Assembly (NCBI RefSeq): GCF_000219215.1
Contig: NC_015723.1
Location: forward strand, 806,001-870,000
Length of the DNA: 64,000 nt
From: Cupriavidus necator N-1
Lineage (GTDB): Bacteria; Pseudomonadota; Gammaproteobacteria; Burkholderiales; Burkholderiaceae
Direction of reading: 5' to 3'
Below are positions 1 through 64,000 of the stretch, one piece after another. Under the pieces are notes generated by a model. The model saw only the letters and a program-made list of their open reading frames with translations, made no database searches and had not been told where the DNA came from. Within the stretch, counting starts at the first letter, position 1, and the number at the start of each line of letters is the position of its first letter. A program made the translations under genes and the position numbers.

Positions 1-481
1 GCTGCTGCTGGCCACGCACCACAACCGCGTGCAGGCGGCCAGGGTCCTGATCGATGCCGGTGCCGACGTGAATGCGAAAGACGCCATCCACGACAGCCCC
101 TACCTGTACGCCGGCGCGCGCGGCTACAACGAGATCCTGCGCCTGACGCTGGCCCATGGCGCGGACCTGCGCAGCACCAACCGCTATGGCGGCACCGCGC
201 TGATTCCCGCCGCCGAGCGCGGCCATGTCGAGACCGTGCGCACGCTGATCGCTGCCGGCGTGGCCGTGAACCACGTCAACAAGCTCAAGTGGACGGCCTT
301 GCTCGAGGCCATCATCCTCGGCAACGGCGGGCAGGCCCTTACCGAGATCGTGCGCCTGCTGCTCAAGGCGGGCGCCGACGTGAACCTGGCCGACGGCGAC
401 GGCGTCACGCCGCTGCAGCATGCGCGCCAGCGCGGCTATACCCGGATCGAGCAGATTCTCAGCGCCGCCGGTGCACGCTGA
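1..481 (+). CDS. ankyrin-repeat protein, C-terminal part (5' end outside window)
   Basis: The reading frame is open to the window edge, so only the C-terminal part is present; the first GTG at 29 is internal. The visible 150-plus residues form about four ankyrin repeats of roughly 33 residues, each with the pattern of a short loop, a paired helix and an alanine/glycine-rich turn such as LIDAGADVNAKD, LAHGADLRSTN, LIAAGVAVNHVN and LLKAGADVNLAD. Ankyrin repeats bind other proteins and have no enzymatic role. Nothing in the fragment shows a signal peptide, which would lie upstream, so its location cannot be told. The gene ends 75 bases before the MarR gene and is probably unrelated to the pathway that follows. 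Confidence 0.9.
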   Translation, partial: LLLATHHNRVQAARVLIDAGADVNAKDAIHDSPYLYAGARGYNEILRLTLAHGADLRSTNRYGGTALIPAAERGHVETVRTLIAAGVAVNHVNKLKWTALLEAIILGNGGQALTEIVRLLLKAGADVNLADGDGVTPLQHARQRGYTRIEQILSAAGAR

Positions 482-524
482 TCCTTGCGCCGCAAGGCGG
501 CTCGCTCTCGTCTGCCTCATATAT

Positions 525-540
525 ACTGTCAGTGTGCATA
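525..540. promoter_or_regulatory. degenerate PicR-type operator before the regulator gene
   Basis: The sequence ACTGTCAGTGTGCATA carries the left half (TCAGTG) of the TCAG-N4-CTGA palindrome found at eight other promoters here, but the right half is GCATA instead of CTGA. It ends 16 bases before the chosen start of the MarR gene. This suggests weak autoregulation. It is an inference from motif likeness and position. Confidence 0.45.
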
Positions 541-556
541 CAAAATGGTGAGAGCG

Positions 557-1087
557 ATGTCTGCGAGAGCGAAACGCAACGCAACGAGCGGCAGTAGTGA
601 GGCGGCGGATGCCGTGCCGGAAGCCGATCCGGCAAAGGAGTTGCTCTGGGCACGTCCGGGGTTCCTGGTGCGGCGCTTGCACCAGATCCACGTCGCGATG
701 TTCTTCGAGGAGTGCAAGTCGCCGAACATCACGCCCGTGCAATATGCCATCCTGACGGTGCTGTCGGTGCTGCCGGGGCTGGACCAGACCTCGCTCGGGC
801 AGGAGGTCGGCCTGGACCGGACCACGACCGCCGATGTCGTGCGCCGGCTCGAAGAGCGCGGACTGGTAGAGCGCCGCGACAACCCCGCCGACCGGCGCAC
901 CCGCCATGTCTACCTGACGCGGGAAGGCAAGAGCGTGGTCACGGCGCTGCGTGCCGACATGGCGCGTGCGCAGGAGCGCATGCTGGCGCCGCTGAAGCCC
1001 GCTCAGCGCGAAGTGTTCATGGACCTGCTGGCGACGCTGGTGGAAGCCAACAACCAGTACAGCCGCACCGTGCTGCGCAGCATGTAA
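557..1087 (+). CDS. picR: MarR-family regulator of the picolinate genes (PicR-like)
   Basis: This 176-residue protein has the MarR winged-helix layout: an N-terminal dimerisation helix, the recognition region around SLGQEVGLDRTTTADVVRRL, and the wing with the conserved DxRxR-like NPADRRTRHVYLT, followed by C-terminal dimer helices. The ATG at 557 was chosen because GGTGAG lies just upstream; the ATG at 545 has no such site and would lie against the operator. MarR proteins of pyridine-acid pathways usually repress and are released by a pathway intermediate. In the reported Alcaligenes faecalis picolinate system (recalled, not checked) a MarR protein, PicR, does this job with a TCAG-N4-CTNN site. 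The palindromes across this locus match that form, which supports the name. The gene is convergent with the oxygenase operon and separated by a hairpin. Confidence 0.8.
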   Translation: MSARAKRNATSGSSEAADAVPEADPAKELLWARPGFLVRRLHQIHVAMFFEECKSPNITPVQYAILTVLSVLPGLDQTSLGQEVGLDRTTTADVVRRLEERGLVERRDNPADRRTRHVYLTREGKSVVTALRADMARAQERMLAPLKPAQREVFMDLLATLVEANNQYSRTVLRSM

Positions 1088-1092
1088 GCCCG

Positions 1093-1115
1093 ACGGCGGG
1101 CGCAAGGCCCGCCGT
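1093..1115. terminator. hairpin between convergent picR and oxygenase operon
   Basis: ACGGCGGGC and GCCCGCCGT form a perfect 9-bp stem with a 5-base loop between the two convergent stops. There is no T run on either strand, so a role in termination is likely from position but not certain. Confidence 0.55.
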
Positions 1116-1126
1116 GCGCAGGCGCA

Positions 1127-1651
1127 TCAGACCGGGTAGACCAGGTCGTTGGCGATGATGGTGGTGTCGTAGACGACCTGCCGCTCGCGCAGCAGCAGCC
1201 TGCCACCCTGGCGGCGGAACCGGTCGTAGTAGGTCCCCGCCAGGTGGATCGTGGTGGGGCCCTCCACCAGCGTTTGCAGCAGCATGTAGTTGGCCTGTGC
1301 CAGGATATCGCCGTCCGCGGTTTCGTCGCTGACGCGCGTGTTGGTCACCAGGTGCAGGTTGTAGCGCGGCGCGAACATCTGCGTATTGGCAATCGCAGCG
1401 GCGCGGTCGCGCATCATGCCCACCCCTTCGGCGTAGACCAGCCCCACCGGCAGGTTGCGCTCGGCATTCTCGCGCGCGGTGATCCTGTAGAGCGCGTCCT
1501 CGGTGAAGAAGCGGGGCCATTGCTCGACCAGGCCGGCGTCGAGCACCGCGCAGTATTCCGCGTGGAAGGCCTCGATCTCCAGCCGCAGTTCAATGGCGCG
1601 CGCGGTGCCGAGGGCGCTCTCGCAATAGAGGGAATAGTTCATCGGTTTCAT
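1127..1651 (-). CDS. Rieske oxygenase small (beta) subunit, probable 6-hydroxypicolinate 3-hydroxylase
   Basis: The 174-residue protein has the NTF2-like fold of ring-hydroxylating oxygenase beta subunits, with the early acidic helix (EIEAFHAEYCAVLDAG), the FFTEDALYRI strand and a late RLLLRERQVVYDTT strand. Beta subunits hold the hexamer together and carry no metal. It is the last gene of a minus-strand operon of ferredoxin, reductase, large subunit and small subunit, starting 26 bases after the large subunit stop. The ATG at 1651 was preferred over the ATG at 1642 because a GGGA lies upstream. The exact substrate rests on the pathway context. A salicylate 5-hydroxylase type beta subunit would look similar. 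Confidence 0.85.
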   Translation of the reverse strand: MKPMNYSLYCESALGTARAIELRLEIEAFHAEYCAVLDAGLVEQWPRFFTEDALYRITARENAERNLPVGLVYAEGVGMMRDRAAAIANTQMFAPRYNLHLVTNTRVSDETADGDILAQANYMLLQTLVEGPTTIHLAGTYYDRFRRQGGRLLLRERQVVYDTTIIANDLVYPV

Positions 1652-1677
1652 ATTCTGGGAATCCCGTTAGCCGCCGT

Positions 1678-2967
1678 TCAGAACCCCATCACGCCGCGGT
1701 AGTACTGGTACATCGCACGGATGGCGGATTCGGAGATCAGGGAGTTGGAGGTGCCGACCTGGTCCGGATCCAGCTTGAGCACATTGAGGTCGCTGCTGGA
1801 GCGGCGCACGCCTTCCTGCACGAACTTCATCGCCTCGTTGTCCTCCAGCCCCAGGAAGCCTGCGGGGCCCATCAGGTTGCCCTGGCGCAGGCGGTGCTGC
1901 GTCATCTCCTCGGTATCGTCCTCGTAGCCGAACATGGTCCACAGCATCAGCATGCTGTCGGGGCCGTTGGGCACGATCTGGCGCACGCCGAGGGTGTTCA
2001 TTTCGCGCTGCACGATCAGGTTCGGCCAGATCGTCTGCATCGTCACCGACCACGGCGAATCGAACTCTTTCACATACTCCAGGAAGCGTTCGTCTTCCAG
2101 GCGCATGCCCTCATGGTATGAGCGCATCTCCTTCTTGTTCTCGTCGCTGACGGCCGCGTACTTGTCTTCCTTTTTCGCCGACGCCATGGTGCCGTGCCGC
2201 CCGTGCACCGGATCGGCGATCATGGCACTTTCATTGCCCGCCACCAGCAGCCCGAACACCACCAGGAAGGAGTGCAGCAGCGTGGCGTGGTACGGGTCCT
2301 TGAGGTTCTCGTGGTACATCTTCCAGTTGCACGGGAGTTCGTTCTTGTAATACCCGAGCACCTTGAGCGGCTTGCCGTTGAAGACGATGTCGAAGTCCTT
2401 GAGGATCTCCGGCGTCAGATAGTCTTCCAGGCTTTCCATGTCCGCCGCGTACGAGGCGAAGACCACGCCGTTGCGCGTGGCCACGTTCAGCTTGACCAGG
2501 CCGTGGTCCTCGTTGCGGAAGTCCCTGGGCATGCCGCCCGCACGATTGACGCCGCGCTTGAACGGAACGCCCTGCAGGTTGCCCTTGAGGTCGTAGGACC
2601 ATTGGTGATAGGGGCAGACGAATTCCTTCGCATTGCCCTGGCTGTGGCGGCAGAACTCGGCGCCGCGGTGCGCGCAGCGATTCTCGAAGACGTTGACCGA
2701 GCCGTCTTCGGCGCGCGACACCACCACGGGCGTCGCGCCGACATAGGAGCGCTTGTAGTCGCCGGCGTTGGGGATCTCCGCTTCGAGCGCGACGTAGTTC
2801 CAGGAGCGTCCGCGAAAGATCTTCTGCAGCTCCAGGTCATGCACCTCCTTGCTGGTGTAGACCCAGTCCGGGATGTAGTGCAGGCTGTCTTCGGGCCAAC
2901 GGCAGTCGGCCAGGCCGGCGTCTTTCTTGCCCAGCGTGTGCTGGATCACCGCTTGTGTCTGGTACAT
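1678..2967 (-). CDS. picB: Rieske oxygenase large (alpha) subunit, probable 6-hydroxypicolinate 3-hydroxylase
   Basis: The 429-residue protein carries a Rieske [2Fe-2S] motif with C98, H100, C118 and H121, then a mononuclear iron site in which H227 and H232 are the likely histidine ligands and D224 the likely electron-relay aspartate (ENLKDPYHATLLH). It would insert oxygen into a ring, using electrons from the ferredoxin encoded upstream. In the picolinate route this would turn 6-hydroxypicolinate into 3,6-dihydroxypicolinate, the substrate of the decarboxylase at 11580. The size, the C-x-H...C-x2-H spacing and the separate ferredoxin and reductase resemble the salicylate 5-hydroxylase and anthranilate dioxygenase group, which is the main alternative. 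AAAGGA lies upstream of the ATG. The symbol picB is used for the multi-component enzyme as a whole; I am not sure of the subunit numbering. Confidence 0.82.
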   Translation of the reverse strand: MYQTQAVIQHTLGKKDAGLADCRWPEDSLHYIPDWVYTSKEVHDLELQKIFRGRSWNYVALEAEIPNAGDYKRSYVGATPVVVSRAEDGSVNVFENRCAHRGAEFCRHSQGNAKEFVCPYHQWSYDLKGNLQGVPFKRGVNRAGGMPRDFRNEDHGLVKLNVATRNGVVFASYAADMESLEDYLTPEILKDFDIVFNGKPLKVLGYYKNELPCNWKMYHENLKDPYHATLLHSFLVVFGLLVAGNESAMIADPVHGRHGTMASAKKEDKYAAVSDENKKEMRSYHEGMRLEDERFLEYVKEFDSPWSVTMQTIWPNLIVQREMNTLGVRQIVPNGPDSMLMLWTMFGYEDDTEEMTQHRLRQGNLMGPAGFLGLEDNEAMKFVQEGVRRSSSDLNVLKLDPDQVGTSNSLISESAIRAMYQYYRGVMGF

Positions 2968-2979
2968 GTGGGAGTCCTT

Positions 2980-4260
2980 TCAGAGTGTAGTGGGGCTGGC
3001 CGCTGCCGTCGGGAGGTCGCGCACCAGCTGTCGCAGCGGCAAGGCGTCATCGCACAGCCGTGGTAGCAGGTCTTCGACGGCATGGCCGAAGAGCACGCGC
3101 AACGGCCGCAAGTCGCCGCCGGCATTGATGGCAATGGCGTGGCTGAGCCGGCCGTGCCGGGTGCCGAGCAGCATGAACCTGGGGGAGGGCGCGTCGCTGG
3201 CGGCGATGCCGCGCCAGGCGTAGCGGGTATCGGGAGTGGCCGCGCCGAGCATCTGCACGTTGCAGCCGAACTGGTCGGTCCAGAACCACGGCATCGCCGC
3301 GGGTTCGGCCTGCACGCCCAGTATGGCCGCGGCGGCGATGCGCGCCTGCTCGTTGGCGCTTTGCCAGGATTCCAGCCGCATGTGGGCGCCGAACAGGGGC
3401 TGGTACTGGCTGCAGCAGTCGCCCGCGGCATAGATGCCGGCCGCGCTGGTGTGGCCCTGCTGGTCGACCTGGATGCCGCCGTTGGCGGGATCCAGCGCCA
3501 GGCCGGCGGCGGCGCCGAGCGCCACCTCGGGCGTCAGCCCGATCGCGACCACCACCAGCGGCGCCTGCAACGCCGCGCCATCCGCCAGCCGGACCTGCAC
3601 GCCATCGGCCTGCGGCACCAGGGCCGCGATGCCGCAGCCGAGCCGCAGTTCAACGCCTTGCGCTAGCACGCGCTGCGCCAGCCAGCTGCCAAGCTCGGGC
3701 GGCAGCGCGCGGCCGAGCAGCCGGTCGGCGCTTTCGATCAGCGTGACCCGGAGGCCGATGCCGGCCGCGGTCGAAGCCGTTTCCAGGCCAAGGAAACCGC
3801 CGCCGATCACGATCACCTCGCGCGCACGCTGCATGGCATCGCGCAGGCGAGCGGCGTCGTCGAGTGTGCGCAGGTAGTGCACATGGGGCGTGCCTGGCGG
3901 CAGCGCGGGCAGGACGCGCGCATTGCCGCCGGTGGCGAGCAGGCAGGCGGCGTAGCGAATGGCCTCGCCATCTGCGCAGTGCGCCACGCTGTGCGCGGGG
4001 CCCAGCGCGGTGACCGTGGTGCCAAGCCGTAGCTCGATGTCCTGCCCGGCATAGAAGCCGGCGGGGTGCACGCCGATCTTGCCGTCCTGTGCGGCGTCGG
4101 CGAGCAAGGACTTGGACAGGGGCGGGCGTTCGTACGGTGCATGGCGCTCGCCGCCGGCCATGACGATGCGGCCACGATGGCCGAGCCTGCGCAGTTCGGC
4201 AGCGGCCATCGCGCCAGCCTGGCCGGCGCCGACAATCAGGATGGGCGTGTCTTGTGGCAT
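2980..4260 (-). CDS. FAD-dependent ferredoxin reductase of the Rieske oxygenase
   Basis: The 426-residue protein has two dinucleotide folds: ILIVGAGQAGAMAA near the N-terminus for FAD, and VIVIGGGFLGLETAS near residue 150 for NAD(P)H. A C-terminal reductase dimer domain contains WFWTDQFGCNVQMLG. It would pass electrons from NADH to the Rieske ferredoxin encoded 11 bases upstream. The start at 4260 has AAGGAG six bases before it; an open frame runs further upstream but reads through the ferredoxin gene. The order ferredoxin, reductase, alpha, beta on one strand shows a complete four-component system. Confidence 0.9.
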   Translation of the reverse strand: MPQDTPILIVGAGQAGAMAAAELRRLGHRGRIVMAGGERHAPYERPPLSKSLLADAAQDGKIGVHPAGFYAGQDIELRLGTTVTALGPAHSVAHCADGEAIRYAACLLATGGNARVLPALPPGTPHVHYLRTLDDAARLRDAMQRAREVIVIGGGFLGLETASTAAGIGLRVTLIESADRLLGRALPPELGSWLAQRVLAQGVELRLGCGIAALVPQADGVQVRLADGAALQAPLVVVAIGLTPEVALGAAAGLALDPANGGIQVDQQGHTSAAGIYAAGDCCSQYQPLFGAHMRLESWQSANEQARIAAAAILGVQAEPAAMPWFWTDQFGCNVQMLGAATPDTRYAWRGIAASDAPSPRFMLLGTRHGRLSHAIAINAGGDLRPLRVLFGHAVEDLLPRLCDDALPLRQLVRDLPTAAASPTTL

Positions 4261-4271
4261 GCTCGGCTCCT

Positions 4272-4577
4272 TCAAAGCTCGACCCACACCCGGCTGTCTT
4301 CGAACTTGACCGGGTAGGTGCGGATGTCGCTGGTGGCAGGCGCGCACATGGCCTTGCCGGAGCGGATGTCGAAGCGGGCCTGGTGCAGCGGGCACTCGAT
4401 GCAGCCGTCTTCCAGGTAGCCGTCGGACAGCAGCGCGTACTGGTGCGTGCAGACGTTGTCGGTGACGAAGTACTGGTCGTCGCTGCGATAGACGGCGAGC
4501 TGGCGGTCCCCCAGCGTGAGCGGCATGACCTCGTCGTTCTGCAGGCCGTGCGCGGCGTCGATTTCAATCCATGCCAT
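4272..4577 (-). CDS. Rieske-type ferredoxin of the oxygenase
   Basis: This 101-residue soluble ferredoxin has the Rieske ligands C43, H45, C62 and H65 (CTH and CPLH). Single-domain Rieske ferredoxins carry one electron at a time from the FAD reductase to the oxygenase large subunit. It is the first gene of the oxygenase operon. GGAG lies 7 bases before the ATG, and the promoter just upstream holds two copies of the TCAG-N4-CTGA operator, so it is probably the entry point of PicR control. Confidence 0.93.
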   Translation of the reverse strand: MAWIEIDAAHGLQNDEVMPLTLGDRQLAVYRSDDQYFVTDNVCTHQYALLSDGYLEDGCIECPLHQARFDIRSGKAMCAPATSDIRTYPVKFEDSRVWVEL

Positions 4578-4591
4578 GGCGATCTCCGTGA

Positions 4592-4635
4592 ATTGTATTT
4601 GTCAGTATGCTGAATATATAAGATCAGTGTACTGA
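4592..4635 (-). promoter_or_regulatory. promoter of the oxygenase operon with two PicR-type operators
   Basis: TCAGTATGCTGA lies at 4602-4613 and TCAGTGTACTGA at 4624-4635, 22 bases apart start to start. On the minus strand TACAAT at 4597-4592 is a plausible -10 box, and the proximal operator falls in the spacer just upstream of it. A protein bound there would block RNA polymerase, which fits a MarR repressor. The -10 assignment is an inference. Confidence 0.75.
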
Positions 4636-4659
4636 TGTTTTTCGCTCGCAGTATTCTGG

Positions 4660-5709
4660 TTAACCCTGGCCGGGGTTGGCCGCGCCGGATCTGGCTGGCC
4701 CCACCGCGGGCGCGCCGGCCTGCAGCGACGGGCGGGCCTGCCAGCGAGCCAGGATCTCGCCCATGATGCCGCGGCGGAACGTCAGCACGCATACCACGAA
4801 GATCAGCCCTGTCACCATGCTGACCGATTCGCCCAGCGCTTCGAACCAGCCGATGCCGGTCATGGCCGCGAGCGCGTTGCCGGCGTCGCCCAGCTTGTTT
4901 TCCAGCGCCACGATCACCAGCGCGCCGACCAGCGGGCCCGACAACGTGCCCATGCCGCCGACCAGCGTCATCAGGATGACCGTGCCCGACATCATCCAGT
5001 GCACGTCGGTGAGCGTGGCAAAGCCCAGCACCAGGGTCTTGAGCGCGCCCGCCAGCCCGGCCAGTGCCGACGACAGCACGAACGCCAGCAGCTTGAAGCG
5101 GTCCGCGTCATAGCCCAGCGAGATGGCACGCGGCTCGTCCTCCTTGATCGCGCGCAGGATCTGCCCGAACGGCGAGTTGACGATGCGCATGATGCCGAGG
5201 AAGGCCGCGGCGGTGATCAGCAGCACGACGTAGTACATGGTGTGGTCCGACGCCAGCGGCAGCACGCCGAACAGGTCGCCCCGCGGCACCGCCTGGAGGC
5301 CGTCTTCGCCACCGGTCGCGGGCGTCTGCAGGCAGAAGAAGTAGAACATCTGCGCCAGCGCCAGCGTGATCATGGCGAAGTAGATACCCTGCCTGCGTAT
5401 CGCCAGTGCACCAAACACCAGGCCGAGCAGGGCCCCGAACGCGGTGCCGGCCAGCAGGCCCAGCTCCGGCGTCAGCTGCAGGGACTTCATCGCATAGCCG
5501 CAGGCATAGGCGGCGCCGCCGAAGAAGGCCGCATGGCCGAACGACACCAGCCCGGTGTAGCCCAGCAGCAGGTTGAAGGCGCAGGCAAAGAGCGCGAAGC
5601 ACAGCAGCTTCATCACCAGCACCGGGTAGGCGCCCAGCCAGGGCGCGAGCAGCAGGACCGCCAGCAGCAGTCCGTAGGCGAAGGTTGCACGCTTTCCGCT
5701 TGCCATCAT
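4660..5709 (-). CDS. branched-chain-type ABC permease, LivM-like
   Basis: The 349-residue membrane protein has about ten hydrophobic segments and the LivM signature run beginning NLLLGYTGLVSFGHAAFFGG. Its EAA-like loop is near the RAIKEDEPRAISLGYD stretch. It forms the import channel with the LivH-like partner. The ATG at 5709 overlaps the stop of livH (ATGA); the longer open frame upstream is livH DNA read in another frame. In this locus it would import the pyridine acid or an aromatic acid rather than branched-chain amino acids, because a pathway operator stands before the operon. It is the last gene of the transporter operon, and its stop lies 24 bases from the operators of the oxygenase operon. 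Confidence 0.92.
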   Translation of the reverse strand: MMASGKRATFAYGLLLAVLLLAPWLGAYPVLVMKLLCFALFACAFNLLLGYTGLVSFGHAAFFGGAAYACGYAMKSLQLTPELGLLAGTAFGALLGLVFGALAIRRQGIYFAMITLALAQMFYFFCLQTPATGGEDGLQAVPRGDLFGVLPLASDHTMYYVVLLITAAAFLGIMRIVNSPFGQILRAIKEDEPRAISLGYDADRFKLLAFVLSSALAGLAGALKTLVLGFATLTDVHWMMSGTVILMTLVGGMGTLSGPLVGALVIVALENKLGDAGNALAAMTGIGWFEALGESVSMVTGLIFVVCVLTFRRGIMGEILARWQARPSLQAGAPAVGPARSGAANPGQG

Positions 5710-6590
5710 TTTTCCTTTCCAAAGAGCCCGGCGGGGCGCACCAGCAACACGCACACCATGGCGACGAAGACCACCGTCGCGGAGGCTTCGGGGTAGTAGA
5801 CCTTGGTGATGCCCTCGAAGACACCCAGCCCAAGTCCGGTGAAGATCGAGCCCAGGATCGAACCCATGCCGCCGATCACCACCACGGCGAAGACCGTGAT
5901 GATCAGGTTCTGGCCCATCAGCGGCGAGACCTGCATCACCGGCGCGGCCAGCACGCCCGCCAGCGCGGCCAGGCCCACGCCGAAAGCGTAGGTCAGCGTC
6001 ACCAGCAGCGGCACGTTGACGCCGAACGCCTCGACCATGCGCGGATTCTCGGTGCCGGCGCGCAGGTAGGCGCCCAGCCGGGTCTTCTCGATCATGAACC
6101 AGGTGGCAAAGCACACCGCCAGCGACGCCAGCACCACCCATGCGCGGTAGTTGGGCAGCACCATGAAGCCCAGGTGGCTCACGCCAGACAAGGCTTCGGG
6201 CGTGGGGTAGGGCAGGCCGGAGACGCCGTAGACCGAGCGCAGCGCGCCTTCGATCAGCAGGCAGATGCCCAGCGTCAGCAGCAGCCCGTACAGGTGGTCG
6301 AAGCGGTAGAGGTGGCGCAGCATGGTGCGCTCAAGCACCACGCCGAGCGCGCCGGCCACCACCGGTGCCAGCACCAGCATCAGCCAGTAGTTCAGCCCGA
6401 GGTAGTTCAGGCCCATCCAGGCCAGCACCGCGCCGAGCATGAACAGCGCGCCGTGCGCAAAGTTGATCACGTTGAGCAGGCCGAAGATCACGGCTAGCCC
6501 CAGGCTCAGGATCGCGTAGAACGAGCCGTTGACAAGCCCCAGCAGCAACTGGCTCAGCAGCGCGGGCAGGGGCACTCCAAACAATTCCAT
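5706..6590 (-). CDS. branched-chain-type ABC permease, LivH-like
   Basis: The 294-residue protein begins MELFGVPLPALLSQLLLGLVN and shows about eight membrane spans. It contains the family run GLAVIFGLLNVINFAHGA near residue 40. AAGGAG stands 8 bases upstream of the ATG at 6590, and the next upstream gene ends only 10 bases away. It pairs with the LivM-like protein as the second half of the channel and is driven by the two ATPases encoded before it. Confidence 0.92.
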   Translation of the reverse strand: MELFGVPLPALLSQLLLGLVNGSFYAILSLGLAVIFGLLNVINFAHGALFMLGAVLAWMGLNYLGLNYWLMLVLAPVVAGALGVVLERTMLRHLYRFDHLYGLLLTLGICLLIEGALRSVYGVSGLPYPTPEALSGVSHLGFMVLPNYRAWVVLASLAVCFATWFMIEKTRLGAYLRAGTENPRMVEAFGVNVPLLVTLTYAFGVGLAALAGVLAAPVMQVSPLMGQNLIITVFAVVVIGGMGSILGSIFTGLGLGVFEGITKVYYPEASATVVFVAMVCVLLVRPAGLFGKEK

Positions 6591-6600
6591 GCAAATCTCC

Positions 6601-7338
6601 TTAAACGCCCAGCAAGGCGCTGAGCGTGGGCATCTTTCGTTCGAGCTCATCGGCGCCGAGCGCCTCGACGATGCGGCCGTGCTCCATCACGAAGAAGCGG
6701 TCCGCCAGTGGCGCGGCAAAGCGGAAGTTCTGCTCCACCATGACGATGGTGTAGCCGCGGCTGCGCAGCATGGCGATCATCTTCGCCAGCTTCTGCACGA
6801 TCACGGGCGCCAGGCCTTCCGAGATCTCGTCGAGCAGCAGCACGCTGGCACCGGTGCGCAGGATGCGGGCTACCGCCAGCATCTGCTGCTCCCCGCCCGA
6901 CATGCGCGTGCCCTGGCTCTTGCGCCGCTCATGCAGATTGGGGAACATCTCGTAGATCTCGCCCAGCGCCATCGGCTCGCGCAGTCCGACTGCGCCCGGG
7001 GTGCAGGCGAATTGCGGCGGCAGCAGCAGGTTCTCCTCGCAGGACAGGCTGGCGAAGATGGCGCGCTCTTCCGGGCAGTAGCTCAGCCCCAGCGGCGCGA
7101 TGCGGTGCGTCTTCATGCCGATCGTTTCCTGGCCGTGCACGCACACCGAACCCTTGCGCATGCCGACCAGGCCCATGATGGCGCGCAGCGTGGTGGTGCG
7201 CCCGGCGCCGTTGCGGCCGAGCAGCGTCACCACCTCGCCCGGGTTGACGGTCAGGTCCACGCCGTGAAGGATGTGCGATTCACCGTACCAGGCGTGCAGG
7301 CCGCGCAGTTCGAGGGCAGGGGAGGCCGTCCTGGTCAT
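6601..7338 (-). CDS. branched-chain-type ABC ATPase, LivF-like, with altered Walker A
   Basis: The 245-residue ATPase has the LivF form. Its signature is MSGGEQQMLAVARIL, its Walker B is VLLLDEISEGLAP and its H-loop region is TIVMVEQN. The Walker A reads GRNGAGRTT, with arginine 47 (codon CGC at 7200-7198) where nearly all ABC ATPases have lysine. The lysine holds the beta and gamma phosphates of ATP, so the change could weaken or abolish this site, leaving the LivG partner to work in an asymmetric dimer. It may also be a recent mutation or a base-calling error. The start overlaps the stop of livG (ATGA). Confidence 0.9.
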   Translation of the reverse strand: MTRTASPALELRGLHAWYGESHILHGVDLTVNPGEVVTLLGRNGAGRTTTLRAIMGLVGMRKGSVCVHGQETIGMKTHRIAPLGLSYCPEERAIFASLSCEENLLLPPQFACTPGAVGLREPMALGEIYEMFPNLHERRKSQGTRMSGGEQQMLAVARILRTGASVLLLDEISEGLAPVIVQKLAKMIAMLRSRGYTIVMVEQNFRFAAPLADRFFVMEHGRIVEALGADELERKMPTLSALLGV

Positions 7339-8141
7339 GATGCCTCCGCGCTCAGGGCCGCCGCGGCTGCATGGCGGTCTTCGGGTTCGTCGGTGGTTCC
7401 CATATAGGCTTCCCTTACCTGCGGATTGCGTGAGATCTCGTCATAGGTGCCTTCTGCCAGCACCGCGCCGCGCTGCAGCACGGTGATGCGGTCCACGATG
7501 GACGACACCACGCTCATGTTGTGCTCCACCATCAGCACCGTCCGCCCTGCCGAAACGCGCTTGATCAGGGCGGTGACGGTCTCCACGTCTTCATGGCCCA
7601 TGCCTTGCGTCGGTTCGTCCAGCAGCATCAGCTCCGGATCGGTCGCCAGCGTGGTGGCAAGCTCCAGCGCGCGCTTGCGCCCGTAGGCCAGCTCCGCCGT
7701 GCCCAGGTCCGCGAAGCCTGCCAGGCCGACCGCATCTAGCAGTTCCATGGCGCGGCCGTCCAGCCGCGACAGGGAGCGCTTGCCGCGCCAGAAATGCCAG
7801 GACGTCCCGAGCCGGCGCTGCAGCGCGATGCGCACGTTCTCCAGCACCGTCAGTTGCGGAAATACCGCCGAGATCTGGAACGACCGGATCACCCCCATGC
7901 GGGCGATCTGGGCCGGGCGCAGCGCGGTGATGTCCGTGCCGTTGAAATGGATCGAGCCGGACGAGGGGGCATGGAACTTCGTCAGCAGGTTGAAGCAGGT
8001 GGTCTTGCCGGCGCCGTTGGGCCCGATCAGCGCGTGGATCGAGCCCCGCCGCACGGACAGGCTGACATCGCTGACTGCGGTAAAGCCCTTGAACGCCTTG
8101 GTCAGTCCCTGCGTCTGCAGGATTACATCGGTGTCAGGCAT
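7335..8141 (-). CDS. branched-chain-type ABC ATPase, LivG-like
   Basis: The 268-residue ATPase has a normal Walker A (GPNGAGKTT), a divergent signature region (LAYGRKRALELATTL), the Walker B LMLLDEPTQGMG and the H-loop MVEHNMSVV. The LivG family has this same shortened signature in place of LSGGQ. It starts 7 bases after the binding-protein gene and overlaps livF. Together with livF it powers the transporter. Confidence 0.93.
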   Translation of the reverse strand: MPDTDVILQTQGLTKAFKGFTAVSDVSLSVRRGSIHALIGPNGAGKTTCFNLLTKFHAPSSGSIHFNGTDITALRPAQIARMGVIRSFQISAVFPQLTVLENVRIALQRRLGTSWHFWRGKRSLSRLDGRAMELLDAVGLAGFADLGTAELAYGRKRALELATTLATDPELMLLDEPTQGMGHEDVETVTALIKRVSAGRTVLMVEHNMSVVSSIVDRITVLQRGAVLAEGTYDEISRNPQVREAYMGTTDEPEDRHAAAAALSAEAS

Positions 8142-8148
8142 GGCGCGC

Positions 8149-9366
8149 TCACTTCTTTACCAGGGGGCATTCGCTGGCCGACAGCGGTCGGAAGGCCTCG
8201 TCGCCGGGGATCGTGCCGATATACCTGACCAGGTCCCACGGGCCCTTGGACTCGGCCGGGGTCTTGGCCTGGGCCAGGTACATGTCATGCACCATGCGGC
8301 CGTCGACACGCACCTTGCCGTTGCGCACGAAGGCATCGTTGACGGGCAGCGCGCGCATCTTCTCCGCCACGGCCGGGCCTTCCACGGTCTTCGCTGCCTC
8401 CACCGCCTTCAGGTAATGCAGCACGCCGGAGTAGACGCCGATCTGGCCATGCGTGGGATAGGCCTTGTGGCGCTTGTAGTAGCGCTCGACGAAGTCCTTC
8501 GACTTGCCATCCAGGTCGAGCTTGAACGGGTCGACATAGGTCAGCCCCTGCGCGGCGTTCAGGCCCAGGCTCTTGAGATCGGTGATGAAGGTGGAGGGCG
8601 TGATCACGGTCTGGCCGGCCTTGATCAGGCCGAATTCGCCGGCTGCCTTGACGCCGTTGATCATGTCGTTGCCGGCGTTGGCCAGCACCACCACCTTGGC
8701 CTTGGAAGCAGAGGCGGCCACCACCGGGCTGCTGAAATCGCTGGCGTTGAGCGGATGCCGGGTAGCGCCCACGTTCTTGCCGCCGCCGGCGTCCACGGCC
8801 TTGCGGAAATCTGCTTCCAGCGACTGGCCGAAGGCGTAGTCCACGGTGATGTAGTACCAGCTGTTGCGGCCCTGTTCGATCATGCGGCGCACCAGCGGGT
8901 AAGACACCGAATACGTGTCCCAGGCCCAGTGAAAGCCGGTGGGCGAGCAGTTCTGGTTGGTCAGCGCCATGGCGCCACCGGTCGAGACGATGTCGATCTT
9001 CTGCTTCTGCCGCGCCACCTCCTGCACCGCCAGCGCGGTCGAAGAGTTGGGGAAGTCGATCACCATGTCGACGCCATCGGTATCGAACCAGCGGCGCGCC
9101 AACGACGACGCGATATCGGCCTTGTTCTGGTGATCGGCGGAAAGCACCGTCACCGGTTTGCCGAGGGCCTTGCCGCCGAACTCTTCCACGGCCATCTGCG
9201 CGGCAAGCACGGAGCCCTTGCCGGAGAGGTCGGCATAGGAGCCGGACATATCGGTGATGACGCCGATCTTCACGCCATTGGTGTCGGCCAGTGCGGGCGT
9301 GGCGGCGGCCAGGCCCAGCAGGGCGGAGGACGCAGCGAGGGTGCGGAGGATGCGAGAGGTGGTCAT
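8149..9366 (-). CDS. periplasmic substrate-binding protein of the ABC importer (LivK-like)
   Basis: The 405-residue protein has an export signal of about 27 residues ending in PALADTN, then the type I periplasmic binding fold beginning VKIGVITDMSGSYADLSGKG. It captures the substrate outside the membrane and gives it to the LivHM channel. The ATG at 9366 has GGAG nine bases upstream; an earlier in-frame ATG at 9438 has no export signal right after it. It is the first gene of the transporter operon, and a TCAGTATGCTGA operator lies 100 bases before it, so import is probably induced with the degradation genes. Confidence 0.92.
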   Translation of the reverse strand: MTTSRILRTLAASSALLGLAAATPALADTNGVKIGVITDMSGSYADLSGKGSVLAAQMAVEEFGGKALGKPVTVLSADHQNKADIASSLARRWFDTDGVDMVIDFPNSSTALAVQEVARQKQKIDIVSTGGAMALTNQNCSPTGFHWAWDTYSVSYPLVRRMIEQGRNSWYYITVDYAFGQSLEADFRKAVDAGGGKNVGATRHPLNASDFSSPVVAASASKAKVVVLANAGNDMINGVKAAGEFGLIKAGQTVITPSTFITDLKSLGLNAAQGLTYVDPFKLDLDGKSKDFVERYYKRHKAYPTHGQIGVYSGVLHYLKAVEAAKTVEGPAVAEKMRALPVNDAFVRNGKVRVDGRMVHDMYLAQAKTPAESKGPWDLVRYIGTIPGDEAFRPLSASECPLVKK

Positions 9367-9465
9367 CAGGGGCTCCAGGTTGTCTACGCGAAAGATTCGA
9401 ATGGTTGCGATGGCTGCGTCGGCAGACCGCGGCGCCATCGCTGCGCCGCAGTAGCGCGGATAAAC

Positions 9466-9477
9466 TCAGTATGCTGA
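9466..9477 (-). promoter_or_regulatory. PicR-type operator of the ABC transporter operon
   Basis: TCAGTATGCTGA is an exact copy of the operator arms seen before the oxygenase operon. It is a single copy, about 100 bases upstream of the binding-protein start and downstream of the terminator of the MFS gene, so it can only serve the ABC operon. Confidence 0.75.
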
Positions 9478-9493
9478 ATAGTTGGCTGTGAAA

Positions 9494-9515
9494 AAGGGCG
9501 GAGAGATCCGCCCTT
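9494..9515 (-). terminator. rho-independent terminator of the MFS gene
   Basis: AAGGGCGGA and TCCGCCCTT form a perfect 9-bp stem with a 4-base loop. On the minus strand the stem is followed by a T run (five A on the plus strand at 9491-9495). It lies 21 bases after the MFS stop and separates that gene from the ABC operon. Confidence 0.85.
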
Positions 9516-9536
9516 CAGCTTCACCCGTAGTGCCGC

Positions 9537-11141
9537 TCAGGTGGCCAGGTCGCGGCCGCGCGTCTCCGGCACGAACAGCATGCCGATGACGAAGGCCAGG
9601 CCGGCGATGATCACCGGGTACCACAGGCCGAAGTAGACGTCGCCGCTGGCCACGTTCATGGCCGTGACCACGAAGGACAGCATGCCGCCGACCCAGCCCG
9701 CGCCGAGGTGGAAGGGCAGGGACAGCGAGGTGTAGCGCACCCGGGCCGGGAACAGTTCCACCATGAAGGCCGCCATCGGCCCATACACCATGGCCAGGAA
9801 CAGGATCGGGACCAGCAGCAGCACGAATACCATCGGCGTGTTGATCTTCGAGAGATCGGCGCGCTCCGGCCAGCCGGCCGCCACCAGCGCGCCCTTGATG
9901 GCGTCGCGGTCAAAGCCCTGCAGCGTGCGATCCGCAATGCGCACTTCCGCCTGCGCCGGATTGCTGGCCGGCACGAAGGTGTAGCCCACGCCCAGGTCGG
10001 TCAGGTAGCCGCGGATCTTGTCGCAGGCGGATACCGGCTCGCCGAACAGGCGCGCCTTGCAGTCGCCGGCCGTCACCTGCACGGCGCCTTGCTGCTGGAA
10101 TTGCTCGAGTGCCGGATTGGCATAGTGCGTCAGGCCCTTGAACACCGGCTGGATGCACACCGCCGCCAGCAGGCAGGCGGCCATCATGATGTACTTGCGG
10201 CCGATGCGGTCGGACAGCCAGCCGAACAGCAGGTAGCAGGGCGTGGCCACCACCAGCGCGATCCCGATCAGCTTGTGGACCGTTTCGAGCGGCACGTGCA
10301 GCGTCTTGTTGAGGAAGAACATCGAGTAGAAGTGGCCGGTGCCGAAGATGGCGCCCAGGCCCGCCGCCACCACGAACAGCAGCAGCACGGACCTGAGGTT
10401 CTTCCAGTTGGTGAAACTCTCGCGGATCGGCGCCCTAGAGGTGGTGTTGGCGGCCTTCATCCGGGCAAAGACCGGCGATTCATGCAGCTTGCCGCGGATG
10501 TAGACCGAGATCACCAGCATCACCAGCGACACGATAAAGGGAATGCGCCAGCCCCACTCACGGAATTCGGCCTCGGTCAGGAAGGTCTTGAGCAGGTAGA
10601 CGACCAGCAACGAGGACAGCAGGCCCAGCGTTGCCGTGGTCTGCAGCGAACTGGTGTACAGCCCGCGCTTGTGCACGGGGGAGTGCTCGGCCACGTAGGT
10701 GACCGCGCCGCCGACCTCGCCGCCCAGCGCCAGGCCTTGCAGCAGCCGCAGCAACACCAGCAGCACGGTGGCGGTGATGCCGATCTGCTCATACGTGGGC
10801 AGCACGCCAACGCCGACGGTGGCAACACCCATCAGCAGGATGGTGACCAGGAAGGTGTACTTGCGCCCGATCAGGTCGCCCAGGCGGCCGAACAGCAGCG
10901 CGCCCACCGGCCGTATCAGGAAGCCTGCGCCGAAGGTAGCCAGGCTGGCCAGGAAAGCGGCAGTCTCATTGCCCTTGGGGAAGAACAGTGCGCCGAAGTA
11001 CACCGCCAGTGCGGCGTAGATGTAGAAGTCGTACCACTCCATCAGGGCGCCGAAGGAAGAGGCAAGGATGACCTTGCGCTCCTCGGCTGTCATGCGGGAG
11101 GCGGGGGCGCGTGTCTCGCTGCGAGTCAGGCTGATCGTCAT
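9537..11141 (-). CDS. MHS-family MFS transporter, probable picolinate uptake
   Basis: The 534-residue protein is a metabolite:proton symporter of the MHS type, shown by the first span with MEWYDFYIYAALAVYFG, the loop GRLGDLIGRKYTFL and the later loop GWLSDRIGRKYIMM. About twelve membrane spans are present. It is longer than the usual 430-450 residues because roughly 90 residues (about 350-440) are inserted between late spans, with two cysteines (GDCKARLFGEPVSACDK). GGAC precedes the ATG weakly. It faces the decarboxylase operon across a 438-base region with five PicR-type operators, so it is probably induced by the pathway. Substrate choice is inferred from position. Confidence 0.85.
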   Translation of the reverse strand: MTISLTRSETRAPASRMTAEERKVILASSFGALMEWYDFYIYAALAVYFGALFFPKGNETAAFLASLATFGAGFLIRPVGALLFGRLGDLIGRKYTFLVTILLMGVATVGVGVLPTYEQIGITATVLLVLLRLLQGLALGGEVGGAVTYVAEHSPVHKRGLYTSSLQTTATLGLLSSLLVVYLLKTFLTEAEFREWGWRIPFIVSLVMLVISVYIRGKLHESPVFARMKAANTTSRAPIRESFTNWKNLRSVLLLFVVAAGLGAIFGTGHFYSMFFLNKTLHVPLETVHKLIGIALVVATPCYLLFGWLSDRIGRKYIMMAACLLAAVCIQPVFKGLTHYANPALEQFQQQGAVQVTAGDCKARLFGEPVSACDKIRGYLTDLGVGYTFVPASNPAQAEVRIADRTLQGFDRDAIKGALVAAGWPERADLSKINTPMVFVLLLVPILFLAMVYGPMAAFMVELFPARVRYTSLSLPFHLGAGWVGGMLSFVVTAMNVASGDVYFGLWYPVIIAGLAFVIGMLFVPETRGRDLAT

Positions 11142-11265
11142 GGCGGGGGTCCTTTGGTGTAGCTATTGTCTCTATATGTCTGCTCGTCCCGGCGGTGCCG
11201 GCGCCGCTGGCCAGGGCCTGTCGGTCCCTCGCGCAGTGCAGCGCCGCATCCTTCCGGTGCATCAG

Positions 11266-11297
11266 TCAGTATGCTGATGAGAAACGCAGTATGCTGA
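11266..11297 (-). promoter_or_regulatory. MFS-proximal pair of PicR-type operators
   Basis: TCAGTATGCTGA at 11266-11277 and GCAGTATGCTGA at 11286-11297 lie 20 bases apart, two turns of the helix. They sit about 125 bases upstream of the MFS start. The second copy has one altered outer base. The stretch 11142-11265 between them and the gene contains no other feature I can support. Confidence 0.75.
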
Positions 11298-11368
11298 GCA
11301 AAATGTGGGCCAGTCCACAATGTGCCGGAATGCCCGAAATCGCCTATTTAAATGGTCTTTTAATATCG

Positions 11369-11402
11369 TCAGCATACTGAGCATCTGCGCTCAGTGTACT
11401 GA
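11369..11402. promoter_or_regulatory. central pair of PicR-type operators in the divergent region
   Basis: TCAGCATACTGA at 11369-11380 and TCAGTGTACTGA at 11391-11402 are 22 bases apart. The first copy is the reverse-strand form of the TATG-core sites. They follow an unusually AT-rich stretch (11345-11367) that may hold promoter elements of either gene. The pair may serve both the MFS gene and the decarboxylase operon. Confidence 0.7.
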
Positions 11403-11486
11403 GGGTGTATGGCCATCGTTATAGGTGTTAACCCTCCGCGCCGCTTCTAGACTTTTGGAATTTCGCTGACTAGAATCCGAAACTAA

Positions 11487-11498
11487 TCAGTGTACTGA
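11487..11498 (+). promoter_or_regulatory. PicR-type operator before the decarboxylase operon
   Basis: TCAGTGTACTGA, flanked by A and T to give a 14-base near palindrome, lies 82 bases upstream of the decarboxylase ATG. A TAGAAT at 11471-11476 just before it could be a -10 box, which would place the operator at the transcription start. That promoter assignment is tentative. Confidence 0.7.
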
Positions 11499-11579
11499 TC
11501 AATTGCATCGGCGCACGCCGCATGCCGTGCGGGACGCGCCCGCAGCGAAGCGATTTCACCAATCAGGAGCCCCACCAGC

Positions 11580-12542
11580 ATGACCAAAGTGAAGAAGATC
11601 GCCCTCGAAGAGCATTTCATGACGCCGGGTTTCCAGGCCTATTCCAAGGCGTTCACGCAGCATATCGATCCAGCAGTTTTTGCCGAACTGGGCCGCCGCC
11701 TGGCCGATTTCGACGAGGACCGCCTCGCCGAGATGGACCGCGCCGGCATCGACATCACGGTGCTGTCGCAGACTGGTCCGGGCGTGCAGGGCGAGTCCGA
11801 CTCCGGCCTTGCCGTGGCGCGGGCACGCGAGAGCAATGACTTCCTGGCCGCGCAGATCGCGCGCCACCCCACGCGCTTTGCCGGCTTTGCCGCGCTGCCC
11901 ATGCACGACCCGGAGCAGGCCGCGCGCGAGCTGGAACGCGCCGTGCGCGAGCTTGGCTTCAAGGGCTCGCTGGTGAACGGCCATACCCACGGGCGCTACT
12001 ACGACGACCCTGCATACGATGCTTTCTGGGAACGCATGCAGGCGCTGGACGTGCCCATGTACCTGCACCCGACCGATGCGCTGGTTCAGCCGCAGGTCCT
12101 GGCGGGCCACCCCGAGCTGACCGGCGCGGCGTGGGGCTGGGGCGTCGAGACCGCATCGCATGCGCTGCGGCTGCTGTTCGGCGGCGTGTTCGACCGCTTC
12201 CCGCGCCTGAAGATCATCCTCGGCCATATGGGCGAGGGCTTGCCGTACCAGCGCTGGCGCTTCGACAGCCGCTTTGCGGTCTATTCGCACGGGGTCCGGC
12301 TGGCGCGCGCGCCTTCGGAATATATCGGCACCAATATCGTCATCACCACCTCGGGGGTGTGCTCGCACGGTGCGCTGGCCGGTGCCATTGCCGAGCTCGG
12401 CGCGGAGGCCGTGATGTTCTCGGTCGACTATCCCTACGAATCCACCGAAGTCGCGGCGAAGTTCATCGAGGACGCGCCGCTCGACGACACCACGCGCGCG
12501 CTGGTCTGCCACGGCAACGCGCAACGCCTGCTCAAGCTGTAA
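11580..12542 (+). CDS. picC: amidohydrolase-2 decarboxylase, probable 3,6-dihydroxypicolinate decarboxylase
   Basis: The 320-residue protein belongs to the metal-dependent non-oxidative decarboxylases related to gamma-resorcylate and 2,3-dihydroxybenzoate decarboxylases. The expected ligands are visible: E10 and H12 (ALEEHF), H163 (YLHPTD), H216 (LGHMGE) and D283 (SVDYPYES). In the picolinate route it would remove CO2 from 3,6-dihydroxypicolinate and yield 2,5-dihydroxypyridine, the substrate of the ring dioxygenase three genes downstream. AGGAG lies 11 bases before the ATG. It heads a plus-strand run of eight genes with short gaps. A hydroxybenzoate decarboxylase is the alternative, but the neighbours are all pyridine-ring genes. 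Confidence 0.83.
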   Translation: MTKVKKIALEEHFMTPGFQAYSKAFTQHIDPAVFAELGRRLADFDEDRLAEMDRAGIDITVLSQTGPGVQGESDSGLAVARARESNDFLAAQIARHPTRFAGFAALPMHDPEQAARELERAVRELGFKGSLVNGHTHGRYYDDPAYDAFWERMQALDVPMYLHPTDALVQPQVLAGHPELTGAAWGWGVETASHALRLLFGGVFDRFPRLKIILGHMGEGLPYQRWRFDSRFAVYSHGVRLARAPSEYIGTNIVITTSGVCSHGALAGAIAELGAEAVMFSVDYPYESTEVAAKFIEDAPLDDTTRALVCHGNAQRLLKL

Positions 12543-12563
12543 CCGTACAACCCGAGGACCCTC

Positions 12564-13316
12564 ATGCAAAAAGTCTTTCGCATCGGCCAGATCGTTCCCA
12601 GCTCGAACACGACCATGGAAACCGAGATTCCCGCCATGCTGCTGGCGCGCCAGCAGCTCCGTCCGGAGCGCTTTACCTTCCACTCCAGCCGCATGCGCAT
12701 GAAGAAGGTGGTCAAGGAAGAGCTGGCCGCCATGGATGCCGAATCCGACCGCTGCGCGGTGGAGCTCAGCGACGCCCGCGTCGACGTGCTCGGCTACGCC
12801 TGCCTGGTCGCCATCATGGCCATGGGCCACGGCTATCACCGCAAGTCGGAGCAGCGCCTGAAGGCCCACACCATCGAGAATGGCGGCGACGCGCCGGTCA
12901 TCACCAGCGCCGGTGCGCTGGTGGATGCGCTGCGCGTGATCGGCGCGCGCCGCATCGCCGTGGTGGCGCCATACATGAAGCCGCTGACCGAGCTGGTGGT
13001 GGACTACATCCGCAACGAAGGCTATGAGGTGGTGGACTACCGTGCGCTGGAAATCCCGGACAACCTGGAGGTCGGCCGCCACGATCCGGCGCGGCTGCCC
13101 GGCATCGTGTCGCAGATGAACCTGGCGGATGTCGATGCCATCGTGCTGTCGGCCTGCGTGCAGATGCCGTCGCTGCCGGCCGTGGCAAAGGTGGAGGCGA
13201 TGACGGGCAAGCCGGTCATCACCGCGGCCATCGCCACCACCTACGCCATGCTCAAGGCGCTGGACCTGGAGCCGGTCGTGCCGGGCGCCGGCGCGCTGCT
13301 GTCGGGCGCCTACTGA
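12564..13316 (+). CDS. picG: maleate cis-trans isomerase
   Basis: The 250-residue protein belongs to the Asp/Glu racemase superfamily. Two catalytic cysteines are in the expected places, C80 (GYACLVAIM) and C198 (LSACVQMPSL), and the N-terminal GQIVPSSNTTMETE loop is typical of maleate isomerase. It changes maleate into fumarate, the last step that feeds the ring carbons into the citric acid cycle. It lies second in the operon, although it acts last. The same role is called NicE in nicotinate pathways. Confidence 0.9.
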   Translation: MQKVFRIGQIVPSSNTTMETEIPAMLLARQQLRPERFTFHSSRMRMKKVVKEELAAMDAESDRCAVELSDARVDVLGYACLVAIMAMGHGYHRKSEQRLKAHTIENGGDAPVITSAGALVDALRVIGARRIAVVAPYMKPLTELVVDYIRNEGYEVVDYRALEIPDNLEVGRHDPARLPGIVSQMNLADVDAIVLSACVQMPSLPAVAKVEAMTGKPVITAAIATTYAMLKALDLEPVVPGAGALLSGAY

Positions 13317-13325
13317 GGGCATGCC

Positions 13326-14153
13326 ATGACCACCTTCCTTTATGGCGGCCATGTCCATGCCAACGGCATTCGCCAGCACTACCTGCGCTATGGCGGCAAC
13401 GACGGTGCGCGTGCCGCGCGCGATCCCGTGATCATCGTGCCGGGCATCACCAGCCCGGCAATCACCTGGGGCTTCGTCGGCGAGCGCTTTGGCGCCAGCT
13501 TCGATACCTATGTGCTGGACGTGCGCGGGCGCGGCCTGTCGTCGGCTGAGGCCGGGCTGGACTACAGCCTCGACGCCCAGGCCCGCGACGTGGTGGCCTT
13601 TGCCGAGGCGCTCGGCCTGCGCCGCTACAGCGTGGTTGGCCATTCGATGGGCGCGCGCATCGGCGTGCGCGCCGCGGCGGGCCGGCCTGGCGGCCTGGCC
13701 AGACTGGTGCTGGTCGATCCGCCGGTGTCGGGGCCCGGGCGCCGCGCGTATCCCGCGCAACTGCCGTGGTATGTGGATTCCATCCGCCTGTCGCGCCAGG
13801 GCACCGACGTGGAAGGCATGCGCTGCTTCTGCCCGACCTGGACCGACGAGCAGTTGCGCCTGCGCGCCGAATGGCTGCATACCTGCAACGAAGACGCCGT
13901 GATGCGCAGCTTCGAGGATTTCCATCGCGACGACATCCATGCCGACATGCCCAGGATCACGGTGCCGGCGCTGCTGGTGACTGCCGGGCGCGGCGACGTG
14001 GTGCGCGCCGAGGACGTGGCGGAGATCCGCACGCTGCTGCCGGGGGTGCTGGTCAGCCACGTTGCTGGTGCCGGCCACATGATCCCGTGGGATGACGAAG
14101 CGGGCTTTTACGCGGCGCTGGGGGACTTCCTCGGCGCGCCGCTGACGCAATGA
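13326..14153 (+). CDS. picE: N-formylmaleamate deformylase (alpha/beta hydrolase)
   Basis: The 275-residue alpha/beta hydrolase shows the nucleophile elbow VVGHSMGARIG with S107, an acid residue near VTAGRGDVV and a late histidine in GAGHMIPWDDE. NicD of nicotinate degradation has this size and layout. It would hydrolyse N-formylmaleamate, the ring-opening product, to formate and maleamate. Function is assigned from family likeness plus its place next to the ring dioxygenase and the maleamate amidase. Confidence 0.87.
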   Translation: MTTFLYGGHVHANGIRQHYLRYGGNDGARAARDPVIIVPGITSPAITWGFVGERFGASFDTYVLDVRGRGLSSAEAGLDYSLDAQARDVVAFAEALGLRRYSVVGHSMGARIGVRAAAGRPGGLARLVLVDPPVSGPGRRAYPAQLPWYVDSIRLSRQGTDVEGMRCFCPTWTDEQLRLRAEWLHTCNEDAVMRSFEDFHRDDIHADMPRITVPALLVTAGRGDVVRAEDVAEIRTLLPGVLVSHVAGAGHMIPWDDEAGFYAALGDFLGAPLTQ

Positions 14154-14169
14154 CCAGCAAGGAGCGGAC

Positions 14170-15225
14170 ATGCCGGTAAGTGACCACCAGATGATCGAGG
14201 CCTGGCGCAAGGTGCTGAAGCTGTCCCGGCTGGAGCCGGGGCAGACCGTCACCATCCTGACCAGCGCCGCGACCCACCCGCAGACCCTTTCCACCGCGCT
14301 GATCGCCACGCAGGCGATGGGTGCCATCGTCAACCGGCTCGACCTGCCGCCCGTCAACGGCGAGAAGGCGCTGAGCCGCGACGCGCTGGCCTACCTGGGA
14401 ACGACCCCGCTCACGGGCAACCGAGCCGCGATTGCCGCGCTCAGGGAAAGCGACCTGGTGCTGGACCTGATGACGCTGCTGTTCTCCCCCGAGCAGCACG
14501 ACATCCTGAAGGGCGGCACCAAAATCCTGCTGGCCGTCGAGCCGCCCGAGGTGCTGGCGCGCCTGGTGCCTTGCGAGGCCGACCGCGAGCGCGTCAAGGC
14601 CGCCTCCGAGCGGCTGGCCCGCGCAAAGGAAATGCATGTGGTGTCGCCGGCCGGCACCGACCTGCGCTGCCCGCTGGGCGAGTTCCCGGCCATCAGCGAG
14701 TATGGCTTTGTCGACGAGCCCGGGCGCTGGGACCACTGGCCCAGCGGCTTCGCGCTGACCTGGCCCAACGAGGGCGCGGCCAACGGTACCATCGTGCTGG
14801 CGCGCGGCGACATCCTGCTGCCGCAGAAGACCTACGTCACCGAGCCGGTCATGCTGACGGTGGAGGGCGGCTTTGCCACGCGCATCGAAGGCGGCCTGCA
14901 CGCCGAGTTGCTGAGCGAGTACATGGCCTCCTTCAACGACCCGCAGGCCTATGCCATCTCGCATATCGGCTGGGGGCTGCAGCCGCGCGCCCACTGGTCC
15001 ACGCTGGGGCTGTACGATCGCGAGGCCACCATCGGCATGGACGCGCGCGCCTTCGAGGGCAACTTCCTGTTCTCGCTCGGCCCCAATAACGAAGCCGGCG
15101 GCAGCCGCACCACGGCTTGCCATATCGATATTCCCGTGCGCAACTGCACCGTCCGCCTGGACGGCGTGGATGTGGTGACCCGCGGCAAGGTCACGGACGG
15201 GTTCCGCTACCCGGAGGAGAAGTAG
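14170..15225 (+). CDS. picD: 2,5-dihydroxypyridine 5,6-dioxygenase
   Basis: The 351-residue protein is of the NicX type, which shares its fold with leucyl aminopeptidase-like M29 proteins. The iron ligands known for NicX fall at the same numbers here: H265 (AISHIGWG), H318 and D320 (ACHID). It opens 2,5-dihydroxypyridine between C5 and C6 with oxygen to give N-formylmaleamate. The start lies 16 bases after the deformylase gene with AAGGAG before it. This enzyme is the clearest marker that the locus degrades a pyridine ring. Confidence 0.94.
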   Translation: MPVSDHQMIEAWRKVLKLSRLEPGQTVTILTSAATHPQTLSTALIATQAMGAIVNRLDLPPVNGEKALSRDALAYLGTTPLTGNRAAIAALRESDLVLDLMTLLFSPEQHDILKGGTKILLAVEPPEVLARLVPCEADRERVKAASERLARAKEMHVVSPAGTDLRCPLGEFPAISEYGFVDEPGRWDHWPSGFALTWPNEGAANGTIVLARGDILLPQKTYVTEPVMLTVEGGFATRIEGGLHAELLSEYMASFNDPQAYAISHIGWGLQPRAHWSTLGLYDREATIGMDARAFEGNFLFSLGPNNEAGGSRTTACHIDIPVRNCTVRLDGVDVVTRGKVTDGFRYPEEK

Positions 15226-15227
15226 CC

Positions 15228-15854
15228 ATGCACAAGGAGATCGGCGCGTACCAGCGCCAGGGCTTCGGCAACGACCTGGAACTGGCGGGCCCGTTCGGGC
15301 TGCTGGTGGTCGATTTCGTCAACGGCTTTGCCGATCCGGAGGTGTTCGGCGGCGGCAATATCCGCGAGGCCATCGCCAACACCGTGCCGCTGCTGGCCGT
15401 GGCACGGCGCGAAGGCTGGGCGATCGCGCACAGCCGCATCGTCTTTGCGGACGATGGGTCGGACCACAACATCTTCGCCATGAAGGTGCCGAACATGCTG
15501 TCGCTGAAGGAGCGCGAGCGCAACAGTGCCATCGTCGAAGAACTGGCACCACGGGCGGGCGAGCTGGTGGTGCGCAAGACCGTGCCGTCGGCATTCTTCG
15601 GTACGTCGCTGGCCGCGTGGCTGACGCAGCGCGGCGTGCGCACGCTGGTGGTGGCCGGCGCCGTGACCAGCGGCTGCGTGCGCGCCAGCGTGGTGGACGC
15701 CATGCAGTACGGCTTCCGGCCGCTGGTGCTGTCGGATTGCGTCGGCGACAGGGCGCTCGGCCCGCATGAGGCCAACCTGTTCGACATGGGGCAGAAGTAT
15801 GCGACGGTGGCCTCGCGCGCAGAGGGGCTGGCTGCTATCGGGGTGCGCGAATGA
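15228..15854 (+). CDS. picF: maleamate amidohydrolase (isochorismatase-like)
   Basis: The 208-residue cysteine hydrolase has the isochorismatase-family triad D29 (LLVVDFVNG), K117 (VVRKTVPSAF) and C150 (VTSGCVRAS). These residues match the NicF triad. It splits maleamate into maleate and ammonia. The start at 15228 is 2 bases after the dioxygenase stop, with GGAGGAG before it, so translation is probably coupled. It is the nitrogen-release step of the pathway. Confidence 0.92.
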   Translation: MHKEIGAYQRQGFGNDLELAGPFGLLVVDFVNGFADPEVFGGGNIREAIANTVPLLAVARREGWAIAHSRIVFADDGSDHNIFAMKVPNMLSLKERERNSAIVEELAPRAGELVVRKTVPSAFFGTSLAAWLTQRGVRTLVVAGAVTSGCVRASVVDAMQYGFRPLVLSDCVGDRALGPHEANLFDMGQKYATVASRAEGLAAIGVRE

Positions 15855-15887
15855 GCGCTTGCATGAATCATCGGGACGGATAAGACA

Positions 15888-18284
15888 ATGACATCGTCGA
15901 TGGAACCGGATCATTCGGAAGAAGGACGCGGCCAGGGCGTGGGAGCCCGGGTGGCGCGAAAGGAAGACGCCAGGCACCTGCATGGCAAGGGGCGCTTTGT
16001 CGCGGACATTGCCATGCCGGACCTGCAGGAGGTGGCCTTCCTGCGCAGCCCCGTGGCGCATGCCAGGCTGTTGTCCGTGAGCAAGCCCGCGCGCCACGCG
16101 CAAGCGGTGATCGTGCGCGAGGACATGGCGGCGGCGCGCGACATCGTCGCGGATTCGGCGTTCCCGTCCTACCAGCCGTCGGCGCAGGCGCCGCTGGCCA
16201 GCGGCAAGGTGCGCTTTGTCGGCGAGCCCGTTGCCATGGCCTTTGCCCCGACGCGCGCCGAAGCCGAGGACATCGCCGAGCAGGTGGTGGCCGAGTTCGA
16301 CGAGCTGCCCGCGCTGACCGACGTCGCGCAGGCCCGCCAGCTCGCCGGCGAGGTGCGCGTGCACGAACACTGGCGCGACAACACCTTCCTGACGCTGAAT
16401 ATCGACAAGAACTTCGAGGCGCGCCAGCGCGAGGCCTCCGTCGTCGTCCACCGCAAGGTCAACCTGGCGCGCCAGTGCATGGTGCCGATGGAAGGCAAGG
16501 CGGTGCTGGCCTACTGGGACCACCAGTTCGACCAGCTGGTGGTGTACAGCGCCACTCAGGTGCCGCATATGATCCGGACCATCCTGAGCCATTGCCTGGA
16601 CCTGGACCAGGCGCGCGTGCGCGTGATCTCGCCGGACGTGGGCGGCGCCTTCGGCTACAAGTGCGTGCTGCAGCAGGAAGAGCTCTGTATCGCCTGGCTG
16701 GCGCTGACCTACAAGCGGCCGTTCCGTTTTGTCGAGGACCGGCGCGAGCACCTGACCGCCGGGGCCAACTCGCGTGAGCATCACTACGAGCTTACCGCCT
16801 ATGCCGACCAACGCGGCCGGCTGCTGGCGCTGGACGCGAAGATCGCCATCGATGGCGGTGCCTATTCGGTCTGGCCATTCACCGTCGGGCTGGAGCCGGG
16901 ACAGGCGATCGGCAACCTGCCCGGCCCTTATGCCTTTGACGGGTACCGCTGCGAAACTACTTGCGTGGCCACCAACAAGCCAGGTTTCGTGCCGTATCGC
17001 GGCGTGGCCCGGACCGGCGTCTGCTTCGCCATGGAACTGATGATGGACGCGATCGCGCGCGAGGTGGGGCGCGAGCCGTGGGAAGTGCGCTGCGAAAACC
17101 TGGTGCCGCCGCAGGCCATGCCTTACGTCAACGTGACCAACAAGCACTTCGACGGCGGCGACTACCCGGCCAGCGTGCGCCAGGCGATGGAGATGATCGA
17201 CCTGCCCGCGATCCGCGCGCGGCAGCAGGCGGGTCCGCAGGGCAGCCGCTATGTCGGCGTGGGCTTTGGCACCTACACCGAGCAGTCGGCCCACGGCACA
17301 TCCGTGTTCGCGGCCTGGGGCACGCCGGTGATCCCCGGCTTCGACTCGGCCACGGTGCGCATCACGCCGGATGGCGGGCTCGAAGTGCGGGTCGGCGTGC
17401 ATTCGCACGGGCAGGGCATGGAGACCACGTTCGCGCAGATTGCCCACGAGATCCTGGGCATCGACATCGGACGGATCAAGCTGGTGCACGGCGATACCGG
17501 GCTCACGCCGTTCTCGACCGGCACCTATGCCTCGCGCTCGCTGGTGATGTCGGGCGGCGCGGTGTCGCGGGCATGCAAGGCGCTGCTGCCGCGGCTGCAG
17601 AAGATTGGCGCGCATATGCTGGGGCAGCCGGTGGAGGCGGTAACGCTCGAAGCCGGCGCGGTTCGTGCAGGCGATGCCACCGTCATCGATATCGGCCGCA
17701 TTGCCGACGCCTGGTACATCAATCCCCACCTGTTGCCGCACGACGTGGATGCGCAAGGGCTGGAGGTCACTATGGGCTTCAAGCCCGCGGTCGATACCGG
17801 CAGCTTCACCTACGCCACGCATGCGGTCGCGGTGGAAGTCGACATCGATTCTGGCCATGTCGAGATCCTGGACTATGTGGTGGTGGAAGACTGCGGCACC
17901 ATGATCAATCCGATGGTGGTCGAGGGCCAGACCTACGGTGGTGTGGCGCAGGGTATCGGCACAGCGATGTTCGAAGAGATGCGCTATGACGGCAACGGGC
18001 AGCCGCTGGCCTCCACGCTGGCGGACTACATGCTGCCCGGGCCGACCGAGATTCCATCGATCCGCATCCATCATTTCGAGACGCCGTCGCCGCACACGGA
18101 ATTCGGCGCCAAGGGGATGGGCGAGGGCGGCGCCATCGCACCGCCGGCGGCGATCTTCAACGCGGTGAACGACGCCTTGCGCGACTTCGGTGTCGAACTG
18201 CAGGAAACGCCGCTGACCCCGAGAAAGATCCTTGAAGCGCTGGATGCGGCAGTGGCCGGCGCACAAAGCAAGAAGGCAGCCTGA
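15888..18284 (+). CDS. picA: molybdenum hydroxylase large subunit, probable picolinate 6-hydroxylase
   Basis: The 798-residue protein is a xanthine-oxidase-type molybdopterin subunit: an N-terminal a/b hammerhead domain (about 20-140), then two molybdenum-cofactor domains. The motif GGAFGYK is near residue 250, and the catalytic glutamate is in KGMGEGGAIAPP near 745. Such enzymes add hydroxyl from water to carbon next to a ring nitrogen, which fits C6 hydroxylation of picolinate as the first step. It starts 33 bases after the amidase gene and ends 3 bases before the FAD subunit. Nicotinate or another N-heterocycle is possible as substrate; the downstream decarboxylase and Rieske system favour picolinate. 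Subunit naming of picA is uncertain. Confidence 0.85.
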   Translation: MTSSMEPDHSEEGRGQGVGARVARKEDARHLHGKGRFVADIAMPDLQEVAFLRSPVAHARLLSVSKPARHAQAVIVREDMAAARDIVADSAFPSYQPSAQAPLASGKVRFVGEPVAMAFAPTRAEAEDIAEQVVAEFDELPALTDVAQARQLAGEVRVHEHWRDNTFLTLNIDKNFEARQREASVVVHRKVNLARQCMVPMEGKAVLAYWDHQFDQLVVYSATQVPHMIRTILSHCLDLDQARVRVISPDVGGAFGYKCVLQQEELCIAWLALTYKRPFRFVEDRREHLTAGANSREHHYELTAYADQRGRLLALDAKIAIDGGAYSVWPFTVGLEPGQAIGNLPGPYAFDGYRCETTCVATNKPGFVPYRGVARTGVCFAMELMMDAIAREVGREPWEVRCENLVPPQAMPYVNVTNKHFDGGDYPASVRQAMEMIDLPAIRARQQAGPQGSRYVGVGFGTYTEQSAHGTSVFAAWGTPVIPGFDSATVRITPDGGLEVRVGVHSHGQGMETTFAQIAHEILGIDIGRIKLVHGDTGLTPFSTGTYASRSLVMSGGAVSRACKALLPRLQKIGAHMLGQPVEAVTLEAGAVRAGDATVIDIGRIADAWYINPHLLPHDVDAQGLEVTMGFKPAVDTGSFTYATHAVAVEVDIDSGHVEILDYVVVEDCGTMINPMVVEGQTYGGVAQGIGTAMFEEMRYDGNGQPLASTLADYMLPGPTEIPSIRIHHFETPSPHTEFGAKGMGEGGAIAPPAAIFNAVNDALRDFGVELQETPLTPRKILEALDAAVAGAQSKKAA

Positions 18285-18287
18285 CCC

Positions 18288-19114
18288 ATGAAAGCCGTCG
18301 CTTTTTCCTATCATGCGCCCGGCTCGCTGCCGGAGGCGCTGGCCCGCCTTGGCGCGGGCATAGATGTGGCCAAGACCATGGGCGGAGGCCAGTCGCTCGG
18401 CCCGATGCTGAACCTGCGGCTGACCCGTCCCGACACGGTGGTCGATGTGTCGGGGCTGGCCGAACTGCGGCAAGTCGCGTCCACCCCCGATGACATCCGC
18501 ATCGGCGCCTGCGTGACCCATGCGCAGATCGAGGACGGCGTGTTCGCGCCGCTGCAGGGCACCATGCTGCAGGACGTGGCGGGCGGCATTGCCTACCGCG
18601 CGATCCGCAACCGCGGCACCGTGGGCGGCAGCCTGGCCCATGCGGACCCGGCCGCGGACTGGGTGGTGGTGATGACCGCGCTGGGTGCGCGCATCGAGAT
18701 TGCATCCGGCATCGGCACGCGCGATGTGCCCATGGAAGCCTTCATGATCGGCGCCTACACCACGGTGCTGGCCGACGGCGAGCTGATCGCCGCCGTGCGC
18801 GTGCCGCATGCCACCGCGCACAGCCGCTGGGGCTACCAGAAGCTGTGCCGCAAGACCGGCGAGTTCGCCGAAGCCAGCTGCGCCGCGTACTTCGATGCCA
18901 GCCGCCGCTTTGCACGCATCGTGCTCGGCGCGCTGGACGGGCCACCGGTGGTGCTGCCCGGACTCAGCGCGCGGTCGCCGCGCAAGGCGCCGCGGCGCTC
19001 ACGGCCAGTGCCGTGGACGAAGCGGTGGCGCAGGCCGCGCCGGGCAAGGACGCCATCGACCGCAAGCTTTACCGTACCGTCGTGATGCGCTGCGTCACGC
19101 AAATGCTGAACTGA
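18288..19114 (+). pseudogene. FAD-binding subunit of the molybdenum hydroxylase, frameshifted near the C-terminus
   Basis: The frame from 18288 encodes a CoxM-type FAD subunit with the FAD loops MGGGQSLGPMLNLR (about 30-45) and AIRNRGTVGGSLAHADPAAD (about 105-124). The expected C-terminal domain then breaks off: after LPGLSA the frame gives a basic, unnatural tail and stops at 19085. The frame one base back carries the right ending, AVAAQGAAALTASAVDEAV to RTVVMRCVTQMLN, with its stop at 19112-19114, 9 bases before the next gene. Removing one GC from GCGCGC at 18967-18972 restores a continuous protein of about 274 residues. This is therefore either a real two-base slippage mutation or a sequencing error. 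If real, the truncated protein keeps both FAD loops but loses the dimer-contact domain. Confidence 0.85.
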
Positions 19115-19123
19115 GGAGCGCCC

Positions 19124-20293
19124 GTGCAGACCATCGAATTCAATGTCAACGGCCGCCGGGTTTCTGGCGCGTGCGCGGACCGGACGCACCTGGGCGACTT
19201 CCTGCGCGACACGCACAGCCTGACCGGCACCCACCTCGGCTGCGAACACGGCGTGTGCGGCGCCTGCACCGTGCTGCTCGACGACAAGCCGGTGCGGTCG
19301 TGCATCACCTTCGCGGCTGCCTGCCAGGGCGCTGACATTGTCACCGTCGAAGGCTACCAGGACGATGCCGTGATGGCCGACCTGCGCGCGGCGTTCAACC
19401 AGCATCATGCCCTGCAATGCGGCTTCTGCACGCCGGGTATGCTGGCGACCGCACGCGACATCGTGCTGCGCCTGCCCGATGCGGACGACGCCACCATCCG
19501 TCACGAGTTGTCGGGAAACCTGTGCCGCTGCACCGGCTATATGGGAATCGTCGCCGCCATCCGCTCGGTACTGGACGCACGCCGCGACGCAGCCGGCGTG
19601 ATTGCGCGGCACGTCGCGGGCGCGGCGCCGGCCGAAGCGCCGTTCACCGGTTTTGCCGTTGCCGACGAAGCGCTCGGCACGCTGCCGCACCTGGCCGCCG
19701 GCACCGGCGCCGAGGCGGAACGGTCAGCCGACCGCAAGGGCTGGTCGCGCATCGAAGGCAGCTTCACCGTCCCCTACGCGCTCGACTCGGTTTGGGCCTT
19801 CATGGCCGACCTGCCAGCCGTCGCGGGCTGCCTGCCGGGCGCGGTGCTCACTGAAATTGCGGGGGAGAAGGTCAAGGGTCATATCGCCATCAAGTTCGGC
19901 CCGATGTCCGCCAGGTTCGACGGCGCCGCGCGCCTGCAGCGCGACGACGCGCTCAAGCGTGGCGTGCTGAAGGGCGCAGGCCAGGATTCGCTCAGCAACT
20001 CCAAGGCCGCCGGCGACATCGCCTACCAGCTGAAGGCGCTCTCCGCGCACGAGACCGAAGTCGCGGTCGACCTGCAGTATTCGCTGCAAGGGCCGCTGGC
20101 GCAGTTCTCGCGGTCGGGGCTGGTGCGGGATTTCGTGCGGCGCATGATTGCCGATTTCGGCAAGTCGGTGGCGCGCCGGATGGACCCGACGCTGAGCGAT
20201 GCCGAACGCAACCAGGCGGTACGCCTCAATCCGGTGGCGATGTTCTTCGGCGTGCTGTGGGAGCGGGTCAAACGATGGTTCGGCGCCCGCTGA
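19124..20293 (+). CDS. [2Fe-2S] subunit of the molybdenum hydroxylase fused to a CoxG/SRPBCC domain
   Basis: The first 150 residues are a normal small subunit with two iron-sulfur clusters: C40, C45, C48 and C60, then C99, C102, C134 and C136. A linker of about 50 residues follows. Residues about 205-350 form a CoxG-like SRPBCC domain (GSFTVPYALDSVWAFMADL; LPGAVLTEIAGEKVKGHIAI). The end is a short hydrophobic-basic tail, NPVAMFFGVLWERVKRWFG, that could touch the membrane. Free CoxG proteins accompany carbon monoxide dehydrogenases and are thought to link them to the membrane or quinone pool. The fusion suggests electrons go to the respiratory chain instead of NAD. The GTG start has GAGGAG before it. 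Confidence 0.88.
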   Translation: MQTIEFNVNGRRVSGACADRTHLGDFLRDTHSLTGTHLGCEHGVCGACTVLLDDKPVRSCITFAAACQGADIVTVEGYQDDAVMADLRAAFNQHHALQCGFCTPGMLATARDIVLRLPDADDATIRHELSGNLCRCTGYMGIVAAIRSVLDARRDAAGVIARHVAGAAPAEAPFTGFAVADEALGTLPHLAAGTGAEAERSADRKGWSRIEGSFTVPYALDSVWAFMADLPAVAGCLPGAVLTEIAGEKVKGHIAIKFGPMSARFDGAARLQRDDALKRGVLKGAGQDSLSNSKAAGDIAYQLKALSAHETEVAVDLQYSLQGPLAQFSRSGLVRDFVRRMIADFGKSVARRMDPTLSDAERNQAVRLNPVAMFFGVLWERVKRWFGAR

Positions 20294-20302
20294 ACCCGCC
20301 CG

Positions 20303-20337
20303 CCGGGCTGTCGCAACCCTTGCCCGCGTCAGCCCGG
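20303..20337. terminator. possible hairpin between convergent Mo-hydroxylase and XRE genes
   Basis: CCGGGCTG at 20303-20310 and CAGCCCGG at 20330-20337 can pair over a 19-base loop. No T run follows. It is supported only by the convergent position. Confidence 0.3.
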
Positions 20338-20925
20338 ATGCACTACAACCAGTAGTGCGGTGGCAGTGGTCTTGCCGCCATTGGAGATCGCATGTGCGAC
20401 ATCGGCCGCATAGCGCGCGGTCTCGCCGTGCCTCAGCTTCTTCTCATCGACGCCCGCGCGCACCGTCATCGATCCGCTCAGCACCGACAGGTGTTCCTGG
20501 GTGCCGGCTTCGTGCGGCTCGGAGGCCAGCACGCCGCCGGCCTGGATGGTCAGCTCATACCACTCGAAGCGGCCGGCCAGGTCGATCGGGCCCAGGATGC
20601 GCAGGTCGCAGCGGGTATCGGGGCTTTTCAGCGATGGCGTGGCATGTGGCTGGATCACGGTGATGCCGCCGCCCGGCCGCTCTGCCGCGCCGCCGGCCAG
20701 GAAATCCGTCAGGCTGACGCCAAGCGCATTGGCCAGGCGCCACAGCACCGCCACGGTGGGGTTGGCCAGGTTGCGTTCGATCTGCGACAGCATCGACTTG
20801 GATACGCCGGCACGGCGCGACAGTTCATCGAGCGACAGGCGCTGCTGCTGGCGCAGCGCCTGCAGCGCCATGCCGACGGCGGGCGGCCCGTCGGCCTGCG
20901 GCATTTGGGCAAGGGCTTGCGTCAT
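20329..20925 (-). CDS. XRE-family regulator with cupin domain, likely for threonine catabolism
   Basis: The 198-residue protein has an N-terminal HTH of the lambda-repressor type (about residues 22-60, [21 protein letters not shown]) and a C-terminal cupin (about 115-195, with [16 protein letters not shown] and [16 protein letters not shown]). Cupin domains in this class often sense a small metabolite. It is divergent from the kbl-tdh operon with 104 bases between the starts, and that gap holds three direct repeats, so it probably controls the operon and itself. Whether it represses or activates cannot be read from the sequence. Confidence 0.88.
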
Positions 20926-20933
20926 GGGGGAAT

Positions 20934-20982
20934 GTTCGTTATATTGCGCAAAACGTTCGATATAGAGAACGCGTTCGATTTA
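20934..20982. promoter_or_regulatory. three direct repeats in the XRE/kbl divergent promoter
   Basis: GTTCGTTATA at 20934, GTTCGATATA at 20955 and GTTCGATTTA at 20973 are near-identical direct repeats, spaced 21 and 18 bases. The last one runs into a small inverted repeat, TTCGAT with ATCGAA. They are the best candidates for the XRE protein's binding sites. The region is AT-rich compared with its surroundings. Confidence 0.6.
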
Positions 20983-21029
20983 TCGATCGAATCCTAGCAT
21001 ATCCCTCGCACACCAACGGGAGCCAAGCC

Positions 21030-22228
<1,199 letters not shown>

Positions 22229-22229
<1 letters not shown>

Positions 22230-23185
22230 TGGAAGATGGCAAACCGAAGATCCTGATCGTCGGCGCCAACGGCCAGATCGGGTCTGAACTGGCACTGGCG
22301 CTGGCCGAGCGCTACGGGCGCACCAACGTGATCACCTCCGACGTGGTGCCCACCGGCCGGCACGTGCACCTGACGCACGAGATGCTCAACGCGACCGACC
22401 GGGGCGAGCTGGCCACCGTGGTCGAGCGCCATGGCATCACACAGGTCTACCTGCTGGCCGCCGCGCTATCCGCCACCGGCGAAAAGGCGCCGCAGTGGGC
22501 CTGGAACCTCAATATGACCAGCCTGCTCAACGTGCTGGAGCTGGCACGGCAGACCGGGCTGGAGCGGGTGTTCTGGCCAAGCTCGATTGCAGCCTTTGGC
22601 CCGACCACGCCTGCCGGACAGACACCGCAGAAGACCGTGATGGAGCCCACCACCGTCTACGGCATCTCCAAGCAGGCGGGCGAGGGCTGGTGCCGCTGGT
22701 ATCACGCCAACCACGGCGTGGATGTACGCAGCGTGCGCTATCCGGGCCTGATCTCTCACAAGACCCCGCCCGGCGGCGGCACCACCGACTATGCGGTCGA
22801 CATCTTCCATGCGGCGGTGAAGGGCGAGCCCTACACCTGCTTCCTGAAGGAAGACGAGGCCCTGCCGATGATGTACATGCCCGATGCCATCCGCGCCACC
22901 ATCGAACTGATGGAAGCGCCAGCGGACAAGCTCGGCGAGCGCGGCAGCTACAACATTGCCGGGATGAGCTTCACGCCCGCGCAGATTGCAGCGGCCATCC
23001 GCGAGCAGGTGCCGGGCTTCCAGATCCGCTATGAACCCGACTATCGCCAGGCGATTGCGCAGGGCTGGCCGGATTCGATCGACGATTCGGTCGCGCGCGC
23101 GGACTGGGGCTGGAAGGCCGAGTACGGCTTGAAGGAGATGGTGGCGGACATGCTGGCCAACCTGAAGGTGACGCTGCCCGCCTGA
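22229..23185 (+). CDS. tdh: L-threonine 3-dehydrogenase, epimerase (short-chain) type
   Basis: The 318-residue protein has the NAD-binding GANGQIGSE loop at residues 12-20, PSSIAAFGP near 118, and the catalytic pair Y144 and K148 (YGISK). These are features of the epimerase-like threonine dehydrogenases, not the zinc enzyme of E. coli. An enzyme of this kind has been described from Cupriavidus necator. It oxidises threonine to 2-amino-3-ketobutyrate, which kbl then cleaves. It ends only 4 bases from the convergent ccmI stop. Confidence 0.94.
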
Positions 23186-23189
23186 GCCA

Positions 23190-24395
23190 CTATGGCGCGA
23201 TCGTGCCGTCGATAGCGATGCGGATGCCCTCGGTGCCGACTGCCACCGGTCCGGTGCGCCCCACCAGGTCCCCGGCCTTCGGCAAGGCGCTGCCGCTGGC
23301 CGAGATCCGCGCTTCAAGCATGACCTGTTGCTGTCCGGACAGCCGGTGATCGGGCCGCATCGCCATCGCATCCTCCAGCGTGAACGACAGCGGCAAATCG
23401 CGCGCCTGCCGGCGCAGTACTGCCAGCGGCATGCGTGAGCCGTCAGCGGGCAACGCGTAGACAAAGAGCGTGTCGCCCGGTTGCGGCGTACGCCCGGCCT
23501 TTTCGCTGAGCGTGACCATGCCGGTGATCTTCGGGGTTTGCGCCGCGGCAGCCGTGCCGCGCGCGGCCGCAAGGTTGGCGGCGATGCGCGCCGCTGTCTG
23601 CGAATCCGCGGGCAGCAGCCGGTACAGGTGCTCCCAATATCCGATCGCCGCCTGTTTATCGCCGCGTTCGGCCGCGGCGCTGGCCGCAAGCGCCAGCGCT
23701 TTGGGGTCGTCCGGGTCCAGCGCCAGGGCCTGGCGCACTTGCGCCATGGGCGGGCCTTCCAGCGAGCCGCCGTTCAGGCTGGCCAGCACATCGGCGTAGT
23801 CGGAGCGCAGCGCGGCCACGTCCGGCGCCAATTCAACAGCCCGCGCGTAGGCCGCGGCGGCGTCGGCATGGCGTTCCATCACGCTGTATGAGCGCGCCAA
23901 CATGGCCCAGCCCTGCGCGTCGCCGGGCGACTCGCGCAGGCGCTGCGCGAGCTGGTTCACCATGCCCTCGACCTGCGCGCCGCTCAGCTGGTGCTGGTTG
24001 CCGGTGCTTTCGGGCAGGTCGTCGGCGCGCCAGAGCGCGACCGGGTTGCCAAGGTGCAGGTAGAGCAGGATGGCGGCGCTGGGCAGTACTGCGAGCAGCA
24101 GCGCGGCGAGCAGCGGCGAGGTGCCGGCCCGTCCCGTGCCGGTGGCGGCGCCGGCGGCGTCATCGAGCAGCCGGCGGCCGAGTTCGTCGCGGGCTTCGGC
24201 GTGGCGCGCCGCGGTGAGGGTGCCGCCGCGCAGGTCGGTGTCCAGCTCGCGCAACTGGTCGTGGTACAGGTCAACCAGCAAGTTGCGTTCCGGCGTGCCC
24301 GGGTCTGGCACCGCCCGGCGGCGCAGCAGCGGCCACAGCAGGCAGGCCGTGGTGGCGGCGATCAGGGCGGCGGCGAGCAGCCAGAAGGTGGTCAT
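23190..24395 (-). CDS. ccmI: cytochrome c maturation protein CcmI
   Basis: The 401-residue protein has two N-terminal membrane spans (about 1-20 and 90-110) separated by a cytoplasmic helix region (ERNLLVDLYHDQLRELD). A periplasmic tetratricopeptide part (about 150-270) and a C-terminal beta-rich part follow. CcmI holds apocytochrome c and brings it to CcmF/CcmH for heme attachment. It is the last gene of the nap-ccm block, and its ATG overlaps the ccmH stop (ATGA). It is the fused bacterial form with both CcmI-1 and CcmI-2 parts. Confidence 0.92.
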   Translation of the reverse strand: MTTFWLLAAALIAATTACLLWPLLRRRAVPDPGTPERNLLVDLYHDQLRELDTDLRGGTLTAARHAEARDELGRRLLDDAAGAATGTGRAGTSPLLAALLLAVLPSAAILLYLHLGNPVALWRADDLPESTGNQHQLSGAQVEGMVNQLAQRLRESPGDAQGWAMLARSYSVMERHADAAAAYARAVELAPDVAALRSDYADVLASLNGGSLEGPPMAQVRQALALDPDDPKALALAASAAAERGDKQAAIGYWEHLYRLLPADSQTAARIAANLAAARGTAAAAQTPKITGMVTLSEKAGRTPQPGDTLFVYALPADGSRMPLAVLRRQARDLPLSFTLEDAMAMRPDHRLSGQQQVMLEARISASGSALPKAGDLVGRTGPVAVGTEGIRIAIDGTIAP

Positions 24396-24862
24396 GGCTG
24401 GCGGTGCTCCACGGATGTTGTGGCCGATTCGTCCAGCAAGTCCGCAAGCTGGCGCTGCGCGCTGGCGTCCAGCGTCGCATCCGCCTGGCGATTGCGCGAG
24501 CGCGCACGCACGATCGCGGCCGCCACGCCGGCCACCAGCAACAGCGGACCGAACCACAGCAGCCACGTCAGCGGCCGCAGCGGCGGCTTGTACAGCACGA
24601 AGTCGCCATAGCGCTGCACTAGGTAGTCCTTCACCGCCTCGTCGCTGGCGCCGCCGCGCAACTGCGCGCGGATCTGGCGTCGCAGGTCGACGGCAAGGTC
24701 GGCGTTGGAGTCGGCCAGGGTCTGGTTCTGGCAGACCAGGCAGCGCAACTCGTTGGACAGCGCGTGCACGCGGGCATCGAGTTCCGCTTCCGTCAGCGCC
24801 GTCGCCTGCAGCGAAACGCAGCAAAGCCACACGGCAAGCATCGTGCGGATCCGGCTACGCAT
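24392..24862 (-). CDS. ccmH: cytochrome c maturation protein CcmH (CycL)
   Basis: The 156-residue protein has a signal peptide, the LRCLVCQNQ motif with C41 and C44, and one C-terminal membrane span (about 98-115). CcmH reduces or holds the apocytochrome CxxCH cysteines in the periplasm. It overlaps ccmG by 8 bases and ccmI by 4. This is the short form without TPR repeats, which are supplied by the separate ccmI. Confidence 0.95.
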   Translation of the reverse strand: MRSRIRTMLAVWLCCVSLQATALTEAELDARVHALSNELRCLVCQNQTLADSNADLAVDLRRQIRAQLRGGASDEAVKDYLVQRYGDFVLYKPPLRPLTWLLWFGPLLLVAGVAAAIVRARSRNRQADATLDASAQRQLADLLDESATTSVEHRQP

Positions 24863-25397
24863 GGCTGCCTCCCTGCCGTTCCAGCTGCTCGATCAGCGGG
24901 ATCAGCTTGCGCTCCAGCACCTCGCGCGTGACCGGGCCCACCTGGCGGTAGCGCACCACGCCGTGCTGGTCGATGACAAAGGTCTCGGGCACGCCGTAGA
25001 CGCCGTAGTCGATGCCGACGCGGCCGTCGGCATCGACCAGCGAAGCCGCATAGGGGTTGCCCAGCCGCTGCAGCCAGTCGCGCGCGGCGCCGGTCTCGTC
25101 CTTGTAGTTGAGGCCATACAGCGGCACCGGCGAGCGCGCGGCAAAATCCACCAGCAGCGGATGCTCGGTGCGGCAGGCCGCGCACCACGACGCCCACACA
25201 TTCAGCAGCCAGACCTTGCCGCGCATGTCGGCGCTGGCCAGCGTGCGGCCTTCGGGTTCGAGCAGCGGCAGGCGGAACGCCGGCGCGGCCTTGCCGACCA
25301 GCGGCGAGGGCAGTTCGCGCGGGTCGTGGCGCAGCCCGGCGGCCAGCGCGACCGCAAGGGCGAGGAAGGCGGCCAGCGGCAGCAGGAAGCGCGTCAT
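24855..25397 (-). CDS. ccmG: thiol:disulfide interchange protein CcmG (DsbE)
   Basis: The 180-residue protein has an N-terminal membrane anchor and a thioredoxin fold with the active site WCAAC (C72, C75) and the cis-proline loop YGVPETFVID that is typical of CcmG. The more common active site is WCxxC with P or V in the middle; alanine-alanine is a small departure. It keeps apocytochrome cysteines reduced for heme ligation. The stop overlaps the ccmH start and the ATG overlaps the ccmF stop. Confidence 0.95.
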   Translation of the reverse strand: MTRFLLPLAAFLALAVALAAGLRHDPRELPSPLVGKAAPAFRLPLLEPEGRTLASADMRGKVWLLNVWASWCAACRTEHPLLVDFAARSPVPLYGLNYKDETGAARDWLQRLGNPYAASLVDADGRVGIDYGVYGVPETFVIDQHGVVRYRQVGPVTREVLERKLIPLIEQLERQGGSHA

Positions 25398-27412
25398 GCG
25401 GGCGTCTCCTCATGGGCGGAGGCCAATGCCGGCACTGCGGGCACATCCGGCGCGGCTGGCGCGGTGGCAGGATTGGCGGCACGGCGGCGAAGCCGGTAAC
25501 GCTTGTCGCAGACGGCCAGCAGCCCGCCCAGCGCCATCAGCACGCAGCCGGCCCAGATCCAGTCGACAAAGGGCTTGACGTGGATGCGCACGGCCCAGGC
25601 GCTGCCATCGACGTTCTCGCCCAGCGCCACGTAGAGGTCGCGCGCCACGCCGCTGTCGATCGCGGCCTCGGTGGTGGGCATGTCCTGGCTGCGGTAGATG
25701 CGGCGCTCGGGGTGGAGCAGTGCTACTCGCTTGCCATCGCGCGCGGCCACCAGCGTGCCGCGCAGCGCGTCGTAGTTGGGCCCGCCGCCCTGGGTCACGC
25801 CGGCAAAGCGGAAGTCATAGCCGCCCACGCTGACGCTCTCGCCGGCGCGCATCGGCAGTTCGCGCAGGCTTTCCTGGCCGGATACCAGCGTCACGCCGGC
25901 GATGAAGACGCCCACGCCGGCGTGGGCGAGCAGCATGCCCCAGTAGCTGGGTGTGAACTGGCGCAGCGCGGCCAGGCGGCGCCCCTGTTGTTGGCGCAGC
26001 CGCGCCGCCAGGCTGGTCACGGCGCTCAGCACGCACCAGGCCGCCAGCAGCAACCCCAGCCCGCTCAGCGCCGAGGCATTGCGCAGCACCAGCAGCAGCC
26101 CCAGCCCGATGGCCGCGCTGGCCACGGCGCCCCAGCGCAGGCGGCGCGCCATGTCGGGCAGGCTGCCGTGGCGCCAGCGCGCCAGCGGCGCGGCGCCCAT
26201 CAACGCACCGGCGGGGGCCATCAAGGGCACGAAGACCTGCTCGAAGTAGGCCGGGCCGACCGAGATCTTGCCCAGCCCCAGCACATCGACCAGCAGCGGG
26301 TAGAGCGTGCCCAGCAGCACCGTGGCGGCGGCCACCGCCAGCAGCACGTTGTTGGCCAGCAGCATCGACTCGCGCGAGACCGCCGCGAACGCCACGCGCC
26401 GCGCCAGTCGCGGCGCGCGCCACGCATACAGTGCCAGGGCCAGCCCGGTAACCAGCCCCAGCAGCGCCAGGATGAAGATGCCGCGCTTCGGGTCCACGGC
26501 GAAGGCGTGGACGGAGGTCAGCACGCCGGAACGGACCAGGAAGGTGCCCAGCAGGCTCAGCGAGAAGGTGAAGATGGCGAGCAGCACGGTCCAGGCGCGC
26601 AAGGCGCCGCGCTTCTCGGTGACCGCCAGCGAATGCATCAGCGCGGTGCCGGCCAGCCACGGCATGAACGAGGCGTTCTCGACCGGGTCCCAGAACCACC
26701 AGCCGCCCCAGCCCAGCTCGTAGTAGGCCCAGGCGCTGCCCAGCATGATTCCCAGCGTCAGGAAGGCCCACGCCACCGTGGTCCACGGCCGCGACCAGCG
26801 TGCCCAGGCCGCATCGACGCGCCCGGCCAGCAGCGCCGCCACGGCAAAGGCAAAGGTCACCGAGAAGCCCACGTAGCCCATGTAGAGCAGGGGCGGGTGG
26901 AACACCATGCCCGGGTCCTGCAGTAACGGGTTGAGGTCGCGGCCTTCCATTGCGGGCGGCAGCAGCCGCACGAAGGGGTTGGAGGCGAACAGCAGGAACG
27001 CCAGGAAGCCGGCGCTGATCGCGCCCATCACGGCCAGCACGCGGGCCACAGCGGCCAGCGGCAGCTGCCGGCTGCACGCGGACACCGCCAGCGACCACAG
27101 GCCCAGCATCAGCGTCCACAGCAGCATCGAGCCCTCGTGCCCGCCCCAGACCGCGGCGATGCGGTACGCCAGCGGCAGCGCACTGTTGGCGTTGGCGGCG
27201 ACATAGCGCACGCTGAAGTCGTTGCTGACGAAGGACCAGGTCAGTGCGGCGAAGGACAGCGCCACCAGCAGGCACTGCACGCGCGCGGCGGGGCGCGCCA
27301 GCGCCATCCACGCCAGCTGGCCGCGCGCGGCCCCGGCCAGCGGCACCACGGCCTGCACCAGCGCGACCAGCAGCGCCACGATCAGCGCGAAATGGCCGAG
27401 TTCCGCGATCAC
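25394..27412 (-). CDS. ccmF: cytochrome c heme lyase subunit CcmF
   Basis: The 672-residue membrane protein has about fifteen spans and the tryptophan-rich heme-handling motif [18 protein letters not shown] near residue 225. Four histidines for heme are expected in the family; H95 (WGGHEGS) and others are visible. It joins heme from CcmE to the apocytochrome. The start is a GTG at 27412 that overlaps the ccmE stop, so it depends on coupled translation. Confidence 0.97.
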
Positions 27413-27882
27413 TGGCGTACTCCCTGTGCCGGCGCGGCTTCGGCCATGCGGCGGTTCACCTGCGCGGCCTGCTTGAGCGCGTCGGCGGCTTCAGGCGGCA
27501 TGTAGTTTTCATCGTGCTTGGCCAGCACCTCGCTGGCGATGAAGGTGCCGTCCGCCTGCAGCTGGCCGCGCGCGACCACGCCCTTGCCTTCGCGGAACAG
27601 GTCGGGCAGCAGGCCGCGGTAGCGCACCGGCACCTGGCGCGCCGTGTCGGTGACGACGAAGCGCACCGTCATGCCGTCGCCCTCGCGCCGGATCGAGCCG
27701 GGCGCCACCAGCCCGCCCAGCCGGAAGCTGCGTGCCACCGGCGCCTCCTGCGCGGCGACCTGGCTGGGACTGAAGAAGAACACCAGGTTGGAGCGGAAGG
27801 CATTGAGCACCAGCGCCGCCGCGATGCCGCAGCAGGCCAGCGCCGCGGCCAGCAGCCCGAAGCGGCGCTGGCGCGGCGTCAT
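27409..27882 (-). CDS. ccmE: heme chaperone CcmE
   Basis: The 157-residue protein has an N-terminal span (about 8-27), an OB-fold beta barrel and the heme-binding motif HDENY, with the covalent heme histidine H123 and Y127. It carries heme from the CcmABCD complex to CcmF in the periplasm. It overlaps ccmD and ccmF by ATGA and GTGA joins. Confidence 0.97.
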
Positions 27883-28022
27883 TGGCCGGCTTCCTGGCGC
27901 GTGGCACGGCAGCGGCGGGCCAGCAGCACCAGCTCCAGCGCCAGCAGCAGCGCGCTCACGCCGAAGGCGCCGGCGATGAAGATGCCGTGATGCCCGTAGG
28001 GCAGCAGCGAGGACAGCGTCAT
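27879..28022 (-). CDS. ccmD: small heme exporter protein CcmD
   Basis: This 47-residue protein has one membrane span (about 14-35) followed by a basic tail, ARRCRATRQ, as CcmD proteins do. It helps release CcmE with heme from the CcmABC complex. It is identified by size, topology and its place between ccmC and ccmE, with 4-base overlaps on both sides. Confidence 0.9.
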
Positions 28023-28810
28023 GAGGTCTCTCCGGGAACCATGGCAGGGCCGTGCGGCACCTCGCCGCGCTCGCGCAGGATGCAGCGCACGCGCACCAGC
28101 GCCACCGCCACCGTGTACATCCAGCACGCCATCGTCATCAGCAGCATGCCAGCCAGCATGGTGGCCGCCATCGACGGCGCCGCGGTCAGGCTGACCGATG
28201 CGCCCTGGTGCAGCGTGTTCCACCACTGCACCGAGAAATAGATCACCGGGATATTGACCACCCCCACCAGCGCCAGCACCGCGCAGGCGCGCTCGGCCCG
28301 GCGCGGCTCGTCGATGGCCGCTTCCAGCGCGATAAAGCCGAGGTACAGGAACAGCAGGATCAGCTCGGAGGTGAGCCGCGCATCCCAGACCCACCAGGTG
28401 CCCCAGGTGGGCTGCCCCCACAGCGCACCGGTCCACAGCGCCAGCGCGGTGAAGAGCGCGCCGGTGGGCGCCAGCGCCGAGGCCATCATCGACGACAGCC
28501 GCGTGCGCAGCACCAGTGCCAGCGCGCAGTAGCCGGCCATGACCAGGTAGATGAACATCGACATCCACGCCGCCGGCACGTGGATGAAAATGATGCGGTA
28601 GACCTCGCCCTGCTGCGCATCGGTGGGGGCCACGCCAAAGCCGAGCCACAGTCCCGCCAGCGCGAACAGCGCCGCCGCGGCAAAGAACCATGAGGCCATG
28701 CGCCCGGCCAGCGGATAGAAGCGCACCGGCGCGGCATAGGCCAGCCAGCCGCCGCGGACCGGGGGCCGCGGCGCGGCAGCGGGGTGGACGGATGGCAGCG
28801 GCTGGCTCAT
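28019..28810 (-). CDS. ccmC: heme exporter protein CcmC
   Basis: The 263-residue protein has six membrane spans and the tryptophan motif [16 protein letters not shown] near residue 143, which holds heme for transfer to CcmE. The ATG at 28810 overlaps the ccmB stop; the longer frame upstream runs into ccmB. The N-terminal 30 residues are proline-rich and longer than usual. Confidence 0.96.
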
Positions 28811-29484
28811 GCCGGCGTCTCCATGGCAATGCGCAGCCCGGCGGCGGTGGCCAGCGGGCACAGGAACAGCGACAGCGCCAGGCAGGCGCCCAGCAGCGAG
28901 AACTGCGGCATCACGTCAAGCCCGGCATCGGCAGCGGCCGCGGCGCTGGCGCCGAACACCAGCACCGGCACGCACAGCGGGAGCACCAGGATGCACAGCA
29001 GCACCGCGCCGCCGCGCACGCCCAGCGTCAGCGCCGCGCCGACCGCGCCGATCAGGCTCAGCGCCGGCGTGCCCACCAGCAGCGACGCCGCCAGCAGCAG
29101 CGATGCGCCCAGGGGCAGCCCATACTGCTGTGCCAGCAGCGGTGTCAGCAACAGCAGCGGCAGGCCGCTGGTGAGCCAGTGCGCGGCGATCTTGGCCAGC
29201 ACCAGCAGCGCCAGCGGATGCGGCGACAGCAGCAGCTGGTCCAGGCTGCCGTCGGCATGCTCCTGCGCGAACAGCCGCGACAGCGACAGCATCGACGCCA
29301 GCAGTGCCGTCACCCACAGGATGCCGGGAGCCAGCGCGCGCAGCTGCTGCGGCTCGGGGCCGATTGCCAGCGGGAACAGGCTGGCGGCGATGACAAAGAA
29401 CACCACGCCGCCGAGCAGGCTGCCGCGCCGCCGCCAGGACAGCGAGACATCGTGCGCGACGATGGCGGCGAGCATGCGCATCAT
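28807..29484 (-). CDS. ccmB: heme exporter permease CcmB
   Basis: The 225-residue protein has six membrane spans and the early CcmB motif (SLSWRRRGSLLGGVVFF; FAQEHADGSLDQLLLSP). With the ATPase CcmA it forms the ABC unit that drives release of heme-loaded CcmE. It overlaps ccmA and ccmC by 4 bases each. Confidence 0.95.
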   Translation of the reverse strand: MMRMLAAIVAHDVSLSWRRRGSLLGGVVFFVIAASLFPLAIGPEPQQLRALAPGILWVTALLASMLSLSRLFAQEHADGSLDQLLLSPHPLALLVLAKIAAHWLTSGLPLLLLTPLLAQQYGLPLGASLLLAASLLVGTPALSLIGAVGAALTLGVRGGAVLLCILVLPLCVPVLVFGASAAAAADAGLDVMPQFSLLGACLALSLFLCPLATAAGLRIAMETPA

Positions 29485-30161
29485 GCCGGCGCCCCCAGTT
29501 GCAGCACCGCGCCGCCCGCGGGCAGCAGCTGGTGCGTGGCGATCACGGCCATGCCGCCGGCGGCGAGGTGCGTGCCGAGCTGCGCATCGAAGCGCGCGCA
29601 GGCATCGGCATCCAGCGCGGTCACTGGTTCATCCAGCAGCCACAAGGCGCGCTGCGCCAGCGACAGGCGCGCCAGTGCGACGCGCCGCCGCTGCCCTTGC
29701 GAGAGCGTGCGCACCGGCGCGTTTGCGAGCCGCTCCAGCCCTTGCGCGGCGAGGGCGCGCGCGACGCCATCGGCACTGTCGTCCGATCCGGCGAGGCGCG
29801 CGGCAAAGCGCAGGTTTTCCGCCGGGCTCAGGTCAGGGTCGATGCCATTGGTGTGGCCGACATACGCCAGCGCCAGCTGATAGTCAGGGTCGGCGGCGCG
29901 CACCGGGCGGCCGCGCCAGTGCAGCGTGCCGGCATCGGCCATGGCCAGCCCGCACAGCACGCGCAGCAGACTGGTCTTGCCGCTGCCGTTGGGGCCGAGT
30001 ACCTGCAGCAGGCCGCCGGGGGCGAGGTCGAGGTCGATGCCGCGCAACACCGGGCGTCCGGCGCGCGAGATGGCCAGCCCGCTCGCGCTCAGCACGGGGG
30101 CGGCGCAACGTGGGGATTCAGGCGGAAGCTCGGATGGCGGCGCGGGCGAGCGGACTGGCAC
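29481..30161 (-). CDS. ccmA: heme exporter ATPase CcmA
   Basis: The 226-residue ABC ATPase has Walker A GPNGSGKTS, signature LSQGQRRRVALARL and Walker B ALWLLDEPVTALD. It works with CcmB. The start is taken as the GTG at 30161, because AGGAG stands about 10 bases before it and no ATG exists in frame. That puts the start 3 bases after the napC stop, so translation probably continues from nap into ccm. The first 25 residues are an unusual proline-rich lead, so a later start is possible. Confidence 0.92.
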   Translation of the reverse strand: MPVRSPAPPSELPPESPRCAAPVLSASGLAISRAGRPVLRGIDLDLAPGGLLQVLGPNGSGKTSLLRVLCGLAMADAGTLHWRGRPVRAADPDYQLALAYVGHTNGIDPDLSPAENLRFAARLAGSDDSADGVARALAAQGLERLANAPVRTLSQGQRRRVALARLSLAQRALWLLDEPVTALDADACARFDAQLGTHLAAGGMAVIATHQLLPAGGAVLQLGAPA

Positions 30162-30164
30162 GCG

Positions 30165-30761
30165 TCATTTCTCCTCGGCCTTGGAGATGTCGGGAAGATG
30201 GTGCGCGATGCCCTTGTGGCAGTCGATGCAGGTCTTCTCCTTGTTGGCCAGGTGGGTGGAATGCATGGCCTGCGCGCGCGGGCTCTGCCGCGTGAAGTCC
30301 ATCGACTGGTAGTCGTGGCAGTTGCGGCATTCCAGTGAATCATTGGCCTTGAAGCGCGCCCACTCGTGCTGCGCCAGCGTGAGCCGGTGTGCCTGGAACT
30401 TTTCGCGGGTGTCGACGGTACCGAAGATCTTGGCCCAGACCTCCTTGGACGCCTGCATCTTGCGCGCCATCTTGGTGGTCCAGTTGTGCGGCACGTGGCA
30501 GTCCGAGCATTTGGCGCGCACGCCGCTGCGGTTGGTGAAGTGGATGGTGCCCTGCAGCTCCTGGTAGACGTTGTCGCGCATCTCGTGGCAGCCGGTGCAG
30601 AACTGCTCGGTATTGGTCAGCTCCAGCGCGGTGTTGAACGCGCCCCAGAACACCACGCCGGCGACAAAGCCGCCGAGCGTCAGGAAGCCCAGGCTGAAAT
30701 ACGCGCTGGGCCGGTTGATGGTTCGCCAGTAACGCTTGATCAGGTCGAGCATGGCGCGCAT
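30165..30761 (-). CDS. napC: tetraheme c-type cytochrome NapC
   Basis: The 198-residue protein has one N-terminal membrane span (about 20-40) and four heme motifs: CTGCH (55-59), CSDCH (85-89), CRNCH (145-149) and CIDCH (178-182). NapC takes electrons from quinol and passes them to NapAB. All four motifs need heme attachment by the Ccm proteins encoded directly downstream. The ATG at 30761 is used; a second ATG at 30752 is an alternative, and neither has a strong ribosome site. Confidence 0.97.
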
Positions 30762-30764
30762 CCG

Positions 30765-31253
30765 CTAGTTGGATGAGCCCTTGACGCCGGGCTTGCGCTT
30801 GAGCATCTGCTCGACGTCAACGAAGGTGTTGCCCACCAGCGGCTTGGCGTCGGCCTGCGGCACATGGCATTGCGTGCAGAAGTAACGGCGCGGCGAGACG
30901 TCGGCCAGCACGTTGTTGTCGCGGTCCATGTAGTGCGTGATGCTGACTGGGATCGCCTGGGTTTCCTCGGTGCGCGTGCGGGCGTGGCAGAACATGCAGC
31001 GGTTGAAGTCCTTGTCGACCTGGTAGCCGTCGATCTTGTGCGGGATCGTCGGCGGCTGCATGGTGTAGTTGCGGGTGCGGCGGATGTCCTTGTTCTCGGT
31101 CGGGTACATGATGGGTGCCTTGGTCTCGCTGGCGATGGGTGTGGGCCCGCGCATCGCGTCGACCAGGCCCTGGGCGTGCGCCGGCATTGCCAGCACGGCC
31201 AGCAGCAGCGCACACAGGGCCAGCAGGGGCTTCCAGGATCGGCTTGGTTTCAT
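30765..31253 (-). CDS. napB: diheme cytochrome subunit of periplasmic nitrate reductase, NapB
   Basis: The 162-residue protein has a signal peptide ending in AHAQG and two heme motifs, CMFCH (86-90) and CTQCH (126-130). It carries electrons from NapC to NapA in the periplasm. It lies 24 bases after napA and 3 bases before napC. Confidence 0.97.
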   Translation of the reverse strand: MKPSRSWKPLLALCALLLAVLAMPAHAQGLVDAMRGPTPIASETKAPIMYPTENKDIRRTRNYTMQPPTIPHKIDGYQVDKDFNRCMFCHARTRTEETQAIPVSITHYMDRDNNVLADVSPRRYFCTQCHVPQADAKPLVGNTFVDVEQMLKRKPGVKGSSN

Positions 31254-31277
31254 GGCGTCTCCCTGTTCGATTCCGGG

Positions 31278-33773
31278 CTAGACCTTGACGATCTTGACCG
31301 CGCACTTCTTGAAGTCCGTCTGCAGCGAGATTGGGCAGGTGGCGTCCAGCGTCACCTTGTTGATCAGCTGGCTGGCATCGAACCACGGCACGAACACCAG
31401 CCCGCGCGGCGGCGCGTCACGCCCGCGGGTCTCCACGCGCGAGCGCATGCGCCCGCGCCGCGACACCACTTCCACCTCAACGCCGCGGCGCAGACCCATT
31501 GCCTTGGCGTCTTCCGGATGCATGAACACCACCGCGTTGGGGAAGGCGCGGTACAGCTCCGGCACGCGCCGCGTCATCGAGCCGGAATGCCAGTGCTCCA
31601 GCACACGGCCGGTGGCCAGCCAGAACGGGTATTCCTTGTCGGGCGATTCGGCTGCCGGCTCGTAGGGCAGGGCGAAGATCACCGCCTTGCCGTCGGGGTT
31701 GCCGTAGAACTGGTAGCCGGTGCCGGCCTTGACGTAAGGGTCGCTGCCCTCGCGGTAGCGCCAGCGGGTCTCCTTGCCGTTGACCACCGGCCAGCGCAGC
31801 CCGCGCGCCTCATGGTAGGCGTCGAACGGGGCCAGGTCGTGGCCGTGGCCGCGGCCGAAGCTGGCGTACTCTTCAAACAGGCCTTTCTGCACATAGAAGC
31901 CGAAGGCCTTGGCCTCGGCGTTGTGGTACTCGGCGTTGACTTCCTTGAGCGGGAACTTGTCGACCTGGCCATTGCGGTAGAGCACGTCGAACAGGGTCTT
32001 GCCGCGGTACTCCGGCTTCTTCGCGATCAGCTCGGCGGGCCAGACGTCCTCGACCTTGAAGCGCTTGGAGAATTCCATCAGCTGCCACAGGTCAGAGCGC
32101 GCGTCGCCCGGCGCATCGACCAGCTGGTGCCAGAACTGCGTGCGGCGCTCGGCATTGCCGTAGGCGCCTTCCTTTTCCACCCACATCGCGCTGGGCAGGA
32201 TCAGGTCGGCGGCCAGCGCGGTCACGGTGGGATAGGCATCGGACACCACCACGAAGTTCTGCGGGTTGCGGTAGCCCGGCAGGCCTTCTTCCATCAGGTT
32301 GGCGGCGGCCTGCATATTGTTGTTGACCTGCACCCAGTAGGCATTGAGCTTGCCGTCCTTGAGCATGCGGTTCTGCAGCACGGCGTGGTAGCCCGGCTTT
32401 TCGGGGATGGTGCCAGCCGGCAGCTTCCAGATGCGCTCGGCCTCTTCGCGGTGCTTGGGGTTGGTTACCACCATGTCGGCCGGCAGCCGGTGCGAGAAGG
32501 TGCCAACCTCGCGCGCAGTGCCGCACGCCGACGGCTGCCCCGTCAGCGAGAACGGGCTGTTGCCCGGCGTGGCGATCTTGCCGGTCAGCAGGTGCAGGTT
32601 GTAGACCATGTTGTTGGCCCAGCTGCCGCGCGTATGCTGGTTGAAGCCCATGGTCCACAGCGACATCACCTTGACGTTGGGGTCGGCATACAGTTCTGCC
32701 AGCTGGTCCAGCTTGGCCTTGGGCACGCCCGACAGCTTGCTGACGTAGTCGGCGTCGTACTTGGCCACGAAGCGTGCGAAGTCATCGAAGGTGATCGGGC
32801 GCGAGGCACCGGGATCGGCAGCGTTCTTGGCCGCCTTCTGCAGCGGATGTTCCGGGCGCAGGCCATAGCCGATGTCGGTCACGCCTTCCTTGAAGACCGT
32901 ATGCTTGTTGACGAAGTCCTTGTTGACCTTGTTGTTCTTGATGATGTAGTGGGCGATGTAGTTCATCATCGCCAGGTCCGTCTGCGGCTTGAAGATGACC
33001 GGGATGTCGGCCAGGTCGAAGGAACGGTGCGTGAAGGTGGACAGCACCGCCACGCGCGTCTTGGGGTAGCTCAGGCGCCGGTCGGTGATGCGGGTCCACA
33101 GGATCGGGTGCATCTCGGCCATGTTCGAGCCCCACAGCACGAAGGCATCGGCGGCCTCGAAATCGTCGTAGCAGCCCATCGGCTCGTCCATGCCGAAGGT
33201 ACGCATGAAGCCCTGCACTGCCGATGCCATGCAGTGGCGCGCGTTTGGGTCGATATTGTTGGAGCGGAAGCCCGCCTTGTAGAGCTTGGACGCGGCATAG
33301 CCTTCCCACACCGTCCACTGGCCGGAACCGAACATCCCCACCGCGGTCGGCCCTTTTTCCTTCAGCACGCGCTTGAACTGGCGTTCCATCTCGTCGAAGG
33401 CGCGCTCCCACGTGACCGGGGCGAATTCGCCGTTCTTGTCGTACTTGCCGTTCTTCATGCGCAAGAGCGGCTTGGTCAGCCGGTCCTGCCCGTACATGAT
33501 CTTCGACAGGAAATAGCCCTTGACGCAGTTCAGACCCTTGTTGACCTCGGCCAGCGGATCGCCCTGCGTGGCCACTACCTTGTTGTCCTTGACCGCCACG
33601 GTCACGCCGCAGCCGGTGCCGCAGAAGCGGCAGGGCGCCTTGGACCACTTCAGCTTGGTCATGTCGCTGTCAGTGACAAAGTTGGCGGCCCCGGCCGGCA
33701 GCGTCACGCCGGCGACCGATGCGGTCGCGGCGACAGCGGTCTGCTTGATGAAATCACGACGAGAGATGGTCAT
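31278..33773 (-). CDS. napA: periplasmic nitrate reductase catalytic subunit NapA
   Basis: The 831-residue protein has a Tat signal (SRRDFIKQ), an N-terminal [4Fe-4S] site with C48, C51, C55 and C83, and the molybdenum-ligand cysteine C181 ([11 protein letters not shown]). It reduces nitrate to nitrite in the periplasm with a bis-MGD cofactor. The ATG at 33773 overlaps the napD stop and sits directly before the Tat motif; a longer frame upstream is napD DNA. The length matches the 831-residue NapA known from Cupriavidus. Confidence 0.99.
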
Positions 33774-34108
33774 GTGCCTGCCTCCTCGTTCATTGCCGGG
33801 TCCATCGCTTCGTGCATTGCCTCGGCGTCTTCGTTGTGCTGGTAGACGAGCGCGGCCGACAGCACGCCCTCGAGCTGGTGCAGGTACGTCAAGTGCGCGG
33901 CAATGGCGCGCGAGGTGGGCGCTTCGATGGTGACCACGAGCTTGCCGGCATCGCTGGCAGCGTGGACTTCGGCGCCGGTAATGGCTTCGATCGCGGCGCG
34001 CACCTGCGCCAGGCTGTCGGGAATGGCATGCACGACGATGCCGGCGATATGCCACTCTTCGCTCGCGGGCAGCGGCTGGATGGGGATGGCACGTCTTGCT
34101 GCGGGCAT
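33770..34108 (-). CDS. napD: NapD chaperone for NapA
   Basis: The 112-residue cytoplasmic protein has the NapD pattern [24 protein letters not shown] followed by [10 protein letters not shown]. It binds the Tat signal of NapA until the cofactor is inserted. The ATG at 34108 has GGAG eight bases upstream; a TTG two codons earlier is less likely. It has about 20 extra N-terminal residues compared with the E. coli form. Confidence 0.94.
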
Positions 34109-34215
34109 GCGCAAGCTCCGGTTCGATGCCGTTTCAGTCTGTGCTGCAGCTTGTTTTTATTTGTCAAATGCCGCCCCGGTCGCGGCAGTATTGCGCACCG
34201 GGCTTGCCGGGCCGC

Positions 34216-34383
34216 TCAATGCGACGGCGGACCGCTGATCAGTTGGGTCATCCAGACAATGAACCCATAGCCCGCCACGATGATGACGGAGAGTACCGGC
34301 ACCATCACGGCGGTCAGGAAAAGGAAGCTGCGCAGTTCTTCTTGCTTGCGCTGCGGATCGTGGGCTTCACCGGTTTCCATCAT
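34216..34383 (-). CDS. napE: small membrane protein NapE
   Basis: The 55-residue protein has an RKQEELRSFLFLTAVM start and one long span (about 24-47), as in NapE. Its job in nitrate reduction is unknown. It heads the nap-ccm block. Two adjacent ATG codons (34383, 34380) are possible starts. The 107 bases between it and napD, and the 94 bases upstream of it, show no clear FNR or NarL site. Confidence 0.88.
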   Translation of the reverse strand: MMETGEAHDPQRKQEELRSFLFLTAVMVPVLSVIIVAGYGFIVWMTQLISGPPSH

Positions 34384-34477
34384 GGCTTGAAGTAATCGGC
34401 AAAAGTGATCAGGCAAGACACCTGATGCGTTACACCATTAAAGGAAGCAGGAGCCAAGGTGTCAAGACTGCACTCGC

Positions 34478-35067
34478 TTATCCGTGCCCACGGCTCACGG
34501 GATCAGGCCGCGCGCGCGGCCCAGTGCCACCGCTTCTGTGCGGCTTTGCGTCGCACAGCGGTGCGCTCAGCTGGCCCAGCACGCTGGTTTCCAGCAGGAA
34601 GGCGCGGCACGCGTCGGACTGCCGCGCCAGGATGTCCTCGGCGAGGAACTCGCCCAGTTCCAGGTGGGTGCCGGAAAACGCGGTGACAAAGGCGGCGTGG
34701 TCGCTGCGCTGCTGCAGCGACAGCGCGGCCAGGCCGGCGTCCAGGTGGACCAGCAGCCGTTCCAGGTCATTGTCGCCCGCATCCAGGCGCAGCCATACCG
34801 TGGCGTGCTGCTGCGCTGCGCAGGACTCCGCGTATTGCTGCATCAGCGTGGTCTTGCCAAAGCCGGCCGCGGCCCGCACCAGGATCACGCGGGCCGCGCG
34901 GTCCGCGCCATGCGCGCGACCAGGTGCGGCCGGCCGATCGTGGCGGGGTGCGCCACGGGGGGGGCGAGCTTGGAGGCGAGCACCGTCGGCAGCGGGCCGC
35001 CGCTCACGGCGTGGTTGGCAAAGGGATGCAATGCACTCTCCTTGGGGGCGATGCCCGTCACCGCCAC
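34478..35067 (-). pseudogene. remnant of a LuxR/MalT-type ATP-dependent regulator
   Basis: Two reading frames together look like the N-terminal part of a large LuxR-family regulator. The first (35067-34885) contains ASKLAPPVAHPATIGRPHLVARM, the usual start of that family. The second (34888-34478) contains the ATP-binding loop VRAAAGFGKTTLMQQY and WLRLDAGDND. It then jumps to LELGEFLAEDILARQSDACRAFLLETSVLGQLSAPLCDA, which in intact proteins lies more than 100 residues later. After that the frame is lost. So there is a frameshift near 34885, an internal deletion and loss of the C-terminal HTH. The stretch from 34384 to 35201 holds no intact gene. Confidence 0.8.
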
Positions 35068-35201
35068 CCTTGCCCGCCTGCGGCGGACAGGATCATAAGT
35101 GCTGTATCGGCAATATTTCTGCGGAAGGGCGTCAGGTCGGGGCGATCTTCTTAAGGGTTATGACACTTTTGTGACAATTGACCTTGGGGGCGGCCGCTGT
35201 C

Positions 35202-36419
35202 CTATCGCAGGATCAGCCGCGAGCGGGCAAAGCCTGCGTGAGTGCGCAGCGCCTGCATCAACTGGTCTGACGGCACGCGGTCGAGGTCGGTGACCACATA
35301 GCCGGTGTGGCCGCGCGTCTGCAGGTGCTGGCCGGTGATATTCACGCTCTCCTGCGCCAGCAGCGTGTTCAGTGCCGCCAGGGCGCCCGGCGCATTGCCG
35401 TGCACGTTGAGCAGTCGCGCCGGCGCGTGCAGCGGGCCGGGATCGACCTCGGGGAAATTGACGGCGCCGATGGTGCCGCCGGTGGCCAGGAAGTGCGCCA
35501 GCTTGGCCGCCACTTCGGTGCCGATATTCTCCTGCGCCTCTTCGGTGCTGCCGCCCACGTGCGGGGTCAGCAGTACGTTGGGCAGGTTCTGCAGTTCGCT
35601 GACGAAGGGGTCGTTGTTGGTCTTCGGCTCCTCCGGGAACACGTCGATGGCCGCACCGCCCAGGCGCTTCTCGCGCAGCGCCGCGGCCAGCGCGGCGATG
35701 TCCACCACGCTGCCGCGCGAGGCATTGATCAGGATCGCGCCCGGCTTGCAGGCGGCCAGGATGCGCGCATCGATCATATTGCGCGTGCGCGGCGTGGCTG
35801 GCACATGCAGGGTCACCACTTCGGCCTGCGACACCGCTTCTTCCAGCGATCCCGCAGCGCGCGCAGAGCCGTGCGAGAGCCGCGCCAGCACGTCGTAGTA
35901 CACCACGCGCATGCCCATCGATTCGGCCAGCACGCCCACCTGCGAGCCGATATTGCCGTAGCCGACGATGGCAATGGTCTTGCCGCGCGCCTCGAACGCG
36001 CCGGCGGCGCCCTTGGCCCACTTGCCGGCGTGTGCCAGGGTGTTCTTCTCCGGGATCCGGCGCAGCAGCATCACCGCTTCGGACACCACCAGTTCGGCCA
36101 CCGAGCGGGTGTTGGAGAAGGGCGCGTTGAACACCGGGATGCCGGCGGCGGTGGCGGCTTCCAGGTCCACCTGCGAGGTGCCGATGCAAAAGCAGCCAAC
36201 CGAGAGCAGCCCGGGCGCGCTGCGGATGTCGTCGGCGCGCAGGTGGGTGGCAGAGCGGATGCCGACCACGTCGTGGCTGGCCAGCACCTGGCGCAGTTCG
36301 GCACCGGCCAGGGCGCCGGTGCGGCGCTCGACCTGCAGGCCGGCTTCAGTCAGCCGGGCGTTGGCGCTCTGGTGGATGTTCTCGAGCAGGATCGCAGTGG
36401 TCACGTTCGTTTTCCGCAT
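35202..36419 (-). CDS. serA: D-3-phosphoglycerate dehydrogenase
   Basis: The 405-residue protein matches E. coli SerA closely along its length: GCFCIGTSQVDL, IPVFNAPFSNTRSVAELV, the NAD loop VGYGNIGSQVG, the catalytic arginine in NASRGSVVD and the histidine in TPHVGGSTEEAQ. A C-terminal ACT domain (about 335-405) is the serine-sensing part. It oxidises 3-phosphoglycerate in serine synthesis. The ATG at 36419 is chosen by alignment with the family; no clear ribosome site precedes it. It stands alone. Confidence 0.95.
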   Translation of the reverse strand: MRKTNVTTAILLENIHQSANARLTEAGLQVERRTGALAGAELRQVLASHDVVGIRSATHLRADDIRSAPGLLSVGCFCIGTSQVDLEAATAAGIPVFNAPFSNTRSVAELVVSEAVMLLRRIPEKNTLAHAGKWAKGAAGAFEARGKTIAIVGYGNIGSQVGVLAESMGMRVVYYDVLARLSHGSARAAGSLEEAVSQAEVVTLHVPATPRTRNMIDARILAACKPGAILINASRGSVVDIAALAAALREKRLGGAAIDVFPEEPKTNNDPFVSELQNLPNVLLTPHVGGSTEEAQENIGTEVAAKLAHFLATGGTIGAVNFPEVDPGPLHAPARLLNVHGNAPGALAALNTLLAQESVNITGQHLQTRGHTGYVVTDLDRVPSDQLMQALRTHAGFARSRLILR

Positions 36420-36529
36420 GGAGGGTTGGCGGCGGTTGCCGCATCGCCACCATTCTGCGCGCAAAAAGGCCCGTGGGCCGGGGAGCCCCTGCTGCCGGCA
36501 ATGGCACCGGCTGCCTCGCCGGCCTCGCT

Positions 36530-37063
36530 TCAGCGCGAGTGGCGCGAGTCGCCGCCGAGCGGGTCGACGATGATCATGGTCTGGCGCAGCACGCCGGCGT
36601 CATCGAAGTAGCAACTGAAATGCGCGGTCTGCAAGCCAGTCTTGTACATGCGCCAGGACCAGGCTTCACGCTTCATCAGGGGGTAGTACTGGATGGGCTC
36701 GCGCGGCAGGCCAAAGCGCTCCTGCACATCCTTCTTGGTCCAGGTCCCGACCTGGGCGCGGTAGATCTCCGTCTCGGTCAGCATCTGGCGATAGTCGGTG
36801 AGCTTGCCGCCGGCGTCGAAATCAGCGGCATAGACCTCATGGCCGAGGGGCTGGCGCGACCAGATCCAGCGGGTGGTGCCGTCGGCGAGGCGGTAGGTCT
36901 CGGTGGGGGATCCGAATGTACTGCGTACGGCACTTTCAGGGCTGCCGATCATTTGCTTGCCGGTCTGTTCCGGCTGCAAGGTCGCACAGGCCCCAAGCGA
37001 GCCGAGCACGACAGCGGCAACGCACAGTTTGCCGATATACCGGAATGGCGTGCGGGATTGCAT
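36530..37063 (-). CDS. outer-membrane-type lipoprotein of unknown role
   Basis: The 177-residue protein has a lipoprotein signal with lipobox LGSLGAC, cutting before cysteine 26. The remainder has two SmpA/BamE-like halves, each starting with a short motif around GxPxxxYR (FGSPTETYRLADGTTRWIW and RFGLPREPIQYYPLMKREAW). These suggest a small periplasmic fold near the outer membrane. AGGAG precedes the ATG at 37063. No function can be assigned. Confidence 0.8.
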   Translation of the reverse strand: MQSRTPFRYIGKLCVAAVVLGSLGACATLQPEQTGKQMIGSPESAVRSTFGSPTETYRLADGTTRWIWSRQPLGHEVYAADFDAGGKLTDYRQMLTETEIYRAQVGTWTKKDVQERFGLPREPIQYYPLMKREAWSWRMYKTGLQTAHFSCYFDDAGVLRQTMIIVDPLGGDSRHSR

Positions 37064-37191
37064 GGCGCTCTCCTGCAGGCGAGATGCCCGCATCTCGCCA
37101 TTCTCCGTCCGTCAGGCCGGCCCGTGCAACACCGGCTGGCGCCAGGCGGCGCCAGCCTGGACCGGCCGCTCGGTGCGGGGCCGGCGCTGGC

Positions 37192-37386
37192 TCAGCAGCG
37201 GCCTTTCTTGGCCTGGCCCGGCGGGCAGAAGGACTCGTTGCCGTACGTGTCGACACGGCAGTTGCCCTTCTTTGCCTGCCCCGGCGGGCAGCCCTGGTGG
37301 CCGCTGCCGTAGTCGTCGTAGGGGGCTACCACGCAGCCGCCTAGCAGTGCGCTGCAGGCGACCAGAAGGGCCAGAGCGGATTTCAT
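37192..37386 (-). CDS. small lipoprotein with repeated CPPGQAKKG motif
   Basis: The 64-residue protein has a lipobox, LLGGC, and a mature part of about 46 residues that contains the motif CPPGQAKKG twice, each followed within two residues by a cysteine (GNC, GRC). AAGGAG lies 6 bases before the ATG. The repeat with even cysteines and lysines may form two small disulfide loops. Role unknown; similar short proteins are found in Burkholderiales and are usually left as hypothetical. Confidence 0.8.
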   Translation of the reverse strand: MKSALALLVACSALLGGCVVAPYDDYGSGHQGCPPGQAKKGNCRVDTYGNESFCPPGQAKKGRC

Positions 37387-37494
37387 CGCATTCTCCTTGT
37401 TGTGGGGGATTCCGTTTGCGACAGGAGAATAGATGGTGGCAGCGCCTTTGTCTGTAAGGAATAGTGAACGTTGTCCGCTCAGCGTGAATGCCGG

Positions 37495-38163
37495 CTACTT
37501 GCCCGCGGCGTCGGCGGGGCGCTTCCCGGCTGGCCTGGGCCGGCGCACCGCGCGGATCTTGCCGCTGTTGCCGCCGCCGCAGAAGAACTGGTCGCCACCG
37601 TCGGACTCCAGCCCCGACACGCCCGCGCCGGCCGGCATGGTGACCGATTCCAGCACCGCGCCCGATTGCGGGTCGATGTGCCGCAGCTCGCTCTGGTCGC
37701 CTTCCCAGGTGCCGTGCCAGAGCTCGGCATCGACCCAGGTGACGCCGGTGACAAAGCGGTCGGACGTGATGGTGCGCAGGATCGCCCCCGTCTGCGGATC
37801 GACCTGGTGGATCTTCCGCTCCCGGTACTGGCCCACCCACAACGTGCCTTCGGCCCAGGCAAGCCCCGAGTCGCCGCCGCCGCCCGGAGCAGGGATCGTG
37901 GCCAGCACGCGGCCGCTTTGCGGATCGATCTTCTGGATGCGGTCTTCGGCAATCTGGTACAGGTGCTGGCCGTCGAAAGCCGTTCCGGCATGGGCGGCGA
38001 CATCGAGCGAGCGCAAGGTCCTGCCGGTGAGCGGGTCCAGGGCATTGAGCTTGTCTCCGCTGGCAAACCAGACCCGCTGGCCGTCATAGCTGACACCATG
38101 GACGTTCTCGACCCCGGGGAAGGGACCATACTCGCGAAGCACTTCGGCTTGTGATCGTTTCAT
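37495..38163 (-). CDS. beta-propeller protein of the SMP-30/glutaminyl cyclotransferase-like type
   Basis: The 222-residue protein is built from about five blade-like repeats of the form IDPQSGRVLATI, VDPQTGAILRTI and IDPQSGAVLESV, each followed by a variable loop. There is no signal peptide, so it should be cytoplasmic. The repeats resemble YncE/Vgb-like propellers, which may bind metals or small ligands. It lies just upstream in coordinates of a regulator gene on the same strand (31 bases), so the two may form a unit. No enzyme residues can be named with confidence. Confidence 0.7.
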   Translation of the reverse strand: MKRSQAEVLREYGPFPGVENVHGVSYDGQRVWFASGDKLNALDPLTGRTLRSLDVAAHAGTAFDGQHLYQIAEDRIQKIDPQSGRVLATIPAPGGGGDSGLAWAEGTLWVGQYRERKIHQVDPQTGAILRTITSDRFVTGVTWVDAELWHGTWEGDQSELRHIDPQSGAVLESVTMPAGAGVSGLESDGGDQFFCGGGNSGKIRAVRRPRPAGKRPADAAGK

Positions 38164-38197
38164 GCTGTCATCCTGGTGGCTTGGGGATGGCTACATG

Positions 38198-39418
38198 CTA
38201 GTCAATCGGCAGCGGCGAGGGGAGTAACAAGGCCGTCGTGAATCCCGGCACCGGCGGCGTCATCCAGCGGCGCGCGCGCCCGTGGCCAAGGGACTGGATC
38301 TTGCCCGCGGCCGCCAGCGTTTCCAGTGCCCGTTGCACCGAGCGCTGGCTGGCACCCAGCGCCAGCGCGAGGGCAGAGCTGGACCATGACTCGCCATCGG
38401 CCAGCAAGGCGAGCACCGCCGCGTGCTTCTCTTCCACCGGCCGCGCCAGCACCACCACCTCGCGCGCGCGGTCCGGCACCAGCGCGAAGCCGCGCCCGGT
38501 TGCGGTGACGCCGGCAAATGCGCCAAGCACCGCGCGCAGCCGCCCGATCTCGACACGCAGCCGCGCGCGGTGCGAAGCATCGGCATGCCTGGTGCGGAAG
38601 GCGTGCGCAATCAGCGTGTCCCGGGGCACGTCGGCGGGCCAGGCTTCGGCCAGCGCGCGCGCCAGCGTGAACAACACCGGCCGCCTGGCGAGCGAGACCG
38701 TGGTGCCAGCGCAGCGCACGGCATAGCGACACGCATCCACGACCAGCGCTTTCGACGCCAGCAGCGCTTCGACTTCCTCGAGCAGCAGCGGCCGTTCCTC
38801 GCCGCGCGCGATGCGGCGTGCCGCGGGGCTGTGCAGCGCCTGGGCCGCGCTTTCGACCTCGGCGCGCAAGGATGGGATGCCGGCGCGCTGCGCCGCGCGC
38901 GCGGCCTGTGCCAGTGCGGTGCGCGCCGGCCGGGTCTGCACGCGCCGTATCGCAATGCCCGCCACGATCAGGGCATGGGTTGTGCGCAACGCGGGCGGGA
39001 AGGGGGCGGGGTCAAGCCCGGCAAGCGCCTGCTCGGCTTCGTCGATGCGGCCGATCAGCAGCAGCCGGCGGATCGCCAGATAGCGCGCATGGGCGGCGTT
39101 GACCCAGTCGCCGTGCGCTTCAAGGGTGGCGCGCGCGCTGTCCAGCGTCTTTGCGGGCCAGCCCAGGTCACGCGAGACAAAGGCGATCTCCGTTTCGGCC
39201 ACCACGCACCTGGCGCGCGCTACGGCTTCGCGCGGACCGAAGGCGCGCGCCGCGCTGCGCAACAGTGCCCGGGCGCGGATGAAGTCGCCAAGCTGCGCCA
39301 TGGCGATGCCGCGCAGCGCCAGCGCCGGCGGATCATCGCGCAGCGCAACCCGGTTCAGCGCGCCAAGCGGATCACCCGCGGCGAGCGCGAGCGCCGCGGC
39401 GGCAATGCGTGAGTCCAT
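38198..39418 (-). CDS. predicted transcription regulator with N-terminal helical repeats and C-terminal HTH
   Basis: The 406-residue protein is alanine-rich. Residues 1-200 form TPR-like helical pairs. The middle (about 215-330) resembles an OmpR-type winged helix (ADASHRARLRVEIGRLRAVLG and TGRGFALVPDR). The end (about 330-385) looks like a second small HTH (SSSALALALGASQRSVQRALETLAAAGKI). It faces the DUF899 gene across about 98 bases, and the propeller gene follows it. It may control both, but this rests only on position. Confidence 0.65.
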   Translation of the reverse strand: MDSRIAAAALALAAGDPLGALNRVALRDDPPALALRGIAMAQLGDFIRARALLRSAARAFGPREAVARARCVVAETEIAFVSRDLGWPAKTLDSARATLEAHGDWVNAAHARYLAIRRLLLIGRIDEAEQALAGLDPAPFPPALRTTHALIVAGIAIRRVQTRPARTALAQAARAAQRAGIPSLRAEVESAAQALHSPAARRIARGEERPLLLEEVEALLASKALVVDACRYAVRCAGTTVSLARRPVLFTLARALAEAWPADVPRDTLIAHAFRTRHADASHRARLRVEIGRLRAVLGAFAGVTATGRGFALVPDRAREVVVLARPVEEKHAAVLALLADGESWSSSALALALGASQRSVQRALETLAAAGKIQSLGHGRARRWMTPPVPGFTTALLLPSPLPID

Positions 39419-39516
39419 CCGAATCCCGCCAGAAATCCCGCCACACTTGTCACTCCCACCGTTGGAAGCCGGCGCCTAATCTAGCACACGAACACCAACC
39501 AACGGAGGGATGCGCG

Positions 39517-40293
39517 ATGACCACACACAGCACCGGAACCCGTGAAGCATGGCTGGCCGCGCGGCGTAAACTGCTCGAGGCCGAGAAGGATCTCACCCGA
39601 CGCAGCGATGAACTGGCACGGCAGCGCCAGGCGTTGCCGTGGGTTCGAATCGACAAGCCCTACCGGTTCGAGACCGCGGCCGGCAGCGCCTCGCTGGCAG
39701 ACTTGTTCCAGGGACGTTCGCAACTGCTGGTCTACCACTTCATGTTCGGCCCGGACTACCAGGCCGGGTGCCCGTCCTGCTCCGCGATTGCGGACGGGTT
39801 TGACGGCTTTGCCGTCCATCTGGCGCATCACGATGTCACGCTGGCCGCGGTGTCGCGGGCACCGTTGGCGAAATTGCTGGCGTACCAGCGGCGCATGGGC
39901 TGGACCTTCCCGTGGGCGTCTTCGCAGGGCAGCGACTTCAACACGGACTTCAACGTCTGGTTCAGCGAAGCGCAACAACGCCAGGGCGATATCGACTACA
40001 ACTACCGGCGCGAGGCGGCATTCGCCTGGCGCCCCGAGTTGGAGGCCGGCGGCGCTGCGGCCGAGGCCCGCTTTGCTGCCATGTGCGGCACCGATGCCGC
40101 GACGTACCAGCGCGACCGGCCGGGCATGAGCGCCTTCGCACTGGAAGATGGCGTTGTGTACCACACCTATTCCACCTACGCGCGCGGGCTGGATGGCCTG
40201 TGGGGCATGTACCAGTGGCTGGATCGCGCGCCGCGCGGACGCAACGAGGCCGGGGTCTGGTGGCGCCGCCACGATGAGTACGAGCCGGGCTGA
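39517..40293 (+). CDS. DUF899 family thioredoxin-like protein
   Basis: The 258-residue protein has the DUF899 layout, beginning REAWLAARRKLLEAEKDLTRR, with the thioredoxin-fold segment LLVYHFMFGPDYQAGCPSCSAIADGF. Its CPSC resembles a redox active site. The family is sometimes linked to copper or silver handling but has no proven reaction. GGAGGG lies before the ATG at 39517. The next gene, a DUF2182 membrane protein, starts 8 bases after its stop, so they are one operon. Confidence 0.85.
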   Translation: MTTHSTGTREAWLAARRKLLEAEKDLTRRSDELARQRQALPWVRIDKPYRFETAAGSASLADLFQGRSQLLVYHFMFGPDYQAGCPSCSAIADGFDGFAVHLAHHDVTLAAVSRAPLAKLLAYQRRMGWTFPWASSQGSDFNTDFNVWFSEAQQRQGDIDYNYRREAAFAWRPELEAGGAAAEARFAAMCGTDAATYQRDRPGMSAFALEDGVVYHTYSTYARGLDGLWGMYQWLDRAPRGRNEAGVWWRRHDEYEPG

Positions 40294-40301
40294 GGCAGGT
40301 C

Positions 40302-41138
40302 GTGTCCAGCGTACTCACCGCGCACAGGCCGGCGCGCTCACGCAGCGCCGGCCCGCGCCTTGCCTTCTTTGGCATCCTTGCCGTGCTATTCATCGCCGGC
40401 GTGGCGGCGACACTCGCCTGGCATGCGTCCATGCCCGCAATGGGCGCGATGCCGATGCCAGGCGGCTGGACCATGTCAATGGCGTGGATGCGGATGTGCG
40501 GCCAGACCTGGGGCCGCACGGCAATGGCCTTCCTCGGCATGTGGATCGCCATGATGGTGCCGATGATGCTGCCCTCGCTGGCACCGATGCTGTGGCGCTA
40601 CCGCCAGGCGCTGGCGGCGGCAGGGCAGGTGCGCCCGGGCATGTCGACGGTATTGGCGGGCGCCGGCTACTTCTTCGTGTGGGGCATGGTGGGCCTCGCC
40701 GTTTTCCCGGTTGGCGCTGCGCTGGCAGCAATCGCCACGCAGGCGCAGGGCCTGGCGCGCGCGGCGCCGCTCGCTGCTGCGGTGGTCTTGATGATGGCAG
40801 GCGTGCTGCAGTTCGCCGCGTGGAAAGCACGGCAGCTTGCCTACTGCACCAGCGCAGCGGGCCGCACGCGCGCACTGCCGGCGGATGCCGGCTCGGCGTG
40901 GCGCCATGGCCTGCGGCTGGGCCTGCACTGCATCCGGTGCTGTGCGGGCCTGACCGCGGCATGGCTCGTCATGGGCGTGATGGACCTGCGCGTGATGGCA
41001 GCGGTGACATTGGCGATGACGCTCGAACGATGGATGCCCGCGGGTGCGCGCGTGACCAGGCTTGCGGTACGGCTTACCGGGGCCGTCCTGGTCGGCGTGG
41101 GCGTGGCTACGCTGGTACAGGCAGGTTGGGGCGGATGA
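40302..41138 (+). CDS. DUF2182 integral membrane protein
   Basis: The 278-residue protein has about seven membrane spans and the methionine-rich segments MPAMGAMPMPGGWTMSMAWM and MWIAMMVPMMLPSLAPM, plus a late cysteine pair (HCIRCCAGL). Methionine and cysteine in spans suggest metal, perhaps copper, contact. DUF2182 proteins are often annotated as predicted metal-binding. The start is a GTG. It is convergent with the next LysR gene, 10 bases away. Confidence 0.82.
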   Translation: MSSVLTAHRPARSRSAGPRLAFFGILAVLFIAGVAATLAWHASMPAMGAMPMPGGWTMSMAWMRMCGQTWGRTAMAFLGMWIAMMVPMMLPSLAPMLWRYRQALAAAGQVRPGMSTVLAGAGYFFVWGMVGLAVFPVGAALAAIATQAQGLARAAPLAAAVVLMMAGVLQFAAWKARQLAYCTSAAGRTRALPADAGSAWRHGLRLGLHCIRCCAGLTAAWLVMGVMDLRVMAAVTLAMTLERWMPAGARVTRLAVRLTGAVLVGVGVATLVQAGWGG

Positions 41139-41148
41139 CGGGGTGGTG

Positions 41149-42015
41149 CTAGCCCAGCGCGACCGCGAACAGCGCCGCAATCAGCGGCCGCTCCTTGCGC
41201 ACCTCCAGGCAGCACAGCGAATAGTCGATCGACAGCAGCGGCTCGTCGACCGGCACCACCTGCAGGCCCGGCAGCGGGATGCATTCGATCTGCGTGACGA
41301 AGCTGATGCCCATGCCATTGGCCACCGCATGCAGGATGGCCTCGCGGCTGTTGATCTCCATCACGCAGTTCAGCGCTACGCCATGCTGTGCGCACGCGCG
41401 TTCAACCCGGAGCCGGGTCTTCGATCCCGGCTCGCGCACGATCACAGCTTCGCCGGCGACGTCTTGCACCGTGATCGAAGGGCGCGCGGCCAGCGGATGG
41501 CCGGCCGGCATCACGGCAACGATGCGCTCGCGGCGATAGGGCGTGATGTGCAGGCCCTCGACGGGATCGGGTTCCGCCAGGATGCCGACGTCGATGTCGA
41601 AATCCTGCAACCCGTGCAGCACCGATGCCTCTGAGCCGATGGTGACCGTCAGTTCCAGCGAAGCATGCGCGGTGCGGAAGCTTCGCGCCAGCCCCAGCGC
41701 GATCGGCGGCGACACCGCGCCCACGCGCACCAGCCCGGTCTTGAGCTTGTGCGCGCTGTGCAGGAACTGCATGGCCTCTTCTTCCTGCCCGAACAATCCC
41801 TGGGTGATGGCGTAGAGCCGCTCGCCGGTGTCAGTCAGGCGCACGGTGCGGCCCGCGCGCAGGAACAGCTCCACGCCGAAACGCGTCTCCAGCGCCTTGA
41901 CCTGGTCGGTCACGGTCGGCTGCCCAATATGCAGGTATTGCGCCGCGGCAGTGAAGCCGCCCGTCCGGGCGACCGCGTGGAAGCAGCGGATCGACTTGTA
42001 GTACTGGTGGAACAT
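41149..42015 (-). CDS. LysR-family regulator, likely for the adjacent phosphonate operon
   Basis: The 288-residue protein has the LysR HTH at residues about 5-60 (MFHQYYKSIRCFHAVARTGG; LHIGQPTVTDQVKALE) and a substrate-binding domain after 90. The ATG at 42015 gives the usual short lead before the HTH; an ATG at 42042 is possible, and neither has a strong ribosome site. It is divergent from the dehydrogenase/transporter/PhnY operon with 244 bases between, so it is the likely activator. Its ligand may be a phosphonate or its aldehyde. Confidence 0.87.
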   Translation of the reverse strand: MFHQYYKSIRCFHAVARTGGFTAAAQYLHIGQPTVTDQVKALETRFGVELFLRAGRTVRLTDTGERLYAITQGLFGQEEEAMQFLHSAHKLKTGLVRVGAVSPPIALGLARSFRTAHASLELTVTIGSEASVLHGLQDFDIDVGILAEPDPVEGLHITPYRRERIVAVMPAGHPLAARPSITVQDVAGEAVIVREPGSKTRLRVERACAQHGVALNCVMEINSREAILHAVANGMGISFVTQIECIPLPGLQVVPVDEPLLSIDYSLCCLEVRKERPLIAALFAVALG

Positions 42016-42259
42016 GGGGTCTCGATGGGGGCTGACCGCCATTCAGCGCGGCGTGTGCGGCGAGTCTCCCACAGACGCGTGCCGATGCGTACAGGGTTTC
42101 CCCGAGGCCGGCAGCGTCCCGGCGATCCATCGGTTTTGGCGCACCTCGCCGTCAAAGATGCGATTGGACCGGGGGGTTGGCGTCTCCCACACTTCAGGCA
42201 CCAGGGAACGCGGCACAAGCCGCCGTCCAGGCTACCCAGGAATGAAGTGAGGAGACCCC

Positions 42260-43351
42260 ATGATCCATGCCTACCACAACCCCGTGTCGATCCATTGCGG
42301 GGCTGGCAGTCTTGACCAGCTTCCGGCCTTGCTGCACGGCCGGCGCGTCGTCGTCGTGACCTTTCCCGAAGCGCGCGCGCTGGGACTGGTGGCGCGGCTT
42401 GAAGCCCTGCTGGGCGCAGACCTTGTCGGGATGATCGAAGACGTGCGGCCGAACCCGGATGTCGCCCAGTTGTCCGGCCTGTACGACCGCTTCTGGGAAC
42501 ATGCCGACGCCTGCGACGCCATCGTTGCAGTCGGCGGCGGCAGCGCCATCGATACCGCCAAGGCGCTGATGGTAGGGACCAGGACGGGGCGGTTCGATTC
42601 GCTGATCAGCCTGCTGGCAGCGGGAAAGCCGTTCACGCCGGCGCAGGTCAAGCCGCTGATCGCGGTGCCGACCACGGCCGGCACGGGCAGCGAAGTGACG
42701 CCCTGGGCGACTATCTGGGACGCCGCGAAGCAGAAGAAGTACTCGCTTCACCTGGAGGCAACCTGGCCCGAAGCGGCCATCGTGGACGCGGAGCTGATGA
42801 TGTCCGTGCCGCGGGGCACCACGATCTCCACCGGGCTTGATGCCCTGTCGCACGCGCTGGAATCGATCTGGAACGTCAACGCCAACCCGATTTCCGACAC
42901 CTTCGCGATTTCGGCGGTGGAGGACATCTTCGACACCTTGCCGGAACTGGTGCGCAACCTGGACGACATTGCCTTGCGTGAGCGCATGGCGCTGGCCGCC
43001 CTCAAGGCCGGACTGGCGTTCTCCAATACCAAGACGGCCCTTGCGCACTCCATCTCCTACGAAATGACGCTGCGCCATGGCCTGCCGCACGGCATCGCGT
43101 GCTCGTTCACGCTGCCGATGGTGCTGGAAAAAGCCTGGGCACGCCGCCCCGACCGCGACCGCACGCTGCAACGCTTGTTCGGGCCGGTGCTGGACCACGG
43201 GCAGCAACGGCTGCGCGCCTTCCTGCAGGGCCTGGGCGTGAAGACCGAGTTTGCCGACTACGGCGTCACCGACGACGAGGCCGGCGCCATGATCACACGT
43301 GCGCTGGACGGCGCCCGGGGCAAGAACTTTATCGGCGCCGTGTCTGCCTAG
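42260..43351 (+). CDS. iron-containing alcohol dehydrogenase, probable phosphonoacetaldehyde reductase / hydroxyethylphosphonate dehydrogenase
   Basis: The 363-residue protein has the NAD loop GGGSAIDTAK (92-101), the TTAGTGSEVTP motif (138-148) and metal ligands D194, H198, H263 and H277, as in the iron-dependent alcohol dehydrogenases. The start AYHNPVSIHCGAGSL and the ESIWNVNANPISD run are like those in proteins annotated as phosphonoacetaldehyde reductase. Since phosphonoacetaldehyde dehydrogenase follows in the same operon, it probably oxidises 2-hydroxyethylphosphonate to phosphonoacetaldehyde. GAGGAG precedes the ATG. The direction and substrate are inferred. Confidence 0.8.
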   Translation: MIHAYHNPVSIHCGAGSLDQLPALLHGRRVVVVTFPEARALGLVARLEALLGADLVGMIEDVRPNPDVAQLSGLYDRFWEHADACDAIVAVGGGSAIDTAKALMVGTRTGRFDSLISLLAAGKPFTPAQVKPLIAVPTTAGTGSEVTPWATIWDAAKQKKYSLHLEATWPEAAIVDAELMMSVPRGTTISTGLDALSHALESIWNVNANPISDTFAISAVEDIFDTLPELVRNLDDIALRERMALAALKAGLAFSNTKTALAHSISYEMTLRHGLPHGIACSFTLPMVLEKAWARRPDRDRTLQRLFGPVLDHGQQRLRAFLQGLGVKTEFADYGVTDDEAGAMITRALDGARGKNFIGAVSA

Positions 43352-43428
43352 CGGCACGACCCCGGCCGACGGTACCGCCGGCCAACACGAGCCCGCAATA
43401 CGGGCCGACAATACAAGAGGAGACAAAA

Positions 43429-44733
43429 ATGGAAACTGCCGATCGCATCCAGGCAGGGGCGTTCGTCGCCCCGGCCGAGCTATCGTTCCGGCGAGCACAG
43501 TGGCGTATGCTGCTGGCCGCGATGTTCTGCTACTTCTTCTTCTACACGGGGCGGCAGACCTTTGGCTTCGCCATTCCCGGCATCCAGCAGGAATTCGGGC
43601 TTTCCAAGGAGACGCTGGGATGGGCCTCGACCTGCCTGCTGTGGTGCTACGCCATCGGGCAGGCCATCAACGGCAACCTGGGCGACAAGTTCGGCGGCCG
43701 CCGCGTGATGACCGCCGGCGCGATCCTGTCGTGCGCGGCCAACTGGGTGGTCAGCTTTGCCGTGGGCTTCAAGACCCTGGCGATTCCATGGGGCATCAAC
43801 GGCTACTTCCAGGCGCTCGGCTGGGCGCCCGGCAGCCGGCTGCTGTCGAACTGGTGGGGCGCCGGCGAACGCGGCAAGGTCTACGGCTTCTATGTGTTCG
43901 CGGCTGGCTGCGCTTCGGTACTGTCGTTCGTCACCTCGATCGTGGTTGTGAATATCCTGCACCTGGACTGGCGCTGGATCTTCCGCCTGCCGGTGCTGCT
44001 GATGCTGGTGGGTGGCATCACCTTCTTCCTGATCGTGCGCGAGCGTCCGGAAGACCTGGGCTTCAGGTCGCCCGACACCGGCGCCGCCAAGGCCGACGAT
44101 GCGGACAAGGCCGCGGCGGTCGAAACCGACGCCAATGAAAGCTCCTGGTCACGCTACAAGGCCGTGCTGTGCAACCCGCGCCTGCTGATCGCGGGCCTGT
44201 CGATCGGCTTCCAGAACGCCGCGCGCTATGGCCTGATCGTCTGGGTACCGGTCCACTTCCTGGGCAAGAACTGGAAGAGCGCCGAGACGCTGATCGACCC
44301 GGCGTGGATCTCGGTGGCACTGCCGGTAGGCATGGCGTTCGGCGCGCTGAGCAACGGCTGGATTTCCGACCGCCTGTTCGGCTCCAGCCGCAGCAAGGCC
44401 ATCATGCTGTACATGGTGCTGGGTGCGGTGGCGTCAATGGTCATGTACAAGCTGCCCACGGGCATGGGCGCCATCGTCGCGCTATTCCTTGCCGGCTTCT
44501 TCGTCTACGGCCCCGCGTCGTCGTTCTGGGCGCTGTGCCCGGACCTGGTTGGCGCCAAGCGGGCCGGCACCGCTACCGGCATCCTCAATTTCTTCTCCTA
44601 CCTGCTCGCCGGCCTGGGCGAACCCCTGATCGGCCGCATGCTGGATCACTCGGGCAATACCTCGCTGGTGTTCCCGATCGTGGCAACCAGCTGCATCATC
44701 AGCGCCGTGATCGCGGCCTTCATTCGCCGCTGA
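43429..44733 (+). CDS. MFS transporter of the organophosphate:phosphate antiporter type, probable phosphonate uptake
   Basis: The 434-residue protein has twelve membrane spans and resembles GlpT/UhpC: YFFFYTGRQTFGFAIPGIQQEFGLSKETLGW at the start, NGNLGDKFGGRR in the first loop and NGWISDRLFGSSRSKA in the later loop. Family members exchange organophosphates for phosphate or use protons. Here the substrate is probably a phosphonate. AGAGGAG lies before the ATG at 43429; an open frame continues upstream but runs into the dehydrogenase gene. Confidence 0.85.
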   Translation: METADRIQAGAFVAPAELSFRRAQWRMLLAAMFCYFFFYTGRQTFGFAIPGIQQEFGLSKETLGWASTCLLWCYAIGQAINGNLGDKFGGRRVMTAGAILSCAANWVVSFAVGFKTLAIPWGINGYFQALGWAPGSRLLSNWWGAGERGKVYGFYVFAAGCASVLSFVTSIVVVNILHLDWRWIFRLPVLLMLVGGITFFLIVRERPEDLGFRSPDTGAAKADDADKAAAVETDANESSWSRYKAVLCNPRLLIAGLSIGFQNAARYGLIVWVPVHFLGKNWKSAETLIDPAWISVALPVGMAFGALSNGWISDRLFGSSRSKAIMLYMVLGAVASMVMYKLPTGMGAIVALFLAGFFVYGPASSFWALCPDLVGAKRAGTATGILNFFSYLLAGLGEPLIGRMLDHSGNTSLVFPIVATSCIISAVIAAFIRR

Positions 44734-44740
44734 GTGCGCC

Positions 44741-44761
44741 GGGCCGGCACGATGCCGGCCC
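44741..44761. other. strong intercistronic hairpin before phnY
   Basis: GGGCCGGCA and TGCCGGCCC form a perfect 9-bp stem with a CGA loop, just after the transporter stop. No T run follows. It may partly end transcription or protect the upstream mRNA. Confidence 0.4.
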
Positions 44762-44818
44762 GCCCGCCACGGCTGCAACCCGTTCCCCACACTGCACAAG
44801 ACCCGAGAGGGCAAGCCC

Positions 44819-46264
44819 ATGACCGCATTGCATGCCATCCCCGAAATCCGCCACGAAGCGCTGCGCATCGCCGGCGAGAAGATCTACCGCGAAGACGTGA
44901 TCGAGGTGACCTATCCGTACACCGGCGAAGTCATCGCCACCGTGCCGAAGGCCACGCTCGACGACGTGCGCCGCGCCTACCGCATCGCGCGCGACTACCA
45001 GCCCACGCTGACGCGCTATGACCGCTACAAGATCCTGATGCGCGCCGGCGAGATCATCGCCTCGCGCCTGGACGAGATCTCGCGCACGATCACGCTGGAA
45101 TCCGGCCTGTGCCGCAAGGATTCGCTGTACGAGGTGGGCCGCGCCTCCGACGTGCTGCTGTTTGCCGCCAACCAGGCGCTGGTCGACGACGGCCAGGTGT
45201 TCTCGTGCGACCTGACCCACCACGGCAAGAGCCGCAAGGTCTATACGCTGCGCGAGCCGCTGCTGGGGGTGATCACCGCGATCACGCCGTTCAACCACCC
45301 GATCAACCAGGTGATCCACAAGGTGGCGCCGTCGGTGGCCACCAACAACCGCATGGTGCTCAAGCCCAGCGAGAAGACCCCGCTGGCAGCCTGCCTGCTG
45401 GCCGATATCCTGTATGAGGCCGGACTGCCGCCGCAGATGCTGTCGGTCATCACCGGCGACCCGCGCGAGATTGCCGACGAGATGCTGACGCACCCGGACG
45501 TGGACCTGGTGACCTTCACCGGCGGCGTGCCGATCGGCAAGTACATTGCCGCCACTGCCACCTACAAGCGCCAGGTGCTGGAGCTGGGGGGCAACGACCC
45601 GATCATCGTGATGGAAGACGCGGATCTGGAAGAGGCCGCCACGCTGGCCGCCAGCGGCTCCTACAAGAACTCCGGGCAGCGCTGCACGGCGATCAAGCGC
45701 ATGCTGGTGCATGAGTCGGTGGCGGACCGCTTTGTCGACCTGCTGGTGGCGAAGACCGAAGCGCTCAGCTATGGCGATCCCATGGACCCGAAGGTGGACA
45801 TGGGCACCGTCATCGACGAAGCCGCCGCGATCCAGTTCGAAGCCGTGGTCAATGAAGCGATTGCCGCCGGGGCCACGCTGCGCTACGGCAATATCCGGCG
45901 CGGCGCGCTGTATTCGCCGACGGTGCTCGATCATGTCGATCCCGGAATGACGGTGGCCAGGCACGAGACCTTCGGGCCGGTGTCGCCGGTGATCCGCTTC
46001 AGGGACATTGAAGAGGCGATCCGCATTTCCAACGGCACCGCCTACGGGCTCTCGTCGTCGGTCTGCACCAACCGGCTCGACTACATCACGCGCTTTGTGC
46101 GGGAGCTGAAGGTTGGCAGCGTCAATGTGCGGGAGGTGCCGGGGTATAGGCTGGAGCTGACGCCGTTCGGCGGCATCAAGGACTCTGGCCTGGGCTACAA
46201 GGAAGGCGTGCTGGAGGCGATGAAGAGCTTTACCAATACCAAGACGTATTCATTGCCCTGGTGA
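44819..46264 (+). CDS. phnY: phosphonoacetaldehyde dehydrogenase
   Basis: The 481-residue aldehyde dehydrogenase has the catalytic C289 (NSGQRCTAIK), the general base glutamate E255 in LELGG, and the FTGGVPIGKYIA loop. Sequence style and context match PhnY, which oxidises phosphonoacetaldehyde to phosphonoacetate with NAD. The next step, phosphonoacetate hydrolase, is encoded 3 kb away on the other strand. The gene ends the operon that begins with the iron-alcohol dehydrogenase and is followed by a terminator. Confidence 0.9.
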   Translation: MTALHAIPEIRHEALRIAGEKIYREDVIEVTYPYTGEVIATVPKATLDDVRRAYRIARDYQPTLTRYDRYKILMRAGEIIASRLDEISRTITLESGLCRKDSLYEVGRASDVLLFAANQALVDDGQVFSCDLTHHGKSRKVYTLREPLLGVITAITPFNHPINQVIHKVAPSVATNNRMVLKPSEKTPLAACLLADILYEAGLPPQMLSVITGDPREIADEMLTHPDVDLVTFTGGVPIGKYIAATATYKRQVLELGGNDPIIVMEDADLEEAATLAASGSYKNSGQRCTAIKRMLVHESVADRFVDLLVAKTEALSYGDPMDPKVDMGTVIDEAAAIQFEAVVNEAIAAGATLRYGNIRRGALYSPTVLDHVDPGMTVARHETFGPVSPVIRFRDIEEAIRISNGTAYGLSSSVCTNRLDYITRFVRELKVGSVNVREVPGYRLELTPFGGIKDSGLGYKEGVLEAMKSFTNTKTYSLPW

Positions 46265-46344
46265 GCGGCCCGGCGCGTAGTTTCTGCTGGTGTCTCTGGT
46301 AGCCAGGACCAGGTGGGTTCTCCCGCACTGCCATCCCGGATTTG

Positions 46345-46374
46345 GCCGCCTGCGCAGGCGGCTGCTTTATTTTC
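46345..46374 (+). terminator. terminator after phnY
   Basis: GCCGCCTGC and GCAGGCGGC form a perfect 18-base palindrome at 46345-46362, followed by TGCTTTATTTTC on the plus strand. A second perfect inverted repeat without a T run (46433-46442 with 46448-46457) lies nearer the convergent binding-protein gene and may serve the other strand. The rest of 46265-46465 shows no gene. Confidence 0.75.
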
Positions 46375-46465
46375 AGGCGGCGCTGGAGACCCCGGCGATT
46401 CTGGAGCAGCTTGGGCAGGCACGCGGAAGCTGCGGCGCGCACCATCCGTGCGCGCCGTGGCACGG

Positions 46466-47470
46466 CTAATCTGCCTTGACATTGGCGCTGCGCACCACCT
46501 CGCCCCAGCGCTTGAGCTCGGCCGCGGTGAAGACCTGGAACTGCTTGCCGGGCATATAGCTGGGCAGCGCGCCGTCGGCTTCCATGGCGGATTTCAGCCT
46601 GGGCACGGCGAGGGCCTTGCCTACGGCAGCCTGCAGTTTCTCAAGGGCGTCCGGCGGTGTCTTTGCCGGCGCCACGACGCCGGCCCACGACGTGACCTCA
46701 AAGCCGGCAAGGCCCGATTCAGACAATGTCGGCAGTTGCGGCAGCGCCGCCGAGCGCTGGCCCGAGGTAACGGCAAGCCCCTTGAGCTTGCCGGACTTGA
46801 CGTGCGGGATCATGGCCGGAATGGTCTCGATCGTCAGGGTGACCTCGCCGCCCATCGCGGCCAGCATGGCCGGGCCGCCGCCCTTGTAGGCGACATGGGT
46901 CATGTCGACCTTGGCCTGGGACTTGACCAGTTCACCGCTGAGGTGGCCTGGCGACCCGGATCCCGCGGACGAGAAGAAGACCTTGCCGGGATTGGCGCGC
47001 ATATATGCCAGCAACTCGGCGGAGGTTTGCGTCGGCATCGCCGGGTTGACCGCTACCACCAGCGGATAGCGCGCCACCAGCGCCACCGGCTCGAAGCTCT
47101 TGAGCGGGTCGAATCCCGGCTTTGCATAGAGCCATGGATTGATGGCCTGGCTGCTCAGGGTCGCCATGAACAGGGTGTAGCCGTCGGGCGCGGCCTGCGC
47201 GACATACTGGGCAGCGATGTTGCCGGCGGCACCCGGGCGATTCTCGATCACCACTTGCTGGCCCAGCGCTTCCTGCATCTCCCTGGCCAGCAAGCGGGCC
47301 AGCTTGTCGGTCGAGCCGCCGGCGGCGAAGCCAACCACGAGGCTGACCGGCCGGGCCGGATAACCGCCCTGGGCGTAGGCCGTGCAGCACAAGGTCGCGG
47401 CCAGGCCGATCAGTGTCAGGGTGGCCCGGATGCGCCCGGGCCGGTGCGGCTTGCGTTGGTTTGCCTGCAT
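46466..47470 (-). CDS. TctC/Bug-family periplasmic solute-binding protein
   Basis: The 334-residue protein has a signal peptide ending in AYAQG and the Bug pattern: YPARPVSLVVGFAAGGSTDKLAR, QVVIENRPGAAGNIAAQYVA and DGYTLFMAT. Such proteins catch small carboxylates and often act without a linked membrane partner in Burkholderiales. No TctA or TctB gene is nearby. It follows the Na/Pi transporter and phnA on the same strand, so the ligand may be phosphonoacetate or acetate. AGGAG lies before the ATG. Confidence 0.9.
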   Translation of the reverse strand: MQANQRKPHRPGRIRATLTLIGLAATLCCTAYAQGGYPARPVSLVVGFAAGGSTDKLARLLAREMQEALGQQVVIENRPGAAGNIAAQYVAQAAPDGYTLFMATLSSQAINPWLYAKPGFDPLKSFEPVALVARYPLVVAVNPAMPTQTSAELLAYMRANPGKVFFSSAGSGSPGHLSGELVKSQAKVDMTHVAYKGGGPAMLAAMGGEVTLTIETIPAMIPHVKSGKLKGLAVTSGQRSAALPQLPTLSESGLAGFEVTSWAGVVAPAKTPPDALEKLQAAVGKALAVPRLKSAMEADGALPSYMPGKQFQVFTAAELKRWGEVVRSANVKAD

Positions 47471-47552
47471 GAGTGTCTCCTGTGGGGATTGTCGTTGTCG
47501 GTTCACGCCTTGTGGCCGTGTCCGGCCGCCTGCCTGCTTGCTGCTTGTGGCG

Positions 47553-49232
47553 TCACGGATTGAGCAGGCGTTCCTGTGCGTGCGGCGCGCCGGCATTGTC
47601 GGCGGGGAGGAACGAAGTGTCTTCAGGGAGGGCGCCGCGCATGCCTGCCGGCGCGGCGCACAGCAGCGCGTTCATCTGGGAAAGCTCACGCAGGGTGTCG
47701 AGGTGCAAGGCGCTGGTTTCCACGCTCGCGGTGCGGCGCTGTGCCACCCGGGCAATGTGGCGGGCGGTGAGGCGCCCGGCGCGTGCCTGGAAGTCGCCAG
47801 CGCAATCGATCAGCAATGCCGACGCTGCGCGGTCGTTGGCAACGAAGAGCGACATCCTGGTGCGCAGGTTGGCCACCAGCATGTCGCAAAGCTCGAGCAG
47901 TTCGGCACTGCCCTCATCCGAGAAGCAGTAGTTGCGGCTCAGTTTGCGCTGGTCCAGATCGACCAGGATGCGTTCGACGATATCGCCGACATACTCCAGG
48001 TTGATATTGACCAGCATGATCTCGTCCCAGCGGGTGGCATCCTCACCGTCGAGGCTGCCGGCGTCGACGTCGGTCAGGTACATCTTGACCGACGAATAGA
48101 GTGCGTCGATGCGGTCGTCCAGCGCCCGGCAGCGGGCGTTCACGGCGCGGTCGTTGCCCACGATCGAGAGCTTCATGCCATTGAGCATCTCCTCGATCAC
48201 GTTGCCGATGCGCACGACTTCGCGCGTGGCATTGCCAAGGGCGACGGAAGGATGCCGCAGGTCGCCCTGGCTCAGGTAGCGCGCGCCGCTGGGCGCTGCG
48301 TCGTCGTGCGCATCAGGCAGCCATCGGGTGCACAGGGACGCTACCGGGTTGACGAACCAGACCAGGGTTGCGGCCAGCGTCAGGTTGAATGCCATGTGGA
48401 AGTCAATGGCCATGGTGCCGGCACTGCTGCCCAGGCGGTCCAGCAGCCAGGGCATGGCGTCCAGCATCGGCAGGAATGCCAGTATCCCCACGAACCGGAA
48501 GATCAGGTTCGCGAGCGATACCCGCCGCGCGGCGGGCGAACTGCCGGAATTGGCCAGGCAGGCTATCAGTCCACTGCCCAGATTGGCGCCAAGTACCAGC
48601 GGCAAGGCGGTGGCAGGGCCGATGACGCCGCCCATGGCCAGCGTTGCAGTCAGCAGTACCGCGGCCAGGCTGGAGTACGCGAGCAACGTCACGAGGGCGC
48701 CGATCACCAGCGCCAGCAGTGCGTCATGGCCAAGCGAGGTGAAGACGGCGCGCACGATCTCGGCGTGCAGCAGCGGCGCGGCGTATAGGCGGATCAGCTG
48801 CAAGGCCAGCGTGATCAGCCCCAGTCCCACGATGACTTCGCCAGTCTGTCCGCGCAAGCTGGCCTTGCCGGACAGACGCAGTGCGATGCCGATCACCAGC
48901 AGCAGTGGCGAGAGCCAGGAGATGTCGACCGACAGCAGGCGCGCCATCAGGCTGGTGCCGACGTCGGCACCCAGCACGATCGGCAGTGCCGCCGGCAACG
49001 ACACCAGGCCGCCTGCGACAAAGGCGCTGGTCATCAAGGCCGTGGCGCTGCTGCTCTGGATCAGCGCGGTCACGCCAAGCCCGGCCAGGAAGCCTCGCGC
49101 GGGACTGGCCGTGCCCGCGGCCAGCACCAGCCGCAGGCGCGGCCCCAGTACCTCCAGCATGCCGTGGCGGGTCACATGCGCGCCCCAGATCAGTAGTGCG
49201 ACCCCGGACATCAGGGAAAGCAGGATTTGCAT
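47553..49232 (-). CDS. Na/Pi cotransporter-type membrane protein with PhoU-like tail
   Basis: The 559-residue protein has about eight to ten membrane spans in two Na/Pi halves. The first half carries the QSSSATALMTSAFV motif near residue 60. The second half has AYSSLAAVLLTAT, where the glutamine and one serine of the usual motif are changed. Residues about 330-530 form a helical PhoU-like domain. Bacterial members usually export phosphate when it is in excess. It sits between phnA and the TctC gene, so it may remove phosphate freed from phosphonoacetate. Confidence 0.85.
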   Translation of the reverse strand: MQILLSLMSGVALLIWGAHVTRHGMLEVLGPRLRLVLAAGTASPARGFLAGLGVTALIQSSSATALMTSAFVAGGLVSLPAALPIVLGADVGTSLMARLLSVDISWLSPLLLVIGIALRLSGKASLRGQTGEVIVGLGLITLALQLIRLYAAPLLHAEIVRAVFTSLGHDALLALVIGALVTLLAYSSLAAVLLTATLAMGGVIGPATALPLVLGANLGSGLIACLANSGSSPAARRVSLANLIFRFVGILAFLPMLDAMPWLLDRLGSSAGTMAIDFHMAFNLTLAATLVWFVNPVASLCTRWLPDAHDDAAPSGARYLSQGDLRHPSVALGNATREVVRIGNVIEEMLNGMKLSIVGNDRAVNARCRALDDRIDALYSSVKMYLTDVDAGSLDGEDATRWDEIMLVNINLEYVGDIVERILVDLDQRKLSRNYCFSDEGSAELLELCDMLVANLRTRMSLFVANDRAASALLIDCAGDFQARAGRLTARHIARVAQRRTASVETSALHLDTLRELSQMNALLCAAPAGMRGALPEDTSFLPADNAGAPHAQERLLNP

Positions 49233-49290
49233 GGCGCCGCCCCCTGGTGGTGGCCGTCTTGGCGGCCACCTTTAGCTATTGACTGATGAC

Positions 49291-49313
49291 GCGTGCCGGC
49301 CTGGCCGGCACGC
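49291..49313. terminator. possible terminator after phnA
   Basis: An 11-base perfect inverted repeat (GCGTGCCGGCC and GGCCGGCACGC, one base between) lies 7 bases after the phnA stop. No T run follows, so read-through into the transporter gene is possible. Confidence 0.4.
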
Positions 49314-49320
49314 ACTGGCT

Positions 49321-50589
<1,269 letters not shown>

Positions 50590-50602
50590 CTAAGTTAGGC
50601 GA

Positions 50603-50624
50603 TAAACTCTCACAATCGAGTTTA
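50603..50624. promoter_or_regulatory. LysR-type operator between phnA and its regulator
   Basis: TAAACTC at 50603-50609 and GAGTTTA at 50618-50624 are perfect inverted arms around TCACAATC. It is a typical LysR box and lies 30 bases before the regulator start and 62 before the phnA start. Confidence 0.7.
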
Positions 50625-50653
50625 CTTTCCAGATTCTGTCAGGAAATCTCACA

Positions 50654-51550
50654 ATGCCGCACAAGCTGCCCCCGCTCAACGCCTTGCGCATCTTCGAGGT
50701 TGCCGCCCGCGCCGGCAGCTATTCCGCGGCCGCGCGTGAGCTGCACCTGACCCATGGCGCGGTCAGCCGGCAGATCGAGATCCTGGAGCAATGGCTGGGG
50801 CAGCCGCTGTTTATCCGCCAGGGCCAGCGCATGGTGCCGACTGTCCACGCGCAGGCGTTCGCGCGCGAGATCAGCACGGCGTTCGACCAGATCAGCGCCG
50901 CTTCCGAGCGCTATGGCCGCATTGCCACGCGCAAGGTGGTGCGCGTCAATGCCCCGGCAACCTTTGCCATGCGCTGGCTGATTCCGCGGCTGGATGACTT
51001 CCGGCGCCAGCAGCCCGAGGTCGACGTGCGTGTGTCCACCGCCTTCAGCAACGAGGCCGGATTCAACGGCACCTTTGACGTGGCGATACGGCGCACCCTC
51101 GAACGTGGCGAACAGTTCGAGTCAGTGCCGATCTTTTCGGAGTACCAGACGGTGATCGCCAGCCCGGCGATGCTGGAGCAGGTGCCGTTGCAAGGTGTAG
51201 AGGACCTGGTAGAGGGCGTCTTCCTCTATACGGAGACACGGCCGGGAAGCTGGGAATCGTGGCTGCAGCAGGCGGGACATGCCTCGCTGCTGCCTGTTCG
51301 CACGCTGCGCTTCGACCATTTCTTTGTCACGCTGCAGGCGGTGGTGGACAGCCTTGGCTTTGCCATCGGCACCTTTCCGACCCTGGAAACGGACCGCGCG
51401 GGCGGTCGCATTGCGACGCCGTTTGCCGCCATCCGCGCACCGGGCAATACCTATCATGCGCTGGTGCCGCGCGATGCCGACAAGCCGCTGCATCTGCGCG
51501 CGTTCCTGGAGTGGTTGCAGCAGCAGGGGGAGGCTGCCGCGGAGACCTGA
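50654..51550 (+). CDS. LysR-family regulator of phnA (GcvA-like)
   Basis: The 298-residue protein has the GcvA-type HTH PPLNALRIFEVAARAGSYSAAARELHLTHGAVSRQI at 6-41 and a substrate domain after about 90. Divergence from phnA suggests that it activates phnA in the presence of phosphonoacetate, as PhnR does in other phosphonoacetate users. The ATG at 50654 is the only one near the HTH. Confidence 0.9.
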   Translation: MPHKLPPLNALRIFEVAARAGSYSAAARELHLTHGAVSRQIEILEQWLGQPLFIRQGQRMVPTVHAQAFAREISTAFDQISAASERYGRIATRKVVRVNAPATFAMRWLIPRLDDFRRQQPEVDVRVSTAFSNEAGFNGTFDVAIRRTLERGEQFESVPIFSEYQTVIASPAMLEQVPLQGVEDLVEGVFLYTETRPGSWESWLQQAGHASLLPVRTLRFDHFFVTLQAVVDSLGFAIGTFPTLETDRAGGRIATPFAAIRAPGNTYHALVPRDADKPLHLRAFLEWLQQQGEAAAET

Positions 51551-51623
51551 AGCGGCGCGCGCCCGGGAAGCGGGGTGAGGGTGGCGCGCGGCCCGCGCGA
51601 TGCGGGCCTGCGCTGACGGGCGC

Positions 51624-52019
51624 TCAGGCCCCGTCGAGGAACGCGCTGCGCTGGCCCAGGCGCGTGCCGAGCGCATCGGGGGCCAGGCTCATGCTGGCGG
51701 GGTCCACGGCCGAGGCGGGGCTGCTTGCCATGGTCGGGTCGGCGGCTGCCGGCGCCATGCCCGGCTGGGCCGCCTGTACGGGCGCCTGGGCATAGCTGCC
51801 GCCCGCTGCGGGTGCCATCTGGGCCGACGGCGCTGCCGACGGCATGGCTTGCACGGGCTGGGCGGATTGCACCGGCTGAGTGGATTGCATCGGCTGCATC
51901 GGCTGCGTCATCGGCATGGGCTGGCTCGGCTGCAGGGGCTGGGCCTGCTGGGCAAACAGCGGGTAGGACGCGATCATCGCGCCAGCCACGACCAGGGATT
52001 TCGCCAGATGTTGCTTCAT
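51624..52019 (-). CDS. small exported Pro/Gln/Met-rich protein
   Basis: The 131-residue protein has a signal peptide ending in LFAQQ. The next 60 residues are low-complexity, with repeated QPMPMTQPMQPMQ-like and QPVQS units rich in proline, glutamine and methionine. The C-terminal 25 residues (SLAPDALGTRLGQRSAFLDG) look folded. AGGAGG precedes the ATG at 52019. It is likely periplasmic and disordered. Function unknown. Confidence 0.75.
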   Translation of the reverse strand: MKQHLAKSLVVAGAMIASYPLFAQQAQPLQPSQPMPMTQPMQPMQSTQPVQSAQPVQAMPSAAPSAQMAPAAGGSYAQAPVQAAQPGMAPAAADPTMASSPASAVDPASMSLAPDALGTRLGQRSAFLDGA

Positions 52020-52175
52020 TCGTGTACCTCCTAGAACGCCTACAGGCAAGGGAACAGTCACTGTAGCGCCGAGGCACCTGACATTCTGTTTGATTTTGCA
52101 ACGGTCGTTAACCAGCCTTGCCATCGGGGCCAGGGCAGGTTAGTTACGCGCGCGGCCTGCAAACCTTGCGGGCCG

Positions 52176-52883
52176 TCAACGCCTGGCCAATCGCTTGAGC
52201 GCCGCCGGGTCCAGCAGTTCGATCTGCCGGTACTCGCGGCGGATCAGGCCCGCTTCCTCCCACGCCTGCAGGTACTTGGCCACGGTCTGGCGAGAGCGGT
52301 TGACCATGTCGCCAAGGTCCTCCGCGCTGATGCGCACGACATGGTCGGTGCGGTCGGCCAGTTCCAGCAGGCGTGCTGCCATGCGCGCGTCGATGGGCGC
52401 CTGCGCCGCGCTTTGCGCGTGGTCGAACGCTACGCGCAGGCGCGCGCAGATCTGCTGCACGATCAGCTGCATGCCTTCCGGATGCGCGCCCAGGATGCGG
52501 TGGAAGTCGCGCTGGCTCAGCACCATCAGTTCCGTGTTGCCGACGGCGAAGGCGTCGTGCGTGCGCGGCTTGCCGTCCAGCAGCGAGATCTCGCCGAACC
52601 AGCGGCCACGCCCGATCACCGAATACACCGACTCGCGCCCGCCCGTGCTGACGCGGCTCATGCGCACCCGGCCCGACAGCACCATGCAGAAGTAGGTGGG
52701 CGGATCGCCGCGCGCGAAGATCATCTCGCCGTCGCCAAAGCGCAGGCGGCGTGCGGCGTTCGCCACGGCATCGAGCACCCCCGGCGGCGCATTGCGCAGC
52801 CAGCCGCTGGCCAGCACGCTGCGCGGCAGCGTGCGCACCGGTTCCACCGCTGCCCTCGATCCACGCTTCACATCACCCTTCAC
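52176..52883 (-). CDS. Crp/Fnr-family transcription regulator
   Basis: The 235-residue protein has a cyclic-nucleotide-binding-like barrel (about 30-140, with FGDGEMIFARGDPPTYFCMVLSG and GEISLLDGKPRTHDAFA) and a C-terminal Crp HTH (RISAEDLGDMVNRSRQTVAKYL). It has no N-terminal cysteine cluster, so it is not an oxygen-sensing Fnr. The GTG at 52883 was chosen because AGGAG lies 6 bases before it; an ATG at 52955 has no such site. It is divergent from the aldolase operon, with 110 bases between. Confidence 0.88.
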   Translation of the reverse strand: MKGDVKRGSRAAVEPVRTLPRSVLASGWLRNAPPGVLDAVANAARRLRFGDGEMIFARGDPPTYFCMVLSGRVRMSRVSTGGRESVYSVIGRGRWFGEISLLDGKPRTHDAFAVGNTELMVLSQRDFHRILGAHPEGMQLIVQQICARLRVAFDHAQSAAQAPIDARMAARLLELADRTDHVVRISAEDLGDMVNRSRQTVAKYLQAWEEAGLIRREYRQIELLDPAALKRLARR

Positions 52884-52993
52884 ATCGCTCTCCTGCTGGA
52901 GCCGAGATTGTCTAATACTTAACAGACTTTGGCGCGGTGCGCCCGGACAATGCATCGATTCAATGACTCACATGCCACCGGGGAGGTACGCAT

Positions 52994-53764
52994 ATGGCGC
53001 AAATCCAGCTTGTCGATTCAATCAGGGACCGCGTCTCCGACGCCGAATGGCAGATGCGCGTGGACCTGGCGGCCGCGTACCGCCTGGTCGCCCACTTCGG
53101 CTGGGACGACCTGATCTTCACCCATATCTCGGCACGCGTGCCGGATGCGCCGGACCAGTTCCTGATCAACCCGTACGGGATGATGTTCGACGAGATCACG
53201 GCATCGAGCCTGGTCAAGGTCGACCATGAAGGGCAGCCGGTGCTGGAAACGCCGTATGACGTCAACCCGGCCGGCTTCATCATCCACAGCGCCGTGCATG
53301 AGGCGCGCCCCGAAGTCGGTTGCGTGATGCACACGCATACCTCGCACGGCGTCGCCGTTTCGGCGCAGCAGGCGGGCCTGCTGCCGATCTCGCAGCAATC
53401 GATGTTCGCGCTGACCGGGCTGGCGTACCACGACTATGAAGGCGTGGCGCTGCGCGAGGACGAGAAGGCGCGGCTGGTGGCGGACCTGGGCCGCTGCAAG
53501 CAGATGATCCTGCGCAACCATGGCCTGCTGACGTGCGGGCGCACGGTATCCGATGCATTCCTGACCATGTACACGCTTGAGTCCGCCTGCCGCATCCAGA
53601 TCCTCGCGCAAAGCGGCGGCACGCCGCTGACCATGGTGCCCGAAGCCGCCAGCGCCAACATGGGCCAGCAGGCGCGCCAGGCCACCAAGGGCAAGGGCTC
53701 CGGCCTGGCCTGGCCGGGCCTGCTGCGTCGCCTTGACCGCATCAACCCTGACTACCGCAACTGA
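52994..53764 (+). CDS. class II aldolase/adducin family protein
   Basis: The 256-residue protein has the zinc motif HTHTSHG near residue 113 and RNHGLLTCG near 175, as in fuculose-phosphate aldolase relatives. Many such proteins act as aldolases or decarboxylases on sugar acids. The next gene, a 2-hydroxyacid reductase, starts 2 bases after its stop, so they act in one route, perhaps on a hydroxyacid. GGGAGG precedes the ATG. Confidence 0.87.
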   Translation: MAQIQLVDSIRDRVSDAEWQMRVDLAAAYRLVAHFGWDDLIFTHISARVPDAPDQFLINPYGMMFDEITASSLVKVDHEGQPVLETPYDVNPAGFIIHSAVHEARPEVGCVMHTHTSHGVAVSAQQAGLLPISQQSMFALTGLAYHDYEGVALREDEKARLVADLGRCKQMILRNHGLLTCGRTVSDAFLTMYTLESACRIQILAQSGGTPLTMVPEAASANMGQQARQATKGKGSGLAWPGLLRRLDRINPDYRN

Positions 53765-53766
53765 CC

Positions 53767-54696
53767 ATGGCCATCCTCGTTCACCTGCCGTCGTTCATGG
53801 CGGTTCCCATCACTGCCGCGCTGCGCGAAGCCGCGCCGGATATCACCGTGTGGAACGGCCGCGAGGCCGCCGTCGCGGAAGAGGTCGAAGCCATCATCGC
53901 CTGGGGCCTGAAGCCCGGCGTGCTGCCGGCCTACCCGAAGCTGCGGCTGGTCTGCGCCGCCACCGCGGGCGTCGACAAGCTGCTGGCCGCGCGGGACCTG
54001 CCGCCTGGCATACCGGTCACGCGCATAGTCGATCCCGGCCAGCAGACCGGCATTGCCCACTACGTGCTGGCGATGGCGCTGCGCCATACCCGCGCCCTCG
54101 GCCTGTACGCCGAACAGCAGCGCCGCGGTGAATGGAAGCGCCACCCGGGGCGCGATGTGTCGCGCTGCCGCGTGGGCGTGCTGGGGCTGGGCGAGATCGG
54201 CAGCGAGGTCGCGCGCATGTTTGCCGCCATCGGCTACCCGGTCAGCGGCTGGAGCCGCAGCGCCAAGTATCTGCCCGGCGTGACCGACTTCACCGACGAC
54301 GACGGGCTGGAGGCCATGCTGGCGCAGAGCGACATCCTGGTCTGCACGCTGCCGCTGACGCCGCGCACCGAGAGCATGCTGAACCGCCAGACGCTGTCGC
54401 GGCTGCCCAAGGGGGCGTTCCTGATCAACGTCGGGCGTGGCGAGCATGTGGTCGAGCCCGATCTGGTCGCACTGATCGACGATGGCCACCTTGCCGGCGC
54501 GGCGCTCGACGTGTTCGCCAAGGAGCCGCCCGCGGCGGACGATCCGGTCTGGAACCATCCCCGCATCGAGGCCACGCCGCATATCGCGGCCGACCCCTCG
54601 TACGAACTGGTGGCGCGGCAATGCATCGACAACCTGCGGCGCGCGCGCGACGGGCGTGAGCTGCTGAACCAGGTGGACCGGCAAGCGGGCTACTGA
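53767..54696 (+). CDS. glyoxylate/hydroxypyruvate reductase, GhrA type
   Basis: The 309-residue D-2-hydroxyacid dehydrogenase has an NAD loop (GVLGLGEIGSEVARM, about 139-153), the catalytic arginine in INVGRGEHVVE and the histidine in TPHIAADPS. The shortened N-terminal domain is like GhrA. It reduces glyoxylate or hydroxypyruvate with NAD(P)H. It is tightly joined to the class II aldolase gene. Confidence 0.88.
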   Translation: MAILVHLPSFMAVPITAALREAAPDITVWNGREAAVAEEVEAIIAWGLKPGVLPAYPKLRLVCAATAGVDKLLAARDLPPGIPVTRIVDPGQQTGIAHYVLAMALRHTRALGLYAEQQRRGEWKRHPGRDVSRCRVGVLGLGEIGSEVARMFAAIGYPVSGWSRSAKYLPGVTDFTDDDGLEAMLAQSDILVCTLPLTPRTESMLNRQTLSRLPKGAFLINVGRGEHVVEPDLVALIDDGHLAGAALDVFAKEPPAADDPVWNHPRIEATPHIAADPSYELVARQCIDNLRRARDGRELLNQVDRQAGY

Positions 54697-54725
54697 GGGC
54701 CCGGCGGGCCGGTCCGTCCGCGTGA

Positions 54726-56732
54726 CTATGTCACGCTCACATCGGCGGTGCCCGCCGCCACCTCCAGCAGCCGCGTGCTGGCCGTGGCCGGCTGGGCCGG
54801 GGCCGTGCTGCCCTCGAGCAGCTTGAGCGTATGGAAGGTGCAGCTCAGCTTCTGGGGCGTCAGGGTGACCAGCGCGTAGCCCTCGACGTTGGAGTCGGCG
54901 TGGCGCAGCCACGCGTTGAAGGCGCGCAAGGTGGCGTCGAAGGTGTTCACCACCGTGCCGCCCACGTTGCTGTAGACCAGTTCACGCAGTGCGGCGAAGG
55001 CCTGGTCGTTGTCGACGATCGAGCGGAATGAACTGAGCAGGGTGTTGCTCGACAGGCCGGACGTGACCAGGTCCACCATCACCGGCGCTGGCGTTGCGGC
55101 ATCGTAGTCGTCCATCACCTGGCCGGCAAAGAATGCGTGGATATCGCCGCTCAGTGCCACCACATTGCGCACGCTGTTGTTCTTCAGGAACGCCATCAGG
55201 TTTTTGCGCTCGGCGTTGTAGCCATCCCACTGGTCGGCATTGAGGATAAAACGGTCGAGCAGCGCGATGGCCGGCAGCCGGCTTTCGATCAGCGGCTTGA
55301 TATTGGCATCGAACGCGGCGCTGCCGATGCCGACCTGCGCCAGCACATTGCGCAGCGCCGTGTAGGCCAGGTTGGCATAAGTGCCGGCGGCCTTGGCCGC
55401 TCGCAGGTCGTCGGCCAGCGCGTTGGCAATGGCGTTCTCCAGCGAGGACAGGGCATTGTTGGCCAGCACCAGCGCCCTGGCGATCAGCCGCGCCACCGCC
55501 TGGATCACATCCACCTGCATGCGCAATAGCGACACCTGGTTGGCCCACAGCTTCCACGTGGTGGCGTCGGCGCCGACGCGGTCCTGCCACCACGCGCGCT
55601 GCGCGTCGCCCAGCATCGACACGGGCGTCAGCGTGTTGCCCGCGGCGGCAATCTTCTGTGCTTCGGCCGCGGCCAGTGTCGCGGCCGGGACGAAGTACAG
55701 GGCGCCGACTGCGCGGCCGGTGGATTGCTCGGAGATGATGTGGTCGGCGCGGTACAGGCGCTCGTCGGTCATCAGCAGGGTGGCGAGATTGCCGAAGGTG
55801 AACGAGCGATAGATCTGGATGTTCTGGAACGACGGGTTGTTGACGTCCAGGCTGACATCGGCCGGCATGAACTCGAACCACGCCTGGTTGGCAGCGCGCC
55901 GGCGCGCGGTGCGCGGCGTCAGGTCGTCGTCGGAGTCGTAGGTCTGGCGGTCCTGCCAGCAATTGTCCGAGAACTCATGGTCGTCCCAGATCGCAATCAT
56001 CGGGAACGCGGCATGCAGGGCCTGCAGGCGCGCGTCGTTGCGATAGCTGCGGTACAGGTAGCGATAGTCGTCCAGCGTGGTGGCGTAGACGCTGCCGTCC
56101 GGCAGCGCGGTGCCATTGGGCAGCTGCAGCACGCCGTGGCGATCCTCCACATTGCCGGCGCGCGAGCCGCCCGGGACGGCCTCGTAGATGTAGTCGCCGA
56201 CGTGGACGATGAAGTCCAGGTCCTGCTGCGCCAGTTCTTCCATGCCGGCCCAGTGGTTGGCATTCCAGTCCTGGCAGCTGACAAAAGCGAAACGCAGCTG
56301 TGACAAGGGCGTGCCGGCCGCTGCCGCGGTGCGGGTGCGGCCGACGGTGCTGGGGCGGTTGCCCAGCAGGAAGCGGTAGTAGTAGCGGGTGCCGGGGCTC
56401 AGGCCCGTGACCTTGTTGCGAATGGTGTAGTCCCAGTCCGGCAGGGCCATCAGCGGTTGATTGACCAGCAGGCTCGGCGGCGGGAAGTCAGGCTGCGTCG
56501 ACACCTGCAGCCGCACCACCACCGGCCGTTTGCCGTTGCCGCCTTCCACCCGCGTCCATACCACCACGCTGTCGGGCCTCGGGTCGCCCGAGGCGACGCC
56601 ATGGACGAAATTGAAGTTTTCCGGATTGCCGGTGTCGGGTTCCGAATCGCCGCCGCCGCAGGCGCTCAGCCCGCCGGTGGCAACGGTGACGGTCAGGAAA
56701 CTACCCCACTTGAGAAACTCGCGGCGGTCCAT
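54726..56732 (-). CDS. phoD: PhoD-type alkaline phosphatase, Tat-exported
   Basis: The 668-residue protein begins with a Tat signal (MDRREFLKWGSF) that ends in GGLSACGGGDSEPDTG, where a cysteine could serve as a lipobox. A fibronectin-like domain (about 35-130) and the PhoD phosphatase part follow, with FVSCQDWNANHWAG, VHVGDYIYE, IWDDHEFSDNCW and a late SGDIHAFFAG for metal binding. It frees phosphate from phosphodiesters or monoesters outside the cell. A long helical insertion with alanine-rich runs lies near 390-480. AGGAG precedes the ATG at 56732. Confidence 0.93.
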   Translation of the reverse strand: MDRREFLKWGSFLTVTVATGGLSACGGGDSEPDTGNPENFNFVHGVASGDPRPDSVVVWTRVEGGNGKRPVVVRLQVSTQPDFPPPSLLVNQPLMALPDWDYTIRNKVTGLSPGTRYYYRFLLGNRPSTVGRTRTAAAAGTPLSQLRFAFVSCQDWNANHWAGMEELAQQDLDFIVHVGDYIYEAVPGGSRAGNVEDRHGVLQLPNGTALPDGSVYATTLDDYRYLYRSYRNDARLQALHAAFPMIAIWDDHEFSDNCWQDRQTYDSDDDLTPRTARRRAANQAWFEFMPADVSLDVNNPSFQNIQIYRSFTFGNLATLLMTDERLYRADHIISEQSTGRAVGALYFVPAATLAAAEAQKIAAAGNTLTPVSMLGDAQRAWWQDRVGADATTWKLWANQVSLLRMQVDVIQAVARLIARALVLANNALSSLENAIANALADDLRAAKAAGTYANLAYTALRNVLAQVGIGSAAFDANIKPLIESRLPAIALLDRFILNADQWDGYNAERKNLMAFLKNNSVRNVVALSGDIHAFFAGQVMDDYDAATPAPVMVDLVTSGLSSNTLLSSFRSIVDNDQAFAALRELVYSNVGGTVVNTFDATLRAFNAWLRHADSNVEGYALVTLTPQKLSCTFHTLKLLEGSTAPAQPATASTRLLEVAAGTADVSVT

Positions 56733-57023
56733 GGCGCTCCTCCTGTTCTTGCGGTCTCGGTCCATGCAGCGCGCAGCCGCGGCCAGGATGCCGCGTGCGG
56801 CACCAGGATTCGTGGGGGCGTGCTGGTTGCTGAATGCATACTAGTGGCTGGTCCGCACGCTCGCTGTCGGTGAGGTTCCGACATCGATATAGGAGGAGGT
56901 CGACTGGTTCGTGCCGGGACCGGCGCACCGCGCATCACCATTGCTGGCGCGATCGGCGAGTCGGCAAGCATTGCCTGCCACGCGGCCTAGACTGAAAGCA
57001 AACGGTCCGGACGCGAGGGCATC

Positions 57024-57857
57024 ATGTCGTACGAGAGCATCCTGGTCCAACTCGATGGCAACCGGCAGGCAATGCAGCGCTTGCAGATTGCGGCACGCCT
57101 TGCCACCGCCAGCCAGTGCCCGCTGATCGGCCTGCTGGCCGGGCGCGTGCCGGACCCCAGCTGGTTCTACCGCATGAACAATGCCCAGCGCTGCCTGGCC
57201 GAAGACCAGGAGCGGCGCCGGCTGCAGCGCGAGAACATGCGCTGTGCCTTTCAGGCCGCCACGCGCGAGCTGGCGGTTACCTGCGACTGGCGCACCGTCG
57301 AGCGCGATCCGGTGACACTGGCGCTGCGCGAGGCGCGCGAGGCCGGCCTGATCGTCTCCGGCCAGTACGACGCCGACAACGCTGAAGGCCCGGTGGCGCG
57401 GCAGCTATTGGAGGCGCTGCTGCTGGAGAGCGGCCGGCCGGCGCTGGTGGTGCCCTGTGCCGGCGCTTTCGCCACCGTGGGCACACGCGTGCTGGTGGCC
57501 TGGAACGGCAGCCGCGAGGCCGCGCGTGCCTTGCACGACGCGCTGCCGCTGATGGCCGGCGCGCGGGCGCGGGTGCTGAGCGCCCATGCCGCCAGGGAGC
57601 CGCGTGCCGATGCCACCCCGGTCAGCCACGCCGTGCACGTGCTGGAGCGACAGGGTGTGGCAGTTGAGGTGGAGCACGACCCGGCCGGTGGCGACCTGGC
57701 CATCGGCGAGCTGATCCTGTCGCGAGCGTCGGACTTCGATGCCGACCTGATCGTGATGGGTGCCTACGGCCACGGCCGGTTGCGCGAGCTGGTGCTGGGC
57801 GGCGTGACCAGGGTGGTGCTGGAGTCGATGACGGTGCCGGTGCTGTTCTCGCACTGA
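57024..57857 (+). CDS. tandem UspA universal stress protein
   Basis: The 277-residue protein has two UspA domains. The first (about 1-145) has lost its ATP motif. The second (about 150-277) has the ATP-binding run IVMGAYGHGRLRELVLGG. Proteins of this kind help cells through stress, though the partner is unknown. GAGGG lies before the ATG. The 291 bases between it and phoD show no gene. Confidence 0.88.
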   Translation: MSYESILVQLDGNRQAMQRLQIAARLATASQCPLIGLLAGRVPDPSWFYRMNNAQRCLAEDQERRRLQRENMRCAFQAATRELAVTCDWRTVERDPVTLALREAREAGLIVSGQYDADNAEGPVARQLLEALLLESGRPALVVPCAGAFATVGTRVLVAWNGSREAARALHDALPLMAGARARVLSAHAAREPRADATPVSHAVHVLERQGVAVEVEHDPAGGDLAIGELILSRASDFDADLIVMGAYGHGRLRELVLGGVTRVVLESMTVPVLFSH

Positions 57858-57900
57858 AGCGCAGCGCCGGGCGGCATCAGGATCGTGGCATGGGGTCTGC

Positions 57901-59154
57901 TTAGTGCATGCCGAAGTTGTCCGCCGCGTCGCTTTCCAGCGCGTCGGCGGCAGCGCCATACAGGCTGCGCGACACATAGCTGCGGATCTGCGTGGCGCGC
58001 TGGCGCAGCCAGGCGGCCTTGAGCTGGCGGGCCTCGCGCACGGTGGACGTTTCATCCGACGCCAGCGCCAGCAGGTCGATCACGTGCAGCGCCAGCTGCG
58101 TGTCGCCGCGCGCGGCCAGGGACCGGGCGTGGCGGATCAGCGCGCCGTGGTCGGCCACGGCCGCGGCGATCTCGGCGGCCGCCTGTTGCGGCGCGGCCGG
58201 ATGCAGCGTGGTGGCATTGCGGTCCCACCAGCCGTTCTCCGAGCGGTAGATGTCGCGCGCGATGTAGCTGGGGTCGCCATAGGTGGGGCGCATCCAGGGC
58301 TGGTCGAACAGCTCAGCCGGCGGCTTGAGCGCGGCCAGCACCTGGCGTTCATTGCAGCCAGCGTTCATCAGCCGCACCACCTCCGCGCGCAGCCATCGCA
58401 GGGCCCTGGCGGTCTGGCACAGCACGCGCTGGCACTCGTCCTCGCCTTGCAGCGTCGCGCCGAACTCTCGCACCACGGTGCGCGGCTGCAGCCCGGCCAA
58501 GCGTTCCAGCGTCTCGGCCCAGCGCACGGTGTCGCGCATGGTGCGGAAGGGGGTGCCGATGTTCGGGATCGAATCAATGACCGCGGGGCCGCCGTACAGC
58601 AGGCGCCGGCCCGGCAGCCAGACCGCCACGGCGTCGTCGGTCTCGGACGGCGCCCACAGGATTTCCGCGCGGCGCTCGCCCCGGCCCAGCGTCAGGCCAT
58701 CGGCGAAGGTCTCGGTGGGTTCGATGTGGACCAGCTTTCCTGCCAGCGCGCCGGCCGGCTGGCGGAACTGGATCTCCGCCATGCGCTCCTGCATGCGCTG
58801 GGTCTCGCGGTAGCGCGCCTGCCGCGCCAGCACGTTGACGTGGGCCAGCACCCGCGGCGCGGGCTCGCCGCGCGCGGCGGCGTGGTCCAGCCATTGCTGC
58901 AGGCCGGCGTTGTAGCCCATATGGCCGTGGCTGTAGCAGATGGCCAGCACCGGCAGTCCGGTCTGCGTGCGCAGCGCCTCGATCATGCCGCGCGTGACGC
59001 GCCCGCCGGGGCCGCTGTCGACCACCAGCAGGCCGCCGCCCACGTCGGCGACAAAGCTCTGCCCTTGCCCGTGCAGCAACCACACGCCGTTGCCGGCGCC
59101 GTCGATTCCTGTGCCGGTGACCAGTGCCGCCGGCCGGTCCTCAATGTCCTGCAT
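57901..59154 (-). CDS. alkylsulfatase-like metallo-beta-lactamase fold protein with degenerate metal motif
   Basis: The 417-residue protein has a metallo-beta-lactamase fold (about 15-260) followed by a dimerisation domain with the alkylsulfatase-like SENGWWDRNATTLHPAAP run near 295. The metal motif HxHxDH is reduced to HGHMGY, so the aspartate and third histidine of the usual site are missing. It has no signal peptide. The ATG at 59154 has GGAGG before it. A LysR box 149 bases upstream matches the box before the CoA-transferase operon, so it probably belongs to that route. Reaction unknown. Confidence 0.78.
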   Translation of the reverse strand: MQDIEDRPAALVTGTGIDGAGNGVWLLHGQGQSFVADVGGGLLVVDSGPGGRVTRGMIEALRTQTGLPVLAICYSHGHMGYNAGLQQWLDHAAARGEPAPRVLAHVNVLARQARYRETQRMQERMAEIQFRQPAGALAGKLVHIEPTETFADGLTLGRGERRAEILWAPSETDDAVAVWLPGRRLLYGGPAVIDSIPNIGTPFRTMRDTVRWAETLERLAGLQPRTVVREFGATLQGEDECQRVLCQTARALRWLRAEVVRLMNAGCNERQVLAALKPPAELFDQPWMRPTYGDPSYIARDIYRSENGWWDRNATTLHPAAPQQAAAEIAAAVADHGALIRHARSLAARGDTQLALHVIDLLALASDETSTVREARQLKAAWLRQRATQIRSYVSRSLYGAAADALESDAADNFGMH

Positions 59155-59302
59155 GCTTGCCTCCTCTGCGAACCAGGTCGCGTCCAGCGCAACTGTCAGG
59201 CAAGAAGGTGCACCCCGGGGATTGGGGAAAATCCCGCCGGGAGGCGGCATACCGGCCGCAAACCAAGCGCCGGTGCGGCCCGGCGGGGGTTCTGGAATTT
59301 CA

Positions 59303-59325
59303 GGTGTAAACCGCTGGTTAGCACC
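59303..59325 (-). promoter_or_regulatory. LysR-type box before the metallohydrolase gene
   Basis: GGTGTAAACC and GGTTAGCACC are arranged as an inverted repeat with three bases between. The arms nearly match the box at 60384-60406. It lies in the 222-base gap between the LysR stop and the hydrolase start. Confidence 0.7.
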
Positions 59326-59376
59326 GCGCGGGTGCAGGGAGTTCCCGGCCGGCGCGCGCTGCGGTAGCGGCTGCCT

Positions 59377-60309
59377 TCAGTCGAGTCGGCGCAGCGGACT
59401 GTCAGGCAGGTTGGACAGATAGTGGACTTCACGCCGCAGCAGAGTGGCGAACTGCGCCGCCACCGGCGTCATCGGCGAATCGGCGCGGTAGATCAGGCTG
59501 ACGGTGTGGCTGGGCAGCTTGTCCTCGATGGGCAACGGCACCAGGCCATTGGCGGCCAGCCGGCCGGCCACCATCTGGCGCGGCAGCATGCACAGCAGGT
59601 GGCGGTCCTGCATCAGGTGCTCGATCATGCCGATGGTGTCGCAGCGCACCGCCACGCGCGGCAACGGCAGATCGCGTTCACGGAAGGCATCGAGGATGGC
59701 GGCGCCCGGACCATGCATGCGCTGGCCGGTCAGGATCCAGTCCGAGCCGATCAGCTCGCGCAGGCTGCGGGCGTTGCGCAGCGGATGCTCGCGGTGCGCC
59801 ATCACCACCGAGTCATTGTTGTAGAGCGGCTCGCAGGTGAATTCGCGCTCGATGCCCTCGTTCGGGACCGGACTCACCGCCATGTCCATCACGCCCGAGC
59901 GCAGCTCGTCCAGGTGGGTGGGGTAGCCCCAGCTGTCAATGCACACCAGCACGTCTGGATGCTGCACGCGAAAGCGCTTGACCACGGGAGGCAGCACCAC
60001 ATGCGCCGGGCCGCGGGTGGTGCCGACGCGCACCACGCCGTTGCGCGCGCCCAGCATCTGCGCCATTTCCTCGCTGGCCTTGCGGGCCTCAGTGGCGATC
60101 AGCCGCGCGCGCCGCAGGAAGGCTTCGCCGAAGCGCGACAGCACCACGCCGCGGGTGGTGCGGGTCAGCAGCGGCACATGCAGTTCCTCTTCCAGCTGGC
60201 GGATGCTCTTGGTCAGTGCCGGTGCCGACACATCGCGCGCACGGGCCCCGGCACGGATGCTGCCGTGCTCGGCCACGGCGATGAAGTCCTGGACTTGGCT
60301 CAGACGCAT
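59377..60309 (-). CDS. LysR-family regulator of the CoA-transferase operon
   Basis: The 310-residue protein has the LysR HTH at 1-60 (MRLSQVQDFIAVAEHGSIRAGARARDVSAPALTKSI is the start) and an effector domain after 90. The ATG at 60309 has GGAG eight bases upstream. It is divergent from the CoA-transferase gene, with 200 bases between. It likely binds the GGTGYWAACC-N3-GGTTWGCACC boxes in that gap and before the hydrolase gene. Confidence 0.9.
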   Translation of the reverse strand: MRLSQVQDFIAVAEHGSIRAGARARDVSAPALTKSIRQLEEELHVPLLTRTTRGVVLSRFGEAFLRRARLIATEARKASEEMAQMLGARNGVVRVGTTRGPAHVVLPPVVKRFRVQHPDVLVCIDSWGYPTHLDELRSGVMDMAVSPVPNEGIEREFTCEPLYNNDSVVMAHREHPLRNARSLRELIGSDWILTGQRMHGPGAAILDAFRERDLPLPRVAVRCDTIGMIEHLMQDRHLLCMLPRQMVAGRLAANGLVPLPIEDKLPSHTVSLIYRADSPMTPVAAQFATLLRREVHYLSNLPDSPLRRLD

Positions 60310-60383
60310 GGCTTTGGCTCCACTCAAACGACGCACTGGACGCACAGCATAGCGGCATTCCGGCGGGTTTGGGAGAACCCCAG

Positions 60384-60406
60384 GGTGCTAACCATTGGTT
60401 TGCACC
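60384..60406. promoter_or_regulatory. LysR-type box between regulator and CoA-transferase operon
   Basis: GGTGCTAACC and GGTTTGCACC form an inverted repeat around ATT with one mismatch. A half-copy, GTGCTAAC, stands at 60438-60445. The box is 75 bases before the regulator start and 104 before the CoA-transferase start. Confidence 0.75.
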
Positions 60407-60509
60407 GAAGCAGTTTTGGCATCTGCCATGATGCGCCGTGCTAACGCATGATCGCTCCACATCGTCGCAAACCGCCGGCCGCGCCGGCATCTTCGAGGAG
60501 TGGCATCGC

Positions 60510-61733
60510 ATGACGAACCGGCAAGACCTGCCGCTGGCAGGCATACGCGTGGCGGAGTTCGGGCAGTTCATCGCGGCGCCGGGCGCGGCCATGATGCTGG
60601 CCGACCTGGGCGCCGACGTGGTCAAGGTGGAGGCCTTGCGCGGCGACAGCGCGCGGCGCTTTGACGGCACCAGCCCGCAGAGCCCTATGTACCTGGCCTA
60701 CAACCGCGGCAAGCGCGGCATCGCGCTGGACCTGCGCACGCCCGGCGGGCTGGACGCCGCACGGCGGCTGGCGCTGGCCAGCGACGTGGTGCTGCACAAC
60801 ACCCGCGCCGGCGTGATGGAAGCGCTGGGGCTGGACGCCGCCACGCTGCGCGCGGCGCGTCCTGACCTGATCCACGCCTCCATCAGCGGCTTCGGCACGC
60901 GCGGGCCGTCGCGCACGCGGCCCGGGCTGGATATTGCCGCGCAGGCCGAGAGCGGCATGATGTCCGTCACCGGCGAGGCCGGCGGGCAGCCGCTGAAGGT
61001 CGGCTTCGCGCTGATCGACGCGGCCACCGCGCTGGCGACCGGCAACGCCATCCTGGCGGCGCTGTTCCGGCGCGAGCGCACCGGCGCCGGGGAGACTATC
61101 GAAACCTCGCTGTTGTCGGTCGGTGTACAGATGCAGGCCCAGCTGTGGGCCGAATACCAGTGCTCCGGCGCGCTGCCGGTGCGCAGCGGCAACAGCCAGC
61201 CCAAGGCCGCGCCGGCCGCGGATGTGATCGCGGTCGCGGACGGGCATATCGTGCTGTCGGCCTATCTCGACGAACACTGGACGCGCCTGTGCGAGGCCAT
61301 CGGCCAGCCGGCGCTGGCGCAGGACGCGCGCTTTGCCTGCAACGCGCTGCGCGTGCAGAACCGCCTGGCGCTGCTGGCCATCCTGCACGACGCCATGCGC
61401 CACCTGAGCGGCGACGCCGCCCGTGCGCTGCTGGAGCGCCACCAGGTGGTGGTGGGCGTGGTGCGTGACTATCACCAGGTCAAAGCGAGTGCCGACGTGC
61501 GCGCCAGCGGCATCCTGCGGCCAGTCGATGATGGCGAGGGCGGCCAGCTGGACCTGCCCGGGCTGCCGTTCACCATGGCTAGCCTGCCGGCAGGGGCCAC
61601 GCCCGCGGTGCCGCGGCTCGGCCAGCATACGGCCGAGGTGCTGGCCGAGCTCGGCTACAACGCGGCGGAGATCGACGCCATGGCCCGCGCCGGTGCGATC
61701 GGCGTGGAACAAGCCCAGCAGGAGCCCGCATGA
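60510..61733 (+). CDS. family III (CaiB/BaiF) CoA-transferase
   Basis: The 407-residue protein has the CaiB pattern: GIRVAEFGQFIAAPGAAMMLADLGADVVKVE at the start, YNRGKRGIALDLRTPGG near 65 and the active-site aspartate in RPGLDIAAQAESGMMS. It moves CoA between carboxylates, making the acyl-CoA that the following genes use. GAGGAG precedes the ATG at 60510. Its stop overlaps the next start (ATGA). The acid it activates is unknown. Confidence 0.9.
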   Translation: MTNRQDLPLAGIRVAEFGQFIAAPGAAMMLADLGADVVKVEALRGDSARRFDGTSPQSPMYLAYNRGKRGIALDLRTPGGLDAARRLALASDVVLHNTRAGVMEALGLDAATLRAARPDLIHASISGFGTRGPSRTRPGLDIAAQAESGMMSVTGEAGGQPLKVGFALIDAATALATGNAILAALFRRERTGAGETIETSLLSVGVQMQAQLWAEYQCSGALPVRSGNSQPKAAPAADVIAVADGHIVLSAYLDEHWTRLCEAIGQPALAQDARFACNALRVQNRLALLAILHDAMRHLSGDAARALLERHQVVVGVVRDYHQVKASADVRASGILRPVDDGEGGQLDLPGLPFTMASLPAGATPAVPRLGQHTAEVLAELGYNAAEIDAMARAGAIGVEQAQQEPA

Positions 61734-62419
61734 ACACCCCCCAATCCCCCGTACTGCTGCAGCGCCATGCCGACTGGGCCGAGGTGGTGCTGAACCGCCC
61801 GGCCCGTCGCAATGCCGTCGACATGTCGCTGGCACGCGCGCTGGGCGATGCCATCGAGACCCTGGCCGCCGACGACAGCGTGCGCGCCGTGCTGCTGCGC
61901 GGCGCCGACGGCGCCTTCTGTTCCGGCCTGGACCTGCAGGCACTGCAGGCGGAGCCCGGCGGGCTGGCCGCGTTTGCGCCGGTCTGGGAGCGCGTCCATC
62001 TGGGCCTGCTGCAAAGCCGCAAGGCATGGATCGTGGCGCTGGAGCGCCATGCCATCAACGGCGGCGCGGCGCTGGCGCTGGCCGGCGACCTGCTGGTGTG
62101 CGGCGCTGGGGCCTTCCTGCAAATCGGCGAGATCCGCCTGGGCATGGCCGCGCCGCGCAATGCCGACTGGCTGGCGCTACGCCATTCCGAGGCCGTGGCC
62201 GCGCGCCTGTGCTTGCTTGGCGACCGCGTGCCAGCGCCGGAGCTGCTGCGCCTGGGTATTGCCACCGAACTGGTCCAAGACGCCGGGGTACTGGACCGCG
62301 CGCGCGGCCTGGCCGCCACCATCGGCGGCTTTCCGGCCGAAGGCGTGGCCGCGATTAAGGGCGGCATGCGCGCCGCGACGATGTGCATGGCATCTGCCGC
62401 GCGCGACAAGAATTCCTGA
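61730..62419 (+). CDS. enoyl-CoA hydratase/isomerase family protein (crotonase)
   Basis: The 229-residue protein has the oxyanion-hole loop GAFCSGLDLQ and NGGAALALAGDL. The first catalytic glutamate of hydratases (GCELA in the family) is alanine here, while the second remains in IGEIRLGM. Loss of one glutamate favours an isomerase or another crotonase reaction over plain hydration. It is shorter than the usual 255-265 residues. It overlaps the CoA-transferase gene. Confidence 0.85.
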   Translation: MNTPQSPVLLQRHADWAEVVLNRPARRNAVDMSLARALGDAIETLAADDSVRAVLLRGADGAFCSGLDLQALQAEPGGLAAFAPVWERVHLGLLQSRKAWIVALERHAINGGAALALAGDLLVCGAGAFLQIGEIRLGMAAPRNADWLALRHSEAVAARLCLLGDRVPAPELLRLGIATELVQDAGVLDRARGLAATIGGFPAEGVAAIKGGMRAATMCMASAARDKNS

Positions 62420-62433
62420 GGACCGATATTTCC

Positions 62434-63657
62434 ATGACAGATTCCATCAACACCGACGACGACGCGTCGCTGCAGGATTTCCGCCGCGAGGTGCGCGAGT
62501 TCGTCGCCCGGTCGCTGCCCCATGCCGTGCGCGAGAAAGTCCGCCTCGGACTGGAAGTCAGCAAGCAAGAGCTGGTCGACTGGCAGCACCGGCTCGCCGA
62601 ACGCGGCTGGCTGGCGCCGCACTGGCCGCCTGAATGGCAGGGCTGCAACTGGAGCGCCGAGCGCCGCGCCGCATTCCAGGAAGAACTGGTGCTGGCGCAC
62701 GCGCCCGAGAGCGGCGGCATCACCTTCGAGATGATCGGCCCGATCCTGATCCGCTACGGCACGCCGGCGCAGCAGCAGTACTTCCTGCCGCGCATCCTGA
62801 ACCAGGAGCACTGGTGGTGCCAGGGCTATTCCGAACCGAACTCCGGTTCCGACCTGGCTTCGCTGAAGACGCGTGCGTTGCGCAGGACGCGGCCCGACGG
62901 CACCGAGGTCTACGTGGTCAGCGGCAGCAAGATCTGGACGTCCTACGCGCAGTACGCGGACTGGATCTTCTGCCTGGTGCGCACCGATACCGAGGCGCAC
63001 GCGCAGCAGGGCATCAGCTTCCTGCTGATCGATATGCGCAGCCCCGGCGTCAGCGTGCGGCCGCTGGTGGGCATCCATGGCTGGCACCTGTTCAACCAGG
63101 TGTTCCTCGACGAGGTGGAAGTGCCGGTGGAGAACCTGGTCGGCGAAGAGAACGCTGGCTGGACCATCGCCAAGTCCCTGCTCGAGCATGAGCGGCTGAA
63201 CCTGGCACGCGTGGCGGAGAACCGCCGCCGCCTGGCCAAGGTGCGCGCCATCGGCGAGGAGCTGGAGGAGGGCGGCCAGCCGCTGTCGCAGCGCCCGTGG
63301 TTTGCACGCCGGATGCGCGCGCTGGAGGTGCGGCTCGAAGCGCTGGCGGCAACCGTGCTGCGTTTTCGCAAGCGGGCGCGCGCCGGGGAAACGCTGGGGC
63401 CGGAGACCGGCATGCTCAAGCTGCTTGGCAGCCGGCTGATCCAGGATATCGAGAACCTGGCGGTCGATGCGCTGGGTCCGGACACGCTGGCCTATGACCG
63501 CGCCGCGCACTTCGAGCCCGCCGTGCCGCAAGCGGGCCAGTCGGCATACGCCGCGGCGGCATCGGCGCGCCGCTTCGTCACCCGCGGCTACACCATCGCC
63601 GGCGGCTCCAGCGAGATCCAGCACGAACTGCTGGCCAAGCAGGTGTTGGGCCTGTAG
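62434..63657 (+). CDS. acyl-CoA dehydrogenase, first of a pair
   Basis: The 407-residue flavoprotein has the N-terminal helical part with GWLAPHWPPEWQGC, the FAD strand WWCQGYSEPNSGSDLASLKT and the C-terminal helical part with TIAGGSSEIQHELLAKQVLGL. It oxidises an acyl-CoA at the alpha-beta bond. This class often occurs as two unlike genes that form one enzyme, and a second follows at once. A weak GAGGA lies before the ATG. Confidence 0.92.
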   Translation: MTDSINTDDDASLQDFRREVREFVARSLPHAVREKVRLGLEVSKQELVDWQHRLAERGWLAPHWPPEWQGCNWSAERRAAFQEELVLAHAPESGGITFEMIGPILIRYGTPAQQQYFLPRILNQEHWWCQGYSEPNSGSDLASLKTRALRRTRPDGTEVYVVSGSKIWTSYAQYADWIFCLVRTDTEAHAQQGISFLLIDMRSPGVSVRPLVGIHGWHLFNQVFLDEVEVPVENLVGEENAGWTIAKSLLEHERLNLARVAENRRRLAKVRAIGEELEEGGQPLSQRPWFARRMRALEVRLEALAATVLRFRKRARAGETLGPETGMLKLLGSRLIQDIENLAVDALGPDTLAYDRAAHFEPAVPQAGQSAYAAAASARRFVTRGYTIAGGSSEIQHELLAKQVLGL

Positions 63658-63700
63658 TGGCCCCAATCGTGCCCGCAACCCAGGACAAGGAACTGAACAC

Positions 63701-64000
63701 ATGAGCGATTCAACGGACGATCGCCGCCTGCTGCAGGAAAGCGTGCGGCGCTATGTCGAGCGCGGCTACGGCTTCGAGCAGCGCCGCGCGGCGCTGGCCG
63801 AGCCCGAAGGCTTCTCGCGCAAGCACTGGCAGGCGTTTGCCGAAATGGGCTGGCTGGCCGTGGGCCTGCCCGAAGCCTGCGGCGGCCTGGGCGATGCCGC
63901 GGACCAGGCCCTGCTGGCCGAGGAACTGGGCCGCGCCCAGCCTGCCGAGCCCTGGCTGGCCAATGCCGCGCTGTGCGCGCCGCTGCTGGCCGCCTGCGGC
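63701..64000 (+). CDS. acyl-CoA dehydrogenase, second of a pair (3' end outside window)
   Basis: Only the first 100 codons are visible. They read as the N-terminal helical domain of an acyl-CoA dehydrogenase, with GWLAVGLPEACGGLGD and LLAEELGRAQPAEPWL. AAGGA lies before the ATG. It follows the first dehydrogenase by 43 bases. Pairs like this may form a heteromer acting on an unusual acyl-CoA. Confidence 0.88.
   Translation, partial: MSDSTDDRRLLQESVRRYVERGYGFEQRRAALAEPEGFSRKHWQAFAEMGWLAVGLPEACGGLGDAADQALLAEELGRAQPAEPWLANAALCAPLLAACG

Follow-up and report, generated by a model that had tools for sequence, protein, structure and literature searches.

A candidate PicR-type regulon of picolinate catabolic genes and two importers in Cupriavidus necator N-1

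The pic locus of Cupriavidus necator N-1, analysed within a window of 64 kb (the whole stretch of DNA under study), is with high probability the regulon of a PicR-type repressor of the MarR family, which would be released by an intermediate of the pathway and would control two importers as well as the catabolic genes; judged from the sequence, a single repressor very probably reads a switch-site before most of the genes for picolinate uptake and digestion. Direct support for this explanation comes from the operator sites, their conservation, their spacing, the preference for one spacer core and the co-occurrence with the MarR gene. New features are the YRYR (pyrimidine-purine-pyrimidine-purine) core, the strict phasing of paired sites, the ABC importer operon, the loss of a separate picA operator and a second conserved element containing GTTAAC.

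Regarding gene content, profile matches and synteny predict a pic catabolic cluster in which picA, picB, picC and the lower-pathway genes lie together. The genes of a picB-type four-component Rieske oxygenase (1127..4577, reverse strand), assigned from profile matches and from orthologs in related pic loci, encode the small subunit (1127-1642, the start codon being our choice), the large subunit (1678-2967), the reductase (2980-4260) and the ferredoxin (4272-4577). Also on the reverse strand are genes of a LIV/urea-type ABC importer (4660..9438), with two permeases, two ATPases and a periplasmic binding protein, the best scores of which are under the curated cut-offs, and the gene of an MFS importer resembling metabolite/H+ symporters (9537..11141; TIGR00883, 349.7 bits, below the cut-off of 443.45). 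On the forward strand, picC, encoding an amidohydrolase-2 decarboxylase, and the lower-pathway genes occupy 11580..15854 according to profile matches and synteny; within this span the genes for maleate isomerase, deformylase, 2,5-DHP dioxygenase and amidase were named by pathway context, and the gene at 14170, which had no NCBIfam or Pfam match, takes its name from synteny and tblastn similarity. Genes for a three-subunit molybdenum hydroxylase, in the position of picA (15888..20293, forward strand, profile matches), begin 33 bp after the preceding gene. The picA genes of N-1 have no operator upstream, whereas seven of nine aligned relatives have one there, and picA is apparently joined to the picC operon in N-1.

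The first-pass annotation had placed copies of one palindrome before the oxygenase, ABC, MFS and decarboxylase operons and the MarR gene, and these positions were confirmed: seven sites (4602, 4624, 9466, 11266, 11369, 11391 and 11487) are exact copies of TCAGNNNNCTGA (TCAG-N4-CTGA), the site at 11286 has one mismatch and the site at 529 has two. Conservation was followed in an alignment set of ten Cupriavidus sequences. At the picB promoter, the proximal operator TCAGTATGCTGA (4602..4613) is an exact TCAG-YRYR-CTGA in 10/10 sequences and the distal operator TCAGTGTACTGA (4624..4635), 22 bp away, keeps the identical 12 bases in 10/10, with a -10-like TATATA (4616..4621, reverse strand) between the two; the sigma-70 promoter scan scored no pair at picB. 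The operator before the ABC operon, TCAGTATGCTGA (9466..9477), is exact in nine sequences and has one mismatch in the tenth, while before the MFS gene both TCAGTATGCTGA (11266..11277) and the one-mismatch site GCAGTATGCTGA (11286..11297), 20 bp apart, are retained, exact and identical respectively, in the nine aligned sequences having that stretch. This retention in the aligned Cupriavidus places both importers in the candidate regulon. Between the MFS gene and picC, TCAGCATACTGA (11369..11380) is exact in 10/10 and TCAGTGTACTGA (11391..11402), at a distance of 22 bp, is exact in 7/10 and reads GCAGTGTACTGA in 3/10, so that all three site pairs of the N-1 locus, including those at picB and ahead of MFS, are spaced by 20-22 bp. 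A promoter-like TAGACT-17-TAGAAT (11448..11476, forward strand) stands before picC, its TAGAAT being kept in 9/10; this was the only promoter that the scan scored, one found against 1.3 expected from shuffles, a chance level that makes the picC promoter call weak by itself. A further TCAGTGTACTGA (11487..11498), exact in 10/10, lies 10 bases from the picC -10 and would cover the early transcribed bases of picC.

The MarR-family regulator, a putative PicR ortholog of 180 aa (545..1087, forward strand), matches MarR profiles with scores below the curated cut-offs, and its winged-helix identity follows from the profile matches together with sequence matches to the solved structures of PcaV (4fht), HosA (8aga) and CouR (6c28), PcaV being the nearest. 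Its residues R43 and R44 are invariant in 62/62 aligned sequences, the one from the window included, and it was the only HTH protein found when the 19 proteins encoded from 485 to 20293 were scanned. The picR promoter carries an asymmetric operator, TCAGTGTGCATA (529..540, forward strand), one base from a -10-like TATACT at 522-527 and ahead of the ATG start codon at 545. As TCAG-YRYR-CWWAC, this box precedes the MarR gene in 23/23 loci of the genus, window included (22/23 by a stricter pattern), and the DNA farther upstream of it diverges among these loci. Since the sites at 529 and 11286 are both kept in relatives, the former is better regarded as a selected, weaker site, and its initial description as a damaged copy was misleading.

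In the 64-kb window, TCAG-N4-CTGA was expected 0.73 times (sd 0.90; maximum of 4 in 100 shuffles) and observed seven times, all seven copies falling within 4602-11498, i.e., within 6.9 kb, although the expectation refers to 64 kb; no exact copy was found elsewhere in the window. Allowing for at most one mismatch, 33 matches were obtained against 19.6 expected (sd 4.0), and the 25 left after removal of eight locus sites indicate that the other near-copies are at about background. Across the genome (8.48 Mb) the bare TCAGN4CTGA has 133 copies against 43 for the reversed control and is thus not specific; with just 29 of the 133 copies carrying a YRYR core, it was rejected as a genome-wide PicR signature. 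By contrast, these 29 copies of TCAG-YRYR-CTGA compare with 2 in the control, and seven of them are at the pic locus, including all four genomic palindromes with a TATG/CATA core and three of the six with a TGTA/TACA core. No further regulon members are claimed from the three TGTA/TACA copies that lie off the locus. Two of them represent one repeated element in identical form, both times at the 3' end of the same 378-aa frame; the third is intergenic and follows a porin-like frame.

Of 80 related picC loci, 69 have exact palindromes upstream of pic genes, 241 in all. The four spacer bases of the operator, written as N4 in the first-pass annotation, are not free: a YRYR core is preferred, being present in 229/241 pic-upstream sites (12 break the rule) against 3/16 sites elsewhere. 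Where two YRYR sites lie within 60 bp of each other, they are spaced by 20-23 bp, or two helical turns, in 59/59 cases. The remaining 11 loci, several of them alphaproteobacterial, have no such site upstream of any pic gene, and the alignment shows a MarR homolog in eight of the 11. Co-variation of the DNA-reading helix with the motif was also considered, and it is not clean, since the helices of the site-less loci are not sharply different and one of these loci combines the usual helix with the lack of any site.

Regarding co-inheritance, a survey of 60 genomes of the genus, which are related and not independent samples, detected the MarR ortholog in 22/22 genomes with picC and in 1/38 without it, this lone genome looking like a deletion remnant. 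The two genes are within 12 kb on one contig in 20/22 genomes; in one exception the MarR gene is 53 kb from picC and in the other it is on a different contig. Copies of the core motif number 5-10 in the 22 cluster-bearing genomes and 0-5 in the other 38. In Alcaligenes, two genomes were compared, A. faecalis AU14 and A. pakistanensis (neither of them JQ135): the MarR proteins encoded next to picC are 55-59% identical to that of N-1 in pairwise comparison, and the picC and picB promoters carry TCAGCATACTGA, TCAGTATACTGT and TCAGCACACTTA, in agreement with the TCAG-N4-CTNN rule reported for PicR. Thus, the proposal of a PicR regulon with two importers gains support from pic synteny, the co-occurrence of the MarR gene with picC, the motif counts and the Alcaligenes sites; the damage at 529 and the free spacer of the first-pass annotation do not stand.

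Besides the palindromes, another element is conserved: AGGGTTAAC ahead of the picB promoter (4659..4667, reverse strand) and GTTAACCCT ahead of the picC promoter (11427..11435, forward strand). It contains a GTTAAC that ends 38 bp before the -10 (-10-like at picB) hexamer in both cases. All ten aligned Cupriavidus sequences carry GGGTTAAC or GTTAACCC ahead of picB and likewise ahead of picC. At picC the -10-like hexamer starts exactly 38 bp after the element in 8/10 and 40 bp after it in 2/10; at picB a TATATA or TATATG starts at 38 bp in 5/10, and in the other five the AT-rich hexamer is either less distinct or displaced by 1-2 bases. In loci of other genera, a search for the two 8-mers upstream of picC and of the ferredoxin gene found neither. 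With 11 genomic copies of AGGGTTAAC against 16 for the control, there is no general enrichment, and a role of the element as a general catabolic signal gains no support from these counts. By eye, in open frames, the other copies of AGGGTTAAC seem mostly intergenic and near porin-, regulator- or enzyme-like frames.

An origin of the palindromes as chance or low-complexity inverted repeats, or as RNA hairpins in AT-rich intergenic DNA, would fit arms of just 4 bp and surroundings that look AT-richer to the eye, but it has a negligible probability and was rejected given the shuffle test, the retention of the sites across ten aligned sequences in which much of the flanking DNA varies, the spacing of 20-23 bp and the co-occurrence of the motif with the cluster. 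It is also improbable that a different, unlinked regulator reads the palindromes and the MarR gene is a mere neighbour. The genome-wide abundance of the bare motif, the MarR homologs in site-less loci and the hint of other factors given by the GTTAAC element would suit such a regulator; against it, the MarR gene co-occurs with the pic cluster and has a conserved copy over its own promoter, the same motif recurs in pic loci with a MarR homolog in Alcaligenes, Achromobacter, Bordetella and Paraburkholderia, and the scan of the locus yielded no second HTH protein.

A further reading, possible though not the favoured one, adds to the PicR explanation and does not exclude it: PicR would be one of two inputs, and an activator at GTTAAC would be needed for expression, derepression alone being insufficient. 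The conserved 8-mers at about 38 bp from the -10 and the lack of a scored sigma-70 pair at picB speak for an activator, whereas the failure to find the 8-mers at those positions in loci of other genera, the lack of genomic enrichment and the fact that no candidate activator was identified speak against it. Its fullest version is rather doubtful: PicR would read a longer, shape-sensitive operator, in which TCAG, an alternating YRYR core and CTGA are framed by AT flanks, and repress through dimer pairs two turns apart, while a second factor at the GTTAAC about 38 bp from the -10 would activate. A picolinate promoter in Cupriavidus would then work as an AND gate, and the regulon would include a dedicated ABC importer.

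For repression by PicR, the sequence suggests the following mechanism. When no substrate is present, dimers of the 545-1087 protein would bind WWWTnn-TCAG-YRYR-CTGA-nnAWWW palindromes over or beside the promoters of five putative units (picR, picB, the ABC and the MFS importer each on its own, and a picC unit that takes in the lower pathway and picA) and would keep RNA polymerase off them. Because paired sites 20-22 bp apart are two turns apart on one helix face, two dimers would probably bind next to each other with mutual reinforcement, and the weaker, asymmetric autoregulatory site would leave picR only lightly repressed and thus buffer its level. Release would come from an early intermediate, reportedly 6-hydroxypicolinate for PicR of Alcaligenes, which would bind the dimer near the conserved arginine pair and turn the DNA-reading heads, freeing all five units together.

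In Alcaligenes faecalis JQ135, PicR is reportedly a MarR repressor with a TCAG-N4-CTNN operator and three sites, and is said to be released by 6-hydroxypicolinate and not by picolinate. The N-1 locus resembles this regulon in the MarR-family gene of its pic cluster and, as the AU14 and A. pakistanensis sites indicate for Alcaligenes, in TCAG-N4-CTNN at the picC and picB promoters; seven of the nine N-1 sites fit that form, and the exceptions under a strict reading are 11286, whose left arm is GCAG, and 529, whose right arm is CATA. It differs in having nine sites before five units, a full CTGA right arm at 8/9 sites with both arms exact at seven, and sites paired at 20-22 bp. In addition, an operator precedes an ABC importer operon, 11 kb separate picR from picC, and picA apparently belongs to the picC operon. 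The pic cluster of Bordetella bronchiseptica RB50 groups picC with picG, E, D and F, has divergent picB and picT and carries picR apart from picC (PMC10142695), and N-1 is similar in these respects. No ABC operon like that of N-1 was found in the flanks of other Bordetella pic loci among the matches listed. PcaV is a catabolic repressor in which the wHTH rotates upon ligand binding (PMC5487221, PMC4737184). The N-1 protein shares the MarR fold with PcaV of Streptomyces coelicolor and CouR of Rhodococcus, and catabolic repression and release by a ligand are proposed for it likewise; the ligands differ and the sequences are distant.

A literature search, covering mainly papers outside subscription, returned nothing on PicR operators or picolinate regulation in Cupriavidus among the matches listed. 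The N-1 switch is likely of a kind already described, to which the present analysis adds detail and one more importer under likely control. The resulting map of the candidate regulon for picolinate use in Cupriavidus can be tested, and it corrects the reported view of the PicR operator as having four free spacer bases. The strict two-turn phasing makes cooperative binding directly testable. The ABC and MFS importers are, from their place in the candidate regulon, likely picolinate transporters, and the sites form a set of operators ready for use in an aromatic-acid biosensor.

Profile searches of the window identified a MarR regulator gene (picR; 545-1087, plus strand), a four-component Rieske oxygenase (picB; 1127-4577, minus strand), a LIV/urea-type ABC importer (4660-9438, minus strand), an MFS metabolite symporter-like gene (9537-11141, minus strand), a plus-strand set (11580-15854) that opens with an amidohydrolase (picC) and also holds an arylmalonate decarboxylase/EutA-like gene in the maleate-isomerase position, an alpha/beta hydrolase, a gene without family assignment and an isochorismatase-like gene, and a three-subunit molybdenum hydroxylase (picA; 15888-20293, plus strand). 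Because the top NCBIfam scores fell below the curated cut-offs, the pathway names rest on gene order in related loci and on the published account of the Bordetella pic cluster (PMC10142695). On this basis the gene set is a picolinate (pic) cluster, and its PicC shares 98% identity with the Cupriavidus necator SHC 2-3 protein. Between the MFS gene and the ABC operator, an inverted repeat at 9494-9515 (AAGGGCGGA-loop-TCCGCCCTT, then T, read on the minus strand) looks like an MFS terminator. It can be made out in most of the aligned Cupriavidus, but was absent from the list of the terminator scan.

Regarding the operators, the first-pass annotation had claimed that one palindrome, TCAG-N4-CTGA, links the pic transcription units, and all of its site coordinates are correct (529, 4602, 4624, 9466, 11266, 11286, 11369, 11391, and 11487). 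The palindrome itself was confirmed by seven exact copies of TCAGNNNNCTGA in the 64-kb window, all within 4602-11498, against 0.73 expected; no more than four copies occurred in any of 100 shuffles. Sites 11286 and 529 have one and two mismatches, respectively. The genome-wide motif search that had been proposed as a check (8.48 Mb in four contigs, the window being contig 1, 806001-870000) showed the bare palindrome to be unspecific, with 133 copies versus 43 for the reversed control; TCAG-YRYR-CTGA, with a pyrimidine-purine-pyrimidine-purine core, has 29 copies, seven of them in the pic locus (control 2). The cores of the seven exact window copies (TATG, CATA, TGTA) all alternate in this way. 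All four genomic copies with a TATG/CATA core lie at the pic locus, as do three of the six with a TGTA/TACA core; of the other three, two belong to a repeated element present in two identical copies, and the third is intergenic. This third site, an isolated TCAGTGTACTGA on contig 2 (276014-276025; L017:5015), 3' of a porin-like frame judged by eye, is a possible extra regulon target.

A PicC-alignment scan of genome contigs gave 320 relatives, and the loci studied were the best 80 of these. In 69 of these best 80 loci, 241 exact sites lie 5' of pic genes (by nearest start, 79 ferredoxin, 96 picC, 30 MFS, 22 MarR, 7 ABC, and 7 molybdenum hydroxylase), with 16 elsewhere. The YRYR core is present in 229 of the 241 pic-upstream sites versus three of the 16 elsewhere, which include an ABC operator that the distance rule left uncounted (L023:7891) and a site directly 5' of a MarR gene (L091:5625); among the 12 exceptions upstream of pic genes the commonest core is CCTA (6). 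Over 211 distinct 30-mers the core carries about 1 bit per position, with preferred flanks WWWTnn on the 5' and nnAWWW on the 3' side, while the outer eight operator bases are set by the search pattern and carry no information on conservation. The 11 loci without a counted site (L059, L061, L075, L083, L084, L086, L088, L090, L091, L095, and L097), one of them short on one side and several alphaproteobacterial or metagenome-assembled, have a MarR homolog in eight cases. The Bradyrhizobium loci L079, L088, L095, and L097 have a periplasmic binding protein gene directly 5' of picC (57-60% identical to that of the window); ABC permeases and ATPases gave no tblastn match in the DNA examined around these loci.

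Paired operators were defined as sites outside the annotated genes in which one member matches exactly and has a YRYR core and its partner has at most one mismatch. There were 61 pairs within 60 bp; in 59, from 22 loci, both cores were YRYR, and these were spaced 20, 21, 22, and 23 bp in 29, 12, 16, and 2 cases, respectively, although coming from related loci they are not independent events. The two remaining pairs, with one core not YRYR, were 51 and 52 bp apart. The 20-23 bp spacing is common to Cupriavidus, Achromobacter, Bordetella, Pusillimonas, and Pigmentiphaga. Its simplest reading is that the operators would lie two helical turns apart on one face, and from this spacing we infer that two dimers may bind cooperatively.

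The site at 529 before picR had been called a damaged copy; it has two mismatches, but the label is misleading, as a box TCAG-YRYR-C(AT/TA)AC is kept 5' of the MarR gene in all 23 genus loci, window included (22 with a stricter pattern, L120 differing by one end base). Among 22 aligned sequences the mean major-base fraction is 0.93 over the 15 columns of the box, 0.80-0.82 in the 15 columns on each side, which include a -10-like hexamer and the gene start, and 0.44-0.45 in DNA 20-110 bp upstream. The right half of the box is CTAA in 8 of 23, fitting TCAG-N4-CTNN, and CATA in the window and 14 others. Site 529 looks like a selected autoregulatory operator, presumably a weaker one given its sequence.

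Upstream of the molybdenum hydroxylase, TCAG(T/C)ATGCTGA occurs in a long gap in seven of nine aligned relatives. In the window this gap spans 33 bp (15855-15887) and lacks the operator, the gap of the C. necator locus L019 is likewise short and operator-less, and no site was found before this gene in C. basilensis (L028). From the short operator-less gap, picA of the window lineage is probably read from the picC promoter.

The sole match of a sigma-70 scan (1.3 expected) was the promoter-like TAGACT-17-TAGAAT of picC (11448-11476), and 10 bases separate its -10 from the picC operator; at picB, the operator pair flanks a -10-like TATATA. In all 10 aligned sequences, GGGTTAAC or GTTAACCC is present at both promoters. 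This second conserved element, given as AGGGTTAAC / GTTAACCCT, lies at 4659-4667 (picB) and 11427-11435 (picC) in the window, where 38 bp separate the end of its GTTAAC from the -10-like hexamer at both genes. For picC the distance is 38 bp in 8/10 and 40 bp in 2/10; for picB, TATATA/TATATG stands at 38 bp in 5/10, and the remaining five have a hexamer that is harder to recognise or displaced by one or two bases. In loci of other genera, no copy of the element was found 5' of picB or picC, and its genome count shows no excess (11 versus 16 in the control). A 16-base stretch, TATAGGTGTTAACCCT, recurs on contig 2 near 386146 (L135). The GTTAAC element may point to a second regulator.

Within the genus, picC was present at 79% identity or more in 22 of 60 genomes (matches of 43-54% excluded, G042 counted by a fragment), and the MarR ortholog in 23, namely the same 22 and G054. 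In G054 (L110), picR and its operator, together with the genes for the Rieske small subunit and a shortened large subunit, directly adjoin part of the molybdenum hydroxylase gene, apparently the remnant of an internal deletion. In 20 of the 22, picC and the MarR gene share a contig and are no more than 12 kb apart; in G042 (contig C217) 53 kb separate the MarR gene (13000) from the picC fragment (65859), versus about 11 kb in most relatives, and in the fragmented assembly G045 they are on different contigs. Copies of TCAGTRTRCTGA number 5-10 (mean 7.2) in the 22 picC genomes and 0-5 (mean 0.74) in the other 38.

PicR, in the 2022 work of Xu and colleagues, reportedly left a single footprint at picR-picC and a pair at picB-picT; its motif is given as TCAG-N4-CTNN and its ligand as 6-hydroxypicolinate. 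Alcaligenes faecalis AU14 and A. pakistanensis have TCAGCATACTGA before picC and TCAGTATACTGT and TCAGCACACTTA directly before picB; all three match this reported rule and have YRYR cores, although they were chosen by position and the loose TCAG-N4-CT also matches elsewhere (e.g., L130 at 7315 and 7658, L093 at 9744). The MarR protein adjoining picC in these Alcaligenes is 55-59% identical to that of the window. In A. faecalis AU14 (L093), the deformylase-gene match after picC ends early (11640), and a dioxygenase and an amidase were not detected beside it. The recognition-helix segment DRTTTADVVRRL is well conserved among the aligned MarR sequences; all 62 of 62 sequences aligned, the window's included, have R43 and R44. 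By sequence, the nearest solved structure is PcaV, in which protocatechuate binding rotates the DNA-binding heads (PMC5487221, PMC4737184). The R43/R44 pair may hold the ligand carboxylate.

Comparative sequence evidence supports the earlier proposal of a PicR regulon. Operator binding by the MarR protein, its ligand, its cooperativity, and the substrates of the two transporters are predicted features of this regulon, and the MarR protein of C. necator N-1 with its operators would represent a PicR regulon of known type, with useful refinements.
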